A stretch of 64,000 bases of DNA from Sphaerochaetaceae bacterium (GTDB lineage: Bacteria > Spirochaetota > Spirochaetia > Sphaerochaetales > Sphaerochaetaceae), in contig JAQQAI010000089.1 of the NCBI GenBank assembly GCA_028532915.1, positions 248,001 to 312,000 of the forward strand, read 5' to 3'. Numbering within the stretch: position 1 is the stretch's first letter; every line of letters starts with the position of its first letter. The position numbers were made by a program, and so were the translations under genes. The notes beneath the pieces are model-generated. The model was given only the letters and a program-made list of their open reading frames with translations. It had not been told where the DNA came from and did no database searches. Of the stretch, positions 1 through 64,000 are shown one piece after another.

Positions 1-203
1 ACCCTTTTATCCCTCCTGTCGATCTTATCATCAGAACCGGCGGAGAAAAACGTCTTTCAAATTTTTTATTATGGGATTCAGCCTATGCGGAACTTGCGTT
101 CTTTGATACACTTTGGCCGCAATGGGGGGCTGCAGAATTGAAAAATGCATGTGAAGACTTTGCAGGGAGAACTCGACGTTTCGGGGGTGTTCTGAATGAA
201 TAG
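1..203 (+). CDS. uppS: Undecaprenyl diphosphate synthase, C-terminal part (start outside window)
   Basis: Open from the left edge in the frame beginning at base 3, ending at TAG 201-203. UppS condenses isopentenyl units onto farnesyl diphosphate to make the C55 lipid carrier for cell-wall precursors. The visible residues contain the family signature [20 protein letters not shown], which includes the arginines that bind the IPP phosphate, then the [14 protein letters not shown] segment and a short arginine-rich tail. Only the last third of a roughly 230-250 aa protein is present. Its last 8 nt overlap cdsA (ATGAATAG), so the two are translationally coupled, the common uppS-cdsA-dxr-rseP order. 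Confidence 0.93.
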
Positions 204-1032
204 TGTTGTGAAGAGGGTGTTGCTCACCTTCACGGCGGTACCGGCCTTATTCTCTCTCATATATTTTTTCCCCCACTTCAATCATCTTCCATTTGCCCTC
301 CTGACAGTCGGTGCTGTCATCATCGGTTCTGTTGAGATGAGAAAGATATTCTTCAGCGGGACCGAGAAACACTTCTACCTCATTTTTCTTTCTGCAGCAC
401 TGCCGGTGCTCACCTACATCGAACAATCTTTCGCTTGTGGTACCCGTTACCTACCCTTATATATGATAGCAGTCGTATCGGTCATCATGAGTGTCGAGAT
501 CTTCTCGGGTGCTTCAGACCATTTTACAGCTTCTATAGAGAGAGTGGCGAAATCGATTCTTCTTTTCATTTATCCCGGAGTCTTTGCCCTGTTTCTTGTC
601 TACATCCTCTTTATGGAACATACGACTTTCCTCCTGATTCTTTTGTTTCTCATGGTCTTCGCCAATGATACATTCGCATATGTTTTCGGAATGTTATTCG
701 GAAAGAACAACAGAAACATCTTCGCAGTTAGCCCAAACAAGAGTGTTGCCGGATTTATCGGCGGTCTGCTGATGACCGTCGTCATCGCATTCCTATACCA
801 GCGTCTTGTTCCCGGCGGTCAGTCGATCATCACAGACCTACCTCTTTTGATCCTATCTCTTTTCATATCGCTCATAAGCAATATCGGAGATCTGGTGGAA
901 TCCATGTTCAAAAGAAATGCTAACATCAAAGATTCAGGCTCTGTCATTCTCGGACGCGGAGGCCTTATGGATTCTATAGATTCTCTGCTTCTGAGCGCAC
1001 CATTCTTCTATTTCTTTCTCTCGGTACTATAA
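196..1032 (+). CDS. cdsA: Phosphatidate cytidylyltransferase (CDP-diglyceride synthase)
   Basis: 278 aa multi-pass membrane protein, with about eight hydrophobic stretches, making CDP-diacylglycerol from phosphatidate and CTP for phospholipid synthesis. The C-terminal signature is visible near residue 236 ([20 protein letters not shown], then GLMDSIDS). The Lys-Asp pair and double Gly are kept, but the usual HGG reads RGG and the DR pair reads DS. That substitution departs from the classical PROSITE pattern, and I cannot tell how widespread it is. The start overlaps the uppS stop by 8 nt. An AAGGAG site for the next gene sits on its own stop codon (1031-1036). Confidence 0.93.
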
Positions 1033-1044
1033 GGAGTAAAAGCT

Positions 1045-2202
1045 TTGGGTTATAGAAAACGGGTCATGATCCTTGGATGTACAGGGTCGATCGGAACAAC
1101 TGCGATGCAGAGTCTTGATTCCCTACGCTCTTCATTCGATATCGTTGCCATTTCGGCTCATAAGAACCATGCCAAGCTTCTGTACTATGCACAGTCGTTC
1201 AACGTTCCGAATGTCTGTCTTTCAGGTGGTTCCTTTGAAATCGAACAAACAGATGGAAGATGTTTCTACTACGGCAGTTCCGGTCTTCTTGATATGATAA
1301 GAAACGTTGAGTGTGATGTCGTTCTCAATGCGATCAGCGGATCGGCAGGGCTCGAACCAACCTTCGAGATCCTCTCTCATCACACCACTTTGGCTCTCGC
1401 GAACAAAGAGAGCATCGTGATGGGAGGAGATCTGTTCACTCAGACAGTGAAGAAATACGGTGTAACAGTCTATCCCGTAGACTCCGAGCACTCGACGATA
1501 GATTCTCTGATCAAAGCTCATGGCGATTCCCATGTCGATTCTGTGATCCTTACTGCAAGTGGAGGCCCCTTCAGGACCTTCACTCCCCGGCAGATGGCTC
1601 ATATCACCATTGAACAGGCTCTTAATCATCCGACATGGAATATGGGAGCAAAGATCACCATCGATTCGGCAACTCTCGCGAACAAGGGACTGGAAGTCAT
1701 TGAAGCTTCCTACCTATTCGGTAAAAACGTGGGTTCGATCGATGTGGTGATCCACCCTCAAAGTGTTGTACACTCGTTCATCAGGATGAAAAACGGTGCA
1801 TTGTATGCCCAAATGTCTCCCCCCGATATGGCTTTACCCATCATGAATGCGCTCAATGGAGGACATATAGAACTGAAGGATATTGTTTCACCGCTCGATC
1901 TGAGTGATCTGACTCTTCGATTCGAAAAATTCGACAAGAACCAGTTCCCGCTTCTTGATATGGCCTTTCACTGTCTGAAATCCCGTAAAGGATATCCGAT
2001 AGCGTTCAACGGTGCCAACGAGACGGCAGTGCTTGCCTTCCTCAAAAAAAAGATTTCTTTCATTTCGATAAGTGCGATCGTTCAGGAAGTACTTCAGCAT
2101 TCATGGTCTGAACAGATTACCTCCATAGAGGATATCTACAGTGTACACCGGAGGGCGAACACGATGGCACAGCAGCTCGTTGAGAGGTACCGCATTGAAT
2201 AG
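1045..2202 (+). CDS. dxr: 1-deoxy-D-xylulose 5-phosphate reductoisomerase
   Basis: 385 aa cytoplasmic enzyme of the MEP isoprenoid pathway, converting DXP to MEP with NADPH. It starts at a TTG, 8 nt after AAGGAG. The order of motifs is canonical: N-terminal NADPH fold LGCTGSIGTTAMQSL, then ALANKESIVMGG, the metal and substrate site VDSEHSTIDSL, the flexible loop and ASGGPF, LNHPTWNMGAKITIDSATL, and VVIHPQSVVHSFI. The length matches the family (about 380-400). It lies 12 nt after cdsA and its last 8 nt overlap the rseP start, so uppS-cdsA-dxr-rseP form one operon joining polyprenyl supply and envelope synthesis. Confidence 0.97.
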   Translation: MGYRKRVMILGCTGSIGTTAMQSLDSLRSSFDIVAISAHKNHAKLLYYAQSFNVPNVCLSGGSFEIEQTDGRCFYYGSSGLLDMIRNVECDVVLNAISGSAGLEPTFEILSHHTTLALANKESIVMGGDLFTQTVKKYGVTVYPVDSEHSTIDSLIKAHGDSHVDSVILTASGGPFRTFTPRQMAHITIEQALNHPTWNMGAKITIDSATLANKGLEVIEASYLFGKNVGSIDVVIHPQSVVHSFIRMKNGALYAQMSPPDMALPIMNALNGGHIELKDIVSPLDLSDLTLRFEKFDKNQFPLLDMAFHCLKSRKGYPIAFNGANETAVLAFLKKKISFISISAIVQEVLQHSWSEQITSIEDIYSVHRRANTMAQQLVERYRIE

Positions 2203-3553
2203 CCTCGTATCGATACTGATCGGTTTTTTTGCGATAGCCACAATGATCACGATCCATGAGGCAGGTCATTATCTCGGAGCGAGGATATCTCATATCGAGG
2301 TGGAAGTGTTCGCGATAGGATGGGGAAAGGCAATCAAGCGGTGGTACAAAAACGGTACCGAATACAGAATCAACCTTTTTATTCTCGGAGGGTACTGTAA
2401 ACTCAAAGGCACAGATGATCTGGTCAGATCGATTCAAAGAGACGACAGTTCTTTCACCACAATCGAAAAAGGGTCCTTATTCGCCGCATCTCCTCTCAAG
2501 AGAATCATAACCTACCTCGCAGGACCTCTTCAGAATCTGATCTTCGCGGCGCTTTTGTTCACTTTCTTTTTCATGCTCGGATATGATCAATACAGTGATC
2601 CTCCCCGCATCCTTTTGACCGGAGATTACCCGAAGATTTACAACACGAGTGTCGACAGTGCATTCGATGGAGGTCTGAGAAGCGAAGATATCATCACCTC
2701 GATAGACGGTGAGTCTATATCATCCTTTCAGCAGATCGCATCTGTGGTCGCAGAATATGATGGAGATGGACCGTTATCAATTACGGTAGATCGTAACAGA
2801 GAAAAGCTGAACTTTCTGATAACACCCGAATTCGATTCTGAAAGCGGCCGGTATCTTCTGGGAATTACCAACGCATTGGAACCCGTTATCGATGAAATCG
2901 TCCCTCTTTCACCGGAAGCTGTCGCTAATATGGAAAGCGGTGATACAATTGTGGCGGTCAACGGGGTCGAAACACCTTTCACGATGGATGTAATCACTCA
3001 GCTGATAGATCCATCGTCACCTGTCGTCACTATGAAACTTCAGAAGACGAACAAAAATATCGAAGAGATCTCTTATCATCCGTTGATAGACGAATCTGGA
3101 AACACTACCTTGAACTTTTCATTTCAAAGAGAGATCGTCAGAATGAACGGAAGTTCCTTCACAGCCGCAGTCTCTCGCAGTATTGTTCATACTATCACCG
3201 CTATCAAGGATACAGCAGGGATGATCGTGCAGCTGTTCACGGGAGCTTTCAGTTTCTCAGATTCCCTTGCTGGGCCGGTCAGAATCTCCTATATCATCGG
3301 TGAGATGAGGACTGCAGGCCTGCGTGCATTCTTACAGCTTCTTGCAATGATTAGTATTTCACTTGGAGTTGCGAATCTGCTTCCTCTTCCGGGACTCGAC
3401 GGAGGATCGATCATCCTCTCTCTCATAGAGCTGATCAGACATAGATCATTCGGTCCAAGGATGTATGTGAGATTTCAGACATTCGGAATACTGATCCTTT
3501 CGATCCTGATGATCTTCGTTCTTTTCAGTGATGCGAAGTTCTTCTTTATGTAA
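2195..3553 (+). CDS. rseP: Site-2 metalloprotease RseP (intramembrane zinc protease)
   Basis: Inner-membrane zinc protease that cuts anti-sigma factors or signal peptides within the membrane. I choose the TTG at 2195 (452 aa), 7 nt after GAGAGG at 2182-2187, instead of an upstream GTG that would give an 18-residue hydrophilic tail before the first membrane helix. HEAGH at residues 21-25 is the HExxH zinc site. The other active-site motif, LLPLPGLDGGS near the C-terminus, matches the NxxPxPxLDGG type. Two PDZ-like domains lie between (roughly residues 150-310), the two-PDZ plan of E. coli RseP. Overlaps dxr by 8 nt. Convergent with dnaB, whose stop is 1 nt away. Confidence 0.94.
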   Translation: MNSLVSILIGFFAIATMITIHEAGHYLGARISHIEVEVFAIGWGKAIKRWYKNGTEYRINLFILGGYCKLKGTDDLVRSIQRDDSSFTTIEKGSLFAASPLKRIITYLAGPLQNLIFAALLFTFFFMLGYDQYSDPPRILLTGDYPKIYNTSVDSAFDGGLRSEDIITSIDGESISSFQQIASVVAEYDGDGPLSITVDRNREKLNFLITPEFDSESGRYLLGITNALEPVIDEIVPLSPEAVANMESGDTIVAVNGVETPFTMDVITQLIDPSSPVVTMKLQKTNKNIEEISYHPLIDESGNTTLNFSFQREIVRMNGSSFTAAVSRSIVHTITAIKDTAGMIVQLFTGAFSFSDSLAGPVRISYIIGEMRTAGLRAFLQLLAMISISLGVANLLPLPGLDGGSIILSLIELIRHRSFGPRMYVRFQTFGILILSILMIFVLFSDAKFFFM

Positions 3554-3554
3554 C

Positions 3555-4937
3555 TTATCTTTCCAGATCTACGAACCTCACAAGCTGGTTCTGGAATCCC
3601 ATCTTGATGACACCGGTCTCGCCGTTACGCTGCTTTGCCAGAATGACTTTCGTCTCCTGGACTGGAAATCCGTTCTGCATGATCTGCGGTTCGTTTTTCT
3701 TTGATGAATTATCGTTCTCACCATTATTGACGAGTCTGTCACGATGCAGAAGTATAACGACATCGGCATCCTGTTCAACAGAACCTGATTCTCTCAGATT
3801 CGCAAGGTTCGGCTCTTTCCCCTCAGCATCACGGGAAACCTGAGACAGTGCAACAATCGGTATCTTCAGCTCTCTGGCAAGCGATTTGAGAGATCTGGAT
3901 ATCTCGGCAACCTGTTCATGTCGGGGAACGTTCGCATTTGATTCGGGGTTGATAAGAGATATGTAGTCAATAAAGAGAATTTTGATATCTCGTTCTCTCT
4001 TCATTCTCCTAGCCTGACTTCTCAGGTCGAACAGCTTGATATTCGGTGTATCCTGAATATAGAGTTTACCCAGATAGATCCTTCCCGCAGCATCTATGAT
4101 GGCGTTCGTGTCCTGATTTCTCAAAACGGCAGAGCGAATCCGTTTCGAATCGACCCTTGATTCAGCTGCCAGTATTCTTTCCATGATAGCCATGGAAGTC
4201 ATCTCTGCCGAGAAGAAGCCGACGGGAATTTTCCGGTGTATCGCCATGTCTATTGCCATGGATATAGCAAAAGCGGTTTTACCGACAGAAGGTCTTGCAC
4301 CGATGACGATGAATTCACTCGGCTGGAAACCGCCGGTCATATCATCAAGCTGCGAAAATCCGGTCTTTATACCATCGGTGTTACCGTGTTTCAATCTTTC
4401 CATCAGCAGATCGACGGTCGATTTAACAAGAATCGATCCGTCCTGATATTTCTCGGCAAAACTGGTACTGCTTGTCTGCAGGTCACTCAGACTGCGCTCA
4501 CCTTCATCGAGAAGGTTCGCGATATCTTTAGATTCATCGAATACATTATCGAAAAGAGAACTGCTGAATTTGATCAGAGATCTTCTCAGTGACAGAGATC
4601 TGACGATCTGAGCATAATAGACAGCATTTGTGGTGGTCGGCACGTTGCTCGTAAGACTCGCGATGTATGCCATGCCGCCACATAGTTCGAGCAGATTTTT
4701 GCTCTTCAGATAGTCGGTGATAGTGATCAGATCGATGATCTGACCACTGTGGTCCTGTTGAAAGGAGATAACCGCATCGAATAATGCCTGATGTGAAGGT
4801 GAATAGAAATCCTCTCTGCGAAGATTTTCTATCACCTCATTAAACGCATCGGAACTGAGAAGGATCGCTCCCAACACTGCCCTTTCGGCGTCATCATTAT
4901 GCGGAGGCACCCGGCCTCCATCTATATTCAATGCCAT
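3555..4937 (-). CDS. dnaB: Replicative DNA helicase DnaB
   Basis: 460 aa hexameric 5'-3' helicase of the replication fork. The N-terminal primase-binding domain begins VPPHNDDAERAVLGAILLSS. The RecA-like motor has Walker A GARPSVGKTAFAIS, Walker B ILFIDYISLI, and the H3/H4 region (SQVSRDAEGKEPNLANLRES, DADVVILLHRD). The length is normal and no intein is inserted in the P-loop. It is last in the rpsF-ssb-rpsR-DUF2232-rplI-dnaB operon, 11 nt after rplI, so replication and ribosomal protein genes share a transcript as in Bacillus. Confidence 0.97.
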   Translation of the reverse strand: MALNIDGGRVPPHNDDAERAVLGAILLSSDAFNEVIENLRREDFYSPSHQALFDAVISFQQDHSGQIIDLITITDYLKSKNLLELCGGMAYIASLTSNVPTTTNAVYYAQIVRSLSLRRSLIKFSSSLFDNVFDESKDIANLLDEGERSLSDLQTSSTSFAEKYQDGSILVKSTVDLLMERLKHGNTDGIKTGFSQLDDMTGGFQPSEFIVIGARPSVGKTAFAISMAIDMAIHRKIPVGFFSAEMTSMAIMERILAAESRVDSKRIRSAVLRNQDTNAIIDAAGRIYLGKLYIQDTPNIKLFDLRSQARRMKRERDIKILFIDYISLINPESNANVPRHEQVAEISRSLKSLARELKIPIVALSQVSRDAEGKEPNLANLRESGSVEQDADVVILLHRDRLVNNGENDNSSKKNEPQIMQNGFPVQETKVILAKQRNGETGVIKMGFQNQLVRFVDLER

Positions 4938-4948
4938 GAGTATCTAAC

Positions 4949-5515
4949 CTACTCCTCTGTTTCTACAGTTTCTTCTTCAACAGCGGCTTCTTCTGCAGCT
5001 TCTTTCTCGGCTTCAGCTTTTGCTTCCTTCTCGGCGGCCAATTTTTCAGCTTCCTCTTTCTTCACTTCAGCTTCACTTTTCACCACGAGTTTCACTGTTG
5101 CACTCTCACCTTCGTAAAGGCGGACTTTCACAGAATAGGTTCCGACCATCTTGATATCGTGAGAGGCCACCTCGATCCGTTTCTTTTCGATCTCGATGCC
5201 CTGTTTGGCCAGCGCTTCCTGGATCATCGTGTTTGTGACAGATCCGAAGAGCTTTCCTGATTCACCTGAAGAGACGACCAGAGTCAGTGTCAGAGAATCA
5301 AGATTCTCCTTCAGTGAAGCCGCAGCTTTTCTCTTCTCTTCTTTTCTCTTCTCGATAGCTGCAGCCTTCCCGGCAAAGATCGCCTGATTGGTCTTGTTCC
5401 ATACTACAGCAATATTTTTAGGAAGCAAGTAGTTACGTGCATAGCCGTCTTTTACTACTACGACATCCCCTTCTTCACCCAGATTATGTGTATCCTGGTT
5501 TAATATAATTTTCAT
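4949..5515 (-). CDS. rplI: Large ribosomal subunit protein bL9 with a long charged tail
   Basis: 188 aa; bL9 binds the L1-stalk side of the 50S subunit and limits frameshifting. The N-terminal rRNA-binding domain MKIILNQDTHNLGEEGDVVV with GYARNYLLPKNIAV is canonical, then the long linker helix and the C-terminal domain ending near residue 147. Usual length is about 148 aa. Here a further 40 residues of Lys, Glu and Ala follow, which would be helical or disordered. AAGGAG precedes the ATG. Twelve nt separate it from the DUF2232 gene upstream and 11 nt from dnaB downstream. Confidence 0.96.
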   Translation of the reverse strand: MKIILNQDTHNLGEEGDVVVVKDGYARNYLLPKNIAVVWNKTNQAIFAGKAAAIEKRKEEKRKAAASLKENLDSLTLTLVVSSGESGKLFGSVTNTMIQEALAKQGIEIEKKRIEVASHDIKMVGTYSVKVRLYEGESATVKLVVKSEAEVKKEEAEKLAAEKEAKAEAEKEAAEEAAVEEETVETEE

Positions 5516-5527
5516 AAGTCTATCTCC

Positions 5528-6475
5528 TTACTCGTTCTTTCTATATGTGATCCACGTTTCACTGACTCCCAGCAGAGGAAGTGCAATGATGAACACCACA
5601 TTCGCACCCGGCAGAATCATCAACACTATTCCCAAAAAGAACATTCTCACAACCCGTATCTGTTCGAATTTTCGTTTCAAAAGATACGTAGCAATCGAAA
5701 GTCCCTGAACCGCATATAACAAAGCAACCACACCGGTTATATTATATGCGACATTCTCAAGAAGCACCGAATCCGCCACATATGATATCAATACAGCACT
5801 CATCCCCGAAAGGAGGACCCAGATACTCTGATGCGGAATACTCCAGTGAACCAGCGACTGTTCCAGAGATGGAGAGTTACGTCTCTTTATGACCTCACTG
5901 ATCAGTAAAGCCAGACCGAACTGACCGGTAATAAAGGGCAATCCCAGTTTACCTATCACCGAACCGACGAATGCTCCAAGCTCCTGTGCACTCATGACCT
6001 GAACCTGCTGCTGCACGAACATAGTCATAAATGAACTCAGTATATCGTTGTACACCTCTAATGTACGAGATGCACTGGCACTATTCCCAAGCAGCCATAT
6101 CAACATCGCAAATCCCGCAACAACCGCAAAGGAAATCGAATAGAAGAACCGTTCGATATTCTTTCGTCCGTATGTTGCGATCCAAATACCACTCGCAACG
6201 AGCATCGATAACGGAGTATATAATCCTACGATCAATAAACCGGTATTCTGCCCGTCCTGTAATACATTTGCCAACTGAACTGCATGAAATCCTATCACGA
6301 ACAGGATCACTGCAGCCACACCGTACAGAAATTTCCGTACAGGTTGAACCTTTTCAAAAACCAACAACAGAGGCAAAATCGACAAGAACGCCGAAGAAGA
6401 AACCACGTAGATCACTATAGAAGCCAGCACAGGGATTCCGACATAGCGTACCGTGTCATTGGTCTGCCATTGCAT
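5528..6475 (-). CDS. DUF2232/YybS-like integral membrane protein
   Basis: 315 aa with about eight hydrophobic segments and little else. The position between rpsR and rplI and the overall pattern resemble YybS of Firmicutes (DUF2232), a membrane protein of unknown function that sits beside rplI in many genomes. GGGGAAG lies just before the ATG. It is 9 nt from rpsR and 12 nt from rplI, so it is firmly inside the operon. I assign the family mainly on context and membrane topology. No catalytic motif is visible. Confidence 0.7.
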   Translation of the reverse strand: MQWQTNDTVRYVGIPVLASIVIYVVSSSAFLSILPLLLVFEKVQPVRKFLYGVAAVILFVIGFHAVQLANVLQDGQNTGLLIVGLYTPLSMLVASGIWIATYGRKNIERFFYSISFAVVAGFAMLIWLLGNSASASRTLEVYNDILSSFMTMFVQQQVQVMSAQELGAFVGSVIGKLGLPFITGQFGLALLISEVIKRRNSPSLEQSLVHWSIPHQSIWVLLSGMSAVLISYVADSVLLENVAYNITGVVALLYAVQGLSIATYLLKRKFEQIRVVRMFFLGIVLMILPGANVVFIIALPLLGVSETWITYRKNE

Positions 6476-6484
6476 ATACTTCCC

Positions 6485-6793
6485 CTATTTTCTGTCAAAT
6501 GGGAGGTATGCAAGGACACGAGCTCTCTTGATCTCGGTAGTCAGAGCTCTCTGATGTTTTGCACAGTTGCCGGTTATTCTGCTGGGGAGGATCTTTCCTC
6601 TTTCGGTGACATATCTTCTCAGCATATCCGGATTTTTGTAATCTGCTACGAGATTCTGAGTACAGAACTTACAGACTTTCTTCTTGTAAGGTCCACGCTT
6701 CGGAGAATATCTTCTTTCCCGATTCGGTGAGCTGTTTGACCGCTCCCGATCATCTTTTTCATAACTTTTTGCATTATCATTATCATCACGCAT
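6485..6793 (-). CDS. rpsR: Small ribosomal subunit protein bS18
   Basis: 102 aa; bS18 pairs with bS6 on the 30S platform. The conserved core runs from about residue 37 to the end ([40 protein letters not shown]). CKFC at residues 41-44 with a later NCAKH gives the cysteine-containing (possibly zinc-binding) form of bS18. The first 36 residues are a hydrophilic Asp/Arg/Ser-rich extension not present in the usual 75-80 aa protein. The SD is GAGGAG about 10 nt before the ATG. It follows ssb by 24 nt in the operon. Confidence 0.96.
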
Positions 6794-6817
6794 GACAGTT
6801 TAACTCCTCATCAAAAT

Positions 6818-7294
6818 TTAAAATGGAATATCATCATCGAACTGTTCCGGTCCGGGGAACGACGGGGTATCCGCAGTTCTGCCCTGAGGAGCAGATACAG
6901 GTCTTGTATTCTGCTGACCGTAGGAACGATTCTCCGATCTCTGTGACGGCTGGCCGTTCGATGCATTGCCGCCGCCTAACAATTGAATGGAATTAGCAAC
7001 AATCTCGATCCGTGATCTGGATTGGCCATCCTGCTCCCACCGGTTCTGTCTCAGTTCACCACTGACACACACCTGCCGGCCTTTGGAAAGGTACGGGTTC
7101 AGAACTTCGGCTTGTTTTCCCCAGACTACAACATCGAAAAAACTGACCTCTTCTTCTCTCTGATCGCCTGACCTCTTTATGCGATTTACTGCGAGAGAGA
7201 AACGGCCTACTGCTGTTCCACTGTTCAAGTATCTGAGTTCGATCTCACGTGTGAGACGTCCAACGAGCACGACGTTATTGATATCATTTGCCAT
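6818..7294 (-). CDS. ssb: Single-stranded DNA-binding protein
   Basis: 158 aa homotetrameric SSB. The OB fold occupies about residues 1-105 (NNVVLVGRLTREIELRYLNS, FFDVVVWGKQAEVLNPYLSK). A Gln/Ser/Gly-rich disordered linker follows, then the acidic tip DDDIPF, which recruits replication and repair partners. AAGGAC lies before the ATG. The placement between rpsF and rpsR is the classic arrangement, 26 nt after rpsF. Confidence 0.97.
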   Translation of the reverse strand: MANDINNVVLVGRLTREIELRYLNSGTAVGRFSLAVNRIKRSGDQREEEVSFFDVVVWGKQAEVLNPYLSKGRQVCVSGELRQNRWEQDGQSRSRIEIVANSIQLLGGGNASNGQPSQRSENRSYGQQNTRPVSAPQGRTADTPSFPGPEQFDDDIPF

Positions 7295-7320
7295 ACAATT
7301 GTCCTTTTTTACTTAGACTT

Positions 7321-7602
7321 TTAGTTGTCTTTCAGAACGAACAAGAATTTGTACACCGGCTGCATCAGACGAAAAGCATTCGAGAACGCATTGATCGATG
7401 CGGGCTCTGCAGCGATTTCGAAATAGTGGTAGTGTCCTTTGTCTTGCTTTTTGATGGGGTATGCGAGGTTTCTCACGCCCATGTCATCATGTTTGGTGAT
7501 TTCCACTTGACCTGTCGCCAATTCTTTTTCGACAAGCTCAAGACCTTTTGCCGTAGTCTCTTCGTTTGCTTCGAAGATTACGGTTAATTCATAGTTTCTC
7601 AT
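7321..7602 (-). CDS. rpsF: Small ribosomal subunit protein bS6
   Basis: 93 aa; bS6 binds 16S rRNA as a heterodimer with bS18. I start at MRNYELTVIF (ATG 7600-7602), preceded by AAGGAGG. An in-frame codon 51 nt further upstream would add an atypical leader and cover the 5' leader hairpin. First gene of the rpsF-ssb-rpsR-DUF2232-rplI-dnaB operon. The upstream region carries a perfect inverted repeat that may serve feedback control (listed separately). Confidence 0.96.
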   Translation of the reverse strand: MRNYELTVIFEANEETTAKGLELVEKELATGQVEITKHDDMGVRNLAYPIKKQDKGHYHYFEIAAEPASINAFSNAFRLMQPVYKFLFVLKDN

Positions 7603-7625
7603 AGTTCCTCCTTGCGGACTAATAG

Positions 7626-7642
7626 ATCCACCCACGGTGGAT
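7626..7642 (-). promoter_or_regulatory. Inverted repeat in the rpsF leader, possible bS6:bS18 feedback element
   Basis: Perfect 7-3-7 inverted repeat: ATCCACC, 3-nt loop, GGTGGAT, about 24 nt before the rpsF ATG. In the mRNA sense it contains CCACCG beside a GGTGG arm. Many bacteria autoregulate rpsF through a leader RNA that mimics the bS6:bS18 rRNA site and contains a CCG-bearing loop. The match here is by position and general shape only. Covariation across relatives would decide. Confidence 0.35.
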
Positions 7643-7726
7643 AAAGAGGTCAAGATACCCTAACATGAGAAGTATAAAGAGTCAATAATATCACTGAGGC
7701 TCACATCAAATTCCTTCCCGTCCGGA

Positions 7727-7760
7727 TGAAAAAATAACCCGCCGGAGCGACCGACGGGTT
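7727..7760 (-). terminator. Rho-independent terminator of the small ribosomal protein gene
   Basis: Stem AACCCG/CGGGTT plus CGG/CCG around a short loop (7736-7760), followed on the minus strand by a T-rich run (7728-7735). It lies 20 nt past the stop of the 30-codon gene at 7781-7873 and upstream of the rpsF leader. Confidence 0.75.
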
Positions 7761-7780
7761 TGATCAAGATTGCAGAAGAT

Positions 7781-7873
7781 CTATTTCTTCTTCTTATGTC
7801 TATTCATTCTAAGCTTTTTCTTTCGCTTATGTGTGGCAATCTTATGTCTTTTTCTTTTTCTTCCACAAGGCAC
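7781..7873 (-). CDS. 30-residue AURKAIP1/COX24-domain ribosomal protein
   Basis: A 30-codon reading frame, GTG at 7871-7873 to TAG at 7781-7783, with AAGGAG (7881-7886) spaced 7 nt. The product MPCGRKRKRHKIATHKRKKK plus LRMNRHKKKK is almost entirely Lys/Arg/His. I recognise it as the small AURKAIP1/COX24-domain protein found in Spirochaetota and Bacteroidota genomes, related to the C-terminal tip of mitoribosomal mS38 and a presumed 30S constituent. A good SD, a dedicated terminator downstream and the neighbouring ribosomal operon support a real gene. It is too short for most gene callers. Confidence 0.85.
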   Translation of the reverse strand: MPCGRKRKRHKIATHKRKKKLRMNRHKKKK

Positions 7874-8001
7874 AATAGGACTCCTTACCGATAAGATATA
7901 AATTGTAATTACGTTGGCCATTATGATGGCTAAGGACGTTTAGGTCAAGTGGGATCGCCTCCGCTATGAAAAACTTGTCGGTTATACTATACTTCCATCA
8001 T

Positions 8002-9264
8002 ATGAACGTCCTGATTTTCGGCCTTGGAAACCATAAGGGAGGATACAGTGCCGCCCGATACTATCTCTCTCGGGGAGATTCTGTCAGAGTAACCGACCTC
8101 AGAGAAGAAGCCTATCTCAAACCGGATGTCGATACCTTGAAAAGACTCGGAGCATCCTTCACTCTCACCAGACATGATAAAAGCGATTTCGAATGGGCTG
8201 ACCTTGTCATCAAAAATCCCGCAGTGGCACAGAACAATCCTTTTCTGACGATGGCAAAGAACATCTCGACCGACATCATCGAACTGTGTCTGGCAGCCGG
8301 TAAACGAAATAACGTTCATCTGATAGGGATAACCGGAACGAAAGGGAAATCATCGACAGCACACACGATCTATCATCAGCTTCTGTGCCATAAGGAGAAA
8401 GCACTTTTGTGCGGGAACATCGGCATCAGCGCATTTACGATCATTGATCAAGTTCTGCAGAATCGGGGCGATCCCCTCTACATCGTGATGGAACTCTCCT
8501 CTTGGCAGATTCATGATCTGTATACCTTTCTCCCTGGTGAACGACCACTCTTTCATTCGCTGATACTCACCTCACTCTATCCTGATCATCTCGATGCATA
8601 CGCTTCGACTGAATCATATTATCGTGACAAGATGCTTCTTTTCGACTTTCCCGGCAGTCACCTCTTTATGGCAGCACAGAGCATCAAAGCCCTTGAGGAT
8701 TTGAATATCCCGCATCCTTCCAACATCAGGATAGTCGACAGCAACTCAGCTCTCATCACGGCAGTACTCACTGAATTCGGTCTGAGTGAACAGAGCATCA
8801 GAGAATCTTACAGAAAGATACCGCATCTTCCTCATCGAAAAGAGATTGTAAGAACTACAGGGAAGATCACCTGGATAAACGACAGCAGTGCCACGATCCC
8901 CCAGGCATCGGATTACAGTGTCAGAACCCTCGACTTTCCATATATTCTCATCTGCGGAGGTTCCGAGAAGAACAGCGAGATACCGCTTTTCCATGATGCT
9001 CTGACAGGAGCATCTCATCTGATACTGATAGAAGGGACTTTCACACGATCGAGACTGCTGCCGTATATCACAAGTCTGGCACTTCCTTTCAGCGGACCGT
9101 ACAGTGATATGACAACGATCGTAAAGGAAGCATCAGAAATCGCAAACAGAGACGGTCGGAAAATCACCGTCATACTGTCACCGGGTGCGGCCTCATTCGG
9201 CCCGTTCAGAAATTCCGATGACAGAGGCAGGCAGTTCACCGAATGTGTCGGCCGCCTCCTTTAG
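8002..9264 (+). CDS. murD: UDP-N-acetylmuramoyl-L-alanine--D-glutamate ligase
   Basis: 420 aa Mur ligase adding D-Glu to UDP-MurNAc-L-Ala. I start at the ATG of MNVLIFGLG (8002), since the N-terminal nucleotide-like fold begins there. ATP P-loop GITGTKGKSSTAHTIY, then GNIG, ELSSWQIHDL, PDHLDAYASTESYYRDKMLL and WINDSSATIPQASDYS follow in Mur-ligase order. ICGGSEKNSEIP and LSPGAASFGPFRNSDDRGRQ complete the C-terminal domain. The first loop reads GLGNHKGGYSAARYY where MurD usually has a short GxGxSG turn. No SD is visible before 8002, and TATACT lies 8 nt upstream, so the mRNA may be leaderless. Its 3' end overlaps the FemX-like gene by 29 nt tail-to-tail. Confidence 0.9.
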   Translation: MNVLIFGLGNHKGGYSAARYYLSRGDSVRVTDLREEAYLKPDVDTLKRLGASFTLTRHDKSDFEWADLVIKNPAVAQNNPFLTMAKNISTDIIELCLAAGKRNNVHLIGITGTKGKSSTAHTIYHQLLCHKEKALLCGNIGISAFTIIDQVLQNRGDPLYIVMELSSWQIHDLYTFLPGERPLFHSLILTSLYPDHLDAYASTESYYRDKMLLFDFPGSHLFMAAQSIKALEDLNIPHPSNIRIVDSNSALITAVLTEFGLSEQSIRESYRKIPHLPHRKEIVRTTGKITWINDSSATIPQASDYSVRTLDFPYILICGGSEKNSEIPLFHDALTGASHLILIEGTFTRSRLLPYITSLALPFSGPYSDMTTIVKEASEIANRDGRKITVILSPGAASFGPFRNSDDRGRQFTECVGRLL

Positions 9265-10288
9265 ATTTTCGTTTTTTCAGGATCTTATAGCGGAGAGCTT
9301 CGGCCCTCGAGTAAAGAGAATAGAGAAACGGCCTGCGAATATAATCGGTACTGGGCTGACGATAGAATATAGTCCCTCCGAAGCTCTGTTTGAACAGCGT
9401 AAGACTCTCAAGATGAGAGCCTTTGGAGAAAGGTCCTGCAACTCCGTGAAAATCAAAATAGAGACAGCCTCTCTCACATGCTTCCCGGACAGACCGGTCC
9501 AAAAGAGGATATCCCGGAGAAATACCGCTGATGCGTTTAGTAGCTCCGAGAAGATAGACACAGACATTGTCTGAACAGATCGTGATGACACCACCGGAGA
9601 GTACTCCGTTATGAAATGCCAGAAAGAACGGGCACTTTTCTCTTATTGCAGGATCGTGAACCAGACGACTGATGTATTGTTTCGTCCGGGGAGAAAAACC
9701 GTCACGTTGTGCTGTCTCTCTGTATAATTCATACCACCGCTCGAACAGGAGGGTATCTCCCTGATATCTGATGATGGCAAGGTCCTGTCGAACCGCATTG
9801 CGTATCGCACGGCGAGCCCTTTTTCTGTAGAGAGAGCGTACTTTCTCGTATCCTTCTTTGAGATCGATGATACTGGTAGCCTGCGGCTGGACCGATTCCT
9901 CGCATTCTCTGATACGTCTGCCGCTGATAGATACAATATTCTGTTCATCCGTATAGGTAAATGGAAGATCGTAACGGATCATCACAACAGAACGCGGAAG
10001 AAAACGACAGAGACTCTCAGAAAAGCTCTGAAAGTCTCCATTATTCAAGAGTAGAGTCTGTACCGTATGCGGACAGAACGGAATATATGCGATATGGAAC
10101 AGCCTTCCGATCGGACGGATGAGAATCAGCAGATTCTCACATAGATCATAGCTTCGACTCTCAAGATGCAAAGCAACTGCAGTCCATCCGTTGATCTGTT
10201 TCAGATATGCCCAGGGAGGACTCTGAAAAGGGTGTCCATCAGAAGACAGCATCTCTATTTCGATGGATGAGATATCCATATCATTCAT
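9236..10288 (-). CDS. FemABX-family peptidyltransferase (lipid II interpeptide-bridge type)
   Basis: 350 aa with the FemAB/GNAT-like double fold. It has the early FQSPPWAYLKQINGW and YIPFCPHTVQ segments, a basic helical central region (YRKRARRAIRNAVRQDL) like the coiled arm of FemX, and a second half with AFHNGVLSGGVITICSDNVC and DFHGVAG. FemX-type enzymes add amino acids to peptidoglycan precursors from aminoacyl-tRNA. It starts 8 nt after the metG stop, so it is probably co-transcribed with metG. Coupling an aminoacyl-tRNA synthetase with an aminoacyl-tRNA-using enzyme is suggestive only. The amino acid added cannot be told from sequence. Confidence 0.8.
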   Translation of the reverse strand: MNDMDISSIEIEMLSSDGHPFQSPPWAYLKQINGWTAVALHLESRSYDLCENLLILIRPIGRLFHIAYIPFCPHTVQTLLLNNGDFQSFSESLCRFLPRSVVMIRYDLPFTYTDEQNIVSISGRRIRECEESVQPQATSIIDLKEGYEKVRSLYRKRARRAIRNAVRQDLAIIRYQGDTLLFERWYELYRETAQRDGFSPRTKQYISRLVHDPAIREKCPFFLAFHNGVLSGGVITICSDNVCVYLLGATKRISGISPGYPLLDRSVREACERGCLYFDFHGVAGPFSKGSHLESLTLFKQSFGGTIFYRQPSTDYIRRPFLYSLYSRAEALRYKILKKRKSKGGGRHIR

Positions 10289-10296
10289 ATGGTTCT

Positions 10297-12495
10297 CTAG
10301 CCGATCTCGCCGTTAAGATACACCTTGGCTGTCAGCAGCTGCCCGCCGCTTCCGATAGGTCTGCCGTCAATTTTGACCACACCGTCCTCGCTGACGAGAT
10401 TGAAGTCGAAAAAGACATCGGCTTTCAGCTGCTTTCTGCTCTCAGGCATCTCAGTTCCCTGAGGCAGAAGCTGTGTTCCGACCTCGAACTGAGGGGCGAA
10501 CAGAACTTCACAGGTCGTATGTTCGGGAGCTGCGGGATCACTTGCTGCCAGGAGCATTCCCCGGCTTTTGACCGATCTGAAGTTTGCCGGCTTCAGGTTC
10601 TGGACCAGTATGATATGCTGTCCGAGCAGTTCTTCTTCTTTATAGTATGGAACTATGGAAGAAACGATCTGCGTCGGCTCTTGTGCACCTGTATCGACCT
10701 GCAGTATATAGAGGAACTCCCCTTTCGGATGACGTTCCACCTCAACGATCTTCGCTACAGTCAATGCGACTTTATCAGCGAAATCCTGCGCTATATCTTT
10801 CTTTTCTTCCTGCTGTTGTTCTTCCATCCCGCTATTCTCCTTATTCCTCGATGCCTGATTGCCGCTGTAGGCCGCCTTCAGTTCTTCTATCCGATCGTCC
10901 TCGAGTTTCGAGAACAGATGTTCGATCTTTCCTATCCTGCCGAGATTCCCGACAGTTCCCAGCTGATCATATCCCATATCGCTGGTACCGACGAACTGCA
11001 GGATCTTTCTGCTTGCTTCGGGCATGAACGGTGAGATGAGATATCCGATATCACGTATCATGAGGAGGATCGTAAACAGCAGAGCTTTTGTCTTCACGGG
11101 TTCTTCCTTTCTCATTTTCCACGGTTCTCCGTCCTGGAATGCTTTATTACCGATAGAAGAGAGTGCCAGGATGGTTCTCAGAGCATCTCTCAGTTCGGCT
11201 CTTTCAAAAGACTGATCGATTCGCTTCTCCATCTCCAGAACCTGCTGCAGCAGTGCGGGATCGGTCTCTTTCGTTTCAAGATCACCATCATAAAATCTCT
11301 GGATGAAAGAAAGTGTTCTGTTTACGAGGTTCGACAGGTTGCCGATCAGTTCCTTGTTCACCTTCTCCTGGAAATCCTTCCATGTGAACATAACATCCGA
11401 TTTCTCGGGACGGTTGTAAAACAGGTAGAATCTCCATACATCAGCAGGGATCCTGGTATCCTGTACATCGTTACCGAAGATTCCTATCCCGTGACTCTTG
11501 GAAAACTTTCCGTCTTCATAGTTGAGATACTCGCTGCTTGACATATGATGAAGCATCGTCCATTTCTCCCCTGTAGCCAGCAGGGTTGAGGGGAAAATGA
11601 CGGTATGAAACGGAATATTATCCTTTCCGATGAACTGAAAAAGTTCGACATTCTCATTATCCTGCCACCACGATCTCCATTCATCCGTGAGATTTGCCGT
11701 GATCGAGATGTACCCTATGGGAGCATCGAACCACACATAGAACACCTTGTTCTCATAGCCCTCTTTCGGTACCGGAATTCCCCAGGAGAGATCGCGTGTG
11801 ATAGCCCGTTCTTTCAGCCCGTCTCTGATCCAGCTTTTAGTCGTCTGAAGGGCATTTTTAGCCCAGAAGCCTTCAACAGACGCTGTATCAAGCCATTCGG
11901 TCAGAAGCGGGAGAGCCTTAGGCAGATCTATATAGAGGTGCTTCGTCGATTTCACGACCGGGGTGTTACCGCAGATAGAACATCTCGGCTCGATAAGCTC
12001 CAGCGGGTCGAGCAGAGTCTGGCAGTTATCACACTGGTCACCTCTTGCACCTGTCGATCCGCATTTCGGACAGGTTCCTTCCACGAAACGGTCGGCAAGG
12101 AATCTTTTATCGTGCTCGCAATAGAGCTGTTCAATGACCTTCTCGCTTATGTAGCCGTTCTCATCAACCTTTTTAAAGATATCCTGTACGATCTCCGTCT
12201 GTTTTTCGCTGCTTGTCCTTCCGAAATGATCGAAGTCGATTTCGAACCATTTATAGATATCCTTATGGATCACATGATAGTGATCACACAGTTCTTTGGG
12301 AGTCACACCCTCCTGAAGAGCTCTTGTCTCACTTGCGGTGCCATATTCATCGGTACCGCAGACATATAAGGTCTCGTATCCTTTGATACGGCAAAATCGG
12401 GCGAAACAATCTGCCGAGAGAACCTGGATGAGGTTTCCCAGATGAGGAATGTTATTGACATACGGTAATGCTGAGGTAACAAGTCTTTTTTTCAT
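10297..12495 (-). CDS. metG: Methionyl-tRNA synthetase with C-terminal tRNA-binding domain
   Basis: 732 aa from the ATG of MKKRLVTSALPYVNN; an in-frame GTG 9 nt upstream is the alternative start. Charges tRNA-Met. The HIGH motif reads PHLGNL. A zinc knuckle insert carries two CxxC pairs (CPKCG with CDNC, and RCSICG). KMSKS reads KFSKS. The anticodon-binding helical domain is followed by an Ala/Glu/Gln linker and an EMAPII/Trbp111-like domain from about residue 625, used for dimerisation and tRNA binding. This is the long form of MetRS. Followed by the FemX-like gene. Confidence 0.96.
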   Translation of the reverse strand: MKKRLVTSALPYVNNIPHLGNLIQVLSADCFARFCRIKGYETLYVCGTDEYGTASETRALQEGVTPKELCDHYHVIHKDIYKWFEIDFDHFGRTSSEKQTEIVQDIFKKVDENGYISEKVIEQLYCEHDKRFLADRFVEGTCPKCGSTGARGDQCDNCQTLLDPLELIEPRCSICGNTPVVKSTKHLYIDLPKALPLLTEWLDTASVEGFWAKNALQTTKSWIRDGLKERAITRDLSWGIPVPKEGYENKVFYVWFDAPIGYISITANLTDEWRSWWQDNENVELFQFIGKDNIPFHTVIFPSTLLATGEKWTMLHHMSSSEYLNYEDGKFSKSHGIGIFGNDVQDTRIPADVWRFYLFYNRPEKSDVMFTWKDFQEKVNKELIGNLSNLVNRTLSFIQRFYDGDLETKETDPALLQQVLEMEKRIDQSFERAELRDALRTILALSSIGNKAFQDGEPWKMRKEEPVKTKALLFTILLMIRDIGYLISPFMPEASRKILQFVGTSDMGYDQLGTVGNLGRIGKIEHLFSKLEDDRIEELKAAYSGNQASRNKENSGMEEQQQEEKKDIAQDFADKVALTVAKIVEVERHPKGEFLYILQVDTGAQEPTQIVSSIVPYYKEEELLGQHIILVQNLKPANFRSVKSRGMLLAASDPAAPEHTTCEVLFAPQFEVGTQLLPQGTEMPESRKQLKADVFFDFNLVSEDGVVKIDGRPIGSGGQLLTAKVYLNGEIG

Positions 12496-12644
12496 AGCTG
12501 TCACTATACTCTCTTACCCCTATTTTTTCAATCATCCGCTTTGAATTTGAGTTCACACTTTCTTCACCTTCATTGACGTTGGAGATCAACTATTATACAT
12601 TTAGAGAATACCGATTCAATCGGAATTTTCAAGGAGGAGATGCT

Positions 12645-13631
12645 ATGGACAATTCGGGAGCATCCCGTCAGTTTCGGCTCAGTCCGAAATTAATCATCGC
12701 GATCATAGGTATCGTGGTTCTGTTTGCTCTGGTAATGAGCAGCTTTTTTGTCGTAGACCAGAGTGAAGAAGCCGTCATCCTGCGATTCGGCAAATACAAC
12801 AGAACCGTGGGACCAGGATTACAGACTAAATTGCCTTTAGGAATCGACAAGAATTACAATATCCCTACACGTGTAGTACAAACAATGACTTTCGGACAGA
12901 CGACACCATCATCCAGCTTCAGTTCCAATTTCATGGATTCCCCTTCAGGATCATCCGCAGGCGAATCGATCATGCTCACCGGAGATCTGAACATAGTCGA
13001 CGTGCAGTGGATCATCCAATACAGGATCGAAGACCCTGCTAAATGGCTGTTCAAAGTGAAAGAGAGAGACAAGACAATACGAGATATCAGTCAGAGCGTC
13101 ATAAACCAGCTTGTCGGAGATCTTCCGATTCTGGCCATTATGAGCAGCTCGAGAACTTCTATCGAGATCGAGTCTCAAGAAAGGATGCAGGAAATTTTCG
13201 ACTCGTACGAACTCGGTGTCAGAGTGGTAACAGTAAAACTTCAGAATATCGTTCCGCCTGAAGGTGAAGTCCAGGATGCCTTTGAAGATGTCAACAAAGC
13301 TATTCAGGATATGAACAGATATATCAATGAAGGAAAACAGTCCTACAACGAGGAAATCCCGAAAGCCCAGGGAGAAGCGAGCAAGATCATCCAGGTTGCC
13401 GAAGGTTATGCCGCAGAAAGAGTCAACAATGCGAAAGGTGATGTAGCCAGGTTCAATTCCGTCCGTGAAGCATATGATGCAAGCAGGGATATCACGGCCC
13501 AGAGATTGTACATCGAAACGATGGAAGAACTGCTGAGCGGTGAAAACAGCGGAAGTCTCACGCTCATCGACAAGAATCTGGAGAACTTTCTCCCTATCAG
13601 CCAGTTGAATAATATGGGAGGTGTTCAATGA
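12645..13631 (+). CDS. hflK: HflK, SPFH/band-7 subunit of the FtsH modulator complex
   Basis: 328 aa. ATG at 12645 follows AAGGAGG by 7 nt; the frame is open 72 nt further upstream without an SD. One N-terminal membrane helix (about 18-42), then the SPFH domain starting FFVVDQSEEAVILRFGKYNR, and a long helical tail with Gln/Glu/Ala repeats. A Ser/Gly-rich loop (about residues 88-105) sits inside the SPFH domain. HflK with HflC forms a periplasm-facing cage around FtsH. Its stop overlaps the hflC start (ATGA). Confidence 0.93.
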   Translation: MDNSGASRQFRLSPKLIIAIIGIVVLFALVMSSFFVVDQSEEAVILRFGKYNRTVGPGLQTKLPLGIDKNYNIPTRVVQTMTFGQTTPSSSFSSNFMDSPSGSSAGESIMLTGDLNIVDVQWIIQYRIEDPAKWLFKVKERDKTIRDISQSVINQLVGDLPILAIMSSSRTSIEIESQERMQEIFDSYELGVRVVTVKLQNIVPPEGEVQDAFEDVNKAIQDMNRYINEGKQSYNEEIPKAQGEASKIIQVAEGYAAERVNNAKGDVARFNSVREAYDASRDITAQRLYIETMEELLSGENSGSLTLIDKNLENFLPISQLNNMGGVQ

Positions 13632-14608
13632 AAAAATTAATCACCACAGGTGTAATAATACTTGTCCTTATCATTATCTTTTTGCTGCTAGGACCTTTTT
13701 TCATCCTTCAGGAGGGTGAACTGGCAGTCGTGACCCGTTTCGGAAGAATCGTCAACACCTACGAAGATGCAGGTTTGAAGATCCGTGTTCCCGTAGTAGA
13801 TAATGTCATCAAATATCCGAAAATGATCATGTCCTGGGATGGTGATGCCCAGCGGATTCCGACCAAAGAGAATCAGTTTATCTGGGTCGATACGACCGCC
13901 CGGTGGAGAATCAGTGATCCTTCCGTCTTCTACCAGTCTGTAAGCACCCTTTCGAATGCTATTTTGAGACTGAATGATGTAATCGATTCTACCATTCGTA
14001 CTGTCATCAGTGAAAACTATCTGAATGAGGCGGTGAGGAATACCAATGACATCAATAATCTGACGATAGAAGATCAGGTGCAGAATGTCGACGGTCTTGA
14101 AGACGCCGAACAGCTTAGAAACCTTACGAAAACTGAAATACAGCAGGAATCGATCGAAGTAGGACGTGAAGGTCTGTCATCACAGATGTTTGAGATCGCC
14201 AGCCAGTTCACAGCTGAATATGGTATCGAAGTCATAGATATCGTCATACGGCAGATTCGTTACAGTGACGATCTGACTCAGAGTGTCTATCAGAGGATGA
14301 TCAAAGAAAGAAACCAGATAGCTGAAGCCTACCGGTCCTACGGACTCGGTCAGCAGGCAAGATGGGTCGGTAAGACAGAGAATGATATGAAGAGCATCAT
14401 CAGTCAGGCATATGCGGAAAGCGAAGAGATCAAAGGTATCGCAGACGCTACAGCAACTCAGATCTATGCTGAAGCCTATGAGGCTGATCCTGAATTCTTC
14501 ACCTTATGGAGAAATCTGGAATCGTATAGAAAGACCATACCTGATCTGAATAAGATCCTCAGCACTGATATGGATTACTTCGATCTGCTTTACAGCCCGG
14601 CTGAATAA
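13628..14608 (+). CDS. hflC: HflC, partner of HflK
   Basis: 326 aa, one N-terminal membrane helix (about 5-25) then ILQEGELAVVTRFGRIVNTY and the band-7 fold with a helical C-terminal region, ending in FDLLYSPAE. Translationally coupled to hflK through ATGA. Together they modulate membrane proteolysis by FtsH. Followed 20 nt later by a strong terminator, so hflKC form a two-gene unit. Confidence 0.93.
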   Translation: MKKLITTGVIILVLIIIFLLLGPFFILQEGELAVVTRFGRIVNTYEDAGLKIRVPVVDNVIKYPKMIMSWDGDAQRIPTKENQFIWVDTTARWRISDPSVFYQSVSTLSNAILRLNDVIDSTIRTVISENYLNEAVRNTNDINNLTIEDQVQNVDGLEDAEQLRNLTKTEIQQESIEVGREGLSSQMFEIASQFTAEYGIEVIDIVIRQIRYSDDLTQSVYQRMIKERNQIAEAYRSYGLGQQARWVGKTENDMKSIISQAYAESEEIKGIADATATQIYAEAYEADPEFFTLWRNLESYRKTIPDLNKILSTDMDYFDLLYSPAE

Positions 14609-14628
14609 GTATCAGATACTATAGAGAG

Positions 14629-14663
14629 CATCCTTGTCGTGAGACCGGCAGGGATGTTTTTTT
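14629..14663 (+). terminator. Terminator of hflKC
   Basis: An 11-bp stem with two G-U pairs (GCATCC side and GGATGT side) closing a short loop, followed by seven T at 14657-14663. Confidence 0.85.
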
Positions 14664-14670
14664 ACAAAAT

Positions 14671-14698
14671 AAAAAACGACAGACTATCCAGACTGTCG
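14671..14698 (-). terminator. Terminator of perR
   Basis: CGACAG (14677-14682) and CTGTCG (14693-14698) form a 6-bp stem. On the minus strand it is followed by six T and more T-rich DNA. It lies 24 nt beyond the perR stop and back-to-back with the hflC terminator. Confidence 0.8.
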
Positions 14699-14722
14699 CC
14701 GTATTCTCAGATCCTGAAAAAT

Positions 14723-15142
14723 TCAGGAATGTTTTTTGCATTCGGGACAAATTCCCTCGAGAAAGAGAACCTTGCGTGTGATATCAAAACCATCACCGAT
14801 CGCGACGGAAGGAATCTCGACATCGAGAATATCTGTGACCTTCCCGCACTTCAGACATTTGAAATGGATGTGGGGTGTTGTGCGTGCATCATAACGCATC
14901 TCTTTGCTGTCTATTGTGACAGGCATGACGACACCTTTTTCAACCAGAAGATGCAGCACGTTGTAGACGGTGGTTCTTGAAATCGAGGCCATTGTATCTT
15001 TCAGACCGTTATAGATATCATCGGCTGTCGGATGAGTGGGATTGTCGTGCAGGTATTCCAATACCGCGACTCGGTGATTCAAAGGTCTGATCCCATGGGC
15101 CTTTAACGTAGAAACCTGCTGATTCTGCTGAAACATTGCCAT
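14723..15142 (-). CDS. perR: Peroxide-sensing Fur-family repressor PerR
   Basis: 139 aa winged-helix metalloregulator. The five PerR regulatory ligands are present at the same numbers as in B. subtilis PerR: His37, Asp85, His91, His93 and Asp104. Asp104 (Fur has Glu) is the residue associated with peroxide sensing. Two CxxC pairs (Cys96/99 and Cys132/135) give the structural zinc site. The recognition helix region is ISRTTVYNVLHLLVEKG. Monocistronic, with its own terminator. CTCC on the plus strand gives a GGAG SD. I saw no clear Per box (TTATAAT-type palindrome) in its own promoter. Confidence 0.9.
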   Translation of the reverse strand: MAMFQQNQQVSTLKAHGIRPLNHRVAVLEYLHDNPTHPTADDIYNGLKDTMASISRTTVYNVLHLLVEKGVVMPVTIDSKEMRYDARTTPHIHFKCLKCGKVTDILDVEIPSVAIGDGFDITRKVLFLEGICPECKKHS

Positions 15143-15397
15143 TATTCATCTCCTAGCTCATTATACATAAAAAGGGTAATTAAAATTTGATCATTTATAG
15201 ATTCATTTCCAAAATGCTCTTTGAAACGACCTAGAACAGGATAATACATTTCTACCAAATTTGCTACTACTTAACAGTACTAAAATTGAATTGATAACAA
15301 TTCGTAACTATAAAGACGTTAAAAACTTATCACACATATTCTGCCCCATTACTCATTCAACGGCCATCTATCTTCATAGTACACATTTCTAATCATT
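15143..15397. other. AT-rich intergenic region between perR and argG
   Basis: With the promoter/operator listed next, this is 358 nt without a gene. The perR-proximal part holds a TATAAT-like -10 for perR (about 15162-15168) and the SD of perR. The central part (about 15200-15390) has no reading frame of note, no hairpin with a T-run and no tRNA. I see nothing further in it. Confidence 0.5.
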
Positions 15398-15478
15398 TTT
15401 GCATAAATATACATAGAATGGTTGTAATAATCTTATTTTTATGCAATATTACAAGAAATACGTGAGTATATATACATT
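15398..15478 (+). promoter_or_regulatory. argG promoter with two ArgR-type boxes
   Basis: Promoter: TTGTAA (15422-15427), 17-bp spacer, AATATT (15445-15450). Two imperfect palindromes of the ARG-box pattern (TGAATwwwwATTCA) flank it: TGCATAAATATACA (15400-15413) upstream of -35 and TGAGTATATATACA (15463-15476, 12 of 14) just past the start of transcription. Centres are 63 bp apart, six helical turns. Similar boxes lie before carA and before the amino-acid transporter. The consensus is established for E. coli/Bacillus ArgR/AhrC; its use here is inferred. Confidence 0.65.
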
Positions 15479-15500
15479 TAGATAAATGAGGTGGTCCCCA

Positions 15501-16754
15501 ATGGCAAAAGAGAAAGTAATTTTAGCATACAGCGGCGGTCTTGATACATCCGTGATCCTGAAATGGCTGGCCAACAAAGGATTCGACGTTATCGCCTATG
15601 TGGCAAATGTCGGACAGCAGGAAGATTTCGAAGCGATCAAAGAAAAAGCGATCGCTACAGGAGCTTCAAAAGTGTACGTCGAAGATCTGCGCGAAGAGCT
15701 GGTCACCGATTATATCTTCCATGCACTGAAGGCTAATTCCATGTATGAAGGACGATACCTGCTCGGAACCTCAATCGCACGGCCCATCATTGCAAAAAGA
15801 CACATTGAGATCGCAAAGAAAGAAAATACACTCTATGTCGCACACGGGGCGACCGGTAAAGGGAATGACCAGGTGAGGTTTGAATTCGGGTACTACGCTC
15901 TCATGCCCGAGGTGAAGATAATCTCACCCTGGAAGGATCCGGAATGGTTGAGTGAATTCGAAGGAAGAAGTCAGATGATCGCATATGCTGAAAAATACAA
16001 CATTCCTGTAAAAGCATCGACGAAGAAACCATACAGCGAAGATGAGAACCTGCTCCATATCTCCCATGAAGCCGGAATACTTGAAGATCCCGAAATGATG
16101 TGTCCGGAAGAAGTGTTCAGCCATACACTGAATCCTCTTCAGGCTCCCGATGAACCTACAATACTCTCAATCGAATTTATTGACGGAATTCCGGTGAAAG
16201 TGACCAATGAGAATGACGGGACCGTCAAAGACGATCCTCTGGAATTGTTCATCTATCTCAACAAGATCGGTCATGACAATGGTGTCGGAAGAGTCGATAT
16301 GGTGGAGAACAGATATATCGGAATCAAGAGCAGAGGAGTTTACGAGACTCCGGGGGGCACTATTCTCTGGTTCGCTCACCGTGATCTTGAAGGTATCTGT
16401 ATGGATAAAGAAGTCATGCACCTTCGTGATATGCTTATGCCGAAGTTTGCAGAACTTATCTACAACGGTTATTGGTTCTCTCCGGAATTCGATTTCATCT
16501 CCGCTGCCGTCAATAAGAGTCAGGAACTCATTACAGGTGTCGCGAAAGTCGCTATCGTGAAAGGAAATATGATCACTGCGGGTGTTTCAAGCCCCTACTC
16601 TCTATACAACGAGAAGCTGGGATCTATGGAAGTCGCTGGAGGATATCAACCGGTAGACTGCAAAGGATTCATCAATATCAATGCGATTCGTCTTCAGGCT
16701 CACCATTACTGGCTCAAAGCTCAACAGCTTGACACTGCAGGTAAAAACAGCTAA
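15501..16754 (+). CDS. argG: Argininosuccinate synthase
   Basis: 417 aa; joins citrulline and aspartate with ATP to argininosuccinate. Start at [15 protein letters not shown] (ATG 15501) with GAGGTGG at 15488-15494. N-type ATP pyrophosphatase P-loop [15 protein letters not shown], substrate loops [13 protein letters not shown] and [10 protein letters not shown], and [18 protein letters not shown]. Standard length. argH is not adjacent. The promoter carries predicted ArgR boxes. Convergent with arsR, overlapping by 4 nt. Confidence 0.97.
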
Positions 16755-17083
16755 TCACTGAACAATTCATCGTAGTGTTCCACACCTAAGGCAAGGATGC
16801 GTTGTATATGATCGTCATTAAGACTATAATATATACTGCGTCCTGCCTTTCTGCTTTTCACCAGCCGTGTAGCTCTGAGAAGTTTCAACTGCTGCGAGAT
16901 CGTAGACTGCTGCATATCAAGCTCATGGGCTATGGAAAGAACGGGAAGTTCTCCACCCTGAAGAAGAAAGAGTATTTTTAGACGTGTGGCATCACCGAAG
17001 ACTTTGAAAAAATCTGCAATTTCGTCGACGTGCCGGGATGGAGGGATTGTCAGGCCGGCAGGACCTTCTTTAACTTCTACCAT
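16751..17083 (-). CDS. ArsR/SmtB-family metal-responsive repressor with an alpha-5 zinc site
   Basis: 110 aa winged helix: [20 protein letters not shown], then the recognition helix [18 protein letters not shown] and the wing [10 protein letters not shown]. The last helix has Asp90, His92, His103 and Glu106, the same spacing as the alpha-5 zinc ligands of cyanobacterial SmtB (D104, H106, H117, E120). The CxC of ArsR/CadC is absent. So zinc (or a similar metal) sensing is predicted. No metal exporter or metallothionein is adjacent. It is divergent from a beta-hydroxyacid dehydrogenase and has no evident SD. Confidence 0.85.
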
Positions 17084-17151
17084 AACAATGAATGTACCAT
17101 AATGACTTTAGCGGTGCAATAGAACAACCTGTATTGAAAAAGATCGCTATT

Positions 17152-17161
17152 TTGTATACAA
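17152..17161. promoter_or_regulatory. Palindrome TTGTATACAA between arsR and the dehydrogenase gene
   Basis: A perfect 10-bp palindrome in the 109-nt divergent region, of the GT-N-AC form favoured by GntR-family regulators. Short palindromes of this kind occur by chance, and no GntR gene is in the window, so this is only a candidate operator. Confidence 0.3.
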
Positions 17162-17192
17162 CATTCAAACATAAGATCATGGAGGTATTATG

Positions 17193-18098
17193 ATGAACAC
17201 ATTGGATAAAAAACCTGTTGTGGGTTGGATTGGAACTGGAGTCATGGGAAGATGGATGTGTCAGCATATCATGCCGTTATCTTCAGAAATGGTCGTTTAC
17301 AACAGAACAAAATACAAGACCGAAGAACTGGCAAAGGCTGGTGCCACAGTAGTCGACAGCGTCAGTGAGGTCGCTCAGGTTGCCGATATCGTCTTCACGA
17401 TAGTGGGACACCCGAAGGATGTCAGAGAAGTTTATCTTGAGAAAGGCGGTCTCCTTACTGAAACGAGAGAGGGACAGCTATTCATCGATATGAGTACAAC
17501 CGAACCTACATTGGCCGCAGAGATCTATAACAAAGCCAAATCCATGGGATGCGACTCTCTCGATGCTCCGGTCTCAGGCGGAGATGTAGGGGCAAGAGAA
17601 AGCAGACTCACGATCATGGTAGGCGGTGACAGCAAAACCTACGAGAAAGCCGTCCCCTTTTTCGATAAAATGGGAACCTCTACCTATCAGGGGCCTGCCG
17701 GAAGCGGACAGCACACCAAAATGTGCAATCAGATCGTAATTGCCGGAACGATGATAGGTGTATGCGAATCTCTTCTCTATGCCCGCAAAGCAGGACTGGA
17801 TGGAGAGACACTCATCAGCACCATCTCCAAAGGAGCTGCGGGATGCTGGACGCTCGACAATCTCGCTCCCCGGATTCTTAAGGGAAACTACGATCCGGGA
17901 TTTATGATCGACCACTTCATCAAGGATATGTCAATCGCCCTGAGTGAATCAAAGATGATGGGATTAGCACTCCCCGGTCTCGCTCTGGTGGAACAACTCT
18001 ATCTTTCGTTACAGGGATCCGGTTCCGGTAAAAACGGCACACAGGCACTTGTTCTGGCTCTGGATCGTTTGAATGATACTCATCTATTTTCATCATAG
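17193..18098 (+). CDS. NAD(P)-dependent beta-hydroxyacid dehydrogenase (3-hydroxyisobutyrate / tartronate semialdehyde type)
   Basis: 301 aa; I take the second of two tandem ATGs, 7 nt after GGAGG. Rossmann motif VGWIGTGVMGRWM at the N-terminus, substrate-binding DAPVSGGDVGARESRLTIMV, and the catalytic lysine segment GSGQHTKMCNQIV, with the helical C-terminal domain. Family members reduce or oxidise 3-hydroxyisobutyrate, tartronate semialdehyde or succinic semialdehyde; sequence does not settle which. It is followed 8 nt later by citrate synthase, so an organic-acid role in the same unit is likely. Confidence 0.85.
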   Translation: MNTLDKKPVVGWIGTGVMGRWMCQHIMPLSSEMVVYNRTKYKTEELAKAGATVVDSVSEVAQVADIVFTIVGHPKDVREVYLEKGGLLTETREGQLFIDMSTTEPTLAAEIYNKAKSMGCDSLDAPVSGGDVGARESRLTIMVGGDSKTYEKAVPFFDKMGTSTYQGPAGSGQHTKMCNQIVIAGTMIGVCESLLYARKAGLDGETLISTISKGAAGCWTLDNLAPRILKGNYDPGFMIDHFIKDMSIALSESKMMGLALPGLALVEQLYLSLQGSGSGKNGTQALVLALDRLNDTHLFSS

Positions 18099-18106
18099 GA
18101 GGCAAT

Positions 18107-19405
18107 ATGGAAATTAATAAGGAATTTGCTACTTTAACTCTTCCTGACAAAGAGTCTCTCCGCATCCCGGTGATCACCGATAACATGGGTGGAAAATCGA
18201 TCGACATTCACGCATTGAGAAAAGAGACAGGATACATCACCTACGATCCAGGATTCATGAACACCGGCAGCTGTATCAGCAGTATCTGCTATGTGAACGG
18301 TGAAGAAGGGATCCTTCGTTACAGGGGTTATGATATTCAGGATCTTGTCGAACATTGTGATTTTGTAGAGGTTGCATACCTGCTGATCAAAGGAGAGCTT
18401 CCCGACGAGAGCGAACGTAAAAGATATTCAGATCTGCTCAACAAGGAATCTCTGCTGCACTATGACATGCAGAGTTTCTTCAGAGGATATCCTTTCGATG
18501 CACACCCGATGTCCGTACTTGCCGCAATGTCTGTTTCTCTCTCGGCTTTCTATCCAGATATGGATGACATCGATCCGGAACTGCAGGTAGACTTCGCGGT
18601 GACCCGTCTCGTATCGAAGATCAGAACGATCACCGCATTCCAATACAGACACATGAGAGGAGAAGACTTCGTTAATCCATCCTACAAATTGAGTTATTGC
18701 GAAAACTTCCTGAATATGATGTTCAGCTCCCCCGTGTTCGAGTATAAGATCAATCCCCTTCATGTAAAAGCCTTGAATCAGTTGCTCATTCTTCATGCCG
18801 ACCACGAACAAAACTGTTCCACTACCGCTGTGCGGCTGATCGCAAGCAGCGAGGCAAATTTATATGCCTCGATCTCTGCTGGCATGTGTGCTCTGTGGGG
18901 TCATAAGCACGGAGGTGCGAACCAGGCAGTGATCGAAATGCTCGAAGAGGCGCATGATAACGAATGGACTGCTCAGGATATTGTCGACAAGGCCAAAGAC
19001 AAGAGCAATTCATTCCGGGTGATGGGTTTCGGTCACAGAGTCTACAAGACGACCGACCCTAGGGCGAAGATCGCGAAAAAACTTTGTAAAGAAGTACTTG
19101 ACGAAGATGGTGAACACGATCCTCTGCTTGATCTGGCATTGGAACTCGAAGAAGTCGCAACCAAAGACAGTTACTTCATTGAACGGGGACTTTATCCTAA
19201 TGTGGATTTCTATACAGGGCTCATCTTCAGAAAGATGGGTATTCCTACGAACATGTTCACGACCATGTTCGCCATCGGTCGGCTGCCCGGCTGGATCGCA
19301 CACTGGCTTGAATGGAAAAAAGATCCGTACGGAAAGATCGGACGACCACGTCAGGTATACAGCGGACCATGTGTTAAATCTGTGAAAAGTATCAAAGAAC
19401 GATAA
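18107..19405 (+). CDS. gltA: Citrate synthase (type II, hexameric type)
   Basis: 432 aa; condenses acetyl-CoA and oxaloacetate. An N-terminal beta domain (about residues 1-65) precedes the catalytic fold, as in Gram-negative type II enzymes. Catalytic residues lie in WGHKHGGANQAV (His), MGFGHRVYK (His) and NVDFYTG (Asp). AGGAGG precedes the ATG. Co-transcribed with the dehydrogenase gene upstream and convergent with aconitase, giving the entry to a citrate-isocitrate branch that can supply 2-oxoglutarate. Confidence 0.95.
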   Translation: MEINKEFATLTLPDKESLRIPVITDNMGGKSIDIHALRKETGYITYDPGFMNTGSCISSICYVNGEEGILRYRGYDIQDLVEHCDFVEVAYLLIKGELPDESERKRYSDLLNKESLLHYDMQSFFRGYPFDAHPMSVLAAMSVSLSAFYPDMDDIDPELQVDFAVTRLVSKIRTITAFQYRHMRGEDFVNPSYKLSYCENFLNMMFSSPVFEYKINPLHVKALNQLLILHADHEQNCSTTAVRLIASSEANLYASISAGMCALWGHKHGGANQAVIEMLEEAHDNEWTAQDIVDKAKDKSNSFRVMGFGHRVYKTTDPRAKIAKKLCKEVLDEDGEHDPLLDLALELEEVATKDSYFIERGLYPNVDFYTGLIFRKMGIPTNMFTTMFAIGRLPGWIAHWLEWKKDPYGKIGRPRQVYSGPCVKSVKSIKER

Positions 19406-19406
19406 G

Positions 19407-19440
19407 AATAGAGGCTATTGCTTTTGCAATAGCCTCTATT
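19407..19440. terminator. Bidirectional terminator shared by gltA and acnA
   Basis: A perfect 15-bp stem: AATAGAGGCTATTGC and its complement closing a TTTT loop, with A-rich DNA at the left foot and T-rich at the right, so it can serve both converging genes. Confidence 0.9.
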
Positions 19441-19447
19441 TTACGAT

Positions 19448-21403
19448 TTACTGAACTTTCCTTTTCTGATACTCGAGAAGTCCGCCAACTTTGATATATT
19501 CAAACTGAAGAGGAGTTATCTGCGCAACCGCCTCAATAACGGAGTCTGACTTTCTGATTTTTATGGAAATCGGTGTTCCCTTGTCGAGATGCTCCTGTAC
19601 CTGCACGAGAATATCCGAGATCACGAGCTCATCCCCCTGCCCGATAAGATCATACTGGGATTCATCAGCGAACTGCAGCGGAAGTATTCCGAAATTGCAC
19701 AGGTTCGTGTGATGAATGCGTTCGAACGATTTCGTCAGTATGACTTTTACACCGAGATACATCGGACAGATAGCCGCATGCTCGCGTGAAGACCCCTGCC
19801 CGTAAGAATAACCGGCCACCACGACATTTGCCTTTCCTGTGCTCTGTATCTCTTTGCATCTGTCATGAAATGTGGGATCCACTCCTTCGAATGTATAATG
19901 TGCATATGCCGGAATGTTCGATCTGAATTTCAGACGCTGACCGGCAGGCATGATATGGTCGGTAGTGATCTTGTCACCGGTTTTCAACGTGACGATACCG
20001 TCTATATCTGATGGGAAGACCGTGCCTTTTGGAGGATCTCCGATATTCGGACCTCTTACAACCTTCACGTCCCTGCCTGAAGAGGGAGGGAATTCGATCA
20101 TTGAATCGTCTACATAGAACTGCTCGGGATATACTTTCTCGGGACATGGTATTCCGTGATTCGAAAGAGGGTCTGTGAAATATCCGGTGATGGCGCTCAG
20201 TGCGGCGGTTTCGGGTGATACCAGGTAGACCTGGGCGCTTTTCGTCCCGCTTCTCCCTTCGAAATTTCTGTTATTCGTTCTCAAAGAGACGGCATTCGAT
20301 CCGGGAGACTGGTGATTGCCGATACAGAAACCGCAGGCTGATTCCAGGATCCTGGCTCCGCTCGCGATCATCTTCGACAATGAACCGTCTTTAGAGAGCA
20401 TCATGAGAACCTCTCTAGATCCGGGAGCTATCCCCAGAGATACAGACGGATGAACGGTATGATTCTCAAGGATCTGAGCTACGGCATACAGATCGGCGTA
20501 GCTGCTGTTGGTGCAGCTGCCGATCAGGACCTGATCCACTTTCAAATCCTGCACACTTTTCACATCAACGACATTTCCCGGTGAATGGGGAGCTGCAGTC
20601 TTCGGAACAACCGTTGCCAGATCGATCTCGAAGATCTCGTCATAGACTGCATCATCATCAGCTGAGAGGGAGGTATATGAATCTGCCCGGTTATGAGATG
20701 CGAGGAACTGGAGAGTGATCTCATCAGAAGGGAACAATGATGTGGTGACACCGCATTCAGCTCCCATATTACATATCGTCGCTCTTTCAGGAACGCTCAG
20801 AGACCCCACCCCGTCACCGAAATATTCGAAGACCGTATTCACATTTCCCTTCACACCATATTTTTCCAGTACCGTGAGAATCACATCCTTGGCACTCACG
20901 AAAGGTCTTAGAGCTCCGGTAAGTCTGATTCCCACTACTTTCGGACAGATGAGGTGAAACGGTTCTTTCGCCATCGCCATAGCGATATCGAGTCCGCCGG
21001 CACCGATTGCGATCATCGCAAGACCTCCGCCTGTCGGAGTATGGGAATCGCTGCCGAGAAGAGTCTTCCCGGGGACACCGAAACGCTCCAGATGAACCTG
21101 ATGACAGATACCGTTGCCCGGACGTGAGAACACGATATTATATTTATTTGCCACAGACTGCAGATAGGCATGGTCATCGGCGTTTTCGAAACCTACCTGA
21201 ATCGTATTGTGATCGACGTAGCTTACTGCCAGTTCGTTACGGACCTTATCAAGTCCCAGAGCCTCGAACTGCAGGTAGGCCATCGTTCCTGTCGCATCCT
21301 GTGTGAGAGTCTGGTCTATGATAACCGATATATCGTTACCTTTTTCCAATGTACCACTTTGCAGGTGCTGTGATAGTATCTTGTATGTCAGTGTTGACCC
21401 CAT
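19448..21403 (-). CDS. acnA: Aconitate hydratase, Aquifex type
   Basis: 651 aa iron-sulfur isomerase of citrate and isocitrate. The length and the direct order of domains fit the short bacterial (Aquifex-type) aconitases better than the 890 aa AcnA. 4Fe-4S ligands lie in LIGSCTNSSYADL and ESACGFCIGNHQSPG. The swivel domain at the C-terminus has VVAGYSYGQGSSREHAAICP with the substrate-binding Ser/Arg. GAGGAG sits about 10 nt before the ATG. It faces citrate synthase across the shared terminator. No isocitrate dehydrogenase is in the window. Confidence 0.93.
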   Translation of the reverse strand: MGSTLTYKILSQHLQSGTLEKGNDISVIIDQTLTQDATGTMAYLQFEALGLDKVRNELAVSYVDHNTIQVGFENADDHAYLQSVANKYNIVFSRPGNGICHQVHLERFGVPGKTLLGSDSHTPTGGGLAMIAIGAGGLDIAMAMAKEPFHLICPKVVGIRLTGALRPFVSAKDVILTVLEKYGVKGNVNTVFEYFGDGVGSLSVPERATICNMGAECGVTTSLFPSDEITLQFLASHNRADSYTSLSADDDAVYDEIFEIDLATVVPKTAAPHSPGNVVDVKSVQDLKVDQVLIGSCTNSSYADLYAVAQILENHTVHPSVSLGIAPGSREVLMMLSKDGSLSKMIASGARILESACGFCIGNHQSPGSNAVSLRTNNRNFEGRSGTKSAQVYLVSPETAALSAITGYFTDPLSNHGIPCPEKVYPEQFYVDDSMIEFPPSSGRDVKVVRGPNIGDPPKGTVFPSDIDGIVTLKTGDKITTDHIMPAGQRLKFRSNIPAYAHYTFEGVDPTFHDRCKEIQSTGKANVVVAGYSYGQGSSREHAAICPMYLGVKVILTKSFERIHHTNLCNFGILPLQFADESQYDLIGQGDELVISDILVQVQEHLDKGTPISIKIRKSDSVIEAVAQITPLQFEYIKVGGLLEYQKRKVQ

Positions 21404-21452
21404 ATGAAGTTTTCTCCTCTACTGTTATTCTCTTCTATTGTGCAATAATTGT

Positions 21453-22640
21453 TCAATTTGGTACAGACTCTCCTGTTTTTCTTTTTAGGTTGAAAGCTAT
21501 AAGAGCTGCAAGGGGAATCAGGACGATGACAGAGCACATATAAAGTACCCGTGTAAAGCCGAAGTACTGGTACAATGTGGCCCCGAGTGTAGAGCCTATG
21601 ACGGTCCCCACAGTCAGTACGGCTTCATGAATCAGCATTCTTTTGGAACGGTAGCGGCTGCCTGAGGCTCCGTGAAAGATGCTGAAGGTGTACATCGCCG
21701 AAAACAGGGCGCCGAACACTATGAAAAACAGCATATAGCCGATAAACGATTCAAACCTGGTTGCTATCAATGCGGTGATAGAGAATATCGCAAGAGTCCC
21801 CCCTATCGCACGGCTGTTGAAATGCCACCAGTGGTGTTTTCCAAGATGATGAAAAAAGAATACTGTTGAAAGGCCTCTGAGAAACAGGAGGATCCCGACC
21901 TGGAAAGATGAAAAGGGAAGAGCGTCCATGGCATAGATCGGAAAGATGGTGAGAATGACTGCGAGAGCCACGTACATAGTCAGATTTCCGCCCCAGCAGA
22001 AAAAGCGAAGCGGAGTACTTTCATCCTTTTTCCCGCTGCGCCTGATATTCTCATTCTCACTTTCAACCTTCTTTATAGAGGGGATGCTGGAACATGCATA
22101 CAGAAGAATAAAGATGACGCCGATGAAAATGAACATCGAAACGATGATCGAAAGAGAAGGAGATTTCCCCACCAGATACCCAGTAAGAAGAGGAGAGAGC
22201 GCCGCCCCCACACTCCAGCTCACATTGAATAGAGCTGTTGATCTGCTCAGAAGCTCTCCCTCCTTCCCTCTCGTGATCCATGCTGCGAGCTGAGGCCATA
22301 AGAATGCCATTGATGCTCCGTAGACTATAAGCGAGAAGAAGGCGATATAGACATTCCGGGTCGCAAGCAGGAGAAGAAGGGAGAACGCCATACCTGCCAT
22401 GGAAATCTGTATGCTGCGCGATGGAACCATTTTAGAGGCTACCGGTCCGACTGCGAAACAGAAGATGAAATAGCTGCAGGTATACAGTGCCGCAGAAAGC
22501 CCGATCATCTGGGCCGATAGGTCAAAAACGAGTCTGAAATAATAAACGAAGGCAAGATTCGCCATAGATATGGTGAACTGCCCGAGAAAGGTCACGATCG
22601 ATAATATTAATAAATCTGGGTTCACGAGCGGTTTTTTCAT
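21453..22640 (-). CDS. Major facilitator superfamily transporter
   Basis: 395 aa from MKKPLVNPDLL (a second ATG immediately upstream is equally possible). About twelve hydrophobic segments in two halves separated by a charged loop near residues 195-215 (KKVESENENIRRSGKKDEST), the MFS plan. The motif-A-like loops are weak, and no substrate can be inferred. An upstream frame extension of 28 residues is unlikely because it would run into the divergent DUF212 gene's promoter. A possible promoter is TTGATA with TTAAAT at 17 bp. Downstream it ends 49 nt before the acnA start. Confidence 0.85.
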   Translation of the reverse strand: MKKPLVNPDLLILSIVTFLGQFTISMANLAFVYYFRLVFDLSAQMIGLSAALYTCSYFIFCFAVGPVASKMVPSRSIQISMAGMAFSLLLLLATRNVYIAFFSLIVYGASMAFLWPQLAAWITRGKEGELLSRSTALFNVSWSVGAALSPLLTGYLVGKSPSLSIIVSMFIFIGVIFILLYACSSIPSIKKVESENENIRRSGKKDESTPLRFFCWGGNLTMYVALAVILTIFPIYAMDALPFSSFQVGILLFLRGLSTVFFFHHLGKHHWWHFNSRAIGGTLAIFSITALIATRFESFIGYMLFFIVFGALFSAMYTFSIFHGASGSRYRSKRMLIHEAVLTVGTVIGSTLGATLYQYFGFTRVLYMCSVIVLIPLAALIAFNLKRKTGESVPN

Positions 22641-22747
22641 CATTTGCTGACAATTTAATGAAAAATGAGAAATATTATCAAGTGTTTTGATGAAAGTCGG
22701 AACAAAATCAGTTGCAACTGTCACCTTTCATGCATTATTGTAGCTAT

Positions 22748-23200
22748 ATGGATCAGATACTACTAAACAGGCCCCTCGCGGCAGCTTTCTTCAGTGCAGT
22801 TTTCGCTCAGTTCCTTAAGCCGTTCATCTTCTATCCAATAGAGAAAAAATTTGATATCCATCTGTTCTACAGCACAGGAGGAATGCCCTCATCGCATACG
22901 GCTGCTGTCGTAGCTCTATGTACCAGTATATTGGTGCTTGAGGGGTGGAACAGCTATTATTTTGCCATATCATTGACGTTCGCCGCGATCGTCATCCACG
23001 ATTCAATGGGTATCCGCAGAGCAGCCGGGAAACAGGCGGCGATAATCAACGAATGGAGCAGAATATTCACCGAGATCCATGAGCAGGGACAGTTCACTCC
23101 CGAGAATCTCAAGACGATGCTCGGACACTCTTTCACACAGGTCGTAGGCGGTTTTGCTCTGGGAATCTTCTTCGGTTTATTGTTCACAATCATTCTATGA
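22748..23200 (+). CDS. Divergent PAP2 family (DUF212) membrane protein
   Basis: 150 aa from the ATG of MDQILLNRPLAAAFFS. It has hydrophobic helices with the family hallmarks GGMPSSHTAAVVAL and HDSMGIRRAAGKQA. These resemble the phosphatase motifs of PAP2 acid phosphatases (PSSH is the histidine motif), so a role in lipid phosphate hydrolysis is possible, but the family is uncharacterised. Its TGA stop lies inside the first predicted ArgR box of the following transporter promoter. Confidence 0.85.
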   Translation: MDQILLNRPLAAAFFSAVFAQFLKPFIFYPIEKKFDIHLFYSTGGMPSSHTAAVVALCTSILVLEGWNSYYFAISLTFAAIVIHDSMGIRRAAGKQAAIINEWSRIFTEIHEQGQFTPENLKTMLGHSFTQVVGGFALGIFFGLLFTIIL

Positions 23201-23247
23201 ATATTTATACATGATTAATTGACTTTAATTGCATATTTATGTAAATT
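23198..23247 (+). promoter_or_regulatory. Promoter of the amino-acid ABC transporter with two ArgR-type boxes
   Basis: TTGACT (23219-23224), 17-bp spacer, TAAATT (23242-23247). Box 1, TGAATATTTATACA (23198-23211), matches 13 of 14 positions of TGAATwwwwATTCA and abuts the -35. Box 2, TGCATATTTATGTA (23230-23243), fills the spacer. Centres are 32 bp apart, about three helical turns. This placement would let ArgR block RNA polymerase directly. Confidence 0.7.
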
Positions 23248-23275
23248 AAAGAATCTTTTAATTTATGGAGTTCAT

Positions 23276-24031
23276 ATGAATAAAAAACTAGTTGCTGTTT
23301 TAATCATTCTGGCACTTTGTGTTACCACCATCTTTGCTCAGGGCGGTAAAGAAACCGAAGGATATGTGATCGGCTCTGACTGTACATGGCCGCCTCTCGA
23401 ATATGTCGATGAGAACGGGGATATCGTCGGATTCGAAATCGATCTTGTTGCTGCAATCAGCGATTACTCCGGTGTCCCTCTCAAAATCAAGAACGTCGCA
23501 TGGGACGGGATTTTCGCAGGACTCTCAAACGGTGCATATGATGCTGTCGTCTCCGGTGTTACCATTCTCGAAGAAAGAAAGAAAGCAATGGATTTCACCA
23601 TTCCCGTTCTCGAGATCACCCAGTCGATTCTCGTTCAGTCCTCTCAGACCGAAATCTCTTCAACCGCTGATCTGGCCGGAAAGACCGTCGGTGTCCAGAT
23701 CGGTACCACAGGTCAATTTGCACTCGAGAGCATAAACGGTGTGACGATCAAAAGCTATGACGAGATCGGACTAGCCGTTCAGGATCTTCTGAACGACAAC
23801 CTCGATGCTGTCGTCGCTGACTCGATCATCGCTTCCGACTTCGTACTTGCCAACGAGAACTACAAAGGCAAACTGACAGTCACCGGAGATCTTGGCGGAG
23901 ACAAAGAACAGATCGGCTTCGCAGTGAAAAAAGGAGACACCGAATTGCTGGAACTGCTCAATGACGGCATTAAGGCAATGATGGATGACGGAACTGTCGA
24001 CGAATTGAAGGCAAAATACAACATTCTGTAG
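23276..24031 (+). CDS. Polar amino-acid ABC transporter, substrate-binding protein (predicted arginine)
   Basis: 251 aa from the ATG at 23276, with GGAG 5 nt before. A signal peptide covers about residues 1-22 (hydrophobic, ending FAQ, cleaved before GGKE). The solute-binding fold follows: SDCTWPPLEYVDENGDIVGF, the SGVTILEERKKAMDF region and LAGKTVGVQIGTTGQ, typical of the His/Arg/Gln-binding family (SBP_bac_3). The ArgR boxes in its promoter point to arginine or ornithine as substrate. It is followed by a stem-loop that separates it from the membrane genes. Confidence 0.9.
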   Translation: MNKKLVAVLIILALCVTTIFAQGGKETEGYVIGSDCTWPPLEYVDENGDIVGFEIDLVAAISDYSGVPLKIKNVAWDGIFAGLSNGAYDAVVSGVTILEERKKAMDFTIPVLEITQSILVQSSQTEISSTADLAGKTVGVQIGTTGQFALESINGVTIKSYDEIGLAVQDLLNDNLDAVVADSIIASDFVLANENYKGKLTVTGDLGGDKEQIGFAVKKGDTELLELLNDGIKAMMDDGTVDELKAKYNIL

Positions 24032-24048
24032 GTGTGCAACACCAGTAG

Positions 24049-24080
24049 GATATAGGAGGGTCACTCCTCCTATATCTTTT
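24049..24080 (+). terminator. Intercistronic stem-loop between binding protein and permease
   Basis: GATATAGGAGG (24049-24059) and CCTCCTATATC (24066-24076) form a perfect 11-bp stem with a 6-nt loop, then only four T. Partial termination or 3' protection here would yield more binding protein than membrane components, as is common in such operons. Note it also sequesters an AGGAGG. Confidence 0.75.
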
Positions 24081-24091
24081 AATGAGGTCTC

Positions 24092-24961
24092 ATGGATACA
24101 AAAATCGAACATACAACAACTTCCAGACAGAATAAACTGAAACAGAAAATAGTCTCTCCTGCTCTGGAAGATGAGAAAAATCGTCGTGTAATCGGTCCGA
24201 AACTGGAGATGACCGATGGAGTCCTTATTCCTAACAAGAATAATAATTCCATTTTCAATGCATGGCGATTCACTTTTTTCTTTGCCATATTTTTGCTCGC
24301 TTATCTGATAATTTTTGTCCCGGATCCTTATCGGCAGATCGTACTCGTTGTCATCCAGGGCCTTCCGGTCACCTTCCAGGTTACCGTGTTCTCAATCATC
24401 GGGGCCCTGTTCATCGGTTTGTTCGTCGGTCTCGGCTCTGTGAGCAAGAACAGGTTCATCAATATGCTTGCAGGAGTATATGTTGAATTCATCCGGGGAA
24501 TTCCGCTGCTGGTACAGCTGATTTTTATCTATTATGCCCTGGGAAGATTACTCCAGATAGAAGGAATGCTGGCTGCCACGATAGCACTATCGATCTGTTT
24601 CGGTGCATACATGGGTGAGATCGTAAGAGCAGGGATTCAGGCCGTTCCTAAAGGACAGATGGAAGCGGCCATCGCTCTCGGCCTTTCCCGTTCACAGGCG
24701 TTCCGGTATGTAATCATCCCGCAGACGGTCAAGGTGATTCTCCCTGCTATCGGAAATGAGTTCATTTCCATGCTGAAAGATTCATCTCTCGTCTCGACGA
24801 TCGCTCTGAGTGACATATTGAGAAAGGGAAGAGAATATATCTCGAGAACATTCCTTTCGCTCGAGACGATGCTCGTCGTTGCCCTGATCTATCTTGTCAT
24901 CACGCTGATGCTGTCACGACTTGTTGCGATACTTGAAGAGAGGTTACATAAAAATGGATAG
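24092..24961 (+). CDS. Polar amino-acid ABC transporter, permease
   Basis: 289 aa. A hydrophilic cytoplasmic stretch of about 60 residues comes first ([18 protein letters not shown]...), longer than usual for HisM/GlnP permeases. About five membrane helices follow, with the EAA loop [20 protein letters not shown] then [15 protein letters not shown] is just before the ATG. The last 8 nt overlap the ATPase start. Confidence 0.9.
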
Positions 24962-25694
24962 AATTCGAATCGAACATCTGTATAAGGATTATCAGCTGGG
25001 CAGCAACCAGACAGTTCATGCCGTGAAGGATGCATCTCTTTCAGTCAAACAGGGAGAGGTCGTACTGATCATCGGACCGTCAGGGTCAGGGAAAAGTACA
25101 CTTCTTCGTTCTGTGAACAAACTCGAGATTCCAACCTCAGGAAAGATTTTCATCGATGATGATGAGGTCACCGGTACAGCTGATATCAGAAAGATCCGTG
25201 AAGAGGTGGGAATGGTGTTTCAGAGCTTCAATCTGTTTGCCCATCTTTCAGTTATCGACAATATCATGCTCGCACCTTTAAAAGTGAAGAAGATGAATAA
25301 AGCCGATGCACTGCGCCTCGCGAGAGAGCTTCTCGAGAAAGTCGGTCTTTCCGATAAGGAAGACAGTTTTCCTTCTCAGCTTTCAGGCGGACAGCAGCAG
25401 AGAGTAGCTATCGCCCGGGCTCTTGCGATGAATCCGAAGGTTATGCTCTTTGACGAACCGACAAGTGCACTTGACCCGGAAATGATCAAAGAGGTCCTCG
25501 ATGTGATGCTCTCTCTAGCGAAAAGCGGTATGACGATGCTTATCGTCTCGCATGAAATGGGTTTTGCCTCCGCCGCGGCGGACAGAGTCGTCTTCATGGA
25601 CGGCGGAGAGGTCATAGAGATAGACACTCCTGACAACCTTTTCTCCCGCCCGAAAGAAGAAAGAACGAAAAAATTCCTGGATAACATTCTCTAG
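24954..25694 (+). CDS. Polar amino-acid ABC transporter, ATP-binding protein
   Basis: 246 aa from [16 protein letters not shown] (ATG 24954), overlapping the permease stop by 8 nt. An in-frame TTG 33 nt upstream is less likely. Walker [15 protein letters not shown]-loop [13 protein letters not shown], signature [17 protein letters not shown], Walker [14 protein letters not shown] and switch histidine IVSHEMGFA. It closes the three-gene transporter operon and is followed by a terminator. Confidence 0.95.
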
Positions 25695-25710
25695 TAGATC
25701 CATCTTACCC

Positions 25711-25758
25711 GACAGATAAGCAATAGTAGATTCTGCCTATTGCTTATTTGTCTTTTTT
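25711..25758 (+). terminator. Terminator of the amino-acid ABC operon
   Basis: ATAAGCAATAG and CTATTGCTTAT pair perfectly (11 bp, 10-nt loop), extended by GACA/TGTC across one mismatch, followed by TTTTTT at 25753-25758. Confidence 0.9.
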
Positions 25759-25774
25759 CCCTCACAGTCTGATC

Positions 25775-26443
25775 ATGAATACACAAGATACCTGGCTGAA
25801 ACGTCATATAACCTTACACGATCATCAAGACAGAACGAGTGAGCGGGAGAATGCCATATCACATGGTATCGCATCTGTGCTGTCACTGGGGTTCATCTTC
25901 ATGATCTTCGCGTTGAGAAATGAGTTCCAATCCGGATCGACCTATGCGGGAATGATTATCTTCTCCTTCTCGCAATGGATCCTCTTCACATCTTCAACTT
26001 TCTATCACTATCTCGAAAAAGGTGATATGAAACGGCTGTTCAGAATATTCGACCACAGCACCATATACTTCCTCATAGCCGGAACCTATGCACCTATTCT
26101 GCTGTACATCAACACCCCATCTACCAGACTTATTTTTGCTGCTGTGTACCTGTTTCTGATAGGAGGCATTCTCTCTACGATATTCTGGTGGGGAAGGTTC
26201 AAGGTCCTTCATGTGATACTCTATCTTGTGATGGGCTGGTCTATTGTCTTTGTCTGGGATGAAGTGGTTCCGAATCTTCCGGGAAGGCTCATAAGTTTCA
26301 TCATAGCGGCGGGGATCCAGTACACGGTCGGCGTCCTCTTCTATGCCCTGAAAAAGATGAATCATGGTCATCTTGTCTGGCATATCCTCTGTATGAGTGC
26401 AAGTGCGACTTTCAGCACCGGTTTTCTTCTATATTTTATCTGA
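25775..26443 (+). CDS. Hemolysin III / YqfA-family seven-helix membrane protein
   Basis: 222 aa from MNTQDTWLKRH. Hallmarks of the HlyIII/progestin-receptor-like family are present: ERENAISHGIASVLSLGF at the start of the membrane part, FYHYLEKGDMKRLFRIFDHS with the conserved histidine, and GTYAPI near the third helix. Seven membrane segments. The molecular role of bacterial family members is poorly defined, so the hemolysin name should not be read literally. No SD is seen at the ATG. It follows the ABC operon terminator. Confidence 0.85.
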   Translation: MNTQDTWLKRHITLHDHQDRTSERENAISHGIASVLSLGFIFMIFALRNEFQSGSTYAGMIIFSFSQWILFTSSTFYHYLEKGDMKRLFRIFDHSTIYFLIAGTYAPILLYINTPSTRLIFAAVYLFLIGGILSTIFWWGRFKVLHVILYLVMGWSIVFVWDEVVPNLPGRLISFIIAAGIQYTVGVLFYALKKMNHGHLVWHILCMSASATFSTGFLLYFI

Positions 26444-26486
26444 GATAACGATAGACAGATACAGCCGATACCGATACAGTGATGAT

Positions 26487-27272
26487 ATGCCCGATACACC
26501 AGATTCGAAACAGATTCAGTTCGACCGATATTATCAGGAAATATACAAAGAAAGGTGGCAGACTCTCAAGACGGCCCTTCTGGCACAGACTACGCCTGTA
26601 GCTTTCCAGTACTCTCCTTCGTGTCAGCCGTATTACCTCGATGAAGCTTCCGTTATAGCCGCGTCAGCTCTTCCTGTACGGGAAGGAAACACAGTACTAG
26701 ACATGTGCGCTGCTCCCGGAGGGAAATCTCTTGTTCTGGCGAAAAAACTTGGCAATTCGGGTTCGCTCGTATGCAACGACCGCTCCTCTAAACGCAGGTC
26801 CAGGCTTCATTCGGTTGTGAACTCTCATCTTGACCCTCAGATGGTCCAACGCGTTACGATCACAAGTCATGATGCTTCAAAATGGTCATTATATGAACAG
26901 AACATATATGATGCAGTCCTTCTGGATGCTCCATGTTCGTCAGAACGACATCTTCTGCATGACACGAAAGCCATGGCGCAGTGGAGCCCCCGAAGAACCA
27001 GAATGCTGGCAATCCAGCAGTTTGCGATGCTCGCTTCAGCTTTGGAAGCGGTGAAAGCGGGCGGATACATACTTTACAGCACCTGCTCGATAAGTCCTCT
27101 TGAAAACGAGAAGGTGGTTGAAAAACTCGAAAAGAAACGAAAAGGACGATATGAGATAATCGATTTGAATCTCGATACCGCACAGAAGTGTTCTTCCGGC
27201 CAGATCATTCTGCCCGACAGTGAAGAGAATCTCGGTCCTCTCTATTTCTGCCTGATAAGGAGAACCGGATGA
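26487..27272 (+). CDS. RNA m5C methyltransferase (NOL1/NOP2/NSUN family, RsmB/RsmF-like)
   Basis: 261 aa from MPDTPDSKQIQFDRYY. The Rossmann methyltransferase domain has SAM motif I LDMCAAPGGKSLVLAKKL, motif IV LDAPCSSERH and motif VI ILYSTCSISPLENE. The PC and TC cysteines are the release and catalytic nucleophiles of m5C enzymes. It lacks the long N-terminal and PUA-like domains of RsmF, so it is a minimal form, and whether it targets rRNA or tRNA is open. It overlaps the next gene by ATGA. Confidence 0.88.
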   Translation: MPDTPDSKQIQFDRYYQEIYKERWQTLKTALLAQTTPVAFQYSPSCQPYYLDEASVIAASALPVREGNTVLDMCAAPGGKSLVLAKKLGNSGSLVCNDRSSKRRSRLHSVVNSHLDPQMVQRVTITSHDASKWSLYEQNIYDAVLLDAPCSSERHLLHDTKAMAQWSPRRTRMLAIQQFAMLASALEAVKAGGYILYSTCSISPLENEKVVEKLEKKRKGRYEIIDLNLDTAQKCSSGQIILPDSEENLGPLYFCLIRRTG

Positions 27273-28405
27273 ACAAAACAACAGCAGCAGTAGCTATCAC
27301 CCGGTGCGCGACCTACTCGAAAGAAGATCTGACCGCCTCTCTCAAGTTGATCCTCGACGAGGGGGGGATGATGGATGTCACAGATAAAACCATCCTTCTG
27401 AAACCTAATCTTCTCTCCGATGCTCCTCCCGAGAAGGCCATCACCACCCGTGGAGAGGTAGTTGAGGTTCTTATCAGACTTCTCTACGAAAGAGGCGCGA
27501 AAAAGATCTATGCAGGAGACTCTCCCGGAATACACACAAACCATTTCATACCGAAACACTCGGGCATCTATGATGCAGTGGTCAATTCAGGTGCACAGTG
27601 GATACATTTTTCCGATGAAACGGTGATGAAAAAGATTCCCTATACCTACGGCAGAAAACTTCCTCTTCCTGCGATCATCGATGAAGTCGACTACGTGTTC
27701 TCCGTTGCGAAGATGAAGACACACCAGCTGATGTATATCACCGGAAGTGTCAAAAATCTTTTCGGTCTTGTTCCCGGCCTTCATAAGAGCGGGTCCCATC
27801 TGCGTTATCCCACAAGAGAGTCCTTCTCCCGACTCATCTGCGGCCTGTACAAGGTGAACAGACCCCAATTCTCGATCATCGACGGAATCATCAGCATGGA
27901 GGGTGCAGGACCCGCCAACGGAGTACCCCGCTATACAGGATTACTTCTCGGGGGAAGAGAAGCGCCTTCGGTCGACACGGCGATGTCCGTTATCATGGGA
28001 GTAGATCCCTTAACCGTACCACTGCTCGAAACGCTTCATAAAAAGAACCTTACCGATTTCGACAGGTTGGAAGATATCCCCTTCCCTCTTCTGTCTCCTT
28101 CAGACCTTGTCATAGAGGATTATAAACGAATCGATCAGGACAGACAGACAAACCTTTTCAATGCGCTCATCGGTCCGTTTTTTACCAGAAAGTTCAAATT
28201 CAATCATCAAAAAAAGGAACCGAGACCGATTTTTATAGATGACTCGTGTATCGGATGCGGCAGATGTATCACGATCTGTCCGGGGAAGGCACTCTCTTTT
28301 TCTTCTGACAGAAAGATCTCAGCTGATTACAAAAAGTGTATAAGATGTTATTGTTGTCATGAAGTGTGTCCTGCCGATGCGATCGAGATCGAACAAAGGG
28401 AGTAG
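27269..28405 (+). CDS. DUF362 domain protein with C-terminal two-cluster ferredoxin domain
   Basis: 378 aa. Residues 1-310 are a DUF362 domain (LKPNLLSDAPPEKAITTRGE, SVAKMKTHQLMYITGSVKNL, GAGPANG). Residues about 325-378 carry two 4Fe-4S motifs: CIGCGRCITICPGKAL and CIRCYCCHEVCPADAI. This fusion is frequent in anaerobes and is presumed to be an iron-sulfur redox or maturation factor, with function unproven. Coupled to the methyltransferase gene (ATGA) and followed by the export-protein gene after 8 nt. Confidence 0.9.
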   Translation: MNKTTAAVAITRCATYSKEDLTASLKLILDEGGMMDVTDKTILLKPNLLSDAPPEKAITTRGEVVEVLIRLLYERGAKKIYAGDSPGIHTNHFIPKHSGIYDAVVNSGAQWIHFSDETVMKKIPYTYGRKLPLPAIIDEVDYVFSVAKMKTHQLMYITGSVKNLFGLVPGLHKSGSHLRYPTRESFSRLICGLYKVNRPQFSIIDGIISMEGAGPANGVPRYTGLLLGGREAPSVDTAMSVIMGVDPLTVPLLETLHKKNLTDFDRLEDIPFPLLSPSDLVIEDYKRIDQDRQTNLFNALIGPFFTRKFKFNHQKKEPRPIFIDDSCIGCGRCITICPGKALSFSSDRKISADYKKCIRCYCCHEVCPADAIEIEQRE

Positions 28406-28413
28406 AAATACAT

Positions 28414-28899
28414 ATGGGAGAATTGTCCACTGTTCTGTTCACATTACTTTTGGGTATCACCCCCATCAGCGAATTGAGAGGCGCGATTCCTTATGCGTTC
28501 TTCAACGGAATTCCATTAGTGACGAGTGCTCTTCTCGGGTGTCTTTCAAATCTTCTCGTCTACCCTCTTGTATCCTTCTTCCTTAATATATTTCACTCTT
28601 TTTTTTATGCCCGCATCGGTTTCTACCGGAGATTCTTCGATCACACGATCGCCCGAATCCGTCACAAGGTCGAATCGAAAGTCACTCTGTACGGTATGGT
28701 AGGAGTCACTCTTTTCGTCGCTATCCCCTTTCCCGTAACAGGAGCATACAGCGGTACTTTGGGATCCTGGGTACTCGGACTTGACAAGAGGAAGAGTTTT
28801 TTGGCAGTATCGATCGGAGTTCTGATATCCACGATCATTGTCACTGTGGTTCTTTTCCTCGGCAACGGAGCGTATTCGATCTGGATCAAACAAGTATAA
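28414..28899 (+). CDS. Small multidrug export family (COG2426) membrane protein
   Basis: 161 aa from MGELSTVLFTLLLGI (ATG 28414), with AAGGGAG in the DUF362 stop region. Hydrophobic, about four to five segments, with the characteristic early motif TPISELRGAIPYAF and the later FVAIPFPVTGAYSGTLGSWV, which match the Sm_multidrug_ex family. The export function of this family rests on weak evidence. Operon position between DUF362 and the helicase is tight (8 and 15 nt gaps). Confidence 0.8.
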   Translation: MGELSTVLFTLLLGITPISELRGAIPYAFFNGIPLVTSALLGCLSNLLVYPLVSFFLNIFHSFFYARIGFYRRFFDHTIARIRHKVESKVTLYGMVGVTLFVAIPFPVTGAYSGTLGSWVLGLDKRKSFLAVSIGVLISTIIVTVVLFLGNGAYSIWIKQV

Positions 28900-28914
28900 T
28901 ACATGGAGCACCTC

Positions 28915-30930
28915 ATGAATTCTTCTCTCCTCTCTACTCTCAATGAAGGTCAACGACAGTCTGTTCTCACAACCGAAGGACCTCTTCTCATCATCGCAGG
29001 GGCCGGTTCCGGTAAAACTAAAATGATCACCCACAGGATCGCCTATCTTCTCGAGTCCGGGGTGCAGGAGAAAGAGATCCTTGCTCTTACATTCACGAAT
29101 AAAGCAGGAAACGAAATGAGCGAACGTATTCGCTCTCTTACCGGCAAGCCGCTCAAGGACCTTCTCACCACGACATTCCACTCTTTCGCTTTGAGAATCC
29201 TGAAGAAGCATATCCATCATCTCGGATTCCATCACAATTTCACGATCTACGACGGGCAGGACTGCACTGCAGTGTTCAAGGAAGTCCTTCGCGAAAAAGA
29301 GTACGATATCGCATCCTTCGATATCAGAGCCCTACTCGCTGTTCACAGTGAGATCAAAACCTCACGGATAAAAAGTCACCCGCTGTACACACCTGACATA
29401 GCCTCGCTCTTCGAGACATATGAGCAGCATATGAAACTGTATAATGCTCTCGATTTCGATGATCTGATAATAAACACCCTGAAACTCTTTGAAGAATTCC
29501 CCCATGTCCTCGAACAGGTGCGGTCCAGATTCACTCATATCATGGTCGACGAATTTCAGGACACTTCAGCCATGCAGTACAGGCTCATCCATCATCTTGC
29601 TCAGGAACATCGCAACATCTGCATCGTCGGTGATGATGATCAGTCCATCTACTCCTGGAGAGGAGCAAACTACCAGAATATCGTCCAGTTCGAGACGGAC
29701 TTTCCCGAACGTAAAGAGATCTTCCTCGACAGGAACTACCGCTCGAGCAACACAATTCTTTCTGCAGCCAACCAGCTGATAGTCAACAACAGTGACAGGA
29801 AGGAAAAGACGCTGTGGACCGACAGTGATAACGGAGAGACGATCATCACCTTGGAGAGCGAAGACGGTGAAGATGAGGCTAGAACAATCATAGAGCAGAT
29901 GAGGTCCGTCAGTTTCAGAGAGCAGCTCGGATGGTCATCTTTCGGGATTCTTGTGAGAACGAACCATCTGCTGCCGACACTCGAGAACGCCTTCATGCTC
30001 GAACAGATACCTGTTTCAGTAACAGGCGGGCAGAGCTTCTTCGAGCGCAAGGAGGTCAAAGACCTCATCGCCTATATGAGAGTGTTCGTCAACCTCAACG
30101 ACGATATCGCACTTTTGAGAATCATCAACACCCCGAGAAGAAAGATCGGTCTGGCGACTCTCTCAGCGGTACGGCATATCAAAGATGCTCTGCATATCTC
30201 ATACTGGGAGGCTATAGCCCATATTCTTGAACATAAAGAAGATTATCCTTCATCCCGGATAAAAGCCCTTCAGCAGTTCTACGATCTCATAGAGGAGTAT
30301 CAGTCACTCTTTTTCCAGGGCGGAAGGAGAAAGAGCAAGGTGCTGCATTCACTGCTTGAGAGGATAGAATACCGCAGTTTCCTTCTATGTGAATATCCCG
30401 GGAATGAGAATGGTGCGTTATGGCGGTATTCCTCCATGGAAACGTTTTTGAAACTCTTTTCAAGATGGGAAAATGATCCTGAGAACTATGAGAACAACAT
30501 CTATGAATATCTTCAGCGTCTGATGCTGCAGATGAGAGAACAGCAGGATAAAGAGAAAGGGGAAGAACGTGTCTCGCTGATGACGATGCATTCTGCAAAA
30601 GGACTTGAATTCGACACGGTCTTTCTGGCGGGAGTCGAGGATCATATCATCCCCCATAGAAGGACGATAGAGGAGAATGAAAAGGCACTGGAAGAGGAAC
30701 GGAGACTCTTCTATGTTGCAATCACCCGGGCGAAGAAACGGCTTTATATATCCTATGCGAAACAAAGAAAGGTGGGCAGTGATTATATGACAACATCTCC
30801 CTCCCGATTTCTTGAAGAGATCTCTGCCGACCTGTTTTCGTTTCCTACAGAAGAAGAACAGATGAGCACCGACGAACATCTCGAGAGGCTCTCTTCTCTG
30901 GCCGCGTTCCTTGAGTCTAAAGAAGCTTAA
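28915..30930 (+). CDS. UvrD/PcrA-type 3'-5' DNA helicase
   Basis: 671 aa from MNSSLLSTLNEGQRQS, using GGAG at 28905-28908 (an ATG 12 nt upstream has no SD). Superfamily 1A motifs in order: AGAGSGKT (I), TFTNKAGNEM (Ia), VDEFQDTSAMQY (II), GDDDQSIYSWRGAN (III), LDRNYRSSNTIL (IV), LMTMHSAKGLEFDTVFLAGV (V) and ERRLFYVAITRAKKRLY (VI). It is shorter at the C-terminus than PcrA (about 720-740) and lacks a typical RNA-polymerase-interacting tail. Roles in repair and conflict resolution are expected. Last gene of its operon. Confidence 0.93.
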   Translation: MNSSLLSTLNEGQRQSVLTTEGPLLIIAGAGSGKTKMITHRIAYLLESGVQEKEILALTFTNKAGNEMSERIRSLTGKPLKDLLTTTFHSFALRILKKHIHHLGFHHNFTIYDGQDCTAVFKEVLREKEYDIASFDIRALLAVHSEIKTSRIKSHPLYTPDIASLFETYEQHMKLYNALDFDDLIINTLKLFEEFPHVLEQVRSRFTHIMVDEFQDTSAMQYRLIHHLAQEHRNICIVGDDDQSIYSWRGANYQNIVQFETDFPERKEIFLDRNYRSSNTILSAANQLIVNNSDRKEKTLWTDSDNGETIITLESEDGEDEARTIIEQMRSVSFREQLGWSSFGILVRTNHLLPTLENAFMLEQIPVSVTGGQSFFERKEVKDLIAYMRVFVNLNDDIALLRIINTPRRKIGLATLSAVRHIKDALHISYWEAIAHILEHKEDYPSSRIKALQQFYDLIEEYQSLFFQGGRRKSKVLHSLLERIEYRSFLLCEYPGNENGALWRYSSMETFLKLFSRWENDPENYENNIYEYLQRLMLQMREQQDKEKGEERVSLMTMHSAKGLEFDTVFLAGVEDHIIPHRRTIEENEKALEEERRLFYVAITRAKKRLYISYAKQRKVGSDYMTTSPSRFLEEISADLFSFPTEEEQMSTDEHLERLSSLAAFLESKEA

Positions 30931-31061
30931 ATAAATATAACAATTATATTTTATTTGTATAATTTTTATATAATATAAATATAATTTACATCTTATTTAT
31001 CCTATTATTAATATCGTTTTCATATAGGTTAGCGGTAAAAGACCAACAAAAATCATATAAG
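30931..31061. other. Very AT-rich spacer between the helicase and par cassette
   Basis: 131 nt of almost pure A/T with runs of TATAA/ATATT near 30935-31015. It lies downstream of both converging genes. No G/C hairpin for termination, no iterated motif as clear as that upstream of parA, and no coding frame. Confidence 0.5.
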
Positions 31062-31301
31062 TCATTTTTCGGCATATTTTTTGCTGAACTCTTTGAGTGC
31101 AAATCGGATACCGCCGGCCCAACCGAGTCCCATATCATGAAACATCTCTTCCAGTTCTTTCTTGAATGAAGGTTCGATGGAGAAGGTTGTCAATATCTTT
31201 TTTTCTTTCTGGAAAGGTTTCTCTCCATTGAACACTTGAGCGGCCTTATGAACGCTGTCGTAATGGACCTCCAATTCTCCCGGATTCTTCTTCAATGCCA
31301 T
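31062..31301 (-). CDS. Small ribbon-helix-helix-like protein, probable partition partner of ParA
   Basis: 79 aa from ATG 31301, with GGAG spaced 6 nt inside the end of parA; only 2 nt separate the parA stop. The first 33 residues are polar and probably flexible. Residues 36-42 (ILTTFSI) form a strand, 44-57 a helix, then GLGW and a second helix at 61-76 (AGGIRFALKEFSKK): the shape of a CopG/Arc RHH domain like ParG or omega. There is no ParB HTH or CTPase motif. Co-expression with ParA suggests it binds the iterons upstream. Fold assignment is by eye. Confidence 0.65.
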   Translation of the reverse strand: MALKKNPGELEVHYDSVHKAAQVFNGEKPFQKEKKILTTFSIEPSFKKELEEMFHDMGLGWAGGIRFALKEFSKKYAEK

Positions 31302-31303
31302 GA

Positions 31304-32065
31304 TTAACTCCATATGTTTTGTGATATCTCTGTTATCGACCGAAGAGTCTGTTTCTTCAATCCCTTGCCGCGCATTTTGAATAATTGAGGCGCAGTATGC
31401 GATTCCTGAGATTTTCTGAACACGGGATCAACTGCGATCTTATATATCGAATATTCCCCTTTCAACGCAACACGCAGAATCTCCTTATGCTGTTCTATCC
31501 GCTCATCAAAACTGTTGATGATCACTTTGTTGTGGACCACAGAACTGTTGAATCGCTTTTTTATACCTTCCAGTTCATGAATGAAGATCTCCAGACCGTC
31601 GAGAGAGAATATCTCGGGTGTCATCGGAGTGATGATCTCGTCACTTGCAATAAGTGCCGAAGTTTCAAGGTTTCCGAGACCGGGTGAAAGATCGAGAACG
31701 ATGTGATCATACTCTTTGGAAAGCTGTTTTACCAGATCGAAAATCACATATGGTTCAGACTTTATGACCTGTTCCCCATACTTTTTCAGATCTCCTCCGA
31801 TTCCGAAGGAGGGAAGTATGTAGAGGTTCTTCATCGACCTTACAGGTACAACCGCTTCATGAATAAAACATCTTCCCTGCAGCACATCCGATACTTCATA
31901 TTTCGTCTTATCGATGAGAAACCAGGACGAGGCATTCCCCTGAGGATCAAGATCGACGAGTATCGTTTTCGCTCCCTGCATGGCAGATTGACATGAAATA
32001 GTGCCCGAGATTGTAGTCTTACCTACTCCTCCTTTCTGTAAATGAAAAGATATCGTTTTACTCAT
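31304..32065 (-). CDS. ParA-family partition ATPase (small, type Ib-like)
   Basis: 253 aa from MSKTISFHLQKGGVGKTTIS (ATG 32065); the frame extends 12 codons upstream across the promoter and operator. Deviant Walker A KGGVGKTT (residues 11-18) with the signature Lys, Walker A' ILVDLDPQGNASSWF, and Walker B IVLDLSPGLGNLETSAL. It lacks the N-terminal HTH domain of P1-type ParA, so it matches the small ParA of type Ib cassettes, which use an RHH partner and an upstream centromere, both apparently present here. Chromosomal Soj would instead have a ParB neighbour. No clear SD. Confidence 0.88.
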   Translation of the reverse strand: MSKTISFHLQKGGVGKTTISGTISCQSAMQGAKTILVDLDPQGNASSWFLIDKTKYEVSDVLQGRCFIHEAVVPVRSMKNLYILPSFGIGGDLKKYGEQVIKSEPYVIFDLVKQLSKEYDHIVLDLSPGLGNLETSALIASDEIITPMTPEIFSLDGLEIFIHELEGIKKRFNSSVVHNKVIINSFDERIEQHKEILRVALKGEYSIYKIAVDPVFRKSQESHTAPQLFKMRGKGLKKQTLRSITEISQNIWS

Positions 32066-32074
32066 AAATAATTT

Positions 32075-32115
32075 ATACCTTACGGTATTATAAAAGCGCA
32101 ACGGGATTAACGCAA
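32075..32115 (-). promoter_or_regulatory. parA promoter with an inverted repeat at the start site
   Basis: On the minus strand: TTGCGT (32110-32115), 17-bp spacer, perfect TATAAT (32087-32092). An inverted repeat ATACC-GTAA-GGTAT (32075-32088) overlaps the -10 and the predicted start of transcription, a position expected for an autoregulatory operator. The transcript leader before the ATG would be about 15 nt. Confidence 0.75.
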
Positions 32116-32162
32116 GGATTAAATTATAAACGATACAATATTAATCTATTCTCAAATCCTAT

Positions 32163-32281
32163 ACTATACAAATATGTACACAATAGTATTCTTATGCGGT
32201 TTATTACTGTAATGATATAGAAACTATATAAGAATTAACATCTATCATTTTACTATCATAATACTATAGGTTCTATACTAT
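32163..32281 (-). repeat. ATAGT iteron array upstream of parA, candidate centromere
   Basis: Read on the parA strand, ATAGT recurs at plus-strand positions 32277-32281, 32263-32267, 32252-32256, 32223-32227 and 32163-32167, with one inverted copy at 32183-32187. The adjacent pair ATAGTATTATG/ATAGTAAAATG is a tandem 11-bp repeat (9 of 11 identical), one helical turn apart, with ATAG continuing. The array lies 100-215 nt upstream of parA in otherwise gene-free AT-rich DNA. Type Ib partition sites are short boxes for RHH proteins arranged like this. Confidence 0.55.
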
Positions 32282-32358
32282 TTATTGTCGCCGGGCCGCT
32301 TTTGTGAATCCTGGTCCTTCAAATTGATAAGGTATCGTTTCTCAAGTTCCGATAATAA

Positions 32359-32391
32359 TGATATACTGTCCCAATCGTTAGCCGAACGATT
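32359..32391 (+). promoter_or_regulatory. asnA extended -10 promoter and inverted repeat
   Basis: TGATATACT (32359-32367) is an extended -10 element without a good -35. Directly downstream, AATCGTT-agccg-AACGATT (32373-32391) is a perfect 7-5-7 inverted repeat spanning the predicted start of transcription, 15 nt before asnA. It could be an operator or a leader hairpin. Confidence 0.5.
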
Positions 32392-32406
32392 CTCAAGGAG
32401 ATATAT

Positions 32407-33444
32407 ATGAACACACCACAATTTCCGAAAGGGTACCGTCCGTTCATGGATGCCCGACATACAGAAAGAGCCGTAAAATTCGTCAAAGACACGTTTGAAC
32501 GAGAACTCAGCGGAGAACTGTTTTTATCCAGGGTGACCAGCCCGCTGTTCGTAGCGAAAGGATCCGGGATCAACGATGATCTCAACGGTATTGAACGTCC
32601 GGTATCTTTCGAAGTGAAAAATATGAACAACCTTAATATGGAAATAGTCCATTCTCTTGCGAAATGGAAAAGAATGGCTCTTGCCGATTATAAGTTCGAA
32701 AAGGGTACGGGATTGTATACCGATATGAACGCGATCCGTCCGGATGATGATATCGATGCGATTCATTCCATCTACGTGGACCAGTGGGACTGGGAGATGG
32801 TGATGGATGAATCACATCGGAACCTTGAATATCTCAAATTCATCGTCAAAAAGATCTATGGAGCCTTACGCAGAACCCAGTTTCTCACAGGAGAACTTTT
32901 TCCTCAGTGTACACCCGATCTTCCAGAACAGATCACATTCATCCACACCGAAGAGGCCCAGCGTCTCTATCCTGATCTGACTCCGGTGGAAAGAGAACGC
33001 GCGTTGGCAAAAAAGTACAAGGCGGTCTTTCTGATAGGAATCGGCAGAACCCTTGCCGACGGGAGACCTCAGGGAGGAAGGGCCCCCGACTATGACGACT
33101 GGACGACCTTGACAGGGGAAGGTACATACGGGCTGAACGGGGATATCATCGTTTATGATTCTGTACGCAAGGATTCTCTCGAACTTTCATCGATGGGGAT
33201 CAGGGTCGACAGAGAAGCTCTCGAACGACAGTTGACCCTCACAGGCAAAGAAGAAAGAAAGGATCTCTACTGGCATTCCAGACTGCTCAACGGAGAATTT
33301 CCGCAGACTATCGGAGGAGGGATCGGACAGTCGAGGATGTGTATGTTCATTCTCAAAAAAGCTCATATCGGAGAGGTGCAGGCTTCCGTGTGGCCGAAAG
33401 AGATCCATGACGAAGCCAAAGAACATGATGTAACTCTATTGTAA
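32407..33444 (+). CDS. asnA: Aspartate--ammonia ligase (AsnA)
   Basis: 345 aa; makes asparagine from aspartate, ammonia and ATP, a class II aminoacyl-tRNA-synthetase-like fold. AAGGAG precedes the ATG. Recognised segments include PLFVAKGSGINDDLNGIERP, FEVKNMNNLNMEIVHSLAKW, ADYKFEKGTGLYTDMNAIRP, SIYVDQWDWE and the C-terminal GGGIGQSRMCMFILKKAHIG. Length is the E. coli AsnA length (330) plus a little. No asnB or amidotransferase domain. It stands between the par cassette and a ribokinase gene. Confidence 0.96.
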   Translation: MNTPQFPKGYRPFMDARHTERAVKFVKDTFERELSGELFLSRVTSPLFVAKGSGINDDLNGIERPVSFEVKNMNNLNMEIVHSLAKWKRMALADYKFEKGTGLYTDMNAIRPDDDIDAIHSIYVDQWDWEMVMDESHRNLEYLKFIVKKIYGALRRTQFLTGELFPQCTPDLPEQITFIHTEEAQRLYPDLTPVERERALAKKYKAVFLIGIGRTLADGRPQGGRAPDYDDWTTLTGEGTYGLNGDIIVYDSVRKDSLELSSMGIRVDREALERQLTLTGKEERKDLYWHSRLLNGEFPQTIGGGIGQSRMCMFILKKAHIGEVQASVWPKEIHDEAKEHDVTLL

Positions 33445-33511
33445 GATTGACTGGAGCATTCAGATATGTAAAACTACTTATAGAACATTCATGCAGCAAA
33501 GGAGTATCTGA

Positions 33512-34438
33512 ATGCCAATTTTCAATTTCGGATCAACCAATATCGATATCATCTTCAAAGTCGATCACATAGTACAGCCCGGGGAGACAATAGGATCCGC
33601 CTCTTTGAAAAGAAGTACCGGAGGAAAAGGGGCGAACCAGTCAGTCGGAGCCTGTTATGCAGGAGGAGAAAAAGTCTATCATGTCGGCAAAATCGGTCCC
33701 GACGGGGATTTCATCAGATCGATCCTTCAGGAAAAAGGAGTCGATACGACCTTTTTGAGAGAGGGTGAGACTCCTACCGGTCAGGCATTGATTCAGGTAA
33801 GTAAGGAAGGACAGAATTCTATCGTGCTGTACAGCGGAGGAAACAAGGAATTCACCGAGGAGGAAGTTCTCGAGACCCTCGCCCATACACATACAGGAGA
33901 TTGGATCCTTCTTCAGAATGAGACCAATCAGCTTTCGTTCATCATCGAACAGGCAAAAAAGAGAGATCTGAACATCTGTTTCAATCCCGCCCCGTTTGAC
34001 CGCTCGGTGCTGGATCTTCCGTTGCACCTTCTTGATGTACTTGTAGTCAATGAGGTTGAAGCAGAAGGGATAGCTCATACTTGTGACCCCTTCAAAGCGA
34101 TCGATATCCTCTGTTCGCTCTATGAAGATTCGGAGATCATCATTACGTTGGGAAGTCATGGTGTGATGCACAAGAAAGGCAGCGGTCCGCTGGTAACCTT
34201 CGGCACATGGGATGTTGATGTGGCAGATACCACAGCAGCAGGAGACTGCTTCATAGGGTGCTATATCGCATCGAGAGCCAAAGGTATAGAGGTTGGAGAA
34301 TCACTGTACAGAGCAAGCGCAGCCAGCAGCATCACCGTTATGAGAGACGGGGCCATTCCTTCCATCCCGTCGGCGGATGAACTGAAACTGCTTGATTCAT
34401 ATCCGTTCAGACAATTCAGTTTACATAATCAGGAATAA
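33512..34438 (+). CDS. rbsK: Ribokinase
   Basis: 308 aa PfkB-family kinase. N-terminal FGSTNIDIIFKVDHIVQPGE and STGGKGANQSVGACYAGGEK match ribokinase better than fructokinase; the C-terminal catalytic site reads DTTAAGDCFIGCYIA with the base Asp. It would phosphorylate ribose (or a related pentose or nucleoside-derived sugar). AAAGGAG precedes the ATG. No ribose transporter is adjacent. The 3' end overlaps typA tail-to-tail by 23 nt. Confidence 0.85.
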   Translation: MPIFNFGSTNIDIIFKVDHIVQPGETIGSASLKRSTGGKGANQSVGACYAGGEKVYHVGKIGPDGDFIRSILQEKGVDTTFLREGETPTGQALIQVSKEGQNSIVLYSGGNKEFTEEEVLETLAHTHTGDWILLQNETNQLSFIIEQAKKRDLNICFNPAPFDRSVLDLPLHLLDVLVVNEVEAEGIAHTCDPFKAIDILCSLYEDSEIIITLGSHGVMHKKGSGPLVTFGTWDVDVADTTAAGDCFIGCYIASRAKGIEVGESLYRASAASSITVMRDGAIPSIPSADELKLLDSYPFRQFSLHNQE

Positions 34439-36257
34439 ACCCGCGGTTCTCGAATACTTTTCTCTGCTGTGCATTCATGATCGCTTTCAGGACTCTGATA
34501 TTGTGAGGGGTAACTTCGACAAGCTCATCATCCTTGATGAACCTGATCGCCTGCTCAAGGGAAAGAGGCGAAACGGGAGTGAGAATGACAGCCTCATCTT
34601 TACCGCTGGCTCTCATGTTGGTCAGCTTTTTCGTCTTTGTAGGATTCACATTAAGATCGACATCCCGGTTGTGTTCCCCGACGATCATCCCCTCATAGAC
34701 CGAGTCTCCAGGTCTCACAAAGAGCCTTCCTCTATTTTCAAGATTGAACAGTGCATAAGGTACGGCCGATCCGCTTCTGTCGGATACAAGAGAGCCGGAA
34801 AAACGCGAGAAGATCTCACCTTTATGACGTTCCCAGCCTTTCAAAGAAGCGTTCATGATACCGTTCCCCTTCGTATCGGTCAGAAATTCATCACGATAGC
34901 CGATGAGGGCCCGTGAAGGTATCTCGAAATGAATCGTCACCCACGAATCACCTTCATAGGTTATATCCACCATCTGCCCTTTCCGTTTCGAAAGCTTCTC
35001 CATGACGATTCCGCTGTATACTTCAGGACAATCGATACGAAGATTCTCAACAGGTTCGATGGTGTTTCCCTGCTCATCCTTTCTGAACATGATCATAGGC
35101 TTTCCGACACATAGTTCGAATCCTTCTCTTCTCATCGATTCGATGATAATTGCGAGTTGGAACTCGCCCCTTCCTTTCACGATGAACGAATCATCACCAG
35201 TAGATCTTTCCACACGGATAGAAACATTCATGAGAGCCTCTTTCTCAAGCCTCTCGAAGATCTTCGTGGACTGGACGTTCTTTCCGTCTTTTCCCGCAAG
35301 AGGTGAAATGTTCTTCATGAATCTCATCGCGACAGTCGGTTCGTCAACGCTGATCCTTTCGAGAGATTTTACTTCATCACGGTTACAGATAGTATCTCCG
35401 ATTGAAACGCTTTCAATACCGGATAAAACTGCGATATCGCCTGGTTCAATCGTCTGGACTTCATGAAAAGTCGGTCCGTCATAGCTTTGAAGGCGGGTCA
35501 CTCTCAAAGGGATTTTCGACCCCTCTTTGTCGATACAGACGAGAGCGTCATGATTGTGCGCCTTTCCGTTGATCACCTTACCTATAGCGAGGCGTCCGAG
35601 ATAATCACTGTAGCTCAGATCTGAAACGAGCATCTGAAATGGTTCAGAGTCATCGTAGGAGGGACCCGGTATCTTTTCGATCATCGCATCAAGAAGAAGA
35701 TGCAGATCATCCTCGAGAGAATCGATTGACAGGCCGCATTGACCAGTCTTCCCTATACAGTAGAACAGAGGGACATCAAGGATGTTCTCATCATCATGTA
35801 ATTCCAGCAGCAGGTCGTAGATACTCTCCAGGACCTCCTCTTCCCTCCGGTCGGGACGGTCGACCTTGTTTATGACAACGATTACTGATGCATTATTTTT
35901 CAGAGCCTTCTGCAGAACGAATCTGGTCTGCGGAAGAGGGCCTTCGGCGGCATCCACCAGAAGCACGACTCCATCGACCATCGACAGTCCCCGTTCGACT
36001 TCACCGCCGAAATCGGCGTGTCCCGGGGTATCGATGATATTGATCTTGACCCCTTTGTAATTGATCGCACAGTTCTTTGCGCTGATCGTGATGCCGCGTT
36101 CTCTTTCCAGCGTATTGGAATCCATGATTCTGTCCGAATCATCCGAGACATCAAGTATTCCGCTCTGCCTGAACAGTCCATCGACCAGAGTTGTCTTTCC
36201 GTGGTCGACATGAGCGATTATCGCGATATTGCGTATTGTTTCATTAATTTTAATCAT
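34416..36257 (-). CDS. typA: Ribosome-associated GTPase TypA/BipA
   Basis: 613 aa translational GTPase involved in 50S assembly and stress or cold response. G1 AHVDHGKTTL, switch I ERERGITISAKN, G3 DTPGHADFGGEVERGLSMVD, G4 INKVDRPDRR, then EF-G-like domains and the unique C-terminal domain (GERGxxRxR-like region around SRALIGYRDEFLTDTKGNGI). Usual length. mRNA before the ATG shows no SD, and ATAACA-17-TATAGT places the start of transcription within a few nt of the ATG, so it may be leaderless. Convergent with ribokinase. Confidence 0.95.
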   Translation of the reverse strand: MIKINETIRNIAIIAHVDHGKTTLVDGLFRQSGILDVSDDSDRIMDSNTLERERGITISAKNCAINYKGVKINIIDTPGHADFGGEVERGLSMVDGVVLLVDAAEGPLPQTRFVLQKALKNNASVIVVINKVDRPDRREEEVLESIYDLLLELHDDENILDVPLFYCIGKTGQCGLSIDSLEDDLHLLLDAMIEKIPGPSYDDSEPFQMLVSDLSYSDYLGRLAIGKVINGKAHNHDALVCIDKEGSKIPLRVTRLQSYDGPTFHEVQTIEPGDIAVLSGIESVSIGDTICNRDEVKSLERISVDEPTVAMRFMKNISPLAGKDGKNVQSTKIFERLEKEALMNVSIRVERSTGDDSFIVKGRGEFQLAIIIESMRREGFELCVGKPMIMFRKDEQGNTIEPVENLRIDCPEVYSGIVMEKLSKRKGQMVDITYEGDSWVTIHFEIPSRALIGYRDEFLTDTKGNGIMNASLKGWERHKGEIFSRFSGSLVSDRSGSAVPYALFNLENRGRLFVRPGDSVYEGMIVGEHNRDVDLNVNPTKTKKLTNMRASGKDEAVILTPVSPLSLEQAIRFIKDDELVEVTPHNIRVLKAIMNAQQRKVFENRGFIPDYVN

Positions 36258-36344
36258 ACCGGAGGCAACTATAACACAATGAGGGACTTTTGTTATAGAT
36301 ACGAGAGGTATTTTATTTTTTTATTCACAATTAATTAGTGTGAA

Positions 36345-37274
36345 TCAGATCTCATCCCTTCTCGGAGGATTCGCCCCTTTCCTGCTTGTAGTCACCGCAG
36401 CACATCTCACGGCGAAGTCCATGATCTTTCTTGCAGTTTGTTCGCTGATCTCGGTTGAAGAAGTGATCTCATTCTCACTCAGATAGGTCAGAACAGCACC
36501 GCTTACCGTGTCTCCGGCACCTACGGTATCTACGATGGGATTATCAATGGCGTCAACCCTGATATCCATGCCGCTTTGCGAGATCCATCTCAGGCCGTCC
36601 TTTCCCATCGTAAGGAGAAGATGGGAAGTGGTATCCCTCAATAGTCGGGCCACTGCCTGCTGCTGTGTCATAGAAGGAAACAGCAGCTGCAGATCTTCAT
36701 CAGAAAGTTTGATCATCGTCGAAAGTGACGCGACCGATAGGACTCTCTTCCTGTAGGATTCGAAATCTTCTATGACCGTCGGTCTCACATTCGGATCGAA
36801 AAAGACGAAAGGAAGTGTCCTGCACGATCTGAGAGCATCTAAAATGGTTTCACCGCTCTTATCCAGGGCGACCGAGACAGACCCGACATGCAGGTATCTC
36901 AGATCTTTCACAGATCCCAGAGCATCCAGGATCTCGTCAGTGGTAAGTGCATTGACGGTAGTCCTCTCTGTGTAGAATACATAGGAAGCGGCTCCGCTCT
37001 CATCGATCTTGGCAAATCCGATCATCGAATTCTCATCTACATCACACAGATTTTCAATCAGTGAGACATTGTTGTCGATAAAATAGTTCTTCATCTGCTG
37101 ACCGAACATATCTTTTGAAAGTTTGCCTATATATGTGACTTCTCCGTTCAGACGCGAGGCGGCGGTTGCGGCATTGAGAGCACACCCTCCGCAGTAGTAA
37201 TGAAAGAGAGGCTCATCGTTCTCGCCGGTACCGCTGATAAAATCAATTAAGGATTCTCCTAAAAAACCAATCAT
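36345..37274 (-). CDS. PfkB-family sugar kinase (fructokinase-like)
   Basis: 309 aa. N-terminal GESLIDFISGTGENDEPLFH and GGCALNAATAASRLNG follow the fructokinase/2-keto-3-deoxygluconate kinase type; catalytic DTVGAGDTVSGAVLTYLSE. AAGGAG precedes the ATG. It is between the HD-domain gene (18 nt) and typA on the same strand. Substrate is uncertain: fructose is the commonest for this subgroup. Confidence 0.82.
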   Translation of the reverse strand: MIGFLGESLIDFISGTGENDEPLFHYYCGGCALNAATAASRLNGEVTYIGKLSKDMFGQQMKNYFIDNNVSLIENLCDVDENSMIGFAKIDESGAASYVFYTERTTVNALTTDEILDALGSVKDLRYLHVGSVSVALDKSGETILDALRSCRTLPFVFFDPNVRPTVIEDFESYRKRVLSVASLSTMIKLSDEDLQLLFPSMTQQQAVARLLRDTTSHLLLTMGKDGLRWISQSGMDIRVDAIDNPIVDTVGAGDTVSGAVLTYLSENEITSSTEISEQTARKIMDFAVRCAAVTTSRKGANPPRRDEI

Positions 37275-37292
37275 ATCTTTACTCCTTGCACA

Positions 37293-38099
37293 TCATAAGT
37301 ATTGTTTGTGATCCTGCCCGATAACCTTGGCATAGAGTTCTATGTACGGTTTGACCGGGGACATTCTGATCTTGGGATAGAGGACCTCTTCCACCTGAAA
37401 GAACCCCACTTCGTTCGACATCGATACGTGGATGGATATAGGTTTTTCTCCGCCTTTTTTTATCTCCACCTTCTCAATCGCATTCGAAGAATATTTATGG
37501 ATATCACCTACTTTGGCCTCATGGCTGATGGTCATGGGGATTCTCGCCCGTCCCTTCTCCATATCGCACCCGTCGGCAATGAGTATGATACCGGCTTCTA
37601 TGCTGTGGATTCTCCTGTTGGCCATATGCCCCACGATCCCCTCAAGTGCGATTGATCGAAGGACTACCCGTTTTTGCAGATTGTCGGGATATAAAGAATC
37701 AAGGATCCTGTTGATAACCGAGATTGCCAGCGTTGAACTGAGAAGTTCGTGATCCTCACGGCCGACCGCCATGCCCACATCATGCAGAAACGATGCCAGG
37801 ATCACAGCACATAAGGAATCCTGATAGGTCCCCACATTGTCATGTTCCAATGAACTTTGAACACCGGCTTTGTGCAGCAGAGAAAAGAGTCTGATTGCAT
37901 TGAGTGTGACCTTTCTCATATGAACGGGACCGTGATCGTTGAATCCGAGACGCACGATCGAAACATTGTTCGCATAATCCTGCATCTCCTGAACTTCCCT
38001 GTCGTTACATAAAAGCCTTATAAGTTCTCCGCTTTTCTCTTCGGGAGAAAGTATAGAATAGAGTTTCTTTTCCAGACTGATCTCTTTAGGTGACTTCAT
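37293..38099 (-). CDS. HD-domain phosphohydrolase
   Basis: 268 aa from MKSPKEISLEKKLYSI (ATG 38099); the frame is open 24 codons further without an SD. The HD metal-site residues are visible: GFNDHGPVHMRKV (first His), LASFLHDVGMAVGREDHE (His-Asp) and later EGIVGHMANRR and ILIADGCDMEKGRARI. The C-terminal domain, about 70 residues, has no recognised motif. Likely acts on a nucleotide or cyclic nucleotide, unproven. 18 nt before the sugar kinase gene, so probably co-transcribed. Confidence 0.8.
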   Translation of the reverse strand: MKSPKEISLEKKLYSILSPEEKSGELIRLLCNDREVQEMQDYANNVSIVRLGFNDHGPVHMRKVTLNAIRLFSLLHKAGVQSSLEHDNVGTYQDSLCAVILASFLHDVGMAVGREDHELLSSTLAISVINRILDSLYPDNLQKRVVLRSIALEGIVGHMANRRIHSIEAGIILIADGCDMEKGRARIPMTISHEAKVGDIHKYSSNAIEKVEIKKGGEKPISIHVSMSNEVGFFQVEEVLYPKIRMSPVKPYIELYAKVIGQDHKQYL

Positions 38100-38147
38100 G
38101 ATACACAGTTTACTTTGGCTGCGTGAAAAAGGCAACGCCAAAGAAGC

Positions 38148-38173
38148 GAAAAGGTGAGCCTTAAGGCTCACCT
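38148..38173 (-). terminator. Terminator after the PpiD/SurA-like gene
   Basis: Perfect palindrome AGGTGAGCC-TTAA-GGCTCACCT (38152-38173); on the minus strand followed by TTTTC. It lies 25 nt past the foldase stop. Confidence 0.85.
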
Positions 38174-38197
38174 CTTACGCTATGATGATCCGGTTTT

Positions 38198-39757
38198 CTA
38201 CTGCTGTGAAGTAATACCCATGATCTTGTCCAGATAAACTGTGAGGAAGTTATCCTCATAATCGTCCGCAGTGAATATCGTGTTGATAAGATCCTGCTGA
38301 ATGGACTGCTGGTTAACGTAGGGATAGATCATCGAAATATAGTCTCTTGTCTGTTCGTCCATCTCACCTTCGGAGGTGACCTGAACGACTATGGAAGAAT
38401 CACCGCTGGCAATCAGAGAGGAGACTTCCCCCTCTTTCAGAGCGTAAAGCTCCTTCATGATATCCACATCGGTGGAAACAGCCTGCAGGTAGCCTGTCTG
38501 ATCGGTATAACTGAATCCCATGAGATAGCTTGTCTCTCCCACATTCGGTGGAGTCAGGTCGACACTGTTGACAGTCAAACCGAGTTCATCAGCAGCTTCA
38601 CTGAAGCTCATCGAGCTGTCATTCACCATGGAAAGCAGCTGCTCACCCTTCTCAGCCACATATGACTGAGTCACATCGGGATTGTTCGCCTGGATATAGG
38701 CTCTTACATCATCGAGGACATCACTGTCATTGTAATCGGGGAAGAAGGGAGCCTGTTCTACTCTGTACAGAGCATATCCGTTGGGAGATGCATAGACGTC
38801 ACTGACCTGAGCAACCTCCGTGGAGAACAGTTCATTGACCTGCTCGGTATCGGTAAAATTGGTCTCGATCTCGTGGTAGTAGAACACTCCGGCCTTCCCG
38901 CCTTCTTCGGCAAATCCGTCCAGAGAGTTCTCTTCAGCTGCCTGTTCGAAAGTGATCTCGCCGTTTACGATCTGTTCTCTGATCGACTGTGCGGTCTGTT
39001 CATCATCAAGTGAGATGATCGAGATATCAATGAGTGTGAAGGGAGCCGGATTGGATAAAGCGAAGGCCCGGGTAGCATCATCAGGATAGATCGAAGCATC
39101 AAGGACAACGAAATCGAATGCTTTTGAGGCGTCTCCTATCGAAAGGATGTAATCAAGCTCTCCGTCACTGTCGAGAACCGACTGCAGATCGCTCACGATG
39201 ATCTGTGTGGGAATTGAATCACTGATCTCTTTTTTGACCGAATTTTTGCTTTCGACACTTGCTTCTTCGTATGTCGCTATATCGAATTTACCGTCTTTGT
39301 TGTAGACACCGCTATCGATGATAGCATCATTCAGAGTGCTTTCTGCTACGATGATACCGGCATCATCCGCCATCTGCTCGATCGCGGTATGAAATACGGT
39401 CTGTTCGAATGCTCCCCGCCAGATCTGATATGCTGCAGCCTCACCGCTGCCGCTGTTCTGCTGAGCCTGATTCTGATATTGACGGTAGAAATAGTTTCCC
39501 TGTGAAAATTCGATCGGCTCCCCGTTATACGTACCGAACTGCACGCTGCTGCTGCTTTGAGAAGAGCCCAGTGAAGGGACAACGACCCCGACTATCAATA
39601 CAATAGACAGCAGCCCCAGAATCACATAGGTAAGAATGAGAGAAAAAGTAATGGGTTGCCTGACTTTCTTTCCATCTTTTTTCTTAGGTGTTTTACTTGG
39701 TAGCTTCACTACGTTAGTACCATCGGTTTGAGACTGCTTGGAATCCTTTGAAGGCAT
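38198..39757 (-). CDS. Membrane-anchored PpiD/SurA-like peptidyl-prolyl isomerase chaperone
   Basis: 519 aa from MPSKDSKQSQTDGTNV (ATG 39757, AGAGGT upstream). A Lys-rich cytoplasmic tail precedes one membrane helix (about residues 40-62). An extracytoplasmic SurA_N-like helical region follows, and a parvulin-like domain (about 225-350, including ITFEQAAEENSLDGFAEEGG and GYALYRVEQAP). A second helical region is rich in Asp/Ser. The catalytic parvulin residues are poorly conserved by eye, so chaperone activity may outweigh isomerase activity. Own promoter, own terminator. Confidence 0.82.
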   Translation of the reverse strand: MPSKDSKQSQTDGTNVVKLPSKTPKKKDGKKVRQPITFSLILTYVILGLLSIVLIVGVVVPSLGSSQSSSSVQFGTYNGEPIEFSQGNYFYRQYQNQAQQNSGSGEAAAYQIWRGAFEQTVFHTAIEQMADDAGIIVAESTLNDAIIDSGVYNKDGKFDIATYEEASVESKNSVKKEISDSIPTQIIVSDLQSVLDSDGELDYILSIGDASKAFDFVVLDASIYPDDATRAFALSNPAPFTLIDISIISLDDEQTAQSIREQIVNGEITFEQAAEENSLDGFAEEGGKAGVFYYHEIETNFTDTEQVNELFSTEVAQVSDVYASPNGYALYRVEQAPFFPDYNDSDVLDDVRAYIQANNPDVTQSYVAEKGEQLLSMVNDSSMSFSEAADELGLTVNSVDLTPPNVGETSYLMGFSYTDQTGYLQAVSTDVDIMKELYALKEGEVSSLIASGDSSIVVQVTSEGEMDEQTRDYISMIYPYVNQQSIQQDLINTIFTADDYEDNFLTVYLDKIMGITSQQ

Positions 39758-39809
39758 GTATGACCTCTTTATGCGCAAAATCGTATCTGAATGTTGAGAT
39801 ACCTTGGAA

Positions 39810-39838
39810 AAAATACCATACACTTACAAGTATGTCAA
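39810..39838 (-). promoter_or_regulatory. Promoter of the PpiD/SurA-like gene
   Basis: On the minus strand: perfect TTGACA (39833-39838), 17-bp spacer, TATTTT (39810-39815) with an upstream TGG giving an extended -10. About 50 nt upstream of the ATG. Confidence 0.85.
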
Positions 39839-39847
39839 CGTAAGTGA

Positions 39848-39876
39848 TTGACATTGAAAAACGCATTAATTATAGT
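39848..39876 (+). promoter_or_regulatory. Promoter of tRNA-Pro
   Basis: Perfect TTGACA (39848-39853), 17-bp spacer, TATAGT (39871-39876). Transcription would start near 39882, 5 nt before the tRNA. The -35 elements of this and the divergent foldase promoter are only 9 bp apart. Confidence 0.9.
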
Positions 39877-39886
39877 GGGGTCTATT

Positions 39887-39959
39887 CGGGTAGTAGCGCA
39901 GGGGCTAGCGCACTTGGTTCGGGACCAAGGGGTCGGAGGTTCAAATCCTCTCTACCCGA
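39887..39959 (+). tRNA. tRNA-Pro (anticodon CGG)
   Basis: 73 nt cloverleaf: acceptor CGGGTAG/CTACCCG, D-arm GCGC/GCGC, anticodon stem CTTGG/CCAAG with loop TTCGGGA (anticodon CGG), T-arm GGAGG/CCTCT with loop TTCAAAT, discriminator A. CCA is not encoded. Decodes CCG. Confidence 0.95.
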
Positions 39960-39993
39960 CTAAGACAATCCACACATTAAAAAAACCGACTGA

Positions 39994-42900
39994 TCAGAGC
40001 TCTTTTTCATGATGAAGAGCTCTGACTTGTATTTCTCCCTTTCGGGCGTATTTGATAGCCTCCAAAGCGGCTTCGGCTGCACTTAAGGTCGTCGTATAGG
40101 GAATATCGTAGGCCAATGCGACTTGTCTCAATGACAGTGTACTGTGGAGAGACCGTCTTCCCATAGGGGTATTGATCAGCAGATCGATAGTCCCCATTCT
40201 CATGTGATCCACAATATTCGGATGCCCTTCCCCCTCTTTCAGAAGAACCTCGCTGAGAATACCTCTTTCGAAAAGGAATGCCGCATTTCCCCGGGTTGCC
40301 GCGATCGAGAACCCGAGTCTCTGAAATTCTTTTACGATAGGAAGAACTTTTTCTCTGTCTTTCTTGTTGACCGATACGCACACCCTCCCTTTCACGGGCA
40401 GGGCATTGTCGGCAGCGACCTGACTTTTATAATACGCCTCGCCGAAAGTGCTTCCGATACCGACGACCTCGCCTGTCGATCTCATCTGGGGTCCGAGCAC
40501 CGGGTCGAGATGAGTGAACCGGGAGAATGAGAACACCGCTTCCTTTATCGCCCAGCCGTAACGGCATACACCGCTGACAGTATCACCGGGTTTCTGTACG
40601 ACCTTCTGATCATATAAAGATCTCCCCTCCCAGATATTGACCGCCATTGCTACGATATCGACATCGGACATCTTTGAGAGAAACGGAATCGTTCTGCTTG
40701 CTCTCGGATTGACTTCGATCACATATAGCTGACTGTCTATGCTTGCGAGCTGGATATTCATGAATCCTCTGATATCGAGAGCCTTTGCGATCTTATAGGT
40801 GATCTCTTTTGTCATCTGTAAAAGATCATCGCTCATGTTGTAGGGAGGAAACACCGCGGCAGAATCTCCGGAATGAACCCCCGCAGCCTCGATATGCTGA
40901 AGGATACCGCAGATATAAAGAGACTCTCCGTCAAACAGGGCATCTACATCATATTCGAATGCATCCTCTAGAAAGTGATCGAGCAGAAGCGGAGAATCGT
41001 CACTGATGACGACCGGATCGTTCAGATACTGCTGAAGCTCATCTTCCGAGTAGAGAATATGCATGTTCGCACCGCCGAGAACATGAGAGGGTCTTACCAG
41101 AAGAGGAAAGCCGACCTGCTTCGCAAGCGGGATGACATCCTCAATGCTCGTGGCGCTCCTGTTGGAGCTCTGCCTGATTCCTATCTCCTCCAAAAGAGCG
41201 CTGAAGGCCTTTCGTTCATCACTGATGAACAAAGACTCATATGACGTGCCTGAGATTGCTATATTCTCTTTCTGAAGCGCTTTGAGAAGCTTCAGGGGAG
41301 TCTGCCCCCCCAATTGGACGACAACCTCCTTGACCTTTTCCCTTTTGACGATGTTGATGACTTCTTCGCTGCTGAGAGTCTCCAGATAGAGTCTGTCTGA
41401 GATCGAGTAATCTGTGCTCACTGTCTCGGGATTGTTGTTGATCATGATGGGATGGACACCGCTTTCCTTGTAGGCAAGGGAGGCCAGAGTACAGCAGGTA
41501 TCGAATTCAAGACCCTGCCCCACCCGGTTCGGTCCGCTCGCGACGATAGCAACCGAATTTTTCCCTACCGGTTCACTCTCGTTCACCTCATCGTATGTAA
41601 GATAGCAGTAGGGAGTCGAAGCATCGAATTCTCCGGCACATGTATCTACGAAATGATCGACAGGAAATATTCCGTACTCTTTCTGGAGAGTTTGAACATC
41701 CTTCTCATCGAGACCGACAAGAGAGGCGATCCGCCGATTGCTCATGCCGTACGACTTCGCTTTGATGTACAGATCCCTGTCCAATGCAGAGCTTCTGAGC
41801 AGGTTGTCGAACTCGACCTGTCTCACTACAGCATCGACTATGAACGGATGATAACGGGTGATCTTCATCGCGCTGTCCGCATGTGAAGACCCGTAGCGGT
41901 TCAGATATGAATACAGGGCATGGATCCTGTATGGATGAAGCGAAGAAAGAACTGTAAGGACATCGTTCTCACTGTAGCGGTCGATCGATTCAAGTTCTAC
42001 AACACCCTCTATCTTCTCCTCCGTACCCCTGATCGCTTTATTGAGTGCCTCCAGGAACGTTCTTCCGAGTGCCAGAGATTCTCCTACGCTTCTCATCTGT
42101 GTGCCCAGCGGCTGACTTGTGAAGGGGAACTTGTCGATCTCGAACCGGGGAACTTTCACCGCGATGTAGTCGAGAGCAGGTTCGAAGCTGCTGCTCGTTG
42201 TCCCCGTGATCTCGTTGAGGACCTCATCGAGAGTGTAGCCCACCGCAAGTTTCGCACTCACGCGGGCTATCGCATAGCCGGTGGCCTTGCTGGCGAGGGC
42301 AGAAGACCGAGAGACTCTGGGATTCATCTCGATGACGAGCATTTCACCGGTATCGGGGTTGACTGCGAACTGAACGTTCACTCCGCCCCCTCTGATTCCG
42401 ACTTCTCTGATGATGCTCAGCGATGCGTCTCTCATCTTCTGGTACTGGCGGTCACTCAGATTGATGATGGGCGCTACCGTGATACTGTCTCCTGTATGGA
42501 TCCCCATGGGATCGACGTTCTCTATCGAACACACGACGATCGCGTTGGATTCGCGATCGCAGATGACCTCCATCTCGAACTCCATCCATCCGATAAGAGA
42601 CTGCTCGATAAGCACCTCGTGAGTCGTACTGGCAAGCAGCGCTTTCTGAACCATCGAATCGAAGGTATTCTCCTTTTCAATGATCCCTCCTCCGATTCCG
42701 CCCAGCGTGTAGTTGGGCCTGAGAATCAGAGGAAGTGAGTGATCCTTTTTGAAATCATATGCCATCTCGAGTGATGTTATCTGCTGTGAGTGCGGGCTCG
42801 ACAGACCTATGGAGGAAACCAGCTGTTTGAAACTCTCTCTGTCTTCACCGTTCTTTATCGCCTCGACCGATACGCCGAGGAGTCTTACTCCGTGTTTTTC

Positions 42901-43224
42901 CAGAATACCCTTTTCGGCAAGTGCCACGGTGAGGTTCAAAGCCGTCTGTCCTCCCATGGTGCCCAAAAGTGCATCGGGAGATTCCGATTCGATGATCCTC
43001 TCCAGGTATTCGACCTCAAGCGGTTCCATATAGACTGTAGCACCGAAGGACGGAGTGCTCATCATCGTCGCGGGATTGGGATTCACCAGAACGACATCGA
43101 ATCCTTCCTCTTTCAGTGCTATGAGTGCCTGAGTTCCCGAGTAATCGAACTCGCAGCCCTGGCCGATGACGATCGGACCGCTTCCGATGATCAGTATCTT
43201 CTGTATATCTTTCATTTTCGGCAT
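39994..43224 (-). CDS. carB: Carbamoyl-phosphate synthase large subunit
   Basis: 1076 aa from MPKMKDIQKILIIGSGPIVI (ATG 43224), overlapping the carA stop by one base (TGATG), with AAGGAG at the end of carA. Two homologous ATP-grasp halves: the first starts LIIGSGPIVIGQGCEFDYSG, the second repeats it as VAIVASGPNRVGQGLEFDTC. An oligomerisation domain lies between, and a C-terminal MGS-like allosteric domain ends the protein. Makes carbamoyl phosphate for arginine and pyrimidine synthesis. Predicted ArgR boxes in the carA promoter would control both. Confidence 0.97.
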   Translation of the reverse strand: MPKMKDIQKILIIGSGPIVIGQGCEFDYSGTQALIALKEEGFDVVLVNPNPATMMSTPSFGATVYMEPLEVEYLERIIESESPDALLGTMGGQTALNLTVALAEKGILEKHGVRLLGVSVEAIKNGEDRESFKQLVSSIGLSSPHSQQITSLEMAYDFKKDHSLPLILRPNYTLGGIGGGIIEKENTFDSMVQKALLASTTHEVLIEQSLIGWMEFEMEVICDRESNAIVVCSIENVDPMGIHTGDSITVAPIINLSDRQYQKMRDASLSIIREVGIRGGGVNVQFAVNPDTGEMLVIEMNPRVSRSSALASKATGYAIARVSAKLAVGYTLDEVLNEITGTTSSSFEPALDYIAVKVPRFEIDKFPFTSQPLGTQMRSVGESLALGRTFLEALNKAIRGTEEKIEGVVELESIDRYSENDVLTVLSSLHPYRIHALYSYLNRYGSSHADSAMKITRYHPFIVDAVVRQVEFDNLLRSSALDRDLYIKAKSYGMSNRRIASLVGLDEKDVQTLQKEYGIFPVDHFVDTCAGEFDASTPYCYLTYDEVNESEPVGKNSVAIVASGPNRVGQGLEFDTCCTLASLAYKESGVHPIMINNNPETVSTDYSISDRLYLETLSSEEVINIVKREKVKEVVVQLGGQTPLKLLKALQKENIAISGTSYESLFISDERKAFSALLEEIGIRQSSNRSATSIEDVIPLAKQVGFPLLVRPSHVLGGANMHILYSEDELQQYLNDPVVISDDSPLLLDHFLEDAFEYDVDALFDGESLYICGILQHIEAAGVHSGDSAAVFPPYNMSDDLLQMTKEITYKIAKALDIRGFMNIQLASIDSQLYVIEVNPRASRTIPFLSKMSDVDIVAMAVNIWEGRSLYDQKVVQKPGDTVSGVCRYGWAIKEAVFSFSRFTHLDPVLGPQMRSTGEVVGIGSTFGEAYYKSQVAADNALPVKGRVCVSVNKKDREKVLPIVKEFQRLGFSIAATRGNAAFLFERGILSEVLLKEGEGHPNIVDHMRMGTIDLLINTPMGRRSLHSTLSLRQVALAYDIPYTTTLSAAEAALEAIKYARKGEIQVRALHHEKEL
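39995..40024 (-). other. Hairpin overlapping the carB stop codon
   Basis: CAGAGCTCTT (39995-40004) and AAGAGCTCTG (40015-40024) pair over 10 bp within the last codons of carB. On the minus strand a TTTTTTT run follows only after 9 nt, so it may be an imperfect terminator or a 3'-end stability structure. Confidence 0.45.
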
Positions 43225-44360
43225 CAGAAATTCTCCTTGGTTAATAACGAATCGAAGATCCACAGCCCGTCATGGCTGCCCGCTGCAGCTTCCGGATGAA
43301 ACTGGGTGCACATCACATTCCATTTCCTGTCGATCAATCCTTCGAGGGACTGATCGTTGAGATTGATGAACCACGGGGAAGCCGTAGTCTCAAGAGAATC
43401 GGGATCCACGGAGTAATTATGATTCTGACTCGTTATGATGATCTTACCTGTGACGGTGTCCTTCACGGGATGGTTCGAACCGTGGTGCCCGAATTTCATC
43501 TTCTTCACACGGCAGTCAAGGGCAAGTGCAATGATCTGGTGACCGAGGCAGATGCCTCTGACAGCGATCTTTCCCAAAAGCGATTTCACTTTGATGATAT
43601 GATCGTCCAGATACCGCGGGTCGCCCGGCCCGTTGGATAGGAATACGCAGTCGTAGGAGGAAAACTCTTCAGGCTCCATCTTCAAAAAAAAGGAGGCAGG
43701 GATGATATCAACATCTCCACCTCGTTTGAGAATCTCATCAATGATCGCTTTCTTGCTTCCGTAATCGATATACGCGACTTTCATTGTACCATCCGGCGAT
43801 TTCAGATGCTGAATCTGCTGTGTTTCGGTAAGCGAGATAAAGTCCCGTTCGCTCATATTCTGTATATTCTGCAGCTTCGAGACGATGGTGTCGATCTGCT
43901 TCTGCTGCAGATCATCCTCATCGACGAAGACGGCGTACATGGATCCGTTGTTTCTCAGATGGATCGTCAGCAGTCTCGTATCGATCTGTTCGATACCGCA
44001 GATATCAAATTCGTTTAAGAGAGCATCGAAACTGATTCTATTCTCGCTGATAATTCCGCGGTAGAGTTCTTTTACGATGAACCCTGCGCACAGAGGCTTG
44101 CTTGTCAGGTGCTGGAACCAGGAAGGGTCACACCCGTATGTGCCGATATGAACATTGCTCATCACAACCATCTGCCCTGCATACGAGTTGTCGGTAAGAA
44201 CCTCCGTATAGGAACTCATCGAGGTATTGAACACCAGCTCTCCGCTGCTCAGTGTGAGATCCTCCAGCGCTGAAAGCTGTTCATATGAGAGAGCGGATGC
44301 ACCGAATGAGACTCCTTTGAAGGTCGTTCCATCCTGTAATATCAGATATCGTGTGGCCAT
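43224..44360 (-). CDS. carA: Carbamoyl-phosphate synthase small (glutaminase) subunit
   Basis: 378 aa from MATRYLILQDGTTFKG (ATG 44360, GGAG upstream). The open frame extends 27 codons further through the ArgR box region but has no SD and an odd Cys/Asn-rich composition. N-terminal small-subunit domain, then class I glutamine amidotransferase with the nucleophile in VRGICLGHQIIALAL and His/Glu in TQFHPEAAAGSHDG. Delivers ammonia to CarB. Confidence 0.97.
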   Translation of the reverse strand: MATRYLILQDGTTFKGVSFGASALSYEQLSALEDLTLSSGELVFNTSMSSYTEVLTDNSYAGQMVVMSNVHIGTYGCDPSWFQHLTSKPLCAGFIVKELYRGIISENRISFDALLNEFDICGIEQIDTRLLTIHLRNNGSMYAVFVDEDDLQQKQIDTIVSKLQNIQNMSERDFISLTETQQIQHLKSPDGTMKVAYIDYGSKKAIIDEILKRGGDVDIIPASFFLKMEPEEFSSYDCVFLSNGPGDPRYLDDHIIKVKSLLGKIAVRGICLGHQIIALALDCRVKKMKFGHHGSNHPVKDTVTGKIIITSQNHNYSVDPDSLETTASPWFINLNDQSLEGLIDRKWNVMCTQFHPEAAAGSHDGLWIFDSLLTKENF

Positions 44361-44389
44361 TACAACTCCATTTATGCAACATTTTACGT

Positions 44390-44462
44390 TGCATTTATAT
44401 GAATTTTGTTGCATATTAGATTTTATTACATAAATATACAATAGTTTTTACATAAATATTCA
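44390..44462 (-). promoter_or_regulatory. carAB promoter with a cluster of ArgR-type boxes
   Basis: Minus-strand promoter TTGTAT (44436-44441), 17-bp spacer, TAATAT (44413-44418). Boxes resembling TGAATwwwwATTCA (11-12 of 14): TACATAAATATTCA (44449-44462), TACATAAATATACA (44427-44440) over the -35, TGAATTTTGTTGCA (44400-44413) and TGCATTTATATGAA (44390-44403) at and after the start of transcription. A longer palindrome TGCAAC...GTTGCA (about 44374-44393) lies next to them. Confidence 0.65.
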
Positions 44463-44463
44463 T

Positions 44464-44495
44464 AAAAAAAAGTTCTCCTATTACAGAGAACTTTT
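44464..44495 (-). terminator. Terminator of the DeoR-PDH-sugar operon
   Basis: AAAAGTTCTC (44468-44477) and GAGAACTTTT (44486-44495) form a 10-bp stem with an 8-nt loop; on the minus strand T residues continue to 44464. It isolates the kinase gene from carAB. Confidence 0.9.
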
Positions 44496-44513
44496 CTTTG
44501 AATGATGTGATTG

Positions 44514-45944
44514 TCACTGTCTGTTGGGAACAAAAACCTTCACTTTCTGTGTTTCTACGATCCTGTTTCTCCCCATCTGAACGCCGTCGAGTTCGCCAGT
44601 GGCGATCATCTGGACCATAAGGTTTCCCAAGGCAGTAGCTTCGACCGGGCCTGCAACTACCTGAAGTCCCGTCTCATCGGCAGTCCACTGGTTGAGAATC
44701 TCATTCTTGCATCCCCCGCCGATCACATGAATCGAATCAAACGTCTGTCCTGTTATCTTTTTGATCTCATCGATCGACTGCCTGTAGGCTCTGGCAAGGC
44801 CCCTGTAGATCGCTACCATGATCTCACCGTGACTTTCGGGAGGAAGGAAGCCCTTGTCGGTACATCCTTTCTTCACCCGGTCCACCATTAGAGACCCGGG
44901 AGAATTGGGTTTGAGGAACACCGTATCAAGAGGATCGATATATCCTTCGTAGGAAGCGCAATCGATGGTCTGCCCGTCAAGCTCCTTCCATTCGATCTTC
45001 TCTCCGTTACTTTCCCAGTATCGTACACATTCCTGCTGAATCCACATACCCATGATATTCTTAAGAAACCGGATATTGCCGTTCACGGCCATTTCATTTG
45101 TAAAACCGCTATCAAGCGCTTCTTTAGTGACGATGGGCTCTTCTGATTCAACTCCGAGAAGTGACCACGTACCGCTTGAGATATAGAGAAAATCCTTTCC
45201 TTTCTTATTCGGAACCGCTGCCACAGCGCTTGCCGTATCATGAGTACCGACTGCTACGACATCGATGCGATGTCTCACATTGAGTTCTCTGGCAAGTTCG
45301 CTCTCGAGAGGGGCTACCTTCGTACCGCTTGAAACGATCTTCTTGAATATAGACGAAGGAAGACCCGCCTTCTCTATGAGCTCGTAATCCCAGTCTTTTG
45401 TCGTCGGGTTGAACAGCTGAGTCGTCGATGCGTGAGTCATCTCATTGCTCATCACTCCGGTGAGCCAGTAGGTGATCGTGTCCGGGACACTGAGATAGCG
45501 GTCTGCGGTCGAAAGGACTTGAGGCCGCGTCTCTTTCATCGCCTTGAGCTGATAAAGCGTGTTGAACGGCTGAAAGGCTATCCCGGTTCTTTTGAACAGC
45601 GTCTCTCTGTCGATTACCCGGGTGATCTGCTCGATGCGTTCATCCGTTCTGCTGTCACGATAGTGGTAGGCGAACGATACGGGTGATCCGAAAGAATCGA
45701 ACAGAAGATAGTCGACACCCCAGGTATCGACACCGATGGAGGTAATCTGATCCCCGTAGAGGTCTAAAGCCGCTTTGATCCCTGTCTTTATCTGGGCAAA
45801 TATATAGGGAATGTCCCAATAGGTCTCATGCAGAAGCTTCACGTTCTCCGTTACGAAGCGGTGGACGACCTCGAAACTGTCGAGGTCCCCCACTATCACA
45901 CGTCCGTTGCTGGCGCCCAGGTCGATTGCTATATGTTTACTCAT
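44514..45944 (-). CDS. Rhamnulokinase-family (FGGY) L-ketose kinase
   Basis: 476 aa. Close to RhaB in pattern: AIDLGASNGRVIVGDL, IGVDTWGVDYLLFD, YHYRDSRTDERIEQ, GIAFQPFNTLYQLKAM, THDTASAVAAVP, SSGTWSLLGVE, FLKNIMGMWIQQ, VIGGGCKNEILNQWTADETG and GPVEATALGN. RhaB phosphorylates L-rhamnulose at O1. No RhaA or RhaD is near; instead the preceding genes are SorE-like and sorbitol-6-P dehydrogenase-like, so I suggest L-sorbose or a similar L-ketose as substrate (inference). GAGGAG precedes the ATG, 11 nt after the reductase. Last gene of its operon. Confidence 0.82.
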   Translation of the reverse strand: MSKHIAIDLGASNGRVIVGDLDSFEVVHRFVTENVKLLHETYWDIPYIFAQIKTGIKAALDLYGDQITSIGVDTWGVDYLLFDSFGSPVSFAYHYRDSRTDERIEQITRVIDRETLFKRTGIAFQPFNTLYQLKAMKETRPQVLSTADRYLSVPDTITYWLTGVMSNEMTHASTTQLFNPTTKDWDYELIEKAGLPSSIFKKIVSSGTKVAPLESELARELNVRHRIDVVAVGTHDTASAVAAVPNKKGKDFLYISSGTWSLLGVESEEPIVTKEALDSGFTNEMAVNGNIRFLKNIMGMWIQQECVRYWESNGEKIEWKELDGQTIDCASYEGYIDPLDTVFLKPNSPGSLMVDRVKKGCTDKGFLPPESHGEIMVAIYRGLARAYRQSIDEIKKITGQTFDSIHVIGGGCKNEILNQWTADETGLQVVAGPVEATALGNLMVQMIATGELDGVQMGRNRIVETQKVKVFVPNRQ

Positions 45945-45955
45945 AAGTTCTCCTC

Positions 45956-47218
45956 TCAGTGTTTCGGGGCATGTTTCAGAAGATACTGCTCAGCCTCGAG
46001 AGACCACAGGCCGTTGTTACGTTCTGTGATCTCAGATAGGGCCTTGTAGAAGGGATCTGTTTTTCCCAGTTCAGCGAAGTCTGCGATCGCTGTGAGAGGA
46101 AGATCGTAATGCGTGTACATCAGTTTCTTTCCGCCGGGAATCGAAGGAAGATTTATGACCGTATCGGTTACCGCGTTGAGTCCTCCGATATGAGTCACCA
46201 TACTGGCCGGATTCAGTTTACCTTTCTCCATCATGGAAAGGGATTCAGTCATATCGGCCGTGTTTCCGCCGCTGGTTCCCACTATATGAGTAGAAGCATA
46301 GTGAACATTGTAGAAATTCATCATAGCACTGAAATCAGTTCTGTTGGGACCTGCGAAAAAGTTGAGACATCCGTCTCTGGCAAGGATCTTGTCGGCCTGT
46401 TCCACAAGAGGAGCCACGGGAGCCATAACAAGAACATCATCGTATCCCTTTCCTTCCGAAAGCTCCATCAGAGCAGCGACAGGGTCGCTGGTGTTCTTCG
46501 TATTGAGATAGATGAGTTCGACACCACCTTTCGCCGCCTCTTCGATCGAATAGAGTGTCTGAGCCCTTTCGAGACGAGCATCGTCGATATCGGTTACCAC
46601 AACTCTCTTCGGTCTGCGGTCGCAGTGGATCGCATAGTCTATAGCACCCAGCCCCATCGGCCCCACTCCGGCTATGATGGCAAGATTGCCGCCTTCTCTG
46701 ATTCCCATATCATGGACATAAGACCCGTTTGTCGTATGGTACATAGCATGATAGGTCCCGACGATACACGATACAGGTTCAGCCAGTGATCCGAGGAAGA
46801 AAGCTTCGCCTTCGTAAGGAAGGAGGCAGTTGAGCTCCATCACTTCGTGAGGGATCACGATATAGGTTGAATCTCCTCCGATATAGGGATAGGAATATCC
46901 CGGTGCCGCAAGTGATCCCTTGTAGTTGAGTGCAGGCTGAATAGAGAATTTCGATCCTACAGAGAAGGAATCTTTCCATTTTGCCCCGACCTCTACGATC
47001 TCACCGCAGAACTCGTGCCCCAGTATGATCGGATTGTCTGCCACATCGTTCGGAATACGTTTGTGATCAGCGCCCTGTTCTGCCGCCTTATGATCGCTCA
47101 TACACACACTGTTGGTGATGATCTTTGCGAGTATCTCATCATCTTTGATTGCGGGAAGTTCGAATTCCTCAACTCTCAGATCGTTTTTTCCATAAAGTCT
47201 TACTGCTTTTGTTTTCAT
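45956..47218 (-). CDS. Zinc-type alcohol dehydrogenase, L-sorbose-1-phosphate reductase (SorE)-like
   Basis: 420 aa from the second of two tandem ATGs, 6 nt after AGGGAG. Medium-chain dehydrogenase: catalytic zinc site VCMSDHKAAEQG and GHEFCGEIVEVG, Rossmann segment IAGVGPMGLGAIDYA. Features of SorE as I recall it: PNDVADNPIILGHEFCG, PGYSYPYIGGDST, GCLNFFAGPNRTDFSAMMNF, HIVGTSGGNTADM and the tail LWSLEAEQYLLKHAP. SorE reduces L-sorbose 1-phosphate to D-sorbitol 6-phosphate. The four-cysteine structural zinc lobe is not seen. Confidence 0.8.
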   Translation of the reverse strand: MKTKAVRLYGKNDLRVEEFELPAIKDDEILAKIITNSVCMSDHKAAEQGADHKRIPNDVADNPIILGHEFCGEIVEVGAKWKDSFSVGSKFSIQPALNYKGSLAAPGYSYPYIGGDSTYIVIPHEVMELNCLLPYEGEAFFLGSLAEPVSCIVGTYHAMYHTTNGSYVHDMGIREGGNLAIIAGVGPMGLGAIDYAIHCDRRPKRVVVTDIDDARLERAQTLYSIEEAAKGGVELIYLNTKNTSDPVAALMELSEGKGYDDVLVMAPVAPLVEQADKILARDGCLNFFAGPNRTDFSAMMNFYNVHYASTHIVGTSGGNTADMTESLSMMEKGKLNPASMVTHIGGLNAVTDTVINLPSIPGGKKLMYTHYDLPLTAIADFAELGKTDPFYKALSEITERNNGLWSLEAEQYLLKHAPKH

Positions 47219-47233
47219 CATAATCTCCCTTGT

Positions 47234-48394
47234 CTAGTTGAGCATTACCTGCCCGCCGGTTACCGGCAAGGCCTGACCTGTCTCATACTTCTGTTCTACA
47301 ATATAACATATTGCCCTGACTACATCCGTTGTCTTACATCCTCTTGATAGTGGTACCTTCGATTCATAAAAGGCCCGTACATCCTCGACGCTTTTGGCTC
47401 CGGGGACCTTGTTCGCTCTCAGATACTGGACAAACAGTCCTCTGTCGGGATCGGACCACAGCGGACCGTCCAGGAAATTTCCCGGGCACACCGCATTCAC
47501 CTTGATGTTGTCGCTGACCAGTTCGAGTGCAAAACTCTGTGTCAGCCCGATAGTACCGAATTTCGCTCCGGCGTAGGCTCCGTTCTTGTTCGACCCTTCA
47601 AGACCGCTTTTGCTGCTTATGGTAATGATATCGGTCATATAGCGGCCGCCCGATCCGATATTCTGAAGAGCCATCTGACGGGATGCGAATTTTGTGCAGA
47701 TGAAAAACCCGGTATAATCGACTGAAGTGACGAATTCGAAATCTCTCAGGGAGATCTCTTTGACGCTTCCGGCTTTCAACACCCCTGCATTCGATACGAA
47801 AAGATCGATCGAACCGGTTAAGGCCGCTATCTCGTCCATCATCTGTTCGACAGACTCTTCGCTGCTCACATCCACTTTCAGACCGAGAGCTACAGTAGAT
47901 CCCGTCTTCTCATTGAGTTGAGATGCAAGAGAATCGGCGCCCTCTTTATTCATATCGGCGATGAAGACGAACCCACCCTCATCGATGAGTCCCTGAACGA
48001 TACCGGCACCGAAACCCTGTGCTCCGCCTGTTACGATGGATATCTTTCTTTTCATGATATCACTTCTTCTGCTGCTTCCTATAAAGGAGGGTTCCCGAGA
48101 AAAAGTCCCGGAGACAGCTTCGTCATAACTCATTCCCAGGTTGAACGTTACTGGAACGTTTTGCACACCTATACTTTTCGGGTATCTTCCGTTTGAACCG
48201 GCATATCCGGCAACTATTGAATCGAGGATCTTCACCGTTTCAGCAGCATCATCCCCGATGACAGACTCTGGAAGCATTACCTCAGCCTGACTGCCCTCTA
48301 TTGCATGAACGAATACGGAGGACTCACCATCATAGAAATATCCTCTGATCACAGGTCCCAGGAAAGAGACCAGTTTCTTTATTGTGCTATCCAT
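47234..48394 (-). CDS. Short-chain dehydrogenase, sorbitol-6-phosphate 2-dehydrogenase-like, with an N-terminal extension
   Basis: 386 aa from MDSTIKKLVSFLGPVI (ATG 48394, AAGGAG at proper distance; ATG 48403 is too close to it). Residues about 1-112 are an added domain of no recognised family. The SDR begins at MKRKISIVTGGAQGFGAGIV; SNAG, ISSKSG and YAGAKFGTIGLTQSFALELV give the Ser-Tyr-Lys triad. The end KVPLSRGCKTTDVV and TGQALPVTGGQVML closely parallels SrlD. Predicted reaction: D-sorbitol 6-phosphate to D-fructose 6-phosphate. Fifteen nt before the reductase gene. Confidence 0.78.
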   Translation of the reverse strand: MDSTIKKLVSFLGPVIRGYFYDGESSVFVHAIEGSQAEVMLPESVIGDDAAETVKILDSIVAGYAGSNGRYPKSIGVQNVPVTFNLGMSYDEAVSGTFSREPSFIGSSRRSDIMKRKISIVTGGAQGFGAGIVQGLIDEGGFVFIADMNKEGADSLASQLNEKTGSTVALGLKVDVSSEESVEQMMDEIAALTGSIDLFVSNAGVLKAGSVKEISLRDFEFVTSVDYTGFFICTKFASRQMALQNIGSGGRYMTDIITISSKSGLEGSNKNGAYAGAKFGTIGLTQSFALELVSDNIKVNAVCPGNFLDGPLWSDPDRGLFVQYLRANKVPGAKSVEDVRAFYESKVPLSRGCKTTDVVRAICYIVEQKYETGQALPVTGGQVMLN

Positions 48395-48396
48395 CG

Positions 48397-49749
48397 TTAA
48401 CATAACTCCTTGAATGTTCTTTTTGCGATATCGACTATGCTTTGAGGTTCGTAGGGATCCATTTTCATCCCGATTCCAGCATAGACCGATATCTTATCCT
48501 GCAACTTCCTGCCGTTCAGCGGGTTGTGTTCGCTGAACAGTCCCCAGTCAGGGTTTACATCTACCAGTTTTTCATGTGCAACAAGAGCCCAGGCGGACGA
48601 AACAAGGTGAACTGCTTCCTCTTCAAGCAGCTGCGGACAGTTGAACGACTGCCGTGAACTGTTGATGTCGACACCGCTGATCTCCATAAGATTGTGTTCT
48701 CTGCATAGCTTCTGAAGTCTTGCCATCTGCTCTTTCGTATTTCTCGGGGGCATATAGGTGATGGCAGGAAAACCGATGGAGGCCAGATATGCAACGAGTT
48801 CATCAAGAAAATCATCTTCAAACTTCTCTCTCTTCTTGTCGCCCGTGACGCTGTCGCCGACATCGCCGAGGTATGCATAGGCAGGAATCGCATCGATTGA
48901 AAGTGCAAAATCAACGACCTTTCTCACATCGATAGTCTCTTCTCGTGAAGGCTGGATGAAGAACTTGTCCAGATAGGCTCCCTTCAATACACCCAGTACG
49001 TCATAAAGGAAATGGACATTATCGGTATCGAGCAGACGTGACCGCAGCGTATCGGAAACGGAAATCTCAAGCTTTTCGGTCAGAAAGGAGACAACTTCAT
49101 CCTGAGATTGTGCCATCTTTGATATCTTCTTCGAGAAGGCATAGAGGATATGACGTTCTGTAATAGAGCCGCCTTCATCCGCTTTGGACAGAGGGGCCAC
49201 ATCGGCATCGAAATCGATAGGATCGACACCCAGAGGAATGATGATCTTGTTGAGAGCCTCAACCTGTTTCCTGTTCCGTTTGTTTCTTTCGATACATACA
49301 GGTTTCAGAAAATCCTTCACCTTCTCATATGCGCCCGCTTTGACGCCGTGAACAACCATGTAGACGATCCCCCTGCTGTCGGGGTTGTTGATCTTCTTAT
49401 CTTTGAAGGGAGTATCGAGAAAACTGCATCTGACTTCAAAACCGCACGTACTTGCGATACCGAGACGTTTTGAAGCCTCATGCATCTCATAGGCGGCTCC
49501 GATCGAATCATGATCGACCGAACCTACGATCGCCAGTCCGGCTTTCCAGGCGGCATAGGATGCAGCTGCAGGCTCGTATGGACTGAATGAATATGTGGTA
49601 TGCACGTGGTTGTTAACCTGTTCGAGAACCTCACGGGAAATTTCACCTTTTTTGTATGATTCACGAACAAAATCGCAGGCCGCAAGGCGTCGCTGCAAAG
49701 ATGGATCGTTGATATCCTTCTGAATCGTTTTAATAGAAAAATCACTCAC
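48397..49749 (-). CDS. PHP-domain metal-dependent hydrolase of unknown substrate
   Basis: 450 aa from a GTG at 49749 preceded by AGGAGA; a longer frame to 49815 would cross the intercistronic hairpin and lacks an SD. PHP metal motifs: NNHVHTTYSFSPYEP (HxH), VGSVDHDSIGAAYE, CGFEVRCS and MVVHGVKAG, later ISGVDINSSRQSFN. PHP enzymes are phosphoesterases, but this long single-copy type is unassigned. Its place between the PDH genes and the sugar-phosphate enzymes suggests a phosphosugar substrate, which is inference. Two nt separate it from the SDR. Confidence 0.75.
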   Translation of the reverse strand: MSDFSIKTIQKDINDPSLQRRLAACDFVRESYKKGEISREVLEQVNNHVHTTYSFSPYEPAAASYAAWKAGLAIVGSVDHDSIGAAYEMHEASKRLGIASTCGFEVRCSFLDTPFKDKKINNPDSRGIVYMVVHGVKAGAYEKVKDFLKPVCIERNKRNRKQVEALNKIIIPLGVDPIDFDADVAPLSKADEGGSITERHILYAFSKKISKMAQSQDEVVSFLTEKLEISVSDTLRSRLLDTDNVHFLYDVLGVLKGAYLDKFFIQPSREETIDVRKVVDFALSIDAIPAYAYLGDVGDSVTGDKKREKFEDDFLDELVAYLASIGFPAITYMPPRNTKEQMARLQKLCREHNLMEISGVDINSSRQSFNCPQLLEEEAVHLVSSAWALVAHEKLVDVNPDWGLFSEHNPLNGRKLQDKISVYAGIGMKMDPYEPQSIVDIAKRTFKELC

Positions 49750-49784
49750 TATAGGGTATCTCCTGTCTTTTTCAGTAGATATGA

Positions 49785-49810
49785 AGCGGCAGGCCCGAAA
49801 GCCCACCGCT
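49785..49810 (-). other. Intercistronic hairpin between E1 and PHP genes
   Basis: AGCGG/CCGCT and GGC/GCC arms around a UUUCGG-like loop. On the minus strand no T-run follows, so it is more likely an mRNA processing or stability element than a full terminator. It separates PDH and sugar parts of the unit. Confidence 0.45.
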
Positions 49811-49823
49811 GACATTTTTTTTA

Positions 49824-52280
49824 TTATACACCAGATTCGAGCTGACGGGTAAATTCTCCGTCACTCAGATTTCTCACTATCTTCCTGTTTGCGATCGGAA
49901 GAACCTGCTGATGAATCGCATCGATGATCGAATCAACCTGCGGGAAGTAATATTCTTCCATCTCGGCAGGCGGGGTTATCCAGTTACGTGAACCGATGAC
50001 TACAGGTGGAGCATCAAGGTAATCGAAAGCGAGCCGTGAGAGATTCGCCGCGACAGTCTGAAGATAGCTTCCTCTTTCGCTGCTGTCGGTCACCAGGACG
50101 GTCTTGCCTGTCTTCTTGATCGATTCGATGAGAAGATCGTATTTGAGAGGATTGATCCATCTCAGATCGATGACTTCTGCTTCAAGGCCGTATTCTTCTT
50201 TCAGTCTCTTCTGTGCCTTCATACAGGTGTACAGTGACGGCCCGAGGGCTATCAGAGTGACATCCTTTCCGTCCACTCTCTTGACCGGTTCTCCTTCAGG
50301 AATCTCATAGTAGCCTTCAGGAACACCTTCTTTGACAAACTGTTCGCCGATACCGTAGAGTTTCTGGCTTTCGAAGAACACAACAGGGTCGGTTCCTCTG
50401 AGTGCTCCATTCAACATACCTTTCACATCATATGGGGTTGCAGGATACATCGCCTTCAGTCCGGGAACCGATGCGACCATGCTTGTCCATTCCTGAGAGT
50501 GCTGAGCACCGTATTTATTACCAACGGAGACACGCAGTACCAGAGGCATCTTCAGGACACCGGCTGACATCGACTGCCATTTGGGCATCTGGTTGAACAC
50601 CTCATCTCCTGCACATCCGAGGAAGTCGCAATACATCAGTTCAACTACAGCACGGCCACCGCTGAGTGCGTAGCCGACACCGGATCCGACGATGGCTGAT
50701 TCGCTGATGGGAGAGTTGAAGAACCTGTGGTATGGAAGAAGTTCGGTCAATCCGCGGTAGCAGGCGAAAGCTCCGCCCCAGTCGCGGTGGTCTTCACCGT
50801 AGGCGATCATGGTCGGGTCCTGAACGAACCTGTAGGCCATAGCCTCGAATACCGCATCACGGTACTGGTATTGTCTGCTTGCCGAAAGTTCTTTGCCGTT
50901 TTCGTCGAAAGCGTACCGGCTTCTTCTGCTGATCTGTTTCACCCTCGCGTTATCTTCGAGTTTCTCGAGCAGCTCGACCTCTCTGTCGTCAAGAGCAGGA
51001 GCATTGCCGTTGCTGAACATGACGCTCTCGATAAAATCGCCATCAACCATCGGAGAGAGCTTCTCATCGACAGTGATGCTCAAGGCCGTCTTGAGTTTAC
51101 CGAGGACTTTCTGCTGCATCTTCTCGAGCTCTTCTTCGGTGGTCACTTTGTTATCTACAAGATATTTGCCGTAGGCATGAATCGGATCTTGAGCCTTGAA
51201 CGCCTCGAGCTCCTCTTTTGTGCGGTATGTCATTGCATCTGAAGGAGAGTGACCGCTGAAACGGTATGTCAGAGTATCCATGAGAACTGGACCTTCACCT
51301 TTGAGAAGGATCTCTTTCTTCCGGGCTGTCGCATCTGCGACGGCCAGCGGATTGAAACCGTCAACACGTTCCGAATGCATGTTCTGGGGATTGACTCCGG
51401 CACCGAGGCGGGCAGCCATACCGAAACCTGATGTCTCACCTACAGGCTGTCCGCCCATGGCATAGAGGTTGTCGAATACGTTGATCATATAGGGAGGTGC
51501 ACCCTTGTTGTCTTCCCACAGAGTTTTGTACTGGTCCATCGTGGACATGTTCATCGCTTCCCATACAGGACCGCGGGCCAGAGAGCCGTCACCGATGTTG
51601 GCTATGACGATCCCTTTCTTTCTGTTGACTTTCTTGTAGAGAGCCGAACCGAAAGCGATCGTACCGCTTCCTCCGACGATCGCATTGTTGGGCATCGATC
51701 CGAAGGGAGCGAAGAAGGTATGCATGGAACCGCCCAGACCTTTAGAAAAACCTGTGGATTTCGCATAGATTTCGGCAAGTGTACCGTAGATGATGAAGTT
51801 CTGAGCCAGATCTTTTATTGAATCACCATCAAAGTTCTCTTTTACGACCTTATAGGTCTCACCGTTCATGAATTCTTTCATGATGGTCTCTATCTTCTCA
51901 TCATCCATCTTGTCGATTGCCGAAAGACATTTTGCAAGGATCTCTCCGTGAGACCGGTGGGAACCGAAAATATAGTCTTCAGGATCGAGATTCATCGCCT
52001 GACCGACTGCAGCGCTTTCCTGGCCTGCAGAAAGGTGGGCAGGCCCTTTATGATTATAGGAGATCCCCTGATAGACACCTTCCTTCTTGATGGAGTCCAG
52101 CATCGTCTCGAACTCTCTGATGACGACCATATCATAATAGACTTTGATCAGTCGATCTTTGCCGTATCGTTTGAGTTCTTTTTTGATATCGCTTACATAC
52201 TGGTTGACCGGAATCTCTCCGAGGTCAACGACCTCTTTCTCTCTAATCTGTTTTGGGTCAAATGATATTTTCTTAGCCAT
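49824..52280 (-). CDS. Pyruvate dehydrogenase E1, fused alpha and beta subunits
   Basis: 818 aa from MAKKISFDPKQIREKE (ATG 52280, AGGAG upstream). Residues about 50-430 are E1 alpha with GPAHLSAGQESAAVG, FGSHRSHGEILAKC and the TPP motif IGDGSLARGPVWEAMNMS. Residues about 480-800 are E1 beta with IAYGEDHRDWGGAFACYRGL, NSPISESAIVGSGVGYAL and HSQEWTSMVASVPGLKAMYP. The fused form is known in Bacteroidota, Chlamydiae and spirochaetes. It overlaps nothing but starts 13 nt after the lpdA stop. Decarboxylates pyruvate (a branched-chain or acetoin substrate cannot be excluded). Confidence 0.9.
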   Translation of the reverse strand: MAKKISFDPKQIREKEVVDLGEIPVNQYVSDIKKELKRYGKDRLIKVYYDMVVIREFETMLDSIKKEGVYQGISYNHKGPAHLSAGQESAAVGQAMNLDPEDYIFGSHRSHGEILAKCLSAIDKMDDEKIETIMKEFMNGETYKVVKENFDGDSIKDLAQNFIIYGTLAEIYAKSTGFSKGLGGSMHTFFAPFGSMPNNAIVGGSGTIAFGSALYKKVNRKKGIVIANIGDGSLARGPVWEAMNMSTMDQYKTLWEDNKGAPPYMINVFDNLYAMGGQPVGETSGFGMAARLGAGVNPQNMHSERVDGFNPLAVADATARKKEILLKGEGPVLMDTLTYRFSGHSPSDAMTYRTKEELEAFKAQDPIHAYGKYLVDNKVTTEEELEKMQQKVLGKLKTALSITVDEKLSPMVDGDFIESVMFSNGNAPALDDREVELLEKLEDNARVKQISRRSRYAFDENGKELSASRQYQYRDAVFEAMAYRFVQDPTMIAYGEDHRDWGGAFACYRGLTELLPYHRFFNSPISESAIVGSGVGYALSGGRAVVELMYCDFLGCAGDEVFNQMPKWQSMSAGVLKMPLVLRVSVGNKYGAQHSQEWTSMVASVPGLKAMYPATPYDVKGMLNGALRGTDPVVFFESQKLYGIGEQFVKEGVPEGYYEIPEGEPVKRVDGKDVTLIALGPSLYTCMKAQKRLKEEYGLEAEVIDLRWINPLKYDLLIESIKKTGKTVLVTDSSERGSYLQTVAANLSRLAFDYLDAPPVVIGSRNWITPPAEMEEYYFPQVDSIIDAIHQQVLPIANRKIVRNLSDGEFTRQLESGV

Positions 52281-52293
52281 TTTCTTTTTTCTC

Positions 52294-53646
52294 CTATAAA
52301 TTATGTGCAAGCGAAACGATAGTGTCTTTCATGACTTCCGAGACACTAGGGTGCGGATACACGATCTGGGCTACTTCATTAACTCTTAATTCACTTTCAA
52401 TGATGACTGCAGCACTGTGGATCATCTCACTGCTGTAGGGACCTATCAGCTGTATACCGAGGATGATGGAAGTTGCCGCATCGACGACAATCTTGCATAA
52501 TCCTGCAGCACGTTTTCCATTCTCCGCCAGGAAGCGTCCGTTCGAACGCATCTGGGTCGAAACGACTTTAACGTCGATATTCTTATCTTTCGCCTCCTGC
52601 TCGGTCAGACCGCAGCCTGCGACCTCCGGAAGACTGTATACGGCCCACGGAATCGCATGATAGCGCATTCTGTCTTTCTTATCCCCGTAGAGGTTGTTCA
52701 CGGCCACATCGGCCTGTCTGGATGCACTGTGGGCAAGAAGCGATTTTCCATTAACATCCCCGATGGCGTAGATATTGGGAACCGAAGTGGCCATAGTATC
52801 ATCCACGACCACCCTGTTGCGGTCGATCTTGAGCTTCAGCGGCTCCAGATTGGCGACATTCGGTCGTCTTCCCACACTCATCAATACCATATCGGCCGCT
52901 ACGGATTTCTCTTCACCTTTCCTGTCGGTGTAATAGACGTTCTTTTCATCTATTCTTGTCACCTTGGCTTCGAGATTGAACGTCACATCCTTCATCTCAC
53001 GGCGAAGAAGTTTTGCGATCTCTTTATCCGCCATAGGAATGATCTCGTCGAGCATTTCTATGACTGTTACCTTCACGCCCAGTGTCGAGAACAGGGAGGC
53101 GAACTCCACACCGATGACACCTCCACCGATGACGGCCAGAGAAGAGGGAAGCTTCTCAACCGAAAGGATCTCGGTGCTCGTGACAACATGGTCAAGATCA
53201 TGTCCGGGAATCGGAATGACTACCGAAGAGGAACCGGTGGCGATGATGATCGATTCGGCGGCAAATTCTTCCCCGTTCACCAGCACATGCTGCTGAGAGT
53301 TGAAGGAGGCTTCTCCGAAGACCACATCAACCTTTGCACTTTTCATCAGAAACTCGATTCCTTTTTTAAGAGTATCGATCGTATCCTGCTTCCATGCCAT
53401 AGCAGCGGCGAGGTCGAACGAGACATCCTTGACTATTACACCCTTCTTCTCGGAGTCCATCGCATGTTCGTACAATTTGGCACTGTTGAGAAGGCTCTTT
53501 GTGGGGATGCAACCCCAGTTCGTACACACACCGCCCAGAGCATCTTTTTCGATGAGAAGGACCTTCTTTCCCATCTCACCTGCTTTGTGAGCCGCGACGT
53601 ATCCGCCGGGGCCTGATCCGACGACTATCAAATCATATTCTTTCAT
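52294..53646 (-). CDS. lpdA: Dihydrolipoyl dehydrogenase (E3)
   Basis: 450 aa from the ATG at 53646 after AAGGAG. FAD-binding LIVVGSGPGGYVAAHKAGEM, redox-active disulfide GGVCTNWGCIPTKSLL, second Rossmann fold LAVIGGGVIGVEFASLF, AIGDVNG and the C-terminal interface with the active-site His-Glu near YPHPSVSEVM. Reoxidises the lipoyl arm of E2 with NAD. Fifteen nt after E2. Confidence 0.95.
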   Translation of the reverse strand: MKEYDLIVVGSGPGGYVAAHKAGEMGKKVLLIEKDALGGVCTNWGCIPTKSLLNSAKLYEHAMDSEKKGVIVKDVSFDLAAAMAWKQDTIDTLKKGIEFLMKSAKVDVVFGEASFNSQQHVLVNGEEFAAESIIIATGSSSVVIPIPGHDLDHVVTSTEILSVEKLPSSLAVIGGGVIGVEFASLFSTLGVKVTVIEMLDEIIPMADKEIAKLLRREMKDVTFNLEAKVTRIDEKNVYYTDRKGEEKSVAADMVLMSVGRRPNVANLEPLKLKIDRNRVVVDDTMATSVPNIYAIGDVNGKSLLAHSASRQADVAVNNLYGDKKDRMRYHAIPWAVYSLPEVAGCGLTEQEAKDKNIDVKVVSTQMRSNGRFLAENGKRAAGLCKIVVDAATSIILGIQLIGPYSSEMIHSAAVIIESELRVNEVAQIVYPHPSVSEVMKDTIVSLAHNL

Positions 53647-53661
53647 CACCTACTCCTTAGA

Positions 53662-55011
53662 TTATAATGCAAGCATCAGGTCGATCGAGGCGATATTGTT
53701 CACTAGAGCCTTCATGAACCGGGCTCCGGGAGCACCGTCGACCGCCATATGGTTCACCGTCAGTGACAGGGCTATATGAGGAACGAACGAGACATCGTCT
53801 CCCCCTTTTCCTACGGGTCTCAGCGAAATACCGCCGACTCCGAGTATCGCGACTTCCGGTATATTGATCACCGGAGTGAACGAATCGATTCCGAGGGCGC
53901 CGAGATTGGTCACCGTAAAGGTCGAACCGCTGAGTTCATCCATTTGAGCCTTACCGTCGATCGCCTTCTGTGCGAGACGTTTAGCTTCCGAACTCAACTC
54001 GCGCAATGAACGCAGAGAAGCGAAGGGGATGACCGGAACCAGAAGGCCCTTGGGTGTGTCGACTGCACATCCGAGATGCACATGCTCGAACTCGACGATC
54101 TTGTCTCCCAGGTAATGAGCGTTCAACGCGGGGAACTGCTGCAGTGTTTTCGCGACTGCGAACATCACCATATCGTTCAGCGTGACATTCTGCAGTTCAA
54201 GAGCGGGATCACTGTTTTTACATCTGGCTCTCAGAGCCATCAGTGATGTGGCATCTGCATAACTTGTCATGGTGAACTGCGCTGTCGTGGCAAGGGATTC
54301 GCCCATTCTCTGGGCAGTGACCTTTCTGACTCCTTTGACCGGAATCTCCCTGACCTCCCCGGGGAAGGCAAGCGATGAAGTTTCAGCAGCAGTGTCGCCG
54401 GAATGTTTCAACAGATCCTTGAGAAGGATTCTTCCGCCGATCCCGCTTCCCTGAGGCGGAGCAAAACCGTCACCGTTGACGATGGCTTCTTTTGCAGCCG
54501 GTGATATCGAAGGATATTGAGCTGAATAGGCCAGCACATCACGTTCGATGATTCTTCCTTTCGGTCCGCTGGGTTGTACAGATGAGAGAGGCACTCCATG
54601 ATCCTGAGCGGCATGCCTGGCTCTAGGTGAGGCAAAAAGTTCATCCGACTCATTGACAGTCCTGACCGGTTCGGCAGGATTTTTCTGCACGGCGACCTCT
54701 TCCTTTTCTGCCTTTTGAGGTGCACTTTCCTCAATTCCCTCTTTTTTGGGAGTGGAAATCTCCACCTTCTCCCCTTTTTCACCGACGATCATCATAGGAG
54801 ACATGACGGGAACTTCATCCCCGACTTCATATAATAAGGCAAGGACAGTTCCGTCTGCACTCGATTCCACCTCGATGGTAGACTTATCTGTTTCCGCTTC
54901 GCATACGACATCTCCGGCAGAAACGGTGTCTCCAACGGCAACTCTCCATTCGAGAATGATACATGCTTCAACAGAATTCCCTTGTTTCGGCATTACAACT
55001 TCTACAGCCAT
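53662..55011 (-). CDS. Dihydrolipoyl acyltransferase (E2) with two tandem subunit-binding-like domains
   Basis: 449 aa. Lipoyl domain 1-77 with the modified lysine K43 in ETDKSTIEVESS. A Lys/Glu linker follows, then a peripheral subunit-binding domain FASPRARHAAQDHGV...GPKGRIIERDVL (about 127-162). A second similar segment SPAAKEAIVNGDGF...GIGGRILLKDLLKHS (about 172-208) precedes the catalytic domain 215-449 ending NHMAVDGAPGARFMKA with the HxxxDG active site. GGGAG precedes the ATG. It follows the DeoR gene by 12 nt. Confidence 0.9.
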   Translation of the reverse strand: MAVEVVMPKQGNSVEACIILEWRVAVGDTVSAGDVVCEAETDKSTIEVESSADGTVLALLYEVGDEVPVMSPMMIVGEKGEKVEISTPKKEGIEESAPQKAEKEEVAVQKNPAEPVRTVNESDELFASPRARHAAQDHGVPLSSVQPSGPKGRIIERDVLAYSAQYPSISPAAKEAIVNGDGFAPPQGSGIGGRILLKDLLKHSGDTAAETSSLAFPGEVREIPVKGVRKVTAQRMGESLATTAQFTMTSYADATSLMALRARCKNSDPALELQNVTLNDMVMFAVAKTLQQFPALNAHYLGDKIVEFEHVHLGCAVDTPKGLLVPVIPFASLRSLRELSSEAKRLAQKAIDGKAQMDELSGSTFTVTNLGALGIDSFTPVINIPEVAILGVGGISLRPVGKGGDDVSFVPHIALSLTVNHMAVDGAPGARFMKALVNNIASIDLMLAL

Positions 55012-55023
55012 CTTAATACTCCC

Positions 55024-55776
55024 TTATACAATTATTAATTTTATTCCTAATCCCTCGATCTCTTTTACTGCCGAATCTACCAGATTCGAATCGGTAATCA
55101 GAACATCGATATCTTCCAATGAGCATATTCTCACAAAACCTATCTGATTGAATTTGGTGGAATCTGCCACCACGACCTTGGTGGTAGCCTGACTACACAT
55201 CCGGCGTACGATCTCGGCATTTTCGGTAAGAGGTGTGGTAAGGCCATGAGTGAGAGAGAATCCGTCGGTTCCGGCAAAGGTTATTCCCACATGATACTGC
55301 TCCAGCTGTGCCAATGTGAGAGGACCGACGAGAGCTTCGGCGGAAGGACGAAACTCTCCACCTACCATCGTAAGTGAAATATTGGGGTTCCCTCTCACAT
55401 AGGCTGAAAGGAGTGTCGAATTCGTAACGATCTGCACATCTCTTTTCCCGTACAGATACTTCGCGATGAAAGCGCTCGTCGTCCCGTTGGTGATCATGAT
55501 CTTGTCGCCGTCGGAAATCATCTGGGCTGCAGCCTGTGCAATTCTCTTTTTCGTCTCGATGTTGCTGGACTGCTTTTCCATGAAAGTGGGATGATAGGCG
55601 ACCATGGCCGAACCGTGCGAACGGTTGATGACTCCCTTGGTCTCAAGCGAACGGAGGTCACTTCGTATGGTGACCGCAGAAACTCCCAGACTGCTGCTGA
55701 GCTGATTAACTGACAGCTCGCCATCCTGAACCAATAGAGCAATGATCTGTTCTTCCCTGTTTGACAATCCTACCAT
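55024..55776 (-). CDS. DeoR-family transcriptional regulator
   Basis: 250 aa from the ATG at 55776 (a GTG two codons earlier is possible). N-terminal HTH: SNREEQIIALLVQDGELSVN, LGVSAVTIRSDLRSLETKGV and the wing NRSHGSAM. The C-terminal sugar-phosphate-isomerase-like effector domain has KIMITNGTTSAFIAKYL, MVGGEFRPSAEALVGPLTL and FAGTDGFSLTHGLTTPLTEN. Such regulators sense phosphorylated sugars. First gene of the unit with PDH and sugar genes; iterons over its promoter suggest self-control. Confidence 0.92.
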   Translation of the reverse strand: MVGLSNREEQIIALLVQDGELSVNQLSSSLGVSAVTIRSDLRSLETKGVINRSHGSAMVAYHPTFMEKQSSNIETKKRIAQAAAQMISDGDKIMITNGTTSAFIAKYLYGKRDVQIVTNSTLLSAYVRGNPNISLTMVGGEFRPSAEALVGPLTLAQLEQYHVGITFAGTDGFSLTHGLTTPLTENAEIVRRMCSQATTKVVVADSTKFNQIGFVRICSLEDIDVLITDSNLVDSAVKEIEGLGIKLIIV

Positions 55777-55797
55777 ATCCACTTCTCTTTACAAATT

Positions 55798-55843
55798 CTT
55801 TCTATATGCTTTCGATTATATTTCATTATACTTTCATTTACAA
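55798..55843 (-). promoter_or_regulatory. DeoR-operon promoter with four 11-bp phased CTTTC repeats
   Basis: Minus-strand promoter TTGTAA (55838-55843), 17-bp spacer, TATAAT (55815-55820). On the plus strand CTTTC, CTTTC, ATTTC, CTTTC start at 55798, 55809, 55820 and 55831, an exact 11-bp period, covering the region from the spacer to past the start of transcription. DeoR-family proteins such as AgaR and GlpR use CTTTC/TTTCG direct repeats, so this is a good candidate operator. Confidence 0.75.
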
Positions 55844-55940
55844 GTCTTTTCTTCATCGTTTTTCATCAGATTCCAATTTTCCCTTCGAATCTTGTCAAAA
55901 CCTCCCAGAGTCTATAGTGTAGAGTGAATGGAGAGCCATT

Positions 55941-56297
55941 ATGCCTATACTTGTACAGATTTTGCTTTTTTCAATCGTCGGTCTGGCAGGAGTCGCGTTA
56001 TCAAACATCCTTCCGATCCCTTTTCCCGCTTCGATCCTTTCGATGGTCATCCTTTTTCTGCTCCTTCTTTTCAGGATCATCAGGAAAGAGGACGTGAAGG
56101 GAGTTTCCACGACTCTGGTGAACAATATGGGACTCTTTTTCATCGTACCTGCCATATCGATTGTGAAATATATCGACACGATAGGTGATAATCTGATCTA
56201 TTTCCTTCTGATATCAATCATTGCGACGATCACTACATTCATAGCAAGCACTCTATCGATAAAACTCGCCATCAGATTTCTCAAGAGGGTAAAATAA
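55941..56297 (+). CDS. lrgA: LrgA/CidA-family membrane protein, probable pyruvate facilitator subunit
   Basis: 118 aa with four hydrophobic helices: IPFPASILSMVILFLLLLF and FFIVPAISIVKYID are the LrgA hallmarks. GGAGAG lies 6 nt before the ATG. LrgA/B homologues were first called holin/antiholin-like; B. subtilis PftAB and S. mutans LrgAB move pyruvate. Divergent from the DeoR-PDH operon. One nt separates it from lrgB. Confidence 0.85.
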   Translation: MPILVQILLFSIVGLAGVALSNILPIPFPASILSMVILFLLLLFRIIRKEDVKGVSTTLVNNMGLFFIVPAISIVKYIDTIGDNLIYFLLISIIATITTFIASTLSIKLAIRFLKRVK

Positions 56298-56298
56298 T

Positions 56299-56979
56299 AT
56301 GGAACAGTTGACAGCGACGCCATTCTTCGGTCTGAGCCTTACCATAACAACCTTCATGGCAGGACGCTTTCTCGCGAGGAGAATACGGCTTGCCATTGCA
56401 AACGAGATGATCATTGCGATCCTTCTGTGTCTTGCCGTCATGTACATTTTCGACATCAGAGTCGAACAGTATATTCAAAGCAGTGCGGCCCTTAATTTCA
56501 TGATCATTCCGGCAACCATAGCTCTTGCCTATCAGGTATATGAGCAGATATCCTACGTGAAAGCCTATCTCCTACCGCTTCTTGTAGGGACGATCGTAGG
56601 GTCCGCCGTTTCGATCGGTTCGGTGCTGCTCCTTCTCAGGATCTTCCCTCTTCCAGATATTCTCGGCCGATCACTGATTCCGAAATCTGTAACCACTGCG
56701 ATAGCGATGGAGGTGAGCACACTTCTCGGTGGCGAACCTTCGATCACGATACTGGCCGTGGTGTTCACGGGTTTCACCGGAATTCTGATCAATCCATTCC
56801 TCATAAAAGTACTCAAGGTGAAAGACCCGGTGGTCACGGGGCTCGGGTTCGGCATCAGTGCTCACGTGATAGGAACCGCGAAAGCTTTCGAATATGGTAA
56901 GGTCGAAGGAGCTATGGCATCAATCGCGATCTTCTTCACCGGGGTCGCCACGGTTGTGTTCTCGCTACTGCTCATCTAA
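56299..56979 (+). CDS. lrgB: LrgB/CidB-family membrane protein, probable pyruvate facilitator subunit
   Basis: 226 aa, about six to seven helices. Family signature LIPKSVTTAIAMEVSTLLGG, followed by VVFTGFTGILINPFLIKVLK and the conserved GFGISAHVIGTAKAFEYG. Acts with LrgA. The 3' end overlaps the AraC gene tail-to-tail by 15 nt. Confidence 0.92.
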   Translation: MEQLTATPFFGLSLTITTFMAGRFLARRIRLAIANEMIIAILLCLAVMYIFDIRVEQYIQSSAALNFMIIPATIALAYQVYEQISYVKAYLLPLLVGTIVGSAVSIGSVLLLLRIFPLPDILGRSLIPKSVTTAIAMEVSTLLGGEPSITILAVVFTGFTGILINPFLIKVLKVKDPVVTGLGFGISAHVIGTAKAFEYGKVEGAMASIAIFFTGVATVVFSLLLI

Positions 56980-57795
56980 AAGTATCTGATGCTGAGGACC
57001 GATCTTCTGCAGGTAGTTGCGCCGGTAGTAGGTCGGAGCAAGACCGGTTTTCGCTTTGAACTGTTTTGAGAAATGGAACTCACTCGAAAATGACAGAGTA
57101 GCAGCTATTTCCTTTATCGACAGCTCCGTACAGGTCAGCAGCGCGCTGGCAGCCTCGATTTTCAATTTCATATAATACTTCATCGGCGTCTGATGCATCC
57201 GCTCTCCGAACAGTCTGATGAAGTAGCTTTCGGTAAGATGAAGCTCACTAGCAAGTTCGGAAAGTGTCAGATTTGCCATCACATTCTTCTGCATGATCCT
57301 TAGGGCCTTCTCGAGATGTCTTGACTCATTGTCGTTATTCAGTCCCTTCCTTCCGTCCTGCACCTGATACAACAGTGATGCGATCTGGTGACAGGCCGAC
57401 TGATGCCGGTTGTATGAAGAAGAGAGAGCCTTCTCCTTGATCTCCTCGAAAAAGAACCGGTAGTTGGTACCGATATGATAGGGTGAATTCGCCTGCTGCT
57501 GTTCGAACAGGGAAGTAAGTGCCGTCTCGTTCTTTGAAAGTCTCAGAAGTATCGCATAATAGGTTATGGGATTTGAAGAACTCGCTTTTATCGTATGGAC
57601 AATCTGAGGCAGAGAGACGAACATAGTACCGGGGCTTATGGTGTAGCTAGTACGATTATTGATAAATTGCCCGTCACCTCCGAGAAAGTAATGAATCTCA
57701 TACTCATCTTCTTTGTGAGCATGAGTTCGCCCGTGCCATTTGAGTTCATTCTGATTCTTCATCTGATAAACAAAAACTGCGTCGACAATTTTCAT
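56965..57795 (-). CDS. AraC-family regulator, probable xylose regulator
   Basis: 276 aa. N-terminal cupin sensor (THAHKEDEYEIHYFLGGDGQ and SYTISPGTMFVSLPQIVHT). The C-terminal double HTH runs from about residue 170: LTLSELASELHLTESYFIRL with FGERMHQTPMKYYMKLKIEA, then IKEIAATLSFSSEFHFSKQF and TGLAPTYYRR. Divergent from xylB with a 79-nt gap bearing an inverted repeat, so xylBA control is the likely job. Confidence 0.88.
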   Translation of the reverse strand: MKIVDAVFVYQMKNQNELKWHGRTHAHKEDEYEIHYFLGGDGQFINNRTSYTISPGTMFVSLPQIVHTIKASSSNPITYYAILLRLSKNETALTSLFEQQQANSPYHIGTNYRFFFEEIKEKALSSSYNRHQSACHQIASLLYQVQDGRKGLNNDNESRHLEKALRIMQKNVMANLTLSELASELHLTESYFIRLFGERMHQTPMKYYMKLKIEAASALLTCTELSIKEIAATLSFSSEFHFSKQFKAKTGLAPTYYRRNYLQKIGPQHQILLDEQ

Positions 57796-57831
57796 ATGTC
57801 AATTATATACATGTGTAGACAATTTTGTCTA
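57784..57831. promoter_or_regulatory. Operator-like repeats between the AraC gene and xylB
   Basis: TAGACAA-TT-TTGTCTA (57816-57831) is a perfect inverted repeat. GACAATTTT occurs twice in direct orientation (57784-57792, over the AraC start, and 57818-57826), 34 bp apart. AraC proteins commonly bind direct half-sites, so these are candidate sites. Confidence 0.5.
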
Positions 57832-57846
57832 TTTTTATTTTCACCT

Positions 57847-57866
57847 GTCTCCTCCATTATGGAGAC
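57847..57866 (+). promoter_or_regulatory. Leader stem-loop just before the xylB ribosome-binding site
   Basis: GTCTCC (57847-57852) and GGAGAC (57861-57866) pair with an 8-nt loop; the AGGAG SD of xylB begins 4 nt later. The right arm itself resembles an SD. It may shape translation or be chance. Confidence 0.35.
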
Positions 57867-57883
57867 GATAGGAGATGTACGAG

Positions 57884-59377
57884 ATGGCAGTTATTGCAGG
57901 AATAGATGTCGGCACGCAATCCACGAAGGTTGTGCTTTACGATGAGAAGACAAGAGAGATCATAGCTCAGGCTAGTTCACCCCACCGGATCATCGCACAG
58001 GATGACGGGACCAGAGAACAGAAGGCCTCATGGTGGACCGATGCGATACGGACGTGTTTCGACTCGATTGACGAACGCAGTAAAAGAAGAATCGATGCCA
58101 TCGGTGTAAGCGGACAGCAGCACGGATTCGTTCCCCTCGATAAGGATGGAAACGTCCTGTATAACGTGAAACTGTGGAACGACACTTCGACCGCTTCAGA
58201 ATGTGAATACCTCACCCGATGTGCCGGAGGCCGGCAGAAGCTGCTCGAGAACGAAGGAAATCTGATCCTTCCCGGTTATACAATCGGAAAGATCCTCTGG
58301 CTCAAGAACCACAAAAGAGAATTGTACGACAGGCTTGCTCACATCCTTCTTCCCCACGATTACATCAACTATTACCTTACCGGAAATATCACATGTGAAG
58401 CAGGAGATGCATCGGGAACAGGACTGTTCAATGTTAGAGAGCGCACATGGTCTCACCGTCTTGCCGCCTGTATAGATGACAAAAGGAATATCATCGAATG
58501 CATGCCTCCTCTCATCTCAAATGAGAAGAGCTGCGGAACCATACGTGCTGAAATAGCAGCCGACCTGCATCTGAGAGAAGATGTCATCGTCTCGTCCGGA
58601 GGCGGAGATAATATGATGGGAGCAATCGGAACAGGAGTCGTGAACGAAGGGACCATGTGTGTATCACTTGGAACCAGCGGGACGATCTTTGCCCATTCGT
58701 CCACTCCTCTGATCGATGACAACGGCTATCTCGCCGCATTCTGTTCTTCGACGAACGCATATCTGCCTCTATTGTGCACTATGAACTGCACCGTGGCGAC
58801 CGAATATACACGTGCCCTTTTCGGTAAAGATGTGGTCTCTTTTGATATGGAGGCAAAAAAGGCTCCTATCGGCTGCGACGATCTTGTGATGCTCCCCTAT
58901 TTCAATGGAGAGAGAACACCGAACTACCCCAACGGAAAAGGAACCCTGATCGGTCTGAATCAAAAGAATATGACCGAGGCTCACATCTGCCGGGCCGCGA
59001 TGGAATCTGCGATATTCTCCCTGCGTCTAGGTCTGGACACCTTCAGGGAGAAAGGGTATGCGGTAAAGGAGATCAGACTCATCGGCGGTGGAGCGAAATC
59101 CAAGGTATGGCGTTCAATGTGTGCAGATATCTTCAATGTGAAAATTGTGATTCCCGAGGTTACAGAGGGAGCAGCCTTCGGAGCAGCGCTTCAGGCCCTA
59201 TGGGCATTGTCCACTATCAACGGAGGCGGCAGAACGATCCAGGATATAGCAGATGAGCATGTTATCCTCGATTCCGATCATATCTACTATCCTGATGAGA
59301 AAAGAGTCGAATCATATGAAACGGCATATAAAAGATATCTCAACTATATGAAAGAAGTTGAACATATGTTCAAATAA
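57884..59377 (+). CDS. xylB: Xylulokinase
   Basis: 497 aa from the second ATG (57884), 9 nt after AGGAG; the first ATG (57875) abuts the SD. FGGY kinase: AVIAGIDVGTQSTKVVLYDE, GVSGQQHGFVPLDKDG, SGGGDNMMGAIGTG, SLGTSGTIFAHS, IGLNQKNMTEAHICRAAMES and RLIGGGAKSKVWRSMCADIF. Phosphorylates D-xylulose for the pentose phosphate pathway. Upstream partner of xylA (36 nt). Confidence 0.93.
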   Translation: MAVIAGIDVGTQSTKVVLYDEKTREIIAQASSPHRIIAQDDGTREQKASWWTDAIRTCFDSIDERSKRRIDAIGVSGQQHGFVPLDKDGNVLYNVKLWNDTSTASECEYLTRCAGGRQKLLENEGNLILPGYTIGKILWLKNHKRELYDRLAHILLPHDYINYYLTGNITCEAGDASGTGLFNVRERTWSHRLAACIDDKRNIIECMPPLISNEKSCGTIRAEIAADLHLREDVIVSSGGGDNMMGAIGTGVVNEGTMCVSLGTSGTIFAHSSTPLIDDNGYLAAFCSSTNAYLPLLCTMNCTVATEYTRALFGKDVVSFDMEAKKAPIGCDDLVMLPYFNGERTPNYPNGKGTLIGLNQKNMTEAHICRAAMESAIFSLRLGLDTFREKGYAVKEIRLIGGGAKSKVWRSMCADIFNVKIVIPEVTEGAAFGAALQALWALSTINGGGRTIQDIADEHVILDSDHIYYPDEKRVESYETAYKRYLNYMKEVEHMFK

Positions 59378-59413
59378 CCATTGATCTGATCGATTTCAGA
59401 TGAGGAGGAATTG

Positions 59414-60751
59414 ATGAAAGACGTATTTGTCGGAAACACTGAATATTTCAAATCGGTAGAAAAGGTAGTCTATGAAGGACCGACCTCCGATAATCCGCTG
59501 GCTTTCAAATTCTACGATCCCGATAAGATCGTAGCAGGAAAGACGATGAAAGAGCACCTGAGATTCTCGATTGCATACTGGCATTCATTCTGTGCAGACG
59601 GAAAGGATCCTTTCGGCAATGCGACGATCGACTTTCCATGGACGGATCCGGATCCCATGCAGAGTGCGCGAAATAAAGCGGAGGCCGCATTCGAATTCTT
59701 CACAAAGATTCAGGCCCCCTTCTATGCTTTCCATGATATCGACGCATCACCCGAAGGTGATAGTGCTGATCAGTATGTCAAAAATTACCATGAGATAGCC
59801 GACCTGCTCAAATCTCTTCAGGATGCGACAGGTGTAAAGCTTCTGTGGAACACTTCGAATCTTTTCAGCAATCCCCGATATATGAACGGTGCTGCAAGCA
59901 ATCCCGAGTTCTCGGTGCTCACCCGTGCGGCTCTTCAGGTGAAGACATCTCTCGATGTGAATGTCAAACTCGGCGGTCTGGGATACACCTTCTGGGGAGG
60001 ACGTGAAGGTTATATGAGCTTGTGGAATACCGACACGAAACGTGAGCTGGATCATCTCGGGATGTTCTTTGCGATGGCTCGTGATTACGGCAGAAAAATC
60101 GGTTTCAAAGGAAACTTCTACATCGAACCGAAACCGATGGAGCCGAGCAAACATCAGTACGACTATGATGCAGCCACAGCGATCGCCTTCATCAAAGAAT
60201 ACGGTCTGGAAAAGGATTTCTCATGCAACATCGAAAACAACCATGCCACATTGGCAGGCCATTCATTCGCCCACGATCTTCAGGTATGTGTAAACAACAA
60301 CATGCTCGGATCTGTCGATGCGAATCAGGGAGATCCCCAGAACGGATGGGATACCGATGAATTCCCGACCAATGTGTACGACACGGTCGAAGCGATGATG
60401 ATCATTCTCAAAAACGGCGGACTTCACAACGGCGGTCTCAACTTCGATGCGAAACGACGGAGGAATTCCACCGATCTTGAAGATCTGTTCATCGCCCACA
60501 TCGGAGGTATGGACACCTTTGCACTCGGTCTGGAAATCGCTCAGGCGATGATCGATGACGGTAAGATCGATCATTTCAGAAGACAGAGATACTCATCCTT
60601 CGACAGCGGTGACGGTGCCAGATTCGAAGCGGGAAAGCTCGATCTGAAGACTCTTGCCGCTCTGTCTTCAACATTCAAAGATGAGAAGATCAGCGGGAAA
60701 CAGGAGATGCTGATGAACCTGGTGAATCAGTACATGTTCCGCAGCAGATAA
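59414..60751 (+). CDS. xylA: Xylose isomerase
   Basis: 445 aa, class II length. ATG 59414 after GAGGA; a TTG codon immediately upstream is less likely. Active-site segments APFYAFHDIDASPEGD, YTFWGGREGYMSL, YIEPKPMEPSKHQYDYDA, NIENNHATLAGHSFAHDL, SVDANQGDPQNGWDTDEFP and DAKRRRNSTDLEDLFIAHIG carry the metal ligands and the catalytic His/Lys. Converts D-xylose to D-xylulose. Ends the xylBA unit at a terminator. Confidence 0.97.
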   Translation: MKDVFVGNTEYFKSVEKVVYEGPTSDNPLAFKFYDPDKIVAGKTMKEHLRFSIAYWHSFCADGKDPFGNATIDFPWTDPDPMQSARNKAEAAFEFFTKIQAPFYAFHDIDASPEGDSADQYVKNYHEIADLLKSLQDATGVKLLWNTSNLFSNPRYMNGAASNPEFSVLTRAALQVKTSLDVNVKLGGLGYTFWGGREGYMSLWNTDTKRELDHLGMFFAMARDYGRKIGFKGNFYIEPKPMEPSKHQYDYDAATAIAFIKEYGLEKDFSCNIENNHATLAGHSFAHDLQVCVNNNMLGSVDANQGDPQNGWDTDEFPTNVYDTVEAMMIILKNGGLHNGGLNFDAKRRRNSTDLEDLFIAHIGGMDTFALGLEIAQAMIDDGKIDHFRRQRYSSFDSGDGARFEAGKLDLKTLAALSSTFKDEKISGKQEMLMNLVNQYMFRSR

Positions 60752-60768
60752 GACACCTTCCACTGGAG

Positions 60769-60793
60769 AAGAGCCGCTTTTGCGGCTCTTTTT
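60769..60793 (+). terminator. Terminator of xylBA
   Basis: AAGAGCCGC and GCGGCTCTT pair over 9 bp with a TTTT loop and a following TTT. Confidence 0.92.
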
Positions 60794-60911
60794 ACGTTAT
60801 AGTTAATTCATACTACCGCCAGCCGTATTGAGCTTCTTTAGACTCTATACATAATCTTCATTACATAGTACTTTCTAACTATAATGCAAAAAGGCGGTCA
60901 AAGAAGAGATT

Positions 60912-62663
60912 ATGAAAAAGATCTATGATGAGAAGTATTACGAATCGATCATGAAAGAGGGGAAATGGCCGACCACAGTCGAAGCATTCGAAAATAGCGC
61001 AGCCACTTTTCCTGAACGGACTGCATTCAGTAGATTCATAGGAAACGATAAGGAAACTTTTACCTACACGAAGGCGTCTGCTTATATCAAGACGACAGCA
61101 AAGCATCTGAGATCATGCGGGCTGGACAGGGAAGACAAGATCGTCCTGATAGGGAAGAATTCTCCCGGCTGGGCTATGGCTTATCTGGCTATTCACTCGA
61201 TCGGCGCCATCGTCGTTCCTCTCGATCATATGAGCGAAAAAGAAAAAGTGGTACAACTCGGTTCGTTCAGCGATGCAAAGGCAATTCTCTGCGATTCCCA
61301 ATGGATCGATCAGCTCTTTGGGACGGAGTGGTTCTCCACACTTACTGCTGTCCTCTCTCTGGAAGATGATCACAAAGGATATCACAGTCTCTTCAGTCTT
61401 TCAGAAACAGACGAGAATCTTTTGCTGACGAAGCCGGCTATGGATGATATCGCTGTCATCCTTTATACCAGCGGGACTACAGGAAACGAAAAAGGTGTCC
61501 TCCTTACCCATAAAGCTCTCATGAGCGATGCCTATCAGGCTGCAGACCCCTATTTTCTCACGCTGACGGAACATGATGTTTTCTACGGACTGCTGCCGCT
61601 TCACCATTCGTATGCGATGACAGCAGTCTTCCTCGAATCGATCATACACGGGTCGGAACTCCTTTTCTCTTCCAAGGTTGTCATATCGAGAAACCTTCAG
61701 GAAATGAGAATGGGCAAGGTAACCAATCTGCTCGGGATTCCCCTTCTGTTCAACAAACTCCTTACAGGACTGATGAAGAAGGTCAGAGAGAAGGGATTGC
61801 CCGCCTATATCCTGATCAGGACACTGATGCACATCAATTACTTTTTCAGACGCGCTTTTCATATCAATTTCGGAAAGAGATGGTTCGCACCTCTTCTTGA
61901 CGGTATCGGAATGAAACACAATACACTCACTATCTGCGGCGGAGGACCTCTCTCTCCCAAGGTATTTCGTCAGTATCAGCAGCTGGGAGTCGATTTCATA
62001 CAGGGATACGGACTGACTGAGACCGCCCCTATTCTGACTCTCGTATCCCTTGACCACATCAACGTCAACAGTATCGGGCAGATATTCCCTCTCGTCGACA
62101 TGAGAATAGACGACCCGGACCTTCTCGGTGTAGGGGAAATACAGGTCAAAGGGCCGAATGTCTGCTCGGGATATTTCAGAGATGAGAAGGCGACGGCGGA
62201 ATTGTTCACCGAAGACGGCTATCTGAAAACCGGTGATCTGGGATCGATCGATTCGAGAGGATTCGTCTACATCAAAGGAAGAGCGAAGAATCTCATAGTC
62301 ACCGAGGGTGGAAAGAATGTCTTCCCCGAAGAGATCGAAGAGCTTATCTATGCTTACGGACAGGTCGAACAGGTAGTCATCCGCTCTTATGTGCCAGACA
62401 AAACAATGAAAGGAGAACTTATCGAGGCTCTCATCTATCCCGATAAAGAATATTTCAAAGAACACGGAATTGATGAACAGCAGATAGGAACGGAGATAGA
62501 CACCCTGATTCATTCGGTCAACAAAAAACTTCCACTCTACAAGAAAGTATCAAAGATAACGATCCTGAGTGAAAGTCTTGAGATGACCAGTACGAAGAAG
62601 ATCAAGCGAGGCAAGATTTCCCGTACGATAGAGAGAATGATCGGTCAGTCAACTATTCGATGA
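60912..62663 (+). CDS. AMP-forming acyl-CoA synthetase (long-chain fatty acid type)
   Basis: 583 aa adenylate-forming enzyme: P-loop ILYTSGTTGNEKGVLLTHKA, YGLTETAPILTLVS, and the C-terminal domain hinge TGDLGSIDSRGFVYIKGRAK with NLIVTEGGKNVFPEEIEELI. It would activate a carboxylic acid with ATP and CoA; chain length is not certain. A TATAAT (about 60879) and AAGAAGAG lie upstream of the ATG. It sits between xylose and fucose genes with no obvious link. Tail-to-tail overlap of 11 nt with fucU. Confidence 0.88.
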   Translation: MKKIYDEKYYESIMKEGKWPTTVEAFENSAATFPERTAFSRFIGNDKETFTYTKASAYIKTTAKHLRSCGLDREDKIVLIGKNSPGWAMAYLAIHSIGAIVVPLDHMSEKEKVVQLGSFSDAKAILCDSQWIDQLFGTEWFSTLTAVLSLEDDHKGYHSLFSLSETDENLLLTKPAMDDIAVILYTSGTTGNEKGVLLTHKALMSDAYQAADPYFLTLTEHDVFYGLLPLHHSYAMTAVFLESIIHGSELLFSSKVVISRNLQEMRMGKVTNLLGIPLLFNKLLTGLMKKVREKGLPAYILIRTLMHINYFFRRAFHINFGKRWFAPLLDGIGMKHNTLTICGGGPLSPKVFRQYQQLGVDFIQGYGLTETAPILTLVSLDHINVNSIGQIFPLVDMRIDDPDLLGVGEIQVKGPNVCSGYFRDEKATAELFTEDGYLKTGDLGSIDSRGFVYIKGRAKNLIVTEGGKNVFPEEIEELIYAYGQVEQVVIRSYVPDKTMKGELIEALIYPDKEYFKEHGIDEQQIGTEIDTLIHSVNKKLPLYKKVSKITILSESLEMTSTKKIKRGKISRTIERMIGQSTIR

Positions 62664-63078
62664 CGCCTTTTTTCAGAATGATGTTCGCATAGAGGGAACT
62701 CTCACTTGTAGCCACTATGGCATAGGCCTTCTTTGCCCTTTCATAGAATGCAAAGCGTTCGATGAAACCGAAGCCTTTGAAGTGTACGTCTCCTTCCTTT
62801 GCGATCTTCTCATAGGTGTCCCAGATCGGAGTCTCACACGGGTCTCCGGGAACTTTCTCCATCAAAAACGCATTTGCCTCGAATCTGTCAAGGGGAAGAA
62901 GTTTGAGCATTCCTTCAAGGATCTCTGGTACTCCCAGACCGTCAAGCCTTACGAGCCTCTTGGAATAGGCGGCAGCGGGAAAGTTTCCGTCCCCGATGAC
63001 GATCTCGTCACCGTGACCCATTTCCATCATGATTTTCAACAGTTCGGGACTCAAGAGAGGGGGAATGTTTTTGAGCAT
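62653..63078 (-). CDS. fucU: L-fucose mutarotase
   Basis: 141 aa from MLKNIPPLLSPELLKI (ATG 63078, AAGGAGA upstream); the frame is open 44 codons more through the divergent promoter. RbsD/FucU family: LLKIMMEMGHGDEIVIGDGN with FPAA, MEKVPGDPCETPIWD and the C-terminal FERFAFYERAKKAYAIVATSE-type segment ending SLYANIILKKGVI. Interconverts fucose anomers before isomerisation. Divergent from fucI. Confidence 0.93.
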   Translation of the reverse strand: MLKNIPPLLSPELLKIMMEMGHGDEIVIGDGNFPAAAYSKRLVRLDGLGVPEILEGMLKLLPLDRFEANAFLMEKVPGDPCETPIWDTYEKIAKEGDVHFKGFGFIERFAFYERAKKAYAIVATSESSLYANIILKKGVIE

Positions 63079-63133
63079 TGGAATCTCCTTTTTTATAGAT
63101 AATGATTGCAAGATACAATTTTGCATGCGATAA

Positions 63134-63147
63134 TGTAAACGATTACA
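63134..63147. promoter_or_regulatory. LacI-family-type operator between fucU and fucI
   Basis: TGTAAACGATTACA, a near-perfect palindrome with the central CG typical of LacI/GalR-family sites (one symmetric position pair broken). It lies 38 nt before fucI and 56 nt before fucU, about where the fucI -35 region should be. Confidence 0.6.
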
Positions 63148-63184
63148 CGCCCTTTCGAGTTTACTATAGCATAGGAGGAGCCAT

Positions 63185-64000
63185 ATGGCAAATAATAAAA
63201 AAATCAACATTAACAGTGAAAAACGGTATGCAGGAGATCTTCCGAAGATCGGTATCAGACCGACTATCGACGGAAGAAGACGAGGAGTCAGAGAATCGCT
63301 TGAAGATCAGACGATGAACATGGCAAAGGCCGCTGCAGAGCTTATCAGTTCATCTTTGCGTCATACTAACGGAGAAAGAGTCGAATGTGTCATTGCAGAT
63401 ACCACTATCGGCGGTGTTCTCGAATCAGCACAGTGCAAAGCGAAATTCAAAAAAGAGAATGTAGCCGTTACACTTACTGTCACACCGTGCTGGTGCTACG
63501 GGACCGAGACATTCGATGACGATCCTCTTACAGTGAAAGGCGTATGGGGATTCAACGGAACAGAACGTCCCGGCGCTGTCTACCTTGCCGCTGTCCTGGC
63601 CGCCCATTCACAGAAAGGACTTCCCGCATTCGGTATCTACGGCAGAGATGTACAGGATAACGACGACACTTCAATCCCAGAAGATGTGAAGACAAAGATT
63701 CTCCGCTTCGCCCGTGCCGGTCTTGCCGTTGCGACAATGAGAGATAAATCATATCTGTCTATCGGCGGTATGTCGATGGGCATCGCAGGTTCAATCGTCG
63801 ACCAGGACTTCATCCAGTCATATCTCGGCATGCGGACCGAAGTCGTTGATATGAGTGAGTTCGAACGGCGTGTCGAAGAAGAGATCTACGATCCCAAGGA
63901 ACTTGAACTTGCGAAAAAATGGGTCCGAGAAAACTGTCACGAGGCCGAAGACACAGTCAATCCTCCCGAATATCTTAGAAGCGCTGAACAGAGAGACAAG
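63185..64000 (+). CDS. fucI: L-fucose isomerase, N-terminal part (runs past window end)
   Basis: 272 codons are visible from ATG 63185 (GGAGGAG 8 nt upstream) to the last base, out of about 590. Family segments: [94 protein letters not shown] and [20 protein letters not shown]. Converts L-fucose to L-fuculose. Divergent from fucU with a shared LacI-type operator. Confidence 0.95.

Follow-up and report, generated by a model that had tools for sequence, protein, structure and literature searches.

The cassette lies on the reverse strand of the window, by which the whole 64,000-nucleotide stretch of DNA analysed is meant, and consists of parA2 and a gene for a small ribbon-helix-helix (RHH) partner, with repeats on both sides of the pair. 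By window coordinates, the features are as follows.

30931..31061, strand not assigned: downstream array, made up of AT-rich repeats of the ATAT..WWW.. type in 11-bp phase, in the gap from the RHH gene to the UvrD gene
31062..31301, minus strand: RHH partner gene, 79 aa, with a basic N-terminal tail (MALKK ... KAAQVF) and a ribbon-helix-helix domain (about residues 36–76)
31304..32065, minus strand: parA2, a Walker-type ParA without HTH domain, 253 aa, ATG at 32065, Walker A KGGVGKTT near residue 10
32066..32115, minus strand: putative promoter TTGCGT-17-TATAAT and inverted repeat ATACC-GTAA-GGTAT, read by eye, before the parA2 ATG
32154..32285, strand not assigned: upstream repeats, clearest at 32215–32236 and 32242–32267

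The preliminary description of this DNA had noted a small ParA lacking an HTH domain, with a 79-aa RHH-like partner 2 nt behind it, and both statements were confirmed. AAA_31 spans residues 4–176 of the 253-residue ParA2 (E 2e-35), and no HTH domain was found with Pfam; across ParA2 homologues, the Walker A motif is unbroken in 35 of 37. Two nucleotides separate the parA2 stop from the RHH gene ATG at 31301, which is the start conserved across homologues (MALKK), and use of an alternative upstream ATG at 31313 would make the genes overlap by 10 nt. The RHH protein as a single sequence gave no match to Pfam or NCBIfam. When a profile of 30 homologues was compared with PDB sequences, CopG was the best match, in register, over profile positions 40–77 (E 0.008). 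In an AlphaFold2 model, helices occupy both RHH positions (44–56 and 61–76), with a block pLDDT of 84–95 from residue 41 on and low pLDDT in the tail; most of the ten best matches in a fold search with this model are RHH proteins, none of them significant (CopG, NikA, MatP, SvtR, an antitoxin, and CdbA). The profile match and the model together indicate that the partner is an RHH protein. Its tail is conserved and basic among homologues, with no single invariant arginine. The two genes adjoin one another in 37 of the 39 loci examined, that of the window included.

The neighbours named earlier, UvrD and AsnA, were likewise verified, and the cassette is a real ParA/RHH pair in a housekeeping context. 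The window is on a 356-kb contig of a Sphaerochaetaceae MAG of 2.64 Mb in 96 contigs. A Pfam scan of 49 of its 51 non-overlapping ORFs of at least 120 aa (those at 56965–57795 and 62653–63210 were left out) returned no relaxase, integrase, or phage gene, which bears out the earlier remark that relaxase and phage genes are absent nearby. DnaB and SSB are present in the window, DnaB next to ribosomal protein L9, which is a chromosomal setting, and the remaining genes serve housekeeping and metabolism.

It had been considered that the contig might prove to be a plasmid or chromid. The cassette is found on the same replicon as dnaA in five relatives whose genomes are closed or nearly so, and it is therefore not on a plasmid or chromid; together with synteny and prevalence in the family, described below, this also rules out a plasmid fragment or plasmid contig. 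Chromosomal location bars the cassette from being a plasmid system, not from working like one. By arithmetic on the coordinates, its distance from dnaA is 0.73–0.78 of half the genome (G004 0.78, G024 0.76, G048 0.75, G046 0.73, and G023 0.78; three of the five genomes are from one genus, and G046 is in three contigs). The question, raised at the outset, of whether the genome also has Soj/Spo0J can be answered: a separate Soj and one ParB are present within about 7 kb of dnaA. This ParB, on contig C23 beside Soj, is the only ParB_N match in the window's genome. The RHH partner has no ParB domain, and ParA2 is about 31% identical to Soj.

At E 1e-8, the RHH gene was found in 104 of 139 Sphaerochaetaceae genomes, covering 19 of 22 genera and 63 of the 75 good genomes (completeness of 90% or more, contamination of 5% or less). 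A first set of relatives had given 39 of 81 genomes, every one of the 39 belonging to the Sphaerochaetaceae. In a sample of 392 genomes from the phylum, only four RHH profile matches fell outside the family, all with E 0.0009–0.01. By look, most of the weak matches (E 0.0005–0.01) in these four and in some family genomes are RHH proteins of RelB/DinJ type and not orthologues; the one in G366 adjoins another ParA. The gene is nearly always single-copy, a second copy being seen in two MAGs (G457:C151:19185–19376 and G447:C42:1444–1677), where contamination is possible; the second copy in G457 aligns only from profile position 14 and may be without a tail.

Genes from the UvrD/DUF362/RsmB side lie downstream in 30 of 39 loci, whereas upstream 19 of 39 have asnA/xthA/typA and 13 of 39 have genes from the valS side; synteny is conserved on both sides in 24 of 39, a count limited by contig ends. 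ParA2 distances track those of six neighbour proteins (r 0.57–0.85, permutation p 0.001 each). With mean distances of 0.25–0.32 for ParA2, depending on the locus set, against 0.26 for TypA, 0.28 for AsnA, and 0.48 for UvrD, ParA2 is conserved to about the same degree as TypA and AsnA, and better than UvrD. The identity and inheritance of the cassette as a lasting core chromosomal locus of the Sphaerochaetaceae are thus well supported by these comparisons. The RHH gene is missing from 12 of the 75 good genomes, so the cassette is not needed everywhere. When the asnA site was viewed in nine genomes without the cassette, contigs were found to end near the place in G022 and G037, and the asnA neighbourhood differs in g12 and g17; such absences were not taken as clean, dated losses.

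The iterons that the preliminary description had placed upstream of the cassette are visible family-wide. In up to 36 loci with upstream regions of at least 90 bp (L066, with a mis-called or broken parA start, was left out), 5-base words recur at 11 bp 108 times compared with 27.5 in shuffles (z 10.6), and z is 6.2 at 33 bp. The signal is weak in the window sequence taken alone, with 10 lag-11 word matches against 2.7 (shuffle p 0.007) and 2.4 copies of an 11-bp unit found by TRF at 32242–32267. That description had missed the repeats downstream of the RHH gene, and these form the stronger array in the window (12 matches at lag 11 against 2.5, p 0.003; p 0.003 at lag 22; matrix matches at 30928–31032). 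Across 35 family loci, the downstream regions give 138 matches against 37 at lag 11 (z 11.3), and z 8.6 at 22 bp. In 17 AT-rich control intergenic regions, z is 1.3 at lag 11; all 84 control regions pooled reach 4.9 at lag 11, yet 5.2, 5.3, and 5.9 at lags 8, 9, and 12, so the controls have no specific period.

In a motif search, the first EM run returned base composition only, as did later runs at widths 11 and 22, and width 14 gave ATATwAwww..ATA. Once the input had been masked to AT-rich blocks, runs from random starts settled on ATAT..WWW..ATAT..WWW, with the number of sites at the set maximum. This unit reads alike on both strands, as is expected of a site for a symmetric dimer. Motif density is 25.6 per kb in the flanks, 4.1 in other intergenic DNA, and 0.22 in coding DNA, a count that is partly circular because the matrix was trained on the same flanks; independent support for the repeats comes from the lag-11 test with its shuffles and AT-rich controls. 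These results show phased repeats conserved on both flanks, where the RHH protein would bind. Genome-wide, the share of three-unit pattern matches within about 0.9 kb of the cassette indicates clear clustering there in G024 (4 of 5), G048 (5 of 14), and G045 (9 of 15), slight clustering in G000 (3 of 11) and G023 (2 of 5), and none in G004 (0 of 9); the window's genome has 11 matches against 8 in a reversed control, barely above it. G004:C1 also carries an identical AT-rich 26-mer at seven places (e.g. 910485 and 1010514) in either orientation, like a mobile-element end or dispersed repeat. The consensus promoter proposed earlier did not hold up in a consensus scan, which found 6 promoter-like sites where 5.8 are expected. 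A CTTGTA element is common to relatives in the parA2 promoter region, with 26 occurrences against 2.6 expected (L066 again left out).

The nearest plasmid ParA is that of Brachyspira hyodysenteriae plasmid pBHWA1, with 42% identity over 87% of the query. Its gene is followed, 1 bp behind, by a 78-aa gene annotated as a hypothetical protein, whose product scores 22.9 bits against the RHH profile and has a tail starting MPINK. Searched by tblastn against 72,556 plasmid records, the RHH protein itself gave no match, so that its plasmid relatives are visible only through the profile. Treponema plasmids also carry ParA and a small partner, with weaker profile scores (pTS2 9.0, pTS1 3.0, and pTRESU01 0.4 bits). 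A tree, from which L062 and L066 were left out because the string KGGVGK was not found, unites the 35 family ParA2 sequences in one clade (97/89), with pBHWA1 next (95/85). When 11 more ParAs were added, the family remained one clade and its sister group changed; the exact sister is unsure because of long branches. ParA2 relatives with up to 48% identity also occur outside the family, here and there in several families of the class and phylum. Fourteen outside ParA loci were inspected, four of them without an adjacent RHH partner (G403, G323, G196, and G074). Read by eye, the sequences of 12 distinct partners from outside the family begin M[AP][LIV], like MALKK, in 10 cases. On this evidence, family ParA2 is one clade among spirochaete plasmid ParAs with RHH partners. 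The suggestion that the cassette is a captured plasmid module is supported by the pBHWA1 match, the partner 1 bp behind, and the tree, but the capture lies far back in time, and the cassette has since become a core chromosomal locus.

The pBHWA1 pair stands on a 36-kb plasmid, and its upstream repeats differ from those of the cassette in sequence and period. Several near-identical repeats of the GTAGTTTATTTTGTAACGTT type occur upstream of its parA (L122, about 2033–2500) at a spacing near 31 bp and are likely to be the plasmid's centromere. A 21-bp-period array (z 66 at lag 21) was seen upstream of a ParA/small-partner pair in G318 (L190), from a small-genome spirochaete family.

A readable site from which parA2 has disappeared was seen in genus g14 only. 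In G015 and G031 the RHH gene is beside asnA, with about 270 bp of AT-rich DNA between them and no parA2 gene there, and a ParA search at E 1e-10 found nothing in G015, G031, or G043. These three genomes retain ParB, with no Soj matched at their ParB loci (L131, L152, and L153). Their ParB lacks the N-terminal HGLGKG(I) peptide, which is present in G000, G023, and G048, the Soj-bearing genomes with a readable ParB start (that of G022 being mis-called). LG(R/K)GL is given as the ParA-stimulating motif of ParB in the part of PMC9712426 available to us. A ParB without LGKG peptide and with no adjacent Soj, as in g14, recalls the ParB of Borrelia.

The RHH tail shows the same coupling. The motif MA[LI]K[KR] is found in 36 of 37 ParA-bearing loci (L069 being the one without it) and [KR][AV]..[LV]F in all 37, compared with neither of the two ParA-less loci for either motif. 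As the tail motifs were lost along with ParA, the N-terminal tail is the likely contact with ParA2. The lone g14 RHH domains are identical at 44 of 51 residues between two species, with dN 0.16 and saturated synonymous sites, which points to purifying selection; a domain conserved without ParA implies a ParA-independent use, and the ParA step would not be its only one. Beside the lone gene, L082 peaks at lags 9, 12, and 13 as well, and the lag-11 test in L084 has p 0.15. Tail and ParA were lost together in a single evolutionary event, in one genus, known from two genomes for the RHH protein and three for ParB. With both ParAs lost and both partners trimmed, g14 is a natural experiment in which the DNA-binding part of each partner can be viewed apart from the part that contacts ParA.

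We consider it somewhat probable that the locus is a domesticated type Ib-like partition cassette that acts in cis as a second, centromere-like site. A plasmid-type cassette would have entered the chromosome of the Sphaerochaetaceae ancestor and been retained as a core locus. RHH dimers would occupy the 11-bp-phased repeats that flank the operon and so form a partition complex, probably also repressing the operon, and their basic N-terminal tails would contact nucleoid-bound ParA2-ATP and trigger ATP hydrolysis. By following the ParA2 gradient, the complex could move the two copies of the locus apart, or hold them in place, in the distal part of one arm, with origin segregation left to Soj-ParB. 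Gene identity, pairing, vertical inheritance, plasmid ParA ancestry, the phased repeats of the two flanks, and the loss of the tail together with ParA are computed results, and DNA binding, ATPase stimulation, and segregation or movement of the locus are steps that we infer. One point against this explanation is the distance of the cassette from the origin, about 0.75 of the replichore or three quarters of the path to the terminus, an unusual place for a segregation site. As a tentative extension, the Sphaerochaetaceae chromosome may have two centromeres that are independent and differently built, with Soj-ParB at the origin and a plasmid-derived ParA/RHH system on the distal part of one arm, together with a ParA-independent organising role of the RHH complex, as ParB has with SMC; such a role would explain why both DNA-binding proteins outlived both ATPases in g14.

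Type Ib systems have a small ParA without HTH domain, as ParA2 is, and the cassette further has an RHH partner directly downstream and iterated repeats, the putative sites, beside the operon. ParF/ParG of TP228 and delta/omega of pSM19035 are described, in the portion of PMC5016525 available, as having a small RHH partner with a flexible N-terminal tail and repeats beside the operon. The likeness to ParG and omega is one of architecture, and, unlike the plasmid-borne type Ib systems, the cassette is chromosomal (on the dnaA replicon in five relatives and on the 356-kb contig here), vertically inherited, and provided with repeats on both sides. In ParG, the tail that contacts ParA has an arginine finger; the tail here, conserved, basic, and low in pLDDT, was lost along with ParA and has no single invariant arginine. 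SegAB of Sulfolobales archaea, compared by description only, also combines a chromosomal ParA homologue with an RHH partner and binding sites by the operon, but SegB has many chromosomal sites, and a separate Soj-ParB is present in our case (PMC12284271, from the part accessible). In Borrelia, a spirochaete, the non-ParB protein ParZ has its DNA-binding site at its own gene and directs ParA through an N-terminal peptide, and ParB serves SMC; ParZ, again compared by description, controls an origin-linked ParA and is reported from Borreliaceae only in the available part of PMC9712426, whereas here ParB keeps the LGKG peptide in the Soj-bearing genomes G000, G023, and G048. Chromosomal ParABS (Soj/Spo0J) likewise pairs a ParA-type ATPase with an N-terminal peptide on its partner, but that ATPase pairs separately with ParB, and it is ParB that carries the ParB domain.

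Partition cassettes of plasmids are regarded as devices for replicon maintenance, and here one is kept family-wide at a constant place in the chromosome that is not near the origin, alongside an intact-looking origin system. Should the cassette move DNA, then centromeres of more than one kind can exist on a bacterial chromosome, and this family is a system for asking why. Chromosome-encoded ParM systems have been reported (PMC12270681, the part available), which gives some precedent for segregation genes of plasmid type on chromosomes. Literature on Sphaerochaeta, chromosomal ParA/RHH systems, and second partition systems, with subscription journals mostly outside its coverage, yielded no paper on this cassette.

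The conservation of the lone g14 RHH domain, where ParB is retained without Soj as well, would also fit an RHH protein that is mainly a chromosome organiser or regulator in a MatP-, SegB-, or ParB-like role, with the repeats on both flanks as its main binding site and ParA2 as an accessory controlling clustering or turnover rather than a motor separating sisters. MatP and CdbA are among its fold neighbours, none significant, and numerous sites on the chromosome are known for SegB, the RHH protein that partners a chromosomal ParA homologue (PMC12284271, as above). We nevertheless hold this account to be unlikely, as parA2 adjoins the RHH gene in nearly all loci and is conserved like housekeeping genes, and pattern matches group at the cassette in 5 of the 6 genomes searched.

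Type Ib partner proteins double as repressors (PMC5016525, available portion), and the recurrence of CTTGTA in the promoter region of relatives is consistent with an autoregulated two-gene operon in which the repeats are only an operator and the product acts on something else, including a protein cargo placed by ParA2. This is quite improbable, since the second gene too has repeats downstream of it, where an operator is unnecessary, and the adjoining genes, which vary from genus to genus, serve housekeeping or metabolism, with no cargo-like gene linked. The earlier alternative of a chromosomal system for positioning another cargo accordingly found no backing: no cargo gene travels with the cassette, and the candidate sites are at the cassette itself.

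A domesticated partition cassette remains our preferred reading over two further accounts. Like partition systems compete with one another, and related ParA/RHH pairs occur on spirochaete plasmids, so the locus might be one of chromosomal incompatibility, at which ParA, RHH protein, and repeats disturb the partition of incoming plasmids with related cassettes and so exclude them; this is very hard to credit, because the differing repeats upstream of parA on pBHWA1, with their period near 31 bp, make cross-recognition unlikely today. Least credible is a decaying plasmid remnant without function, which would share the plasmid ancestry and which the conservation results make unlikely: Walker A motifs intact in nearly every ParA2, conservation equal to that of TypA and AsnA, and phased repeats kept family-wide.

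Follow-up and report, generated by a model that had tools for sequence, protein, structure and literature searches.

In Chloroflexus aurantiacus, the DeoR-family regulator RhaR binds in vitro a 38-bp region that contains four TCGAAA sites, and its binding is abolished by L-rhamnulose (PMC3870299). DeoR-type RhaR motifs were described in four groups as imperfect direct repeats with a periodicity of 10–11 bp, and some RhaR regulons include L-lactate dehydrogenases, which extend the route to pyruvate; Spirochaetes are absent from the text of that paper (PMC3870299). In Caldicellulosiruptor, every regulator of the LacI and DeoR families is reported to have sites that overlap a promoter or a 5' UTR, which is what one expects of repressors (PMC8579813). 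In the papers searched, we found nothing relevant on DeoR-family regulators of pyruvate dehydrogenase (PDH) or on spirochaete rhamnose regulons that include PDH. The regulator PdhR, which controls pyruvate dehydrogenase, belongs to the GntR family.

In this work we analyzed a stretch of 64,000 nucleotides from a Sphaerochaetaceae bacterium (contig JAQQAI010000089.1; hereafter the window), which contains a deoR gene on the minus strand (55024–55776). Its product is a DeoR-family repressor with HTH_DeoR and DeoRC domains (PF08220, 55.3 bits, and PF00455, 172.4 bits, both above the cut-off). The gene may start at ATG 55776 or GTG 55782, and the starts of its orthologues align with the ATG. The DeoRC domain normally binds sugar phosphates. 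According to the original prediction, the known DeoR-family proteins AgaR and GlpR use CTTTC/TTTCG repeats. The comparison with AgaR is valid at the family level, AgaR being the best NCBIfam match of the regulator, but it goes no further, as the score of 206.8 bits lies below the equivalog cut-off of 260; our literature search gave no confirmation that AgaR or GlpR use CTTTC.

The promoter region of deoR is organized as had been predicted: CTTTC, CTTTC, ATTTC and CTTTC start at positions 55798, 55809, 55820 and 55831 of the plus strand with an exact period of 11 bp, and a TTGTAA-17-TATAAT promoter (minus strand, 55843–55815, 10 of 12 matches) is directed into deoR. On the deoR strand the array reads GAAAG-N6-GAAAT-N6-GAAAG-N6-GAAAG and is followed by a degenerate TAAAG. 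The core repeat (position 0, TCGAAAG, 55809–55813) directly follows the -10 box. Of the other copies, all likewise on the minus strand, -22 (GAAAG, 55831–55835) lies inside the -35/-10 spacer and -11 (GAAAT, 55820–55824) overlaps the -10 box; +11 is GAAAG (55798–55802), and +22 (55787–55791) is the degenerate fifth repeat, CTTTA on the plus strand. The four copies span 38 bp (55798–55835), and the array covers the -35/-10 spacer, the -10 box and the early transcribed region of deoR. The TTG of the -35 box (TTGTAA, 55838–55843) is invariant in the columns of the family alignment, and the -10 box (TATAAT, 55815–55820) corresponds to TANNAT in the aligned orthologues. A second TATAAT (minus strand, 55830–55825) overlaps the region of this promoter.

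Seven further genes follow deoR on the same strand, separated by short gaps or overlapping, in the order deoR-E2-E3-E1-PHP-SDR-SorE-like-RhaB-like kinase. Components of a 2-oxoacid dehydrogenase complex are encoded together: E2, a dihydrolipoyl acyltransferase (53662–55011; lipoyl, E3-binding and catalytic domains), E3, a dihydrolipoyl dehydrogenase (52294–53649; TIGR01350 above the cut-off), and E1, a fused alpha-beta 2-oxoacid dehydrogenase (49824–52280), which matches PDH profiles, all below their cut-offs. They are followed by a PHP-domain-like protein (48397–49815), which has a weak match to a nucleoside bisphosphate phosphatase, no Pfam match and no PDB relative by sequence, and is kept in the operon across the class. 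The last three genes encode an SDR similar to sorbitol-6-phosphate dehydrogenase, with about 115 extra N-terminal residues (47234–48403), a Zn-dehydrogenase of the SorE/YggP type (45956–47221; 50–54% identity over 99%) and a rhamnulokinase-like FGGY kinase (44514–45944; 452.5 bits at a cut-off of 528).

The order deoR-E2-E3-E1-PHP-SDR-ADH-KIN is kept in the family, with few exceptions, where the contigs are long enough, and deoR-E2-E3-E1-PHP-SDR-ADH recurs with variations in many families of the class. The genome of the window also encodes pyruvate:ferredoxin oxidoreductase (PFOR), so that the PDH-type complex is not the sole predicted route to acetyl-CoA. It should be noted that two loci from other families, L148 (13815–15332) and L157 (12363–13871), contain an extra FGGY-like kinase gene between the SDR and SorE-like genes; the kinase of L148 is weakly similar to XylB, and the extra enzyme may replace the rhamnulokinase-like kinase in these families. 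At locus L150 (10729–12696) we found a bifunctional protein in which an aldolase is fused to the SDR of the operon, resembling RhaEW-type enzymes. This fusion suggests that the N-terminal extension of the SDR could be what remains of such an aldolase domain, or could have replaced it.

The operon is linked to L-rhamnose genes in the related genus g16, where genes for L-rhamnose isomerase, an aldolase, a sugar ABC transporter and L-rhamnose mutarotase lie just upstream of deoR on the same strand; the isomerase (610 bits, PRK01076) and the mutarotase both score above their cut-offs. In the genome of the window, rhaA, the aldolase, ABC genes and rhaM are located on another contig (C11) and adjoin a gene judged to be AraC-like from its sequence rather than by a profile scan. 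No operator-like site was found for this rhaA region in the first 40 kb of the 55.6-kb contig. Among 139 genomes of the family, a rhaA match was present in 36 of the 38 genomes with E1 (one of the 36 being a fragment) versus 31 of the 101 without it; this genome-level association is confounded by phylogeny, and counted by genus it amounts to 9/9 versus 6/13 (p = 0.017). In two fragmented genomes that possess the operon (G088 and G022), rhaA was not found.

At three g16 loci (L056, L061 and L070), some 5.27 kb upstream of deoR and before the sugar ABC genes, CTTTC forms weak arrays of two copies spaced by 11 bp. These arrays occur in three genomes only and are not common to g16; for some members of this genus, they may mark an additional target of the regulator. 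Another gene related to 6-deoxyhexoses is located near the operon in the window itself (62653–63210, minus strand) and encodes a protein similar to the L-fucose mutarotase FucU, whose counterpart at locus L051 scores above the NCBIfam cut-off.

Judging by gene content, the operon is a sugar-breakdown operon carrying a PDH-type complex, and the sugar is probably L-rhamnose. The original prediction stressed how unusual it would be for a regulator of a sugar-phosphate-sensing family to control a pyruvate dehydrogenase. This surprise largely dissolves, as the PDH-type genes are genes two to four of a sugar operon. A sugar-type effector is to be expected because the operon ends in sugar genes and shows linkage to L-rhamnose genes in genera related to that of the window, and we lean slightly towards a rhamnose-type effector for the DeoR repressor. 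The assignment of the pathway is weaker than that of the operator, since enzymes of the SorE and sorbitol-6-phosphate types do not, to our knowledge, belong to the standard set for rhamnose, and since the kinase scores below the rhamnulokinase cut-off.

These same enzymes could belong to a pathway for L-sorbose, a hexitol or another ketose. The Zn-dehydrogenase shares 50–51% identity with proteins annotated as SorE, and the SDR resembles sorbitol-6-phosphate dehydrogenase most closely; together with the kinase, the SorE-like and SrlD-like enzymes would then turn a ketose-1-phosphate into fructose 6-phosphate via a hexitol phosphate, and a ketose or hexitol phosphate of this route would be the effector. 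The operator model would be the same and only the ligand would differ. We consider such a pathway rather unlikely, given that the kinase is closest to rhamnulokinase, that the genes linked in g16 are rhaA, an aldolase and rhaM, and that the fusion of the SDR to an aldolase at L150 has a RhaEW-type resemblance.

The neighborhood on the other side of deoR bears on a second alternative, in which the regulator senses a metabolite of the pyruvate node and is dedicated to pyruvate metabolism, with the sugar genes riding along and the divergent lrgAB genes included. In the window, an lrgA-lrgB pair (55941–56979, plus strand) is divergent from deoR. Divergent lrgA and/or lrgB genes were also found in the genus of the window and in g6, g9, g19 and g20, with only lrgB detected in genome G021. 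In other organisms, homologues of LrgAB are known to transport pyruvate, a role that would fit the neighboring PDH. Moreover, at almost every locus the genes immediately behind deoR are of the PDH type, and the presence of PFOR in the same genome means that the PDH-type complex could be conditional. On the other hand, in g16, g12, g17 and g5 no lrgAB genes were found next to the operon, a distance of about 60 bp separates the array from the apparent lrgA promoter, the last genes of the operon encode sugar-type dehydrogenases and a rhamnulokinase-like kinase, and the usual ligands of DeoRC are, as stated above, sugar phosphates. Sensing of a pyruvate-node metabolite thus appears improbable. Control of lrgAB by the array is likewise unsupported, as several genera keep the array without having lrgAB beside the operon. 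Near lrgAB and an AraC-type gene, the window also contains xylulokinase-like and xylose-isomerase-like genes (57875–60751, plus strand); this neighborhood, whose genes were named by sequence inspection and not by profile search, is kept in several genera.

Whatever the ligand, the array itself is real and far beyond chance. When the 159-bp intergenic region was shuffled 20,000 times with its dinucleotides preserved, four copies of NTTTC spaced at 11 bp appeared in one shuffle, and a comparable four-copy array of any pentamer with a period of 10 or 11 appeared in 14. The original prediction had proposed a scan of the genome for the repeats, and the four-copy pattern was found once in 2.64 Mb, at the deoR promoter (the control with the reversed pattern gave no match). 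A PWM built from the orthologous sites, the site of the window included, scored 61 bits at the array, and no other position in the window exceeded 11.6 bits, a value obtained with the array read in a shifted register. The composite -10/operator pattern had no second match in the genome with fewer than three mismatches, and a wide regulon was rejected, the deoR site being the only one in the genome to match the longer pattern at this level. The promoters of the five other DeoR-domain genes of this genome lack the array. Pairs of GAAAG-N6-GAAAG are common (38 sites in the genome) and uninformative.

To follow the array in orthologous promoters, we compared 36 loci from the 36 genomes of the family with a close deoR homologue (at least 49% identity; the genome of the window included), 23 of them from g16 and 13 from other genera; the single distant DeoR of the contig scan (L002, 35%) was left out. 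The core copy was present with at most one mismatch in all 36 loci, and the -10 box was directly followed by GAAAA or GAAAG in 36/36, mostly as TAATAnAATCGAAAG. At these 36 loci the array extends over the spacer, the -10 box and the start of the transcribed region of deoR. Copy +11 was exact in 23/23 g16 loci and in 5 of the 13 others (9/13 with at most one mismatch); copy +22 was found with at most one mismatch in 33 of the 36 loci and was exact in 21/23 from g16. Copy -22 differed between the two sets: GAAAG within one mismatch was present in 13/13 loci outside g16 and in 0/23 within it. At position -11, GAAAT was found only in the genus of the window, while other genera mostly have a -10-type sequence such as GTAAT. 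Thus, the four regular copies of the original prediction are the form that a five-position array takes in the genus of the window.

The phase of the copies was analyzed in 13 loci from 11 genera or sub-lineages, picked to limit redundancy. The mean number of matches to GAAAG (of five) was 4.54 at -22, 4.23 at +11 and 3.85 at +22, and mostly 1–2.5 elsewhere. The sum of matches at +11 and +22 (105/130, null mean 50.7) and that at -22 (59/65, null mean 26.9) were each reached by none of 5,000 shuffles. Outside the family, 8 of 18 deoR promoters from other families of the class score at least 13/15 for three copies, located 39–45 bp before the start. Exact triple GAAAG occurs in 21 g16 genomes, once per genome and always at the deoR promoter; exact-triple matches in g2, g7, g11 and g18 are single and come from genomes that yielded no close deoR homologue. 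The 11-bp repeats, whose absence from orthologous promoters had been named as grounds for abandoning the prediction, are therefore kept in them. In addition, the sense strand of deoR carries an inverted CTTTC that precedes the core repeat by 43 bp and lies immediately before the -35 box; it is exact in 17/23 g16 loci, L056, L058 and L063 among them, and may be an additional half-site of opposite orientation.

The idea that the repeats simply reflect the AT richness of the promoter, i.e., helically phased A-tracts that bend the DNA and bind no protein, is hardly credible: the region is 68% AT and its GAAA runs are in phase for curvature at 11 bp, but the flanking G residues of GAAAG are kept (2.0 and 1.6 bits in columns 0 and 4), the six bases between the copies vary across orthologues, dinucleotide-preserving shuffles do not yield the array, and the other DeoR promoters of the genome are devoid of it.

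Based on the retention of the repeats in orthologues, the array is very probably an operator through which a DeoR repressor acts locally and regulates its own gene. In this respect the original prediction stands, as a prediction; its further suggestion of an unusual regulator dedicated to PDH is not supported, the array preceding an eight-gene sugar operon. We infer the following mode of action. Each GAAAG would be a repressor contact; as 11 bp correspond to roughly one helical turn, all contacts would face the same side of the DNA. A repressor multimer would occupy three to five consecutive turns, from the spacer through the -10 box to the first transcribed bases, and would block RNA polymerase when bound. 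Repression would extend over all eight genes, deoR and E2-E3-E1-PHP-SDR-SorE-like-RhaB-like, which are presumably co-transcribed. An intermediate of the sugar pathway would release the repressor, the likeliest candidates being L-rhamnulose, L-rhamnulose 1-phosphate and a related 6-deoxyketose. The operon would then supply the kinase and the downstream redox steps of 6-deoxyhexose use, and the 2-oxoacid dehydrogenase complex would take the pyruvate formed on to acetyl-CoA.

It can be hypothesized, tentatively, that a lipoyl-dependent 2-oxoacid dehydrogenase complex with a fused E1 is a fixed part, class-wide, of a DeoR-repressed 6-deoxyhexose operon. It might serve as a sugar-induced, catabolite-specific PDH separate from PFOR, or act on another 2-oxoacid in an undescribed pathway with PHP, SDR and SorE-like enzymes. 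A regulator kept in many genera now has a firm operator that can be tested and a regulon of a single operon, and the adjacent pyruvate dehydrogenase, formerly read as a housekeeping enzyme, becomes a probable part of a sugar operon. The analysis also raises the questions of why a lineage with PFOR retains a sugar-inducible PDH-type complex and what the role of the conserved PHP, SDR and SorE-like enzymes is.

Comparison with known systems revealed different degrees of likeness. PdhR-type control resembles the present case in that the regulator gene heads an operon with pyruvate-dehydrogenase-type genes, but the protein family and the type of operator (direct repeats here) are different, and here the operon continues into sugar genes. 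AgaR of Escherichia coli provides the best NCBIfam profile match of the regulator, though below the equivalog cut-off, and the operon contains no aga genes. The RhaR motifs predicted for Thermotogales, Rhizobiales and others (PMC3870299) are also imperfect direct repeats with a 10–11 bp period and belong to local regulators of one to a few operons, but each group was reported to have its own motif sequence.

The closest documented operator, by this comparison, is that of the DeoR-family RhaR of Chloroflexus, a nearly identical precedent. In both cases a DeoR-family regulator is encoded with its target operon, which includes a rhamnulokinase gene (here rhamnulokinase-like), and four direct repeats fall within 38 bp, with the consensus TCGAAA there and the core TCGAAAG here. 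The two differ in that the operon described here contains E1-E2-E3, the PHP protein and the SorE/SrlD-like enzymes, while in the genome of the window the isomerase, aldolase and transporter genes are located elsewhere, beside an AraC-type regulator. Binding and release were measured in Chloroflexus and are predicted here. By analogy with the RhaR regulons that reach pyruvate, the PDH-type complex would extend the rhamnose route one step past it. Thus, the switch itself is of a known kind, and the remaining novelty is the PDH-type complex as a fixed part of a rhamnose-type operon.
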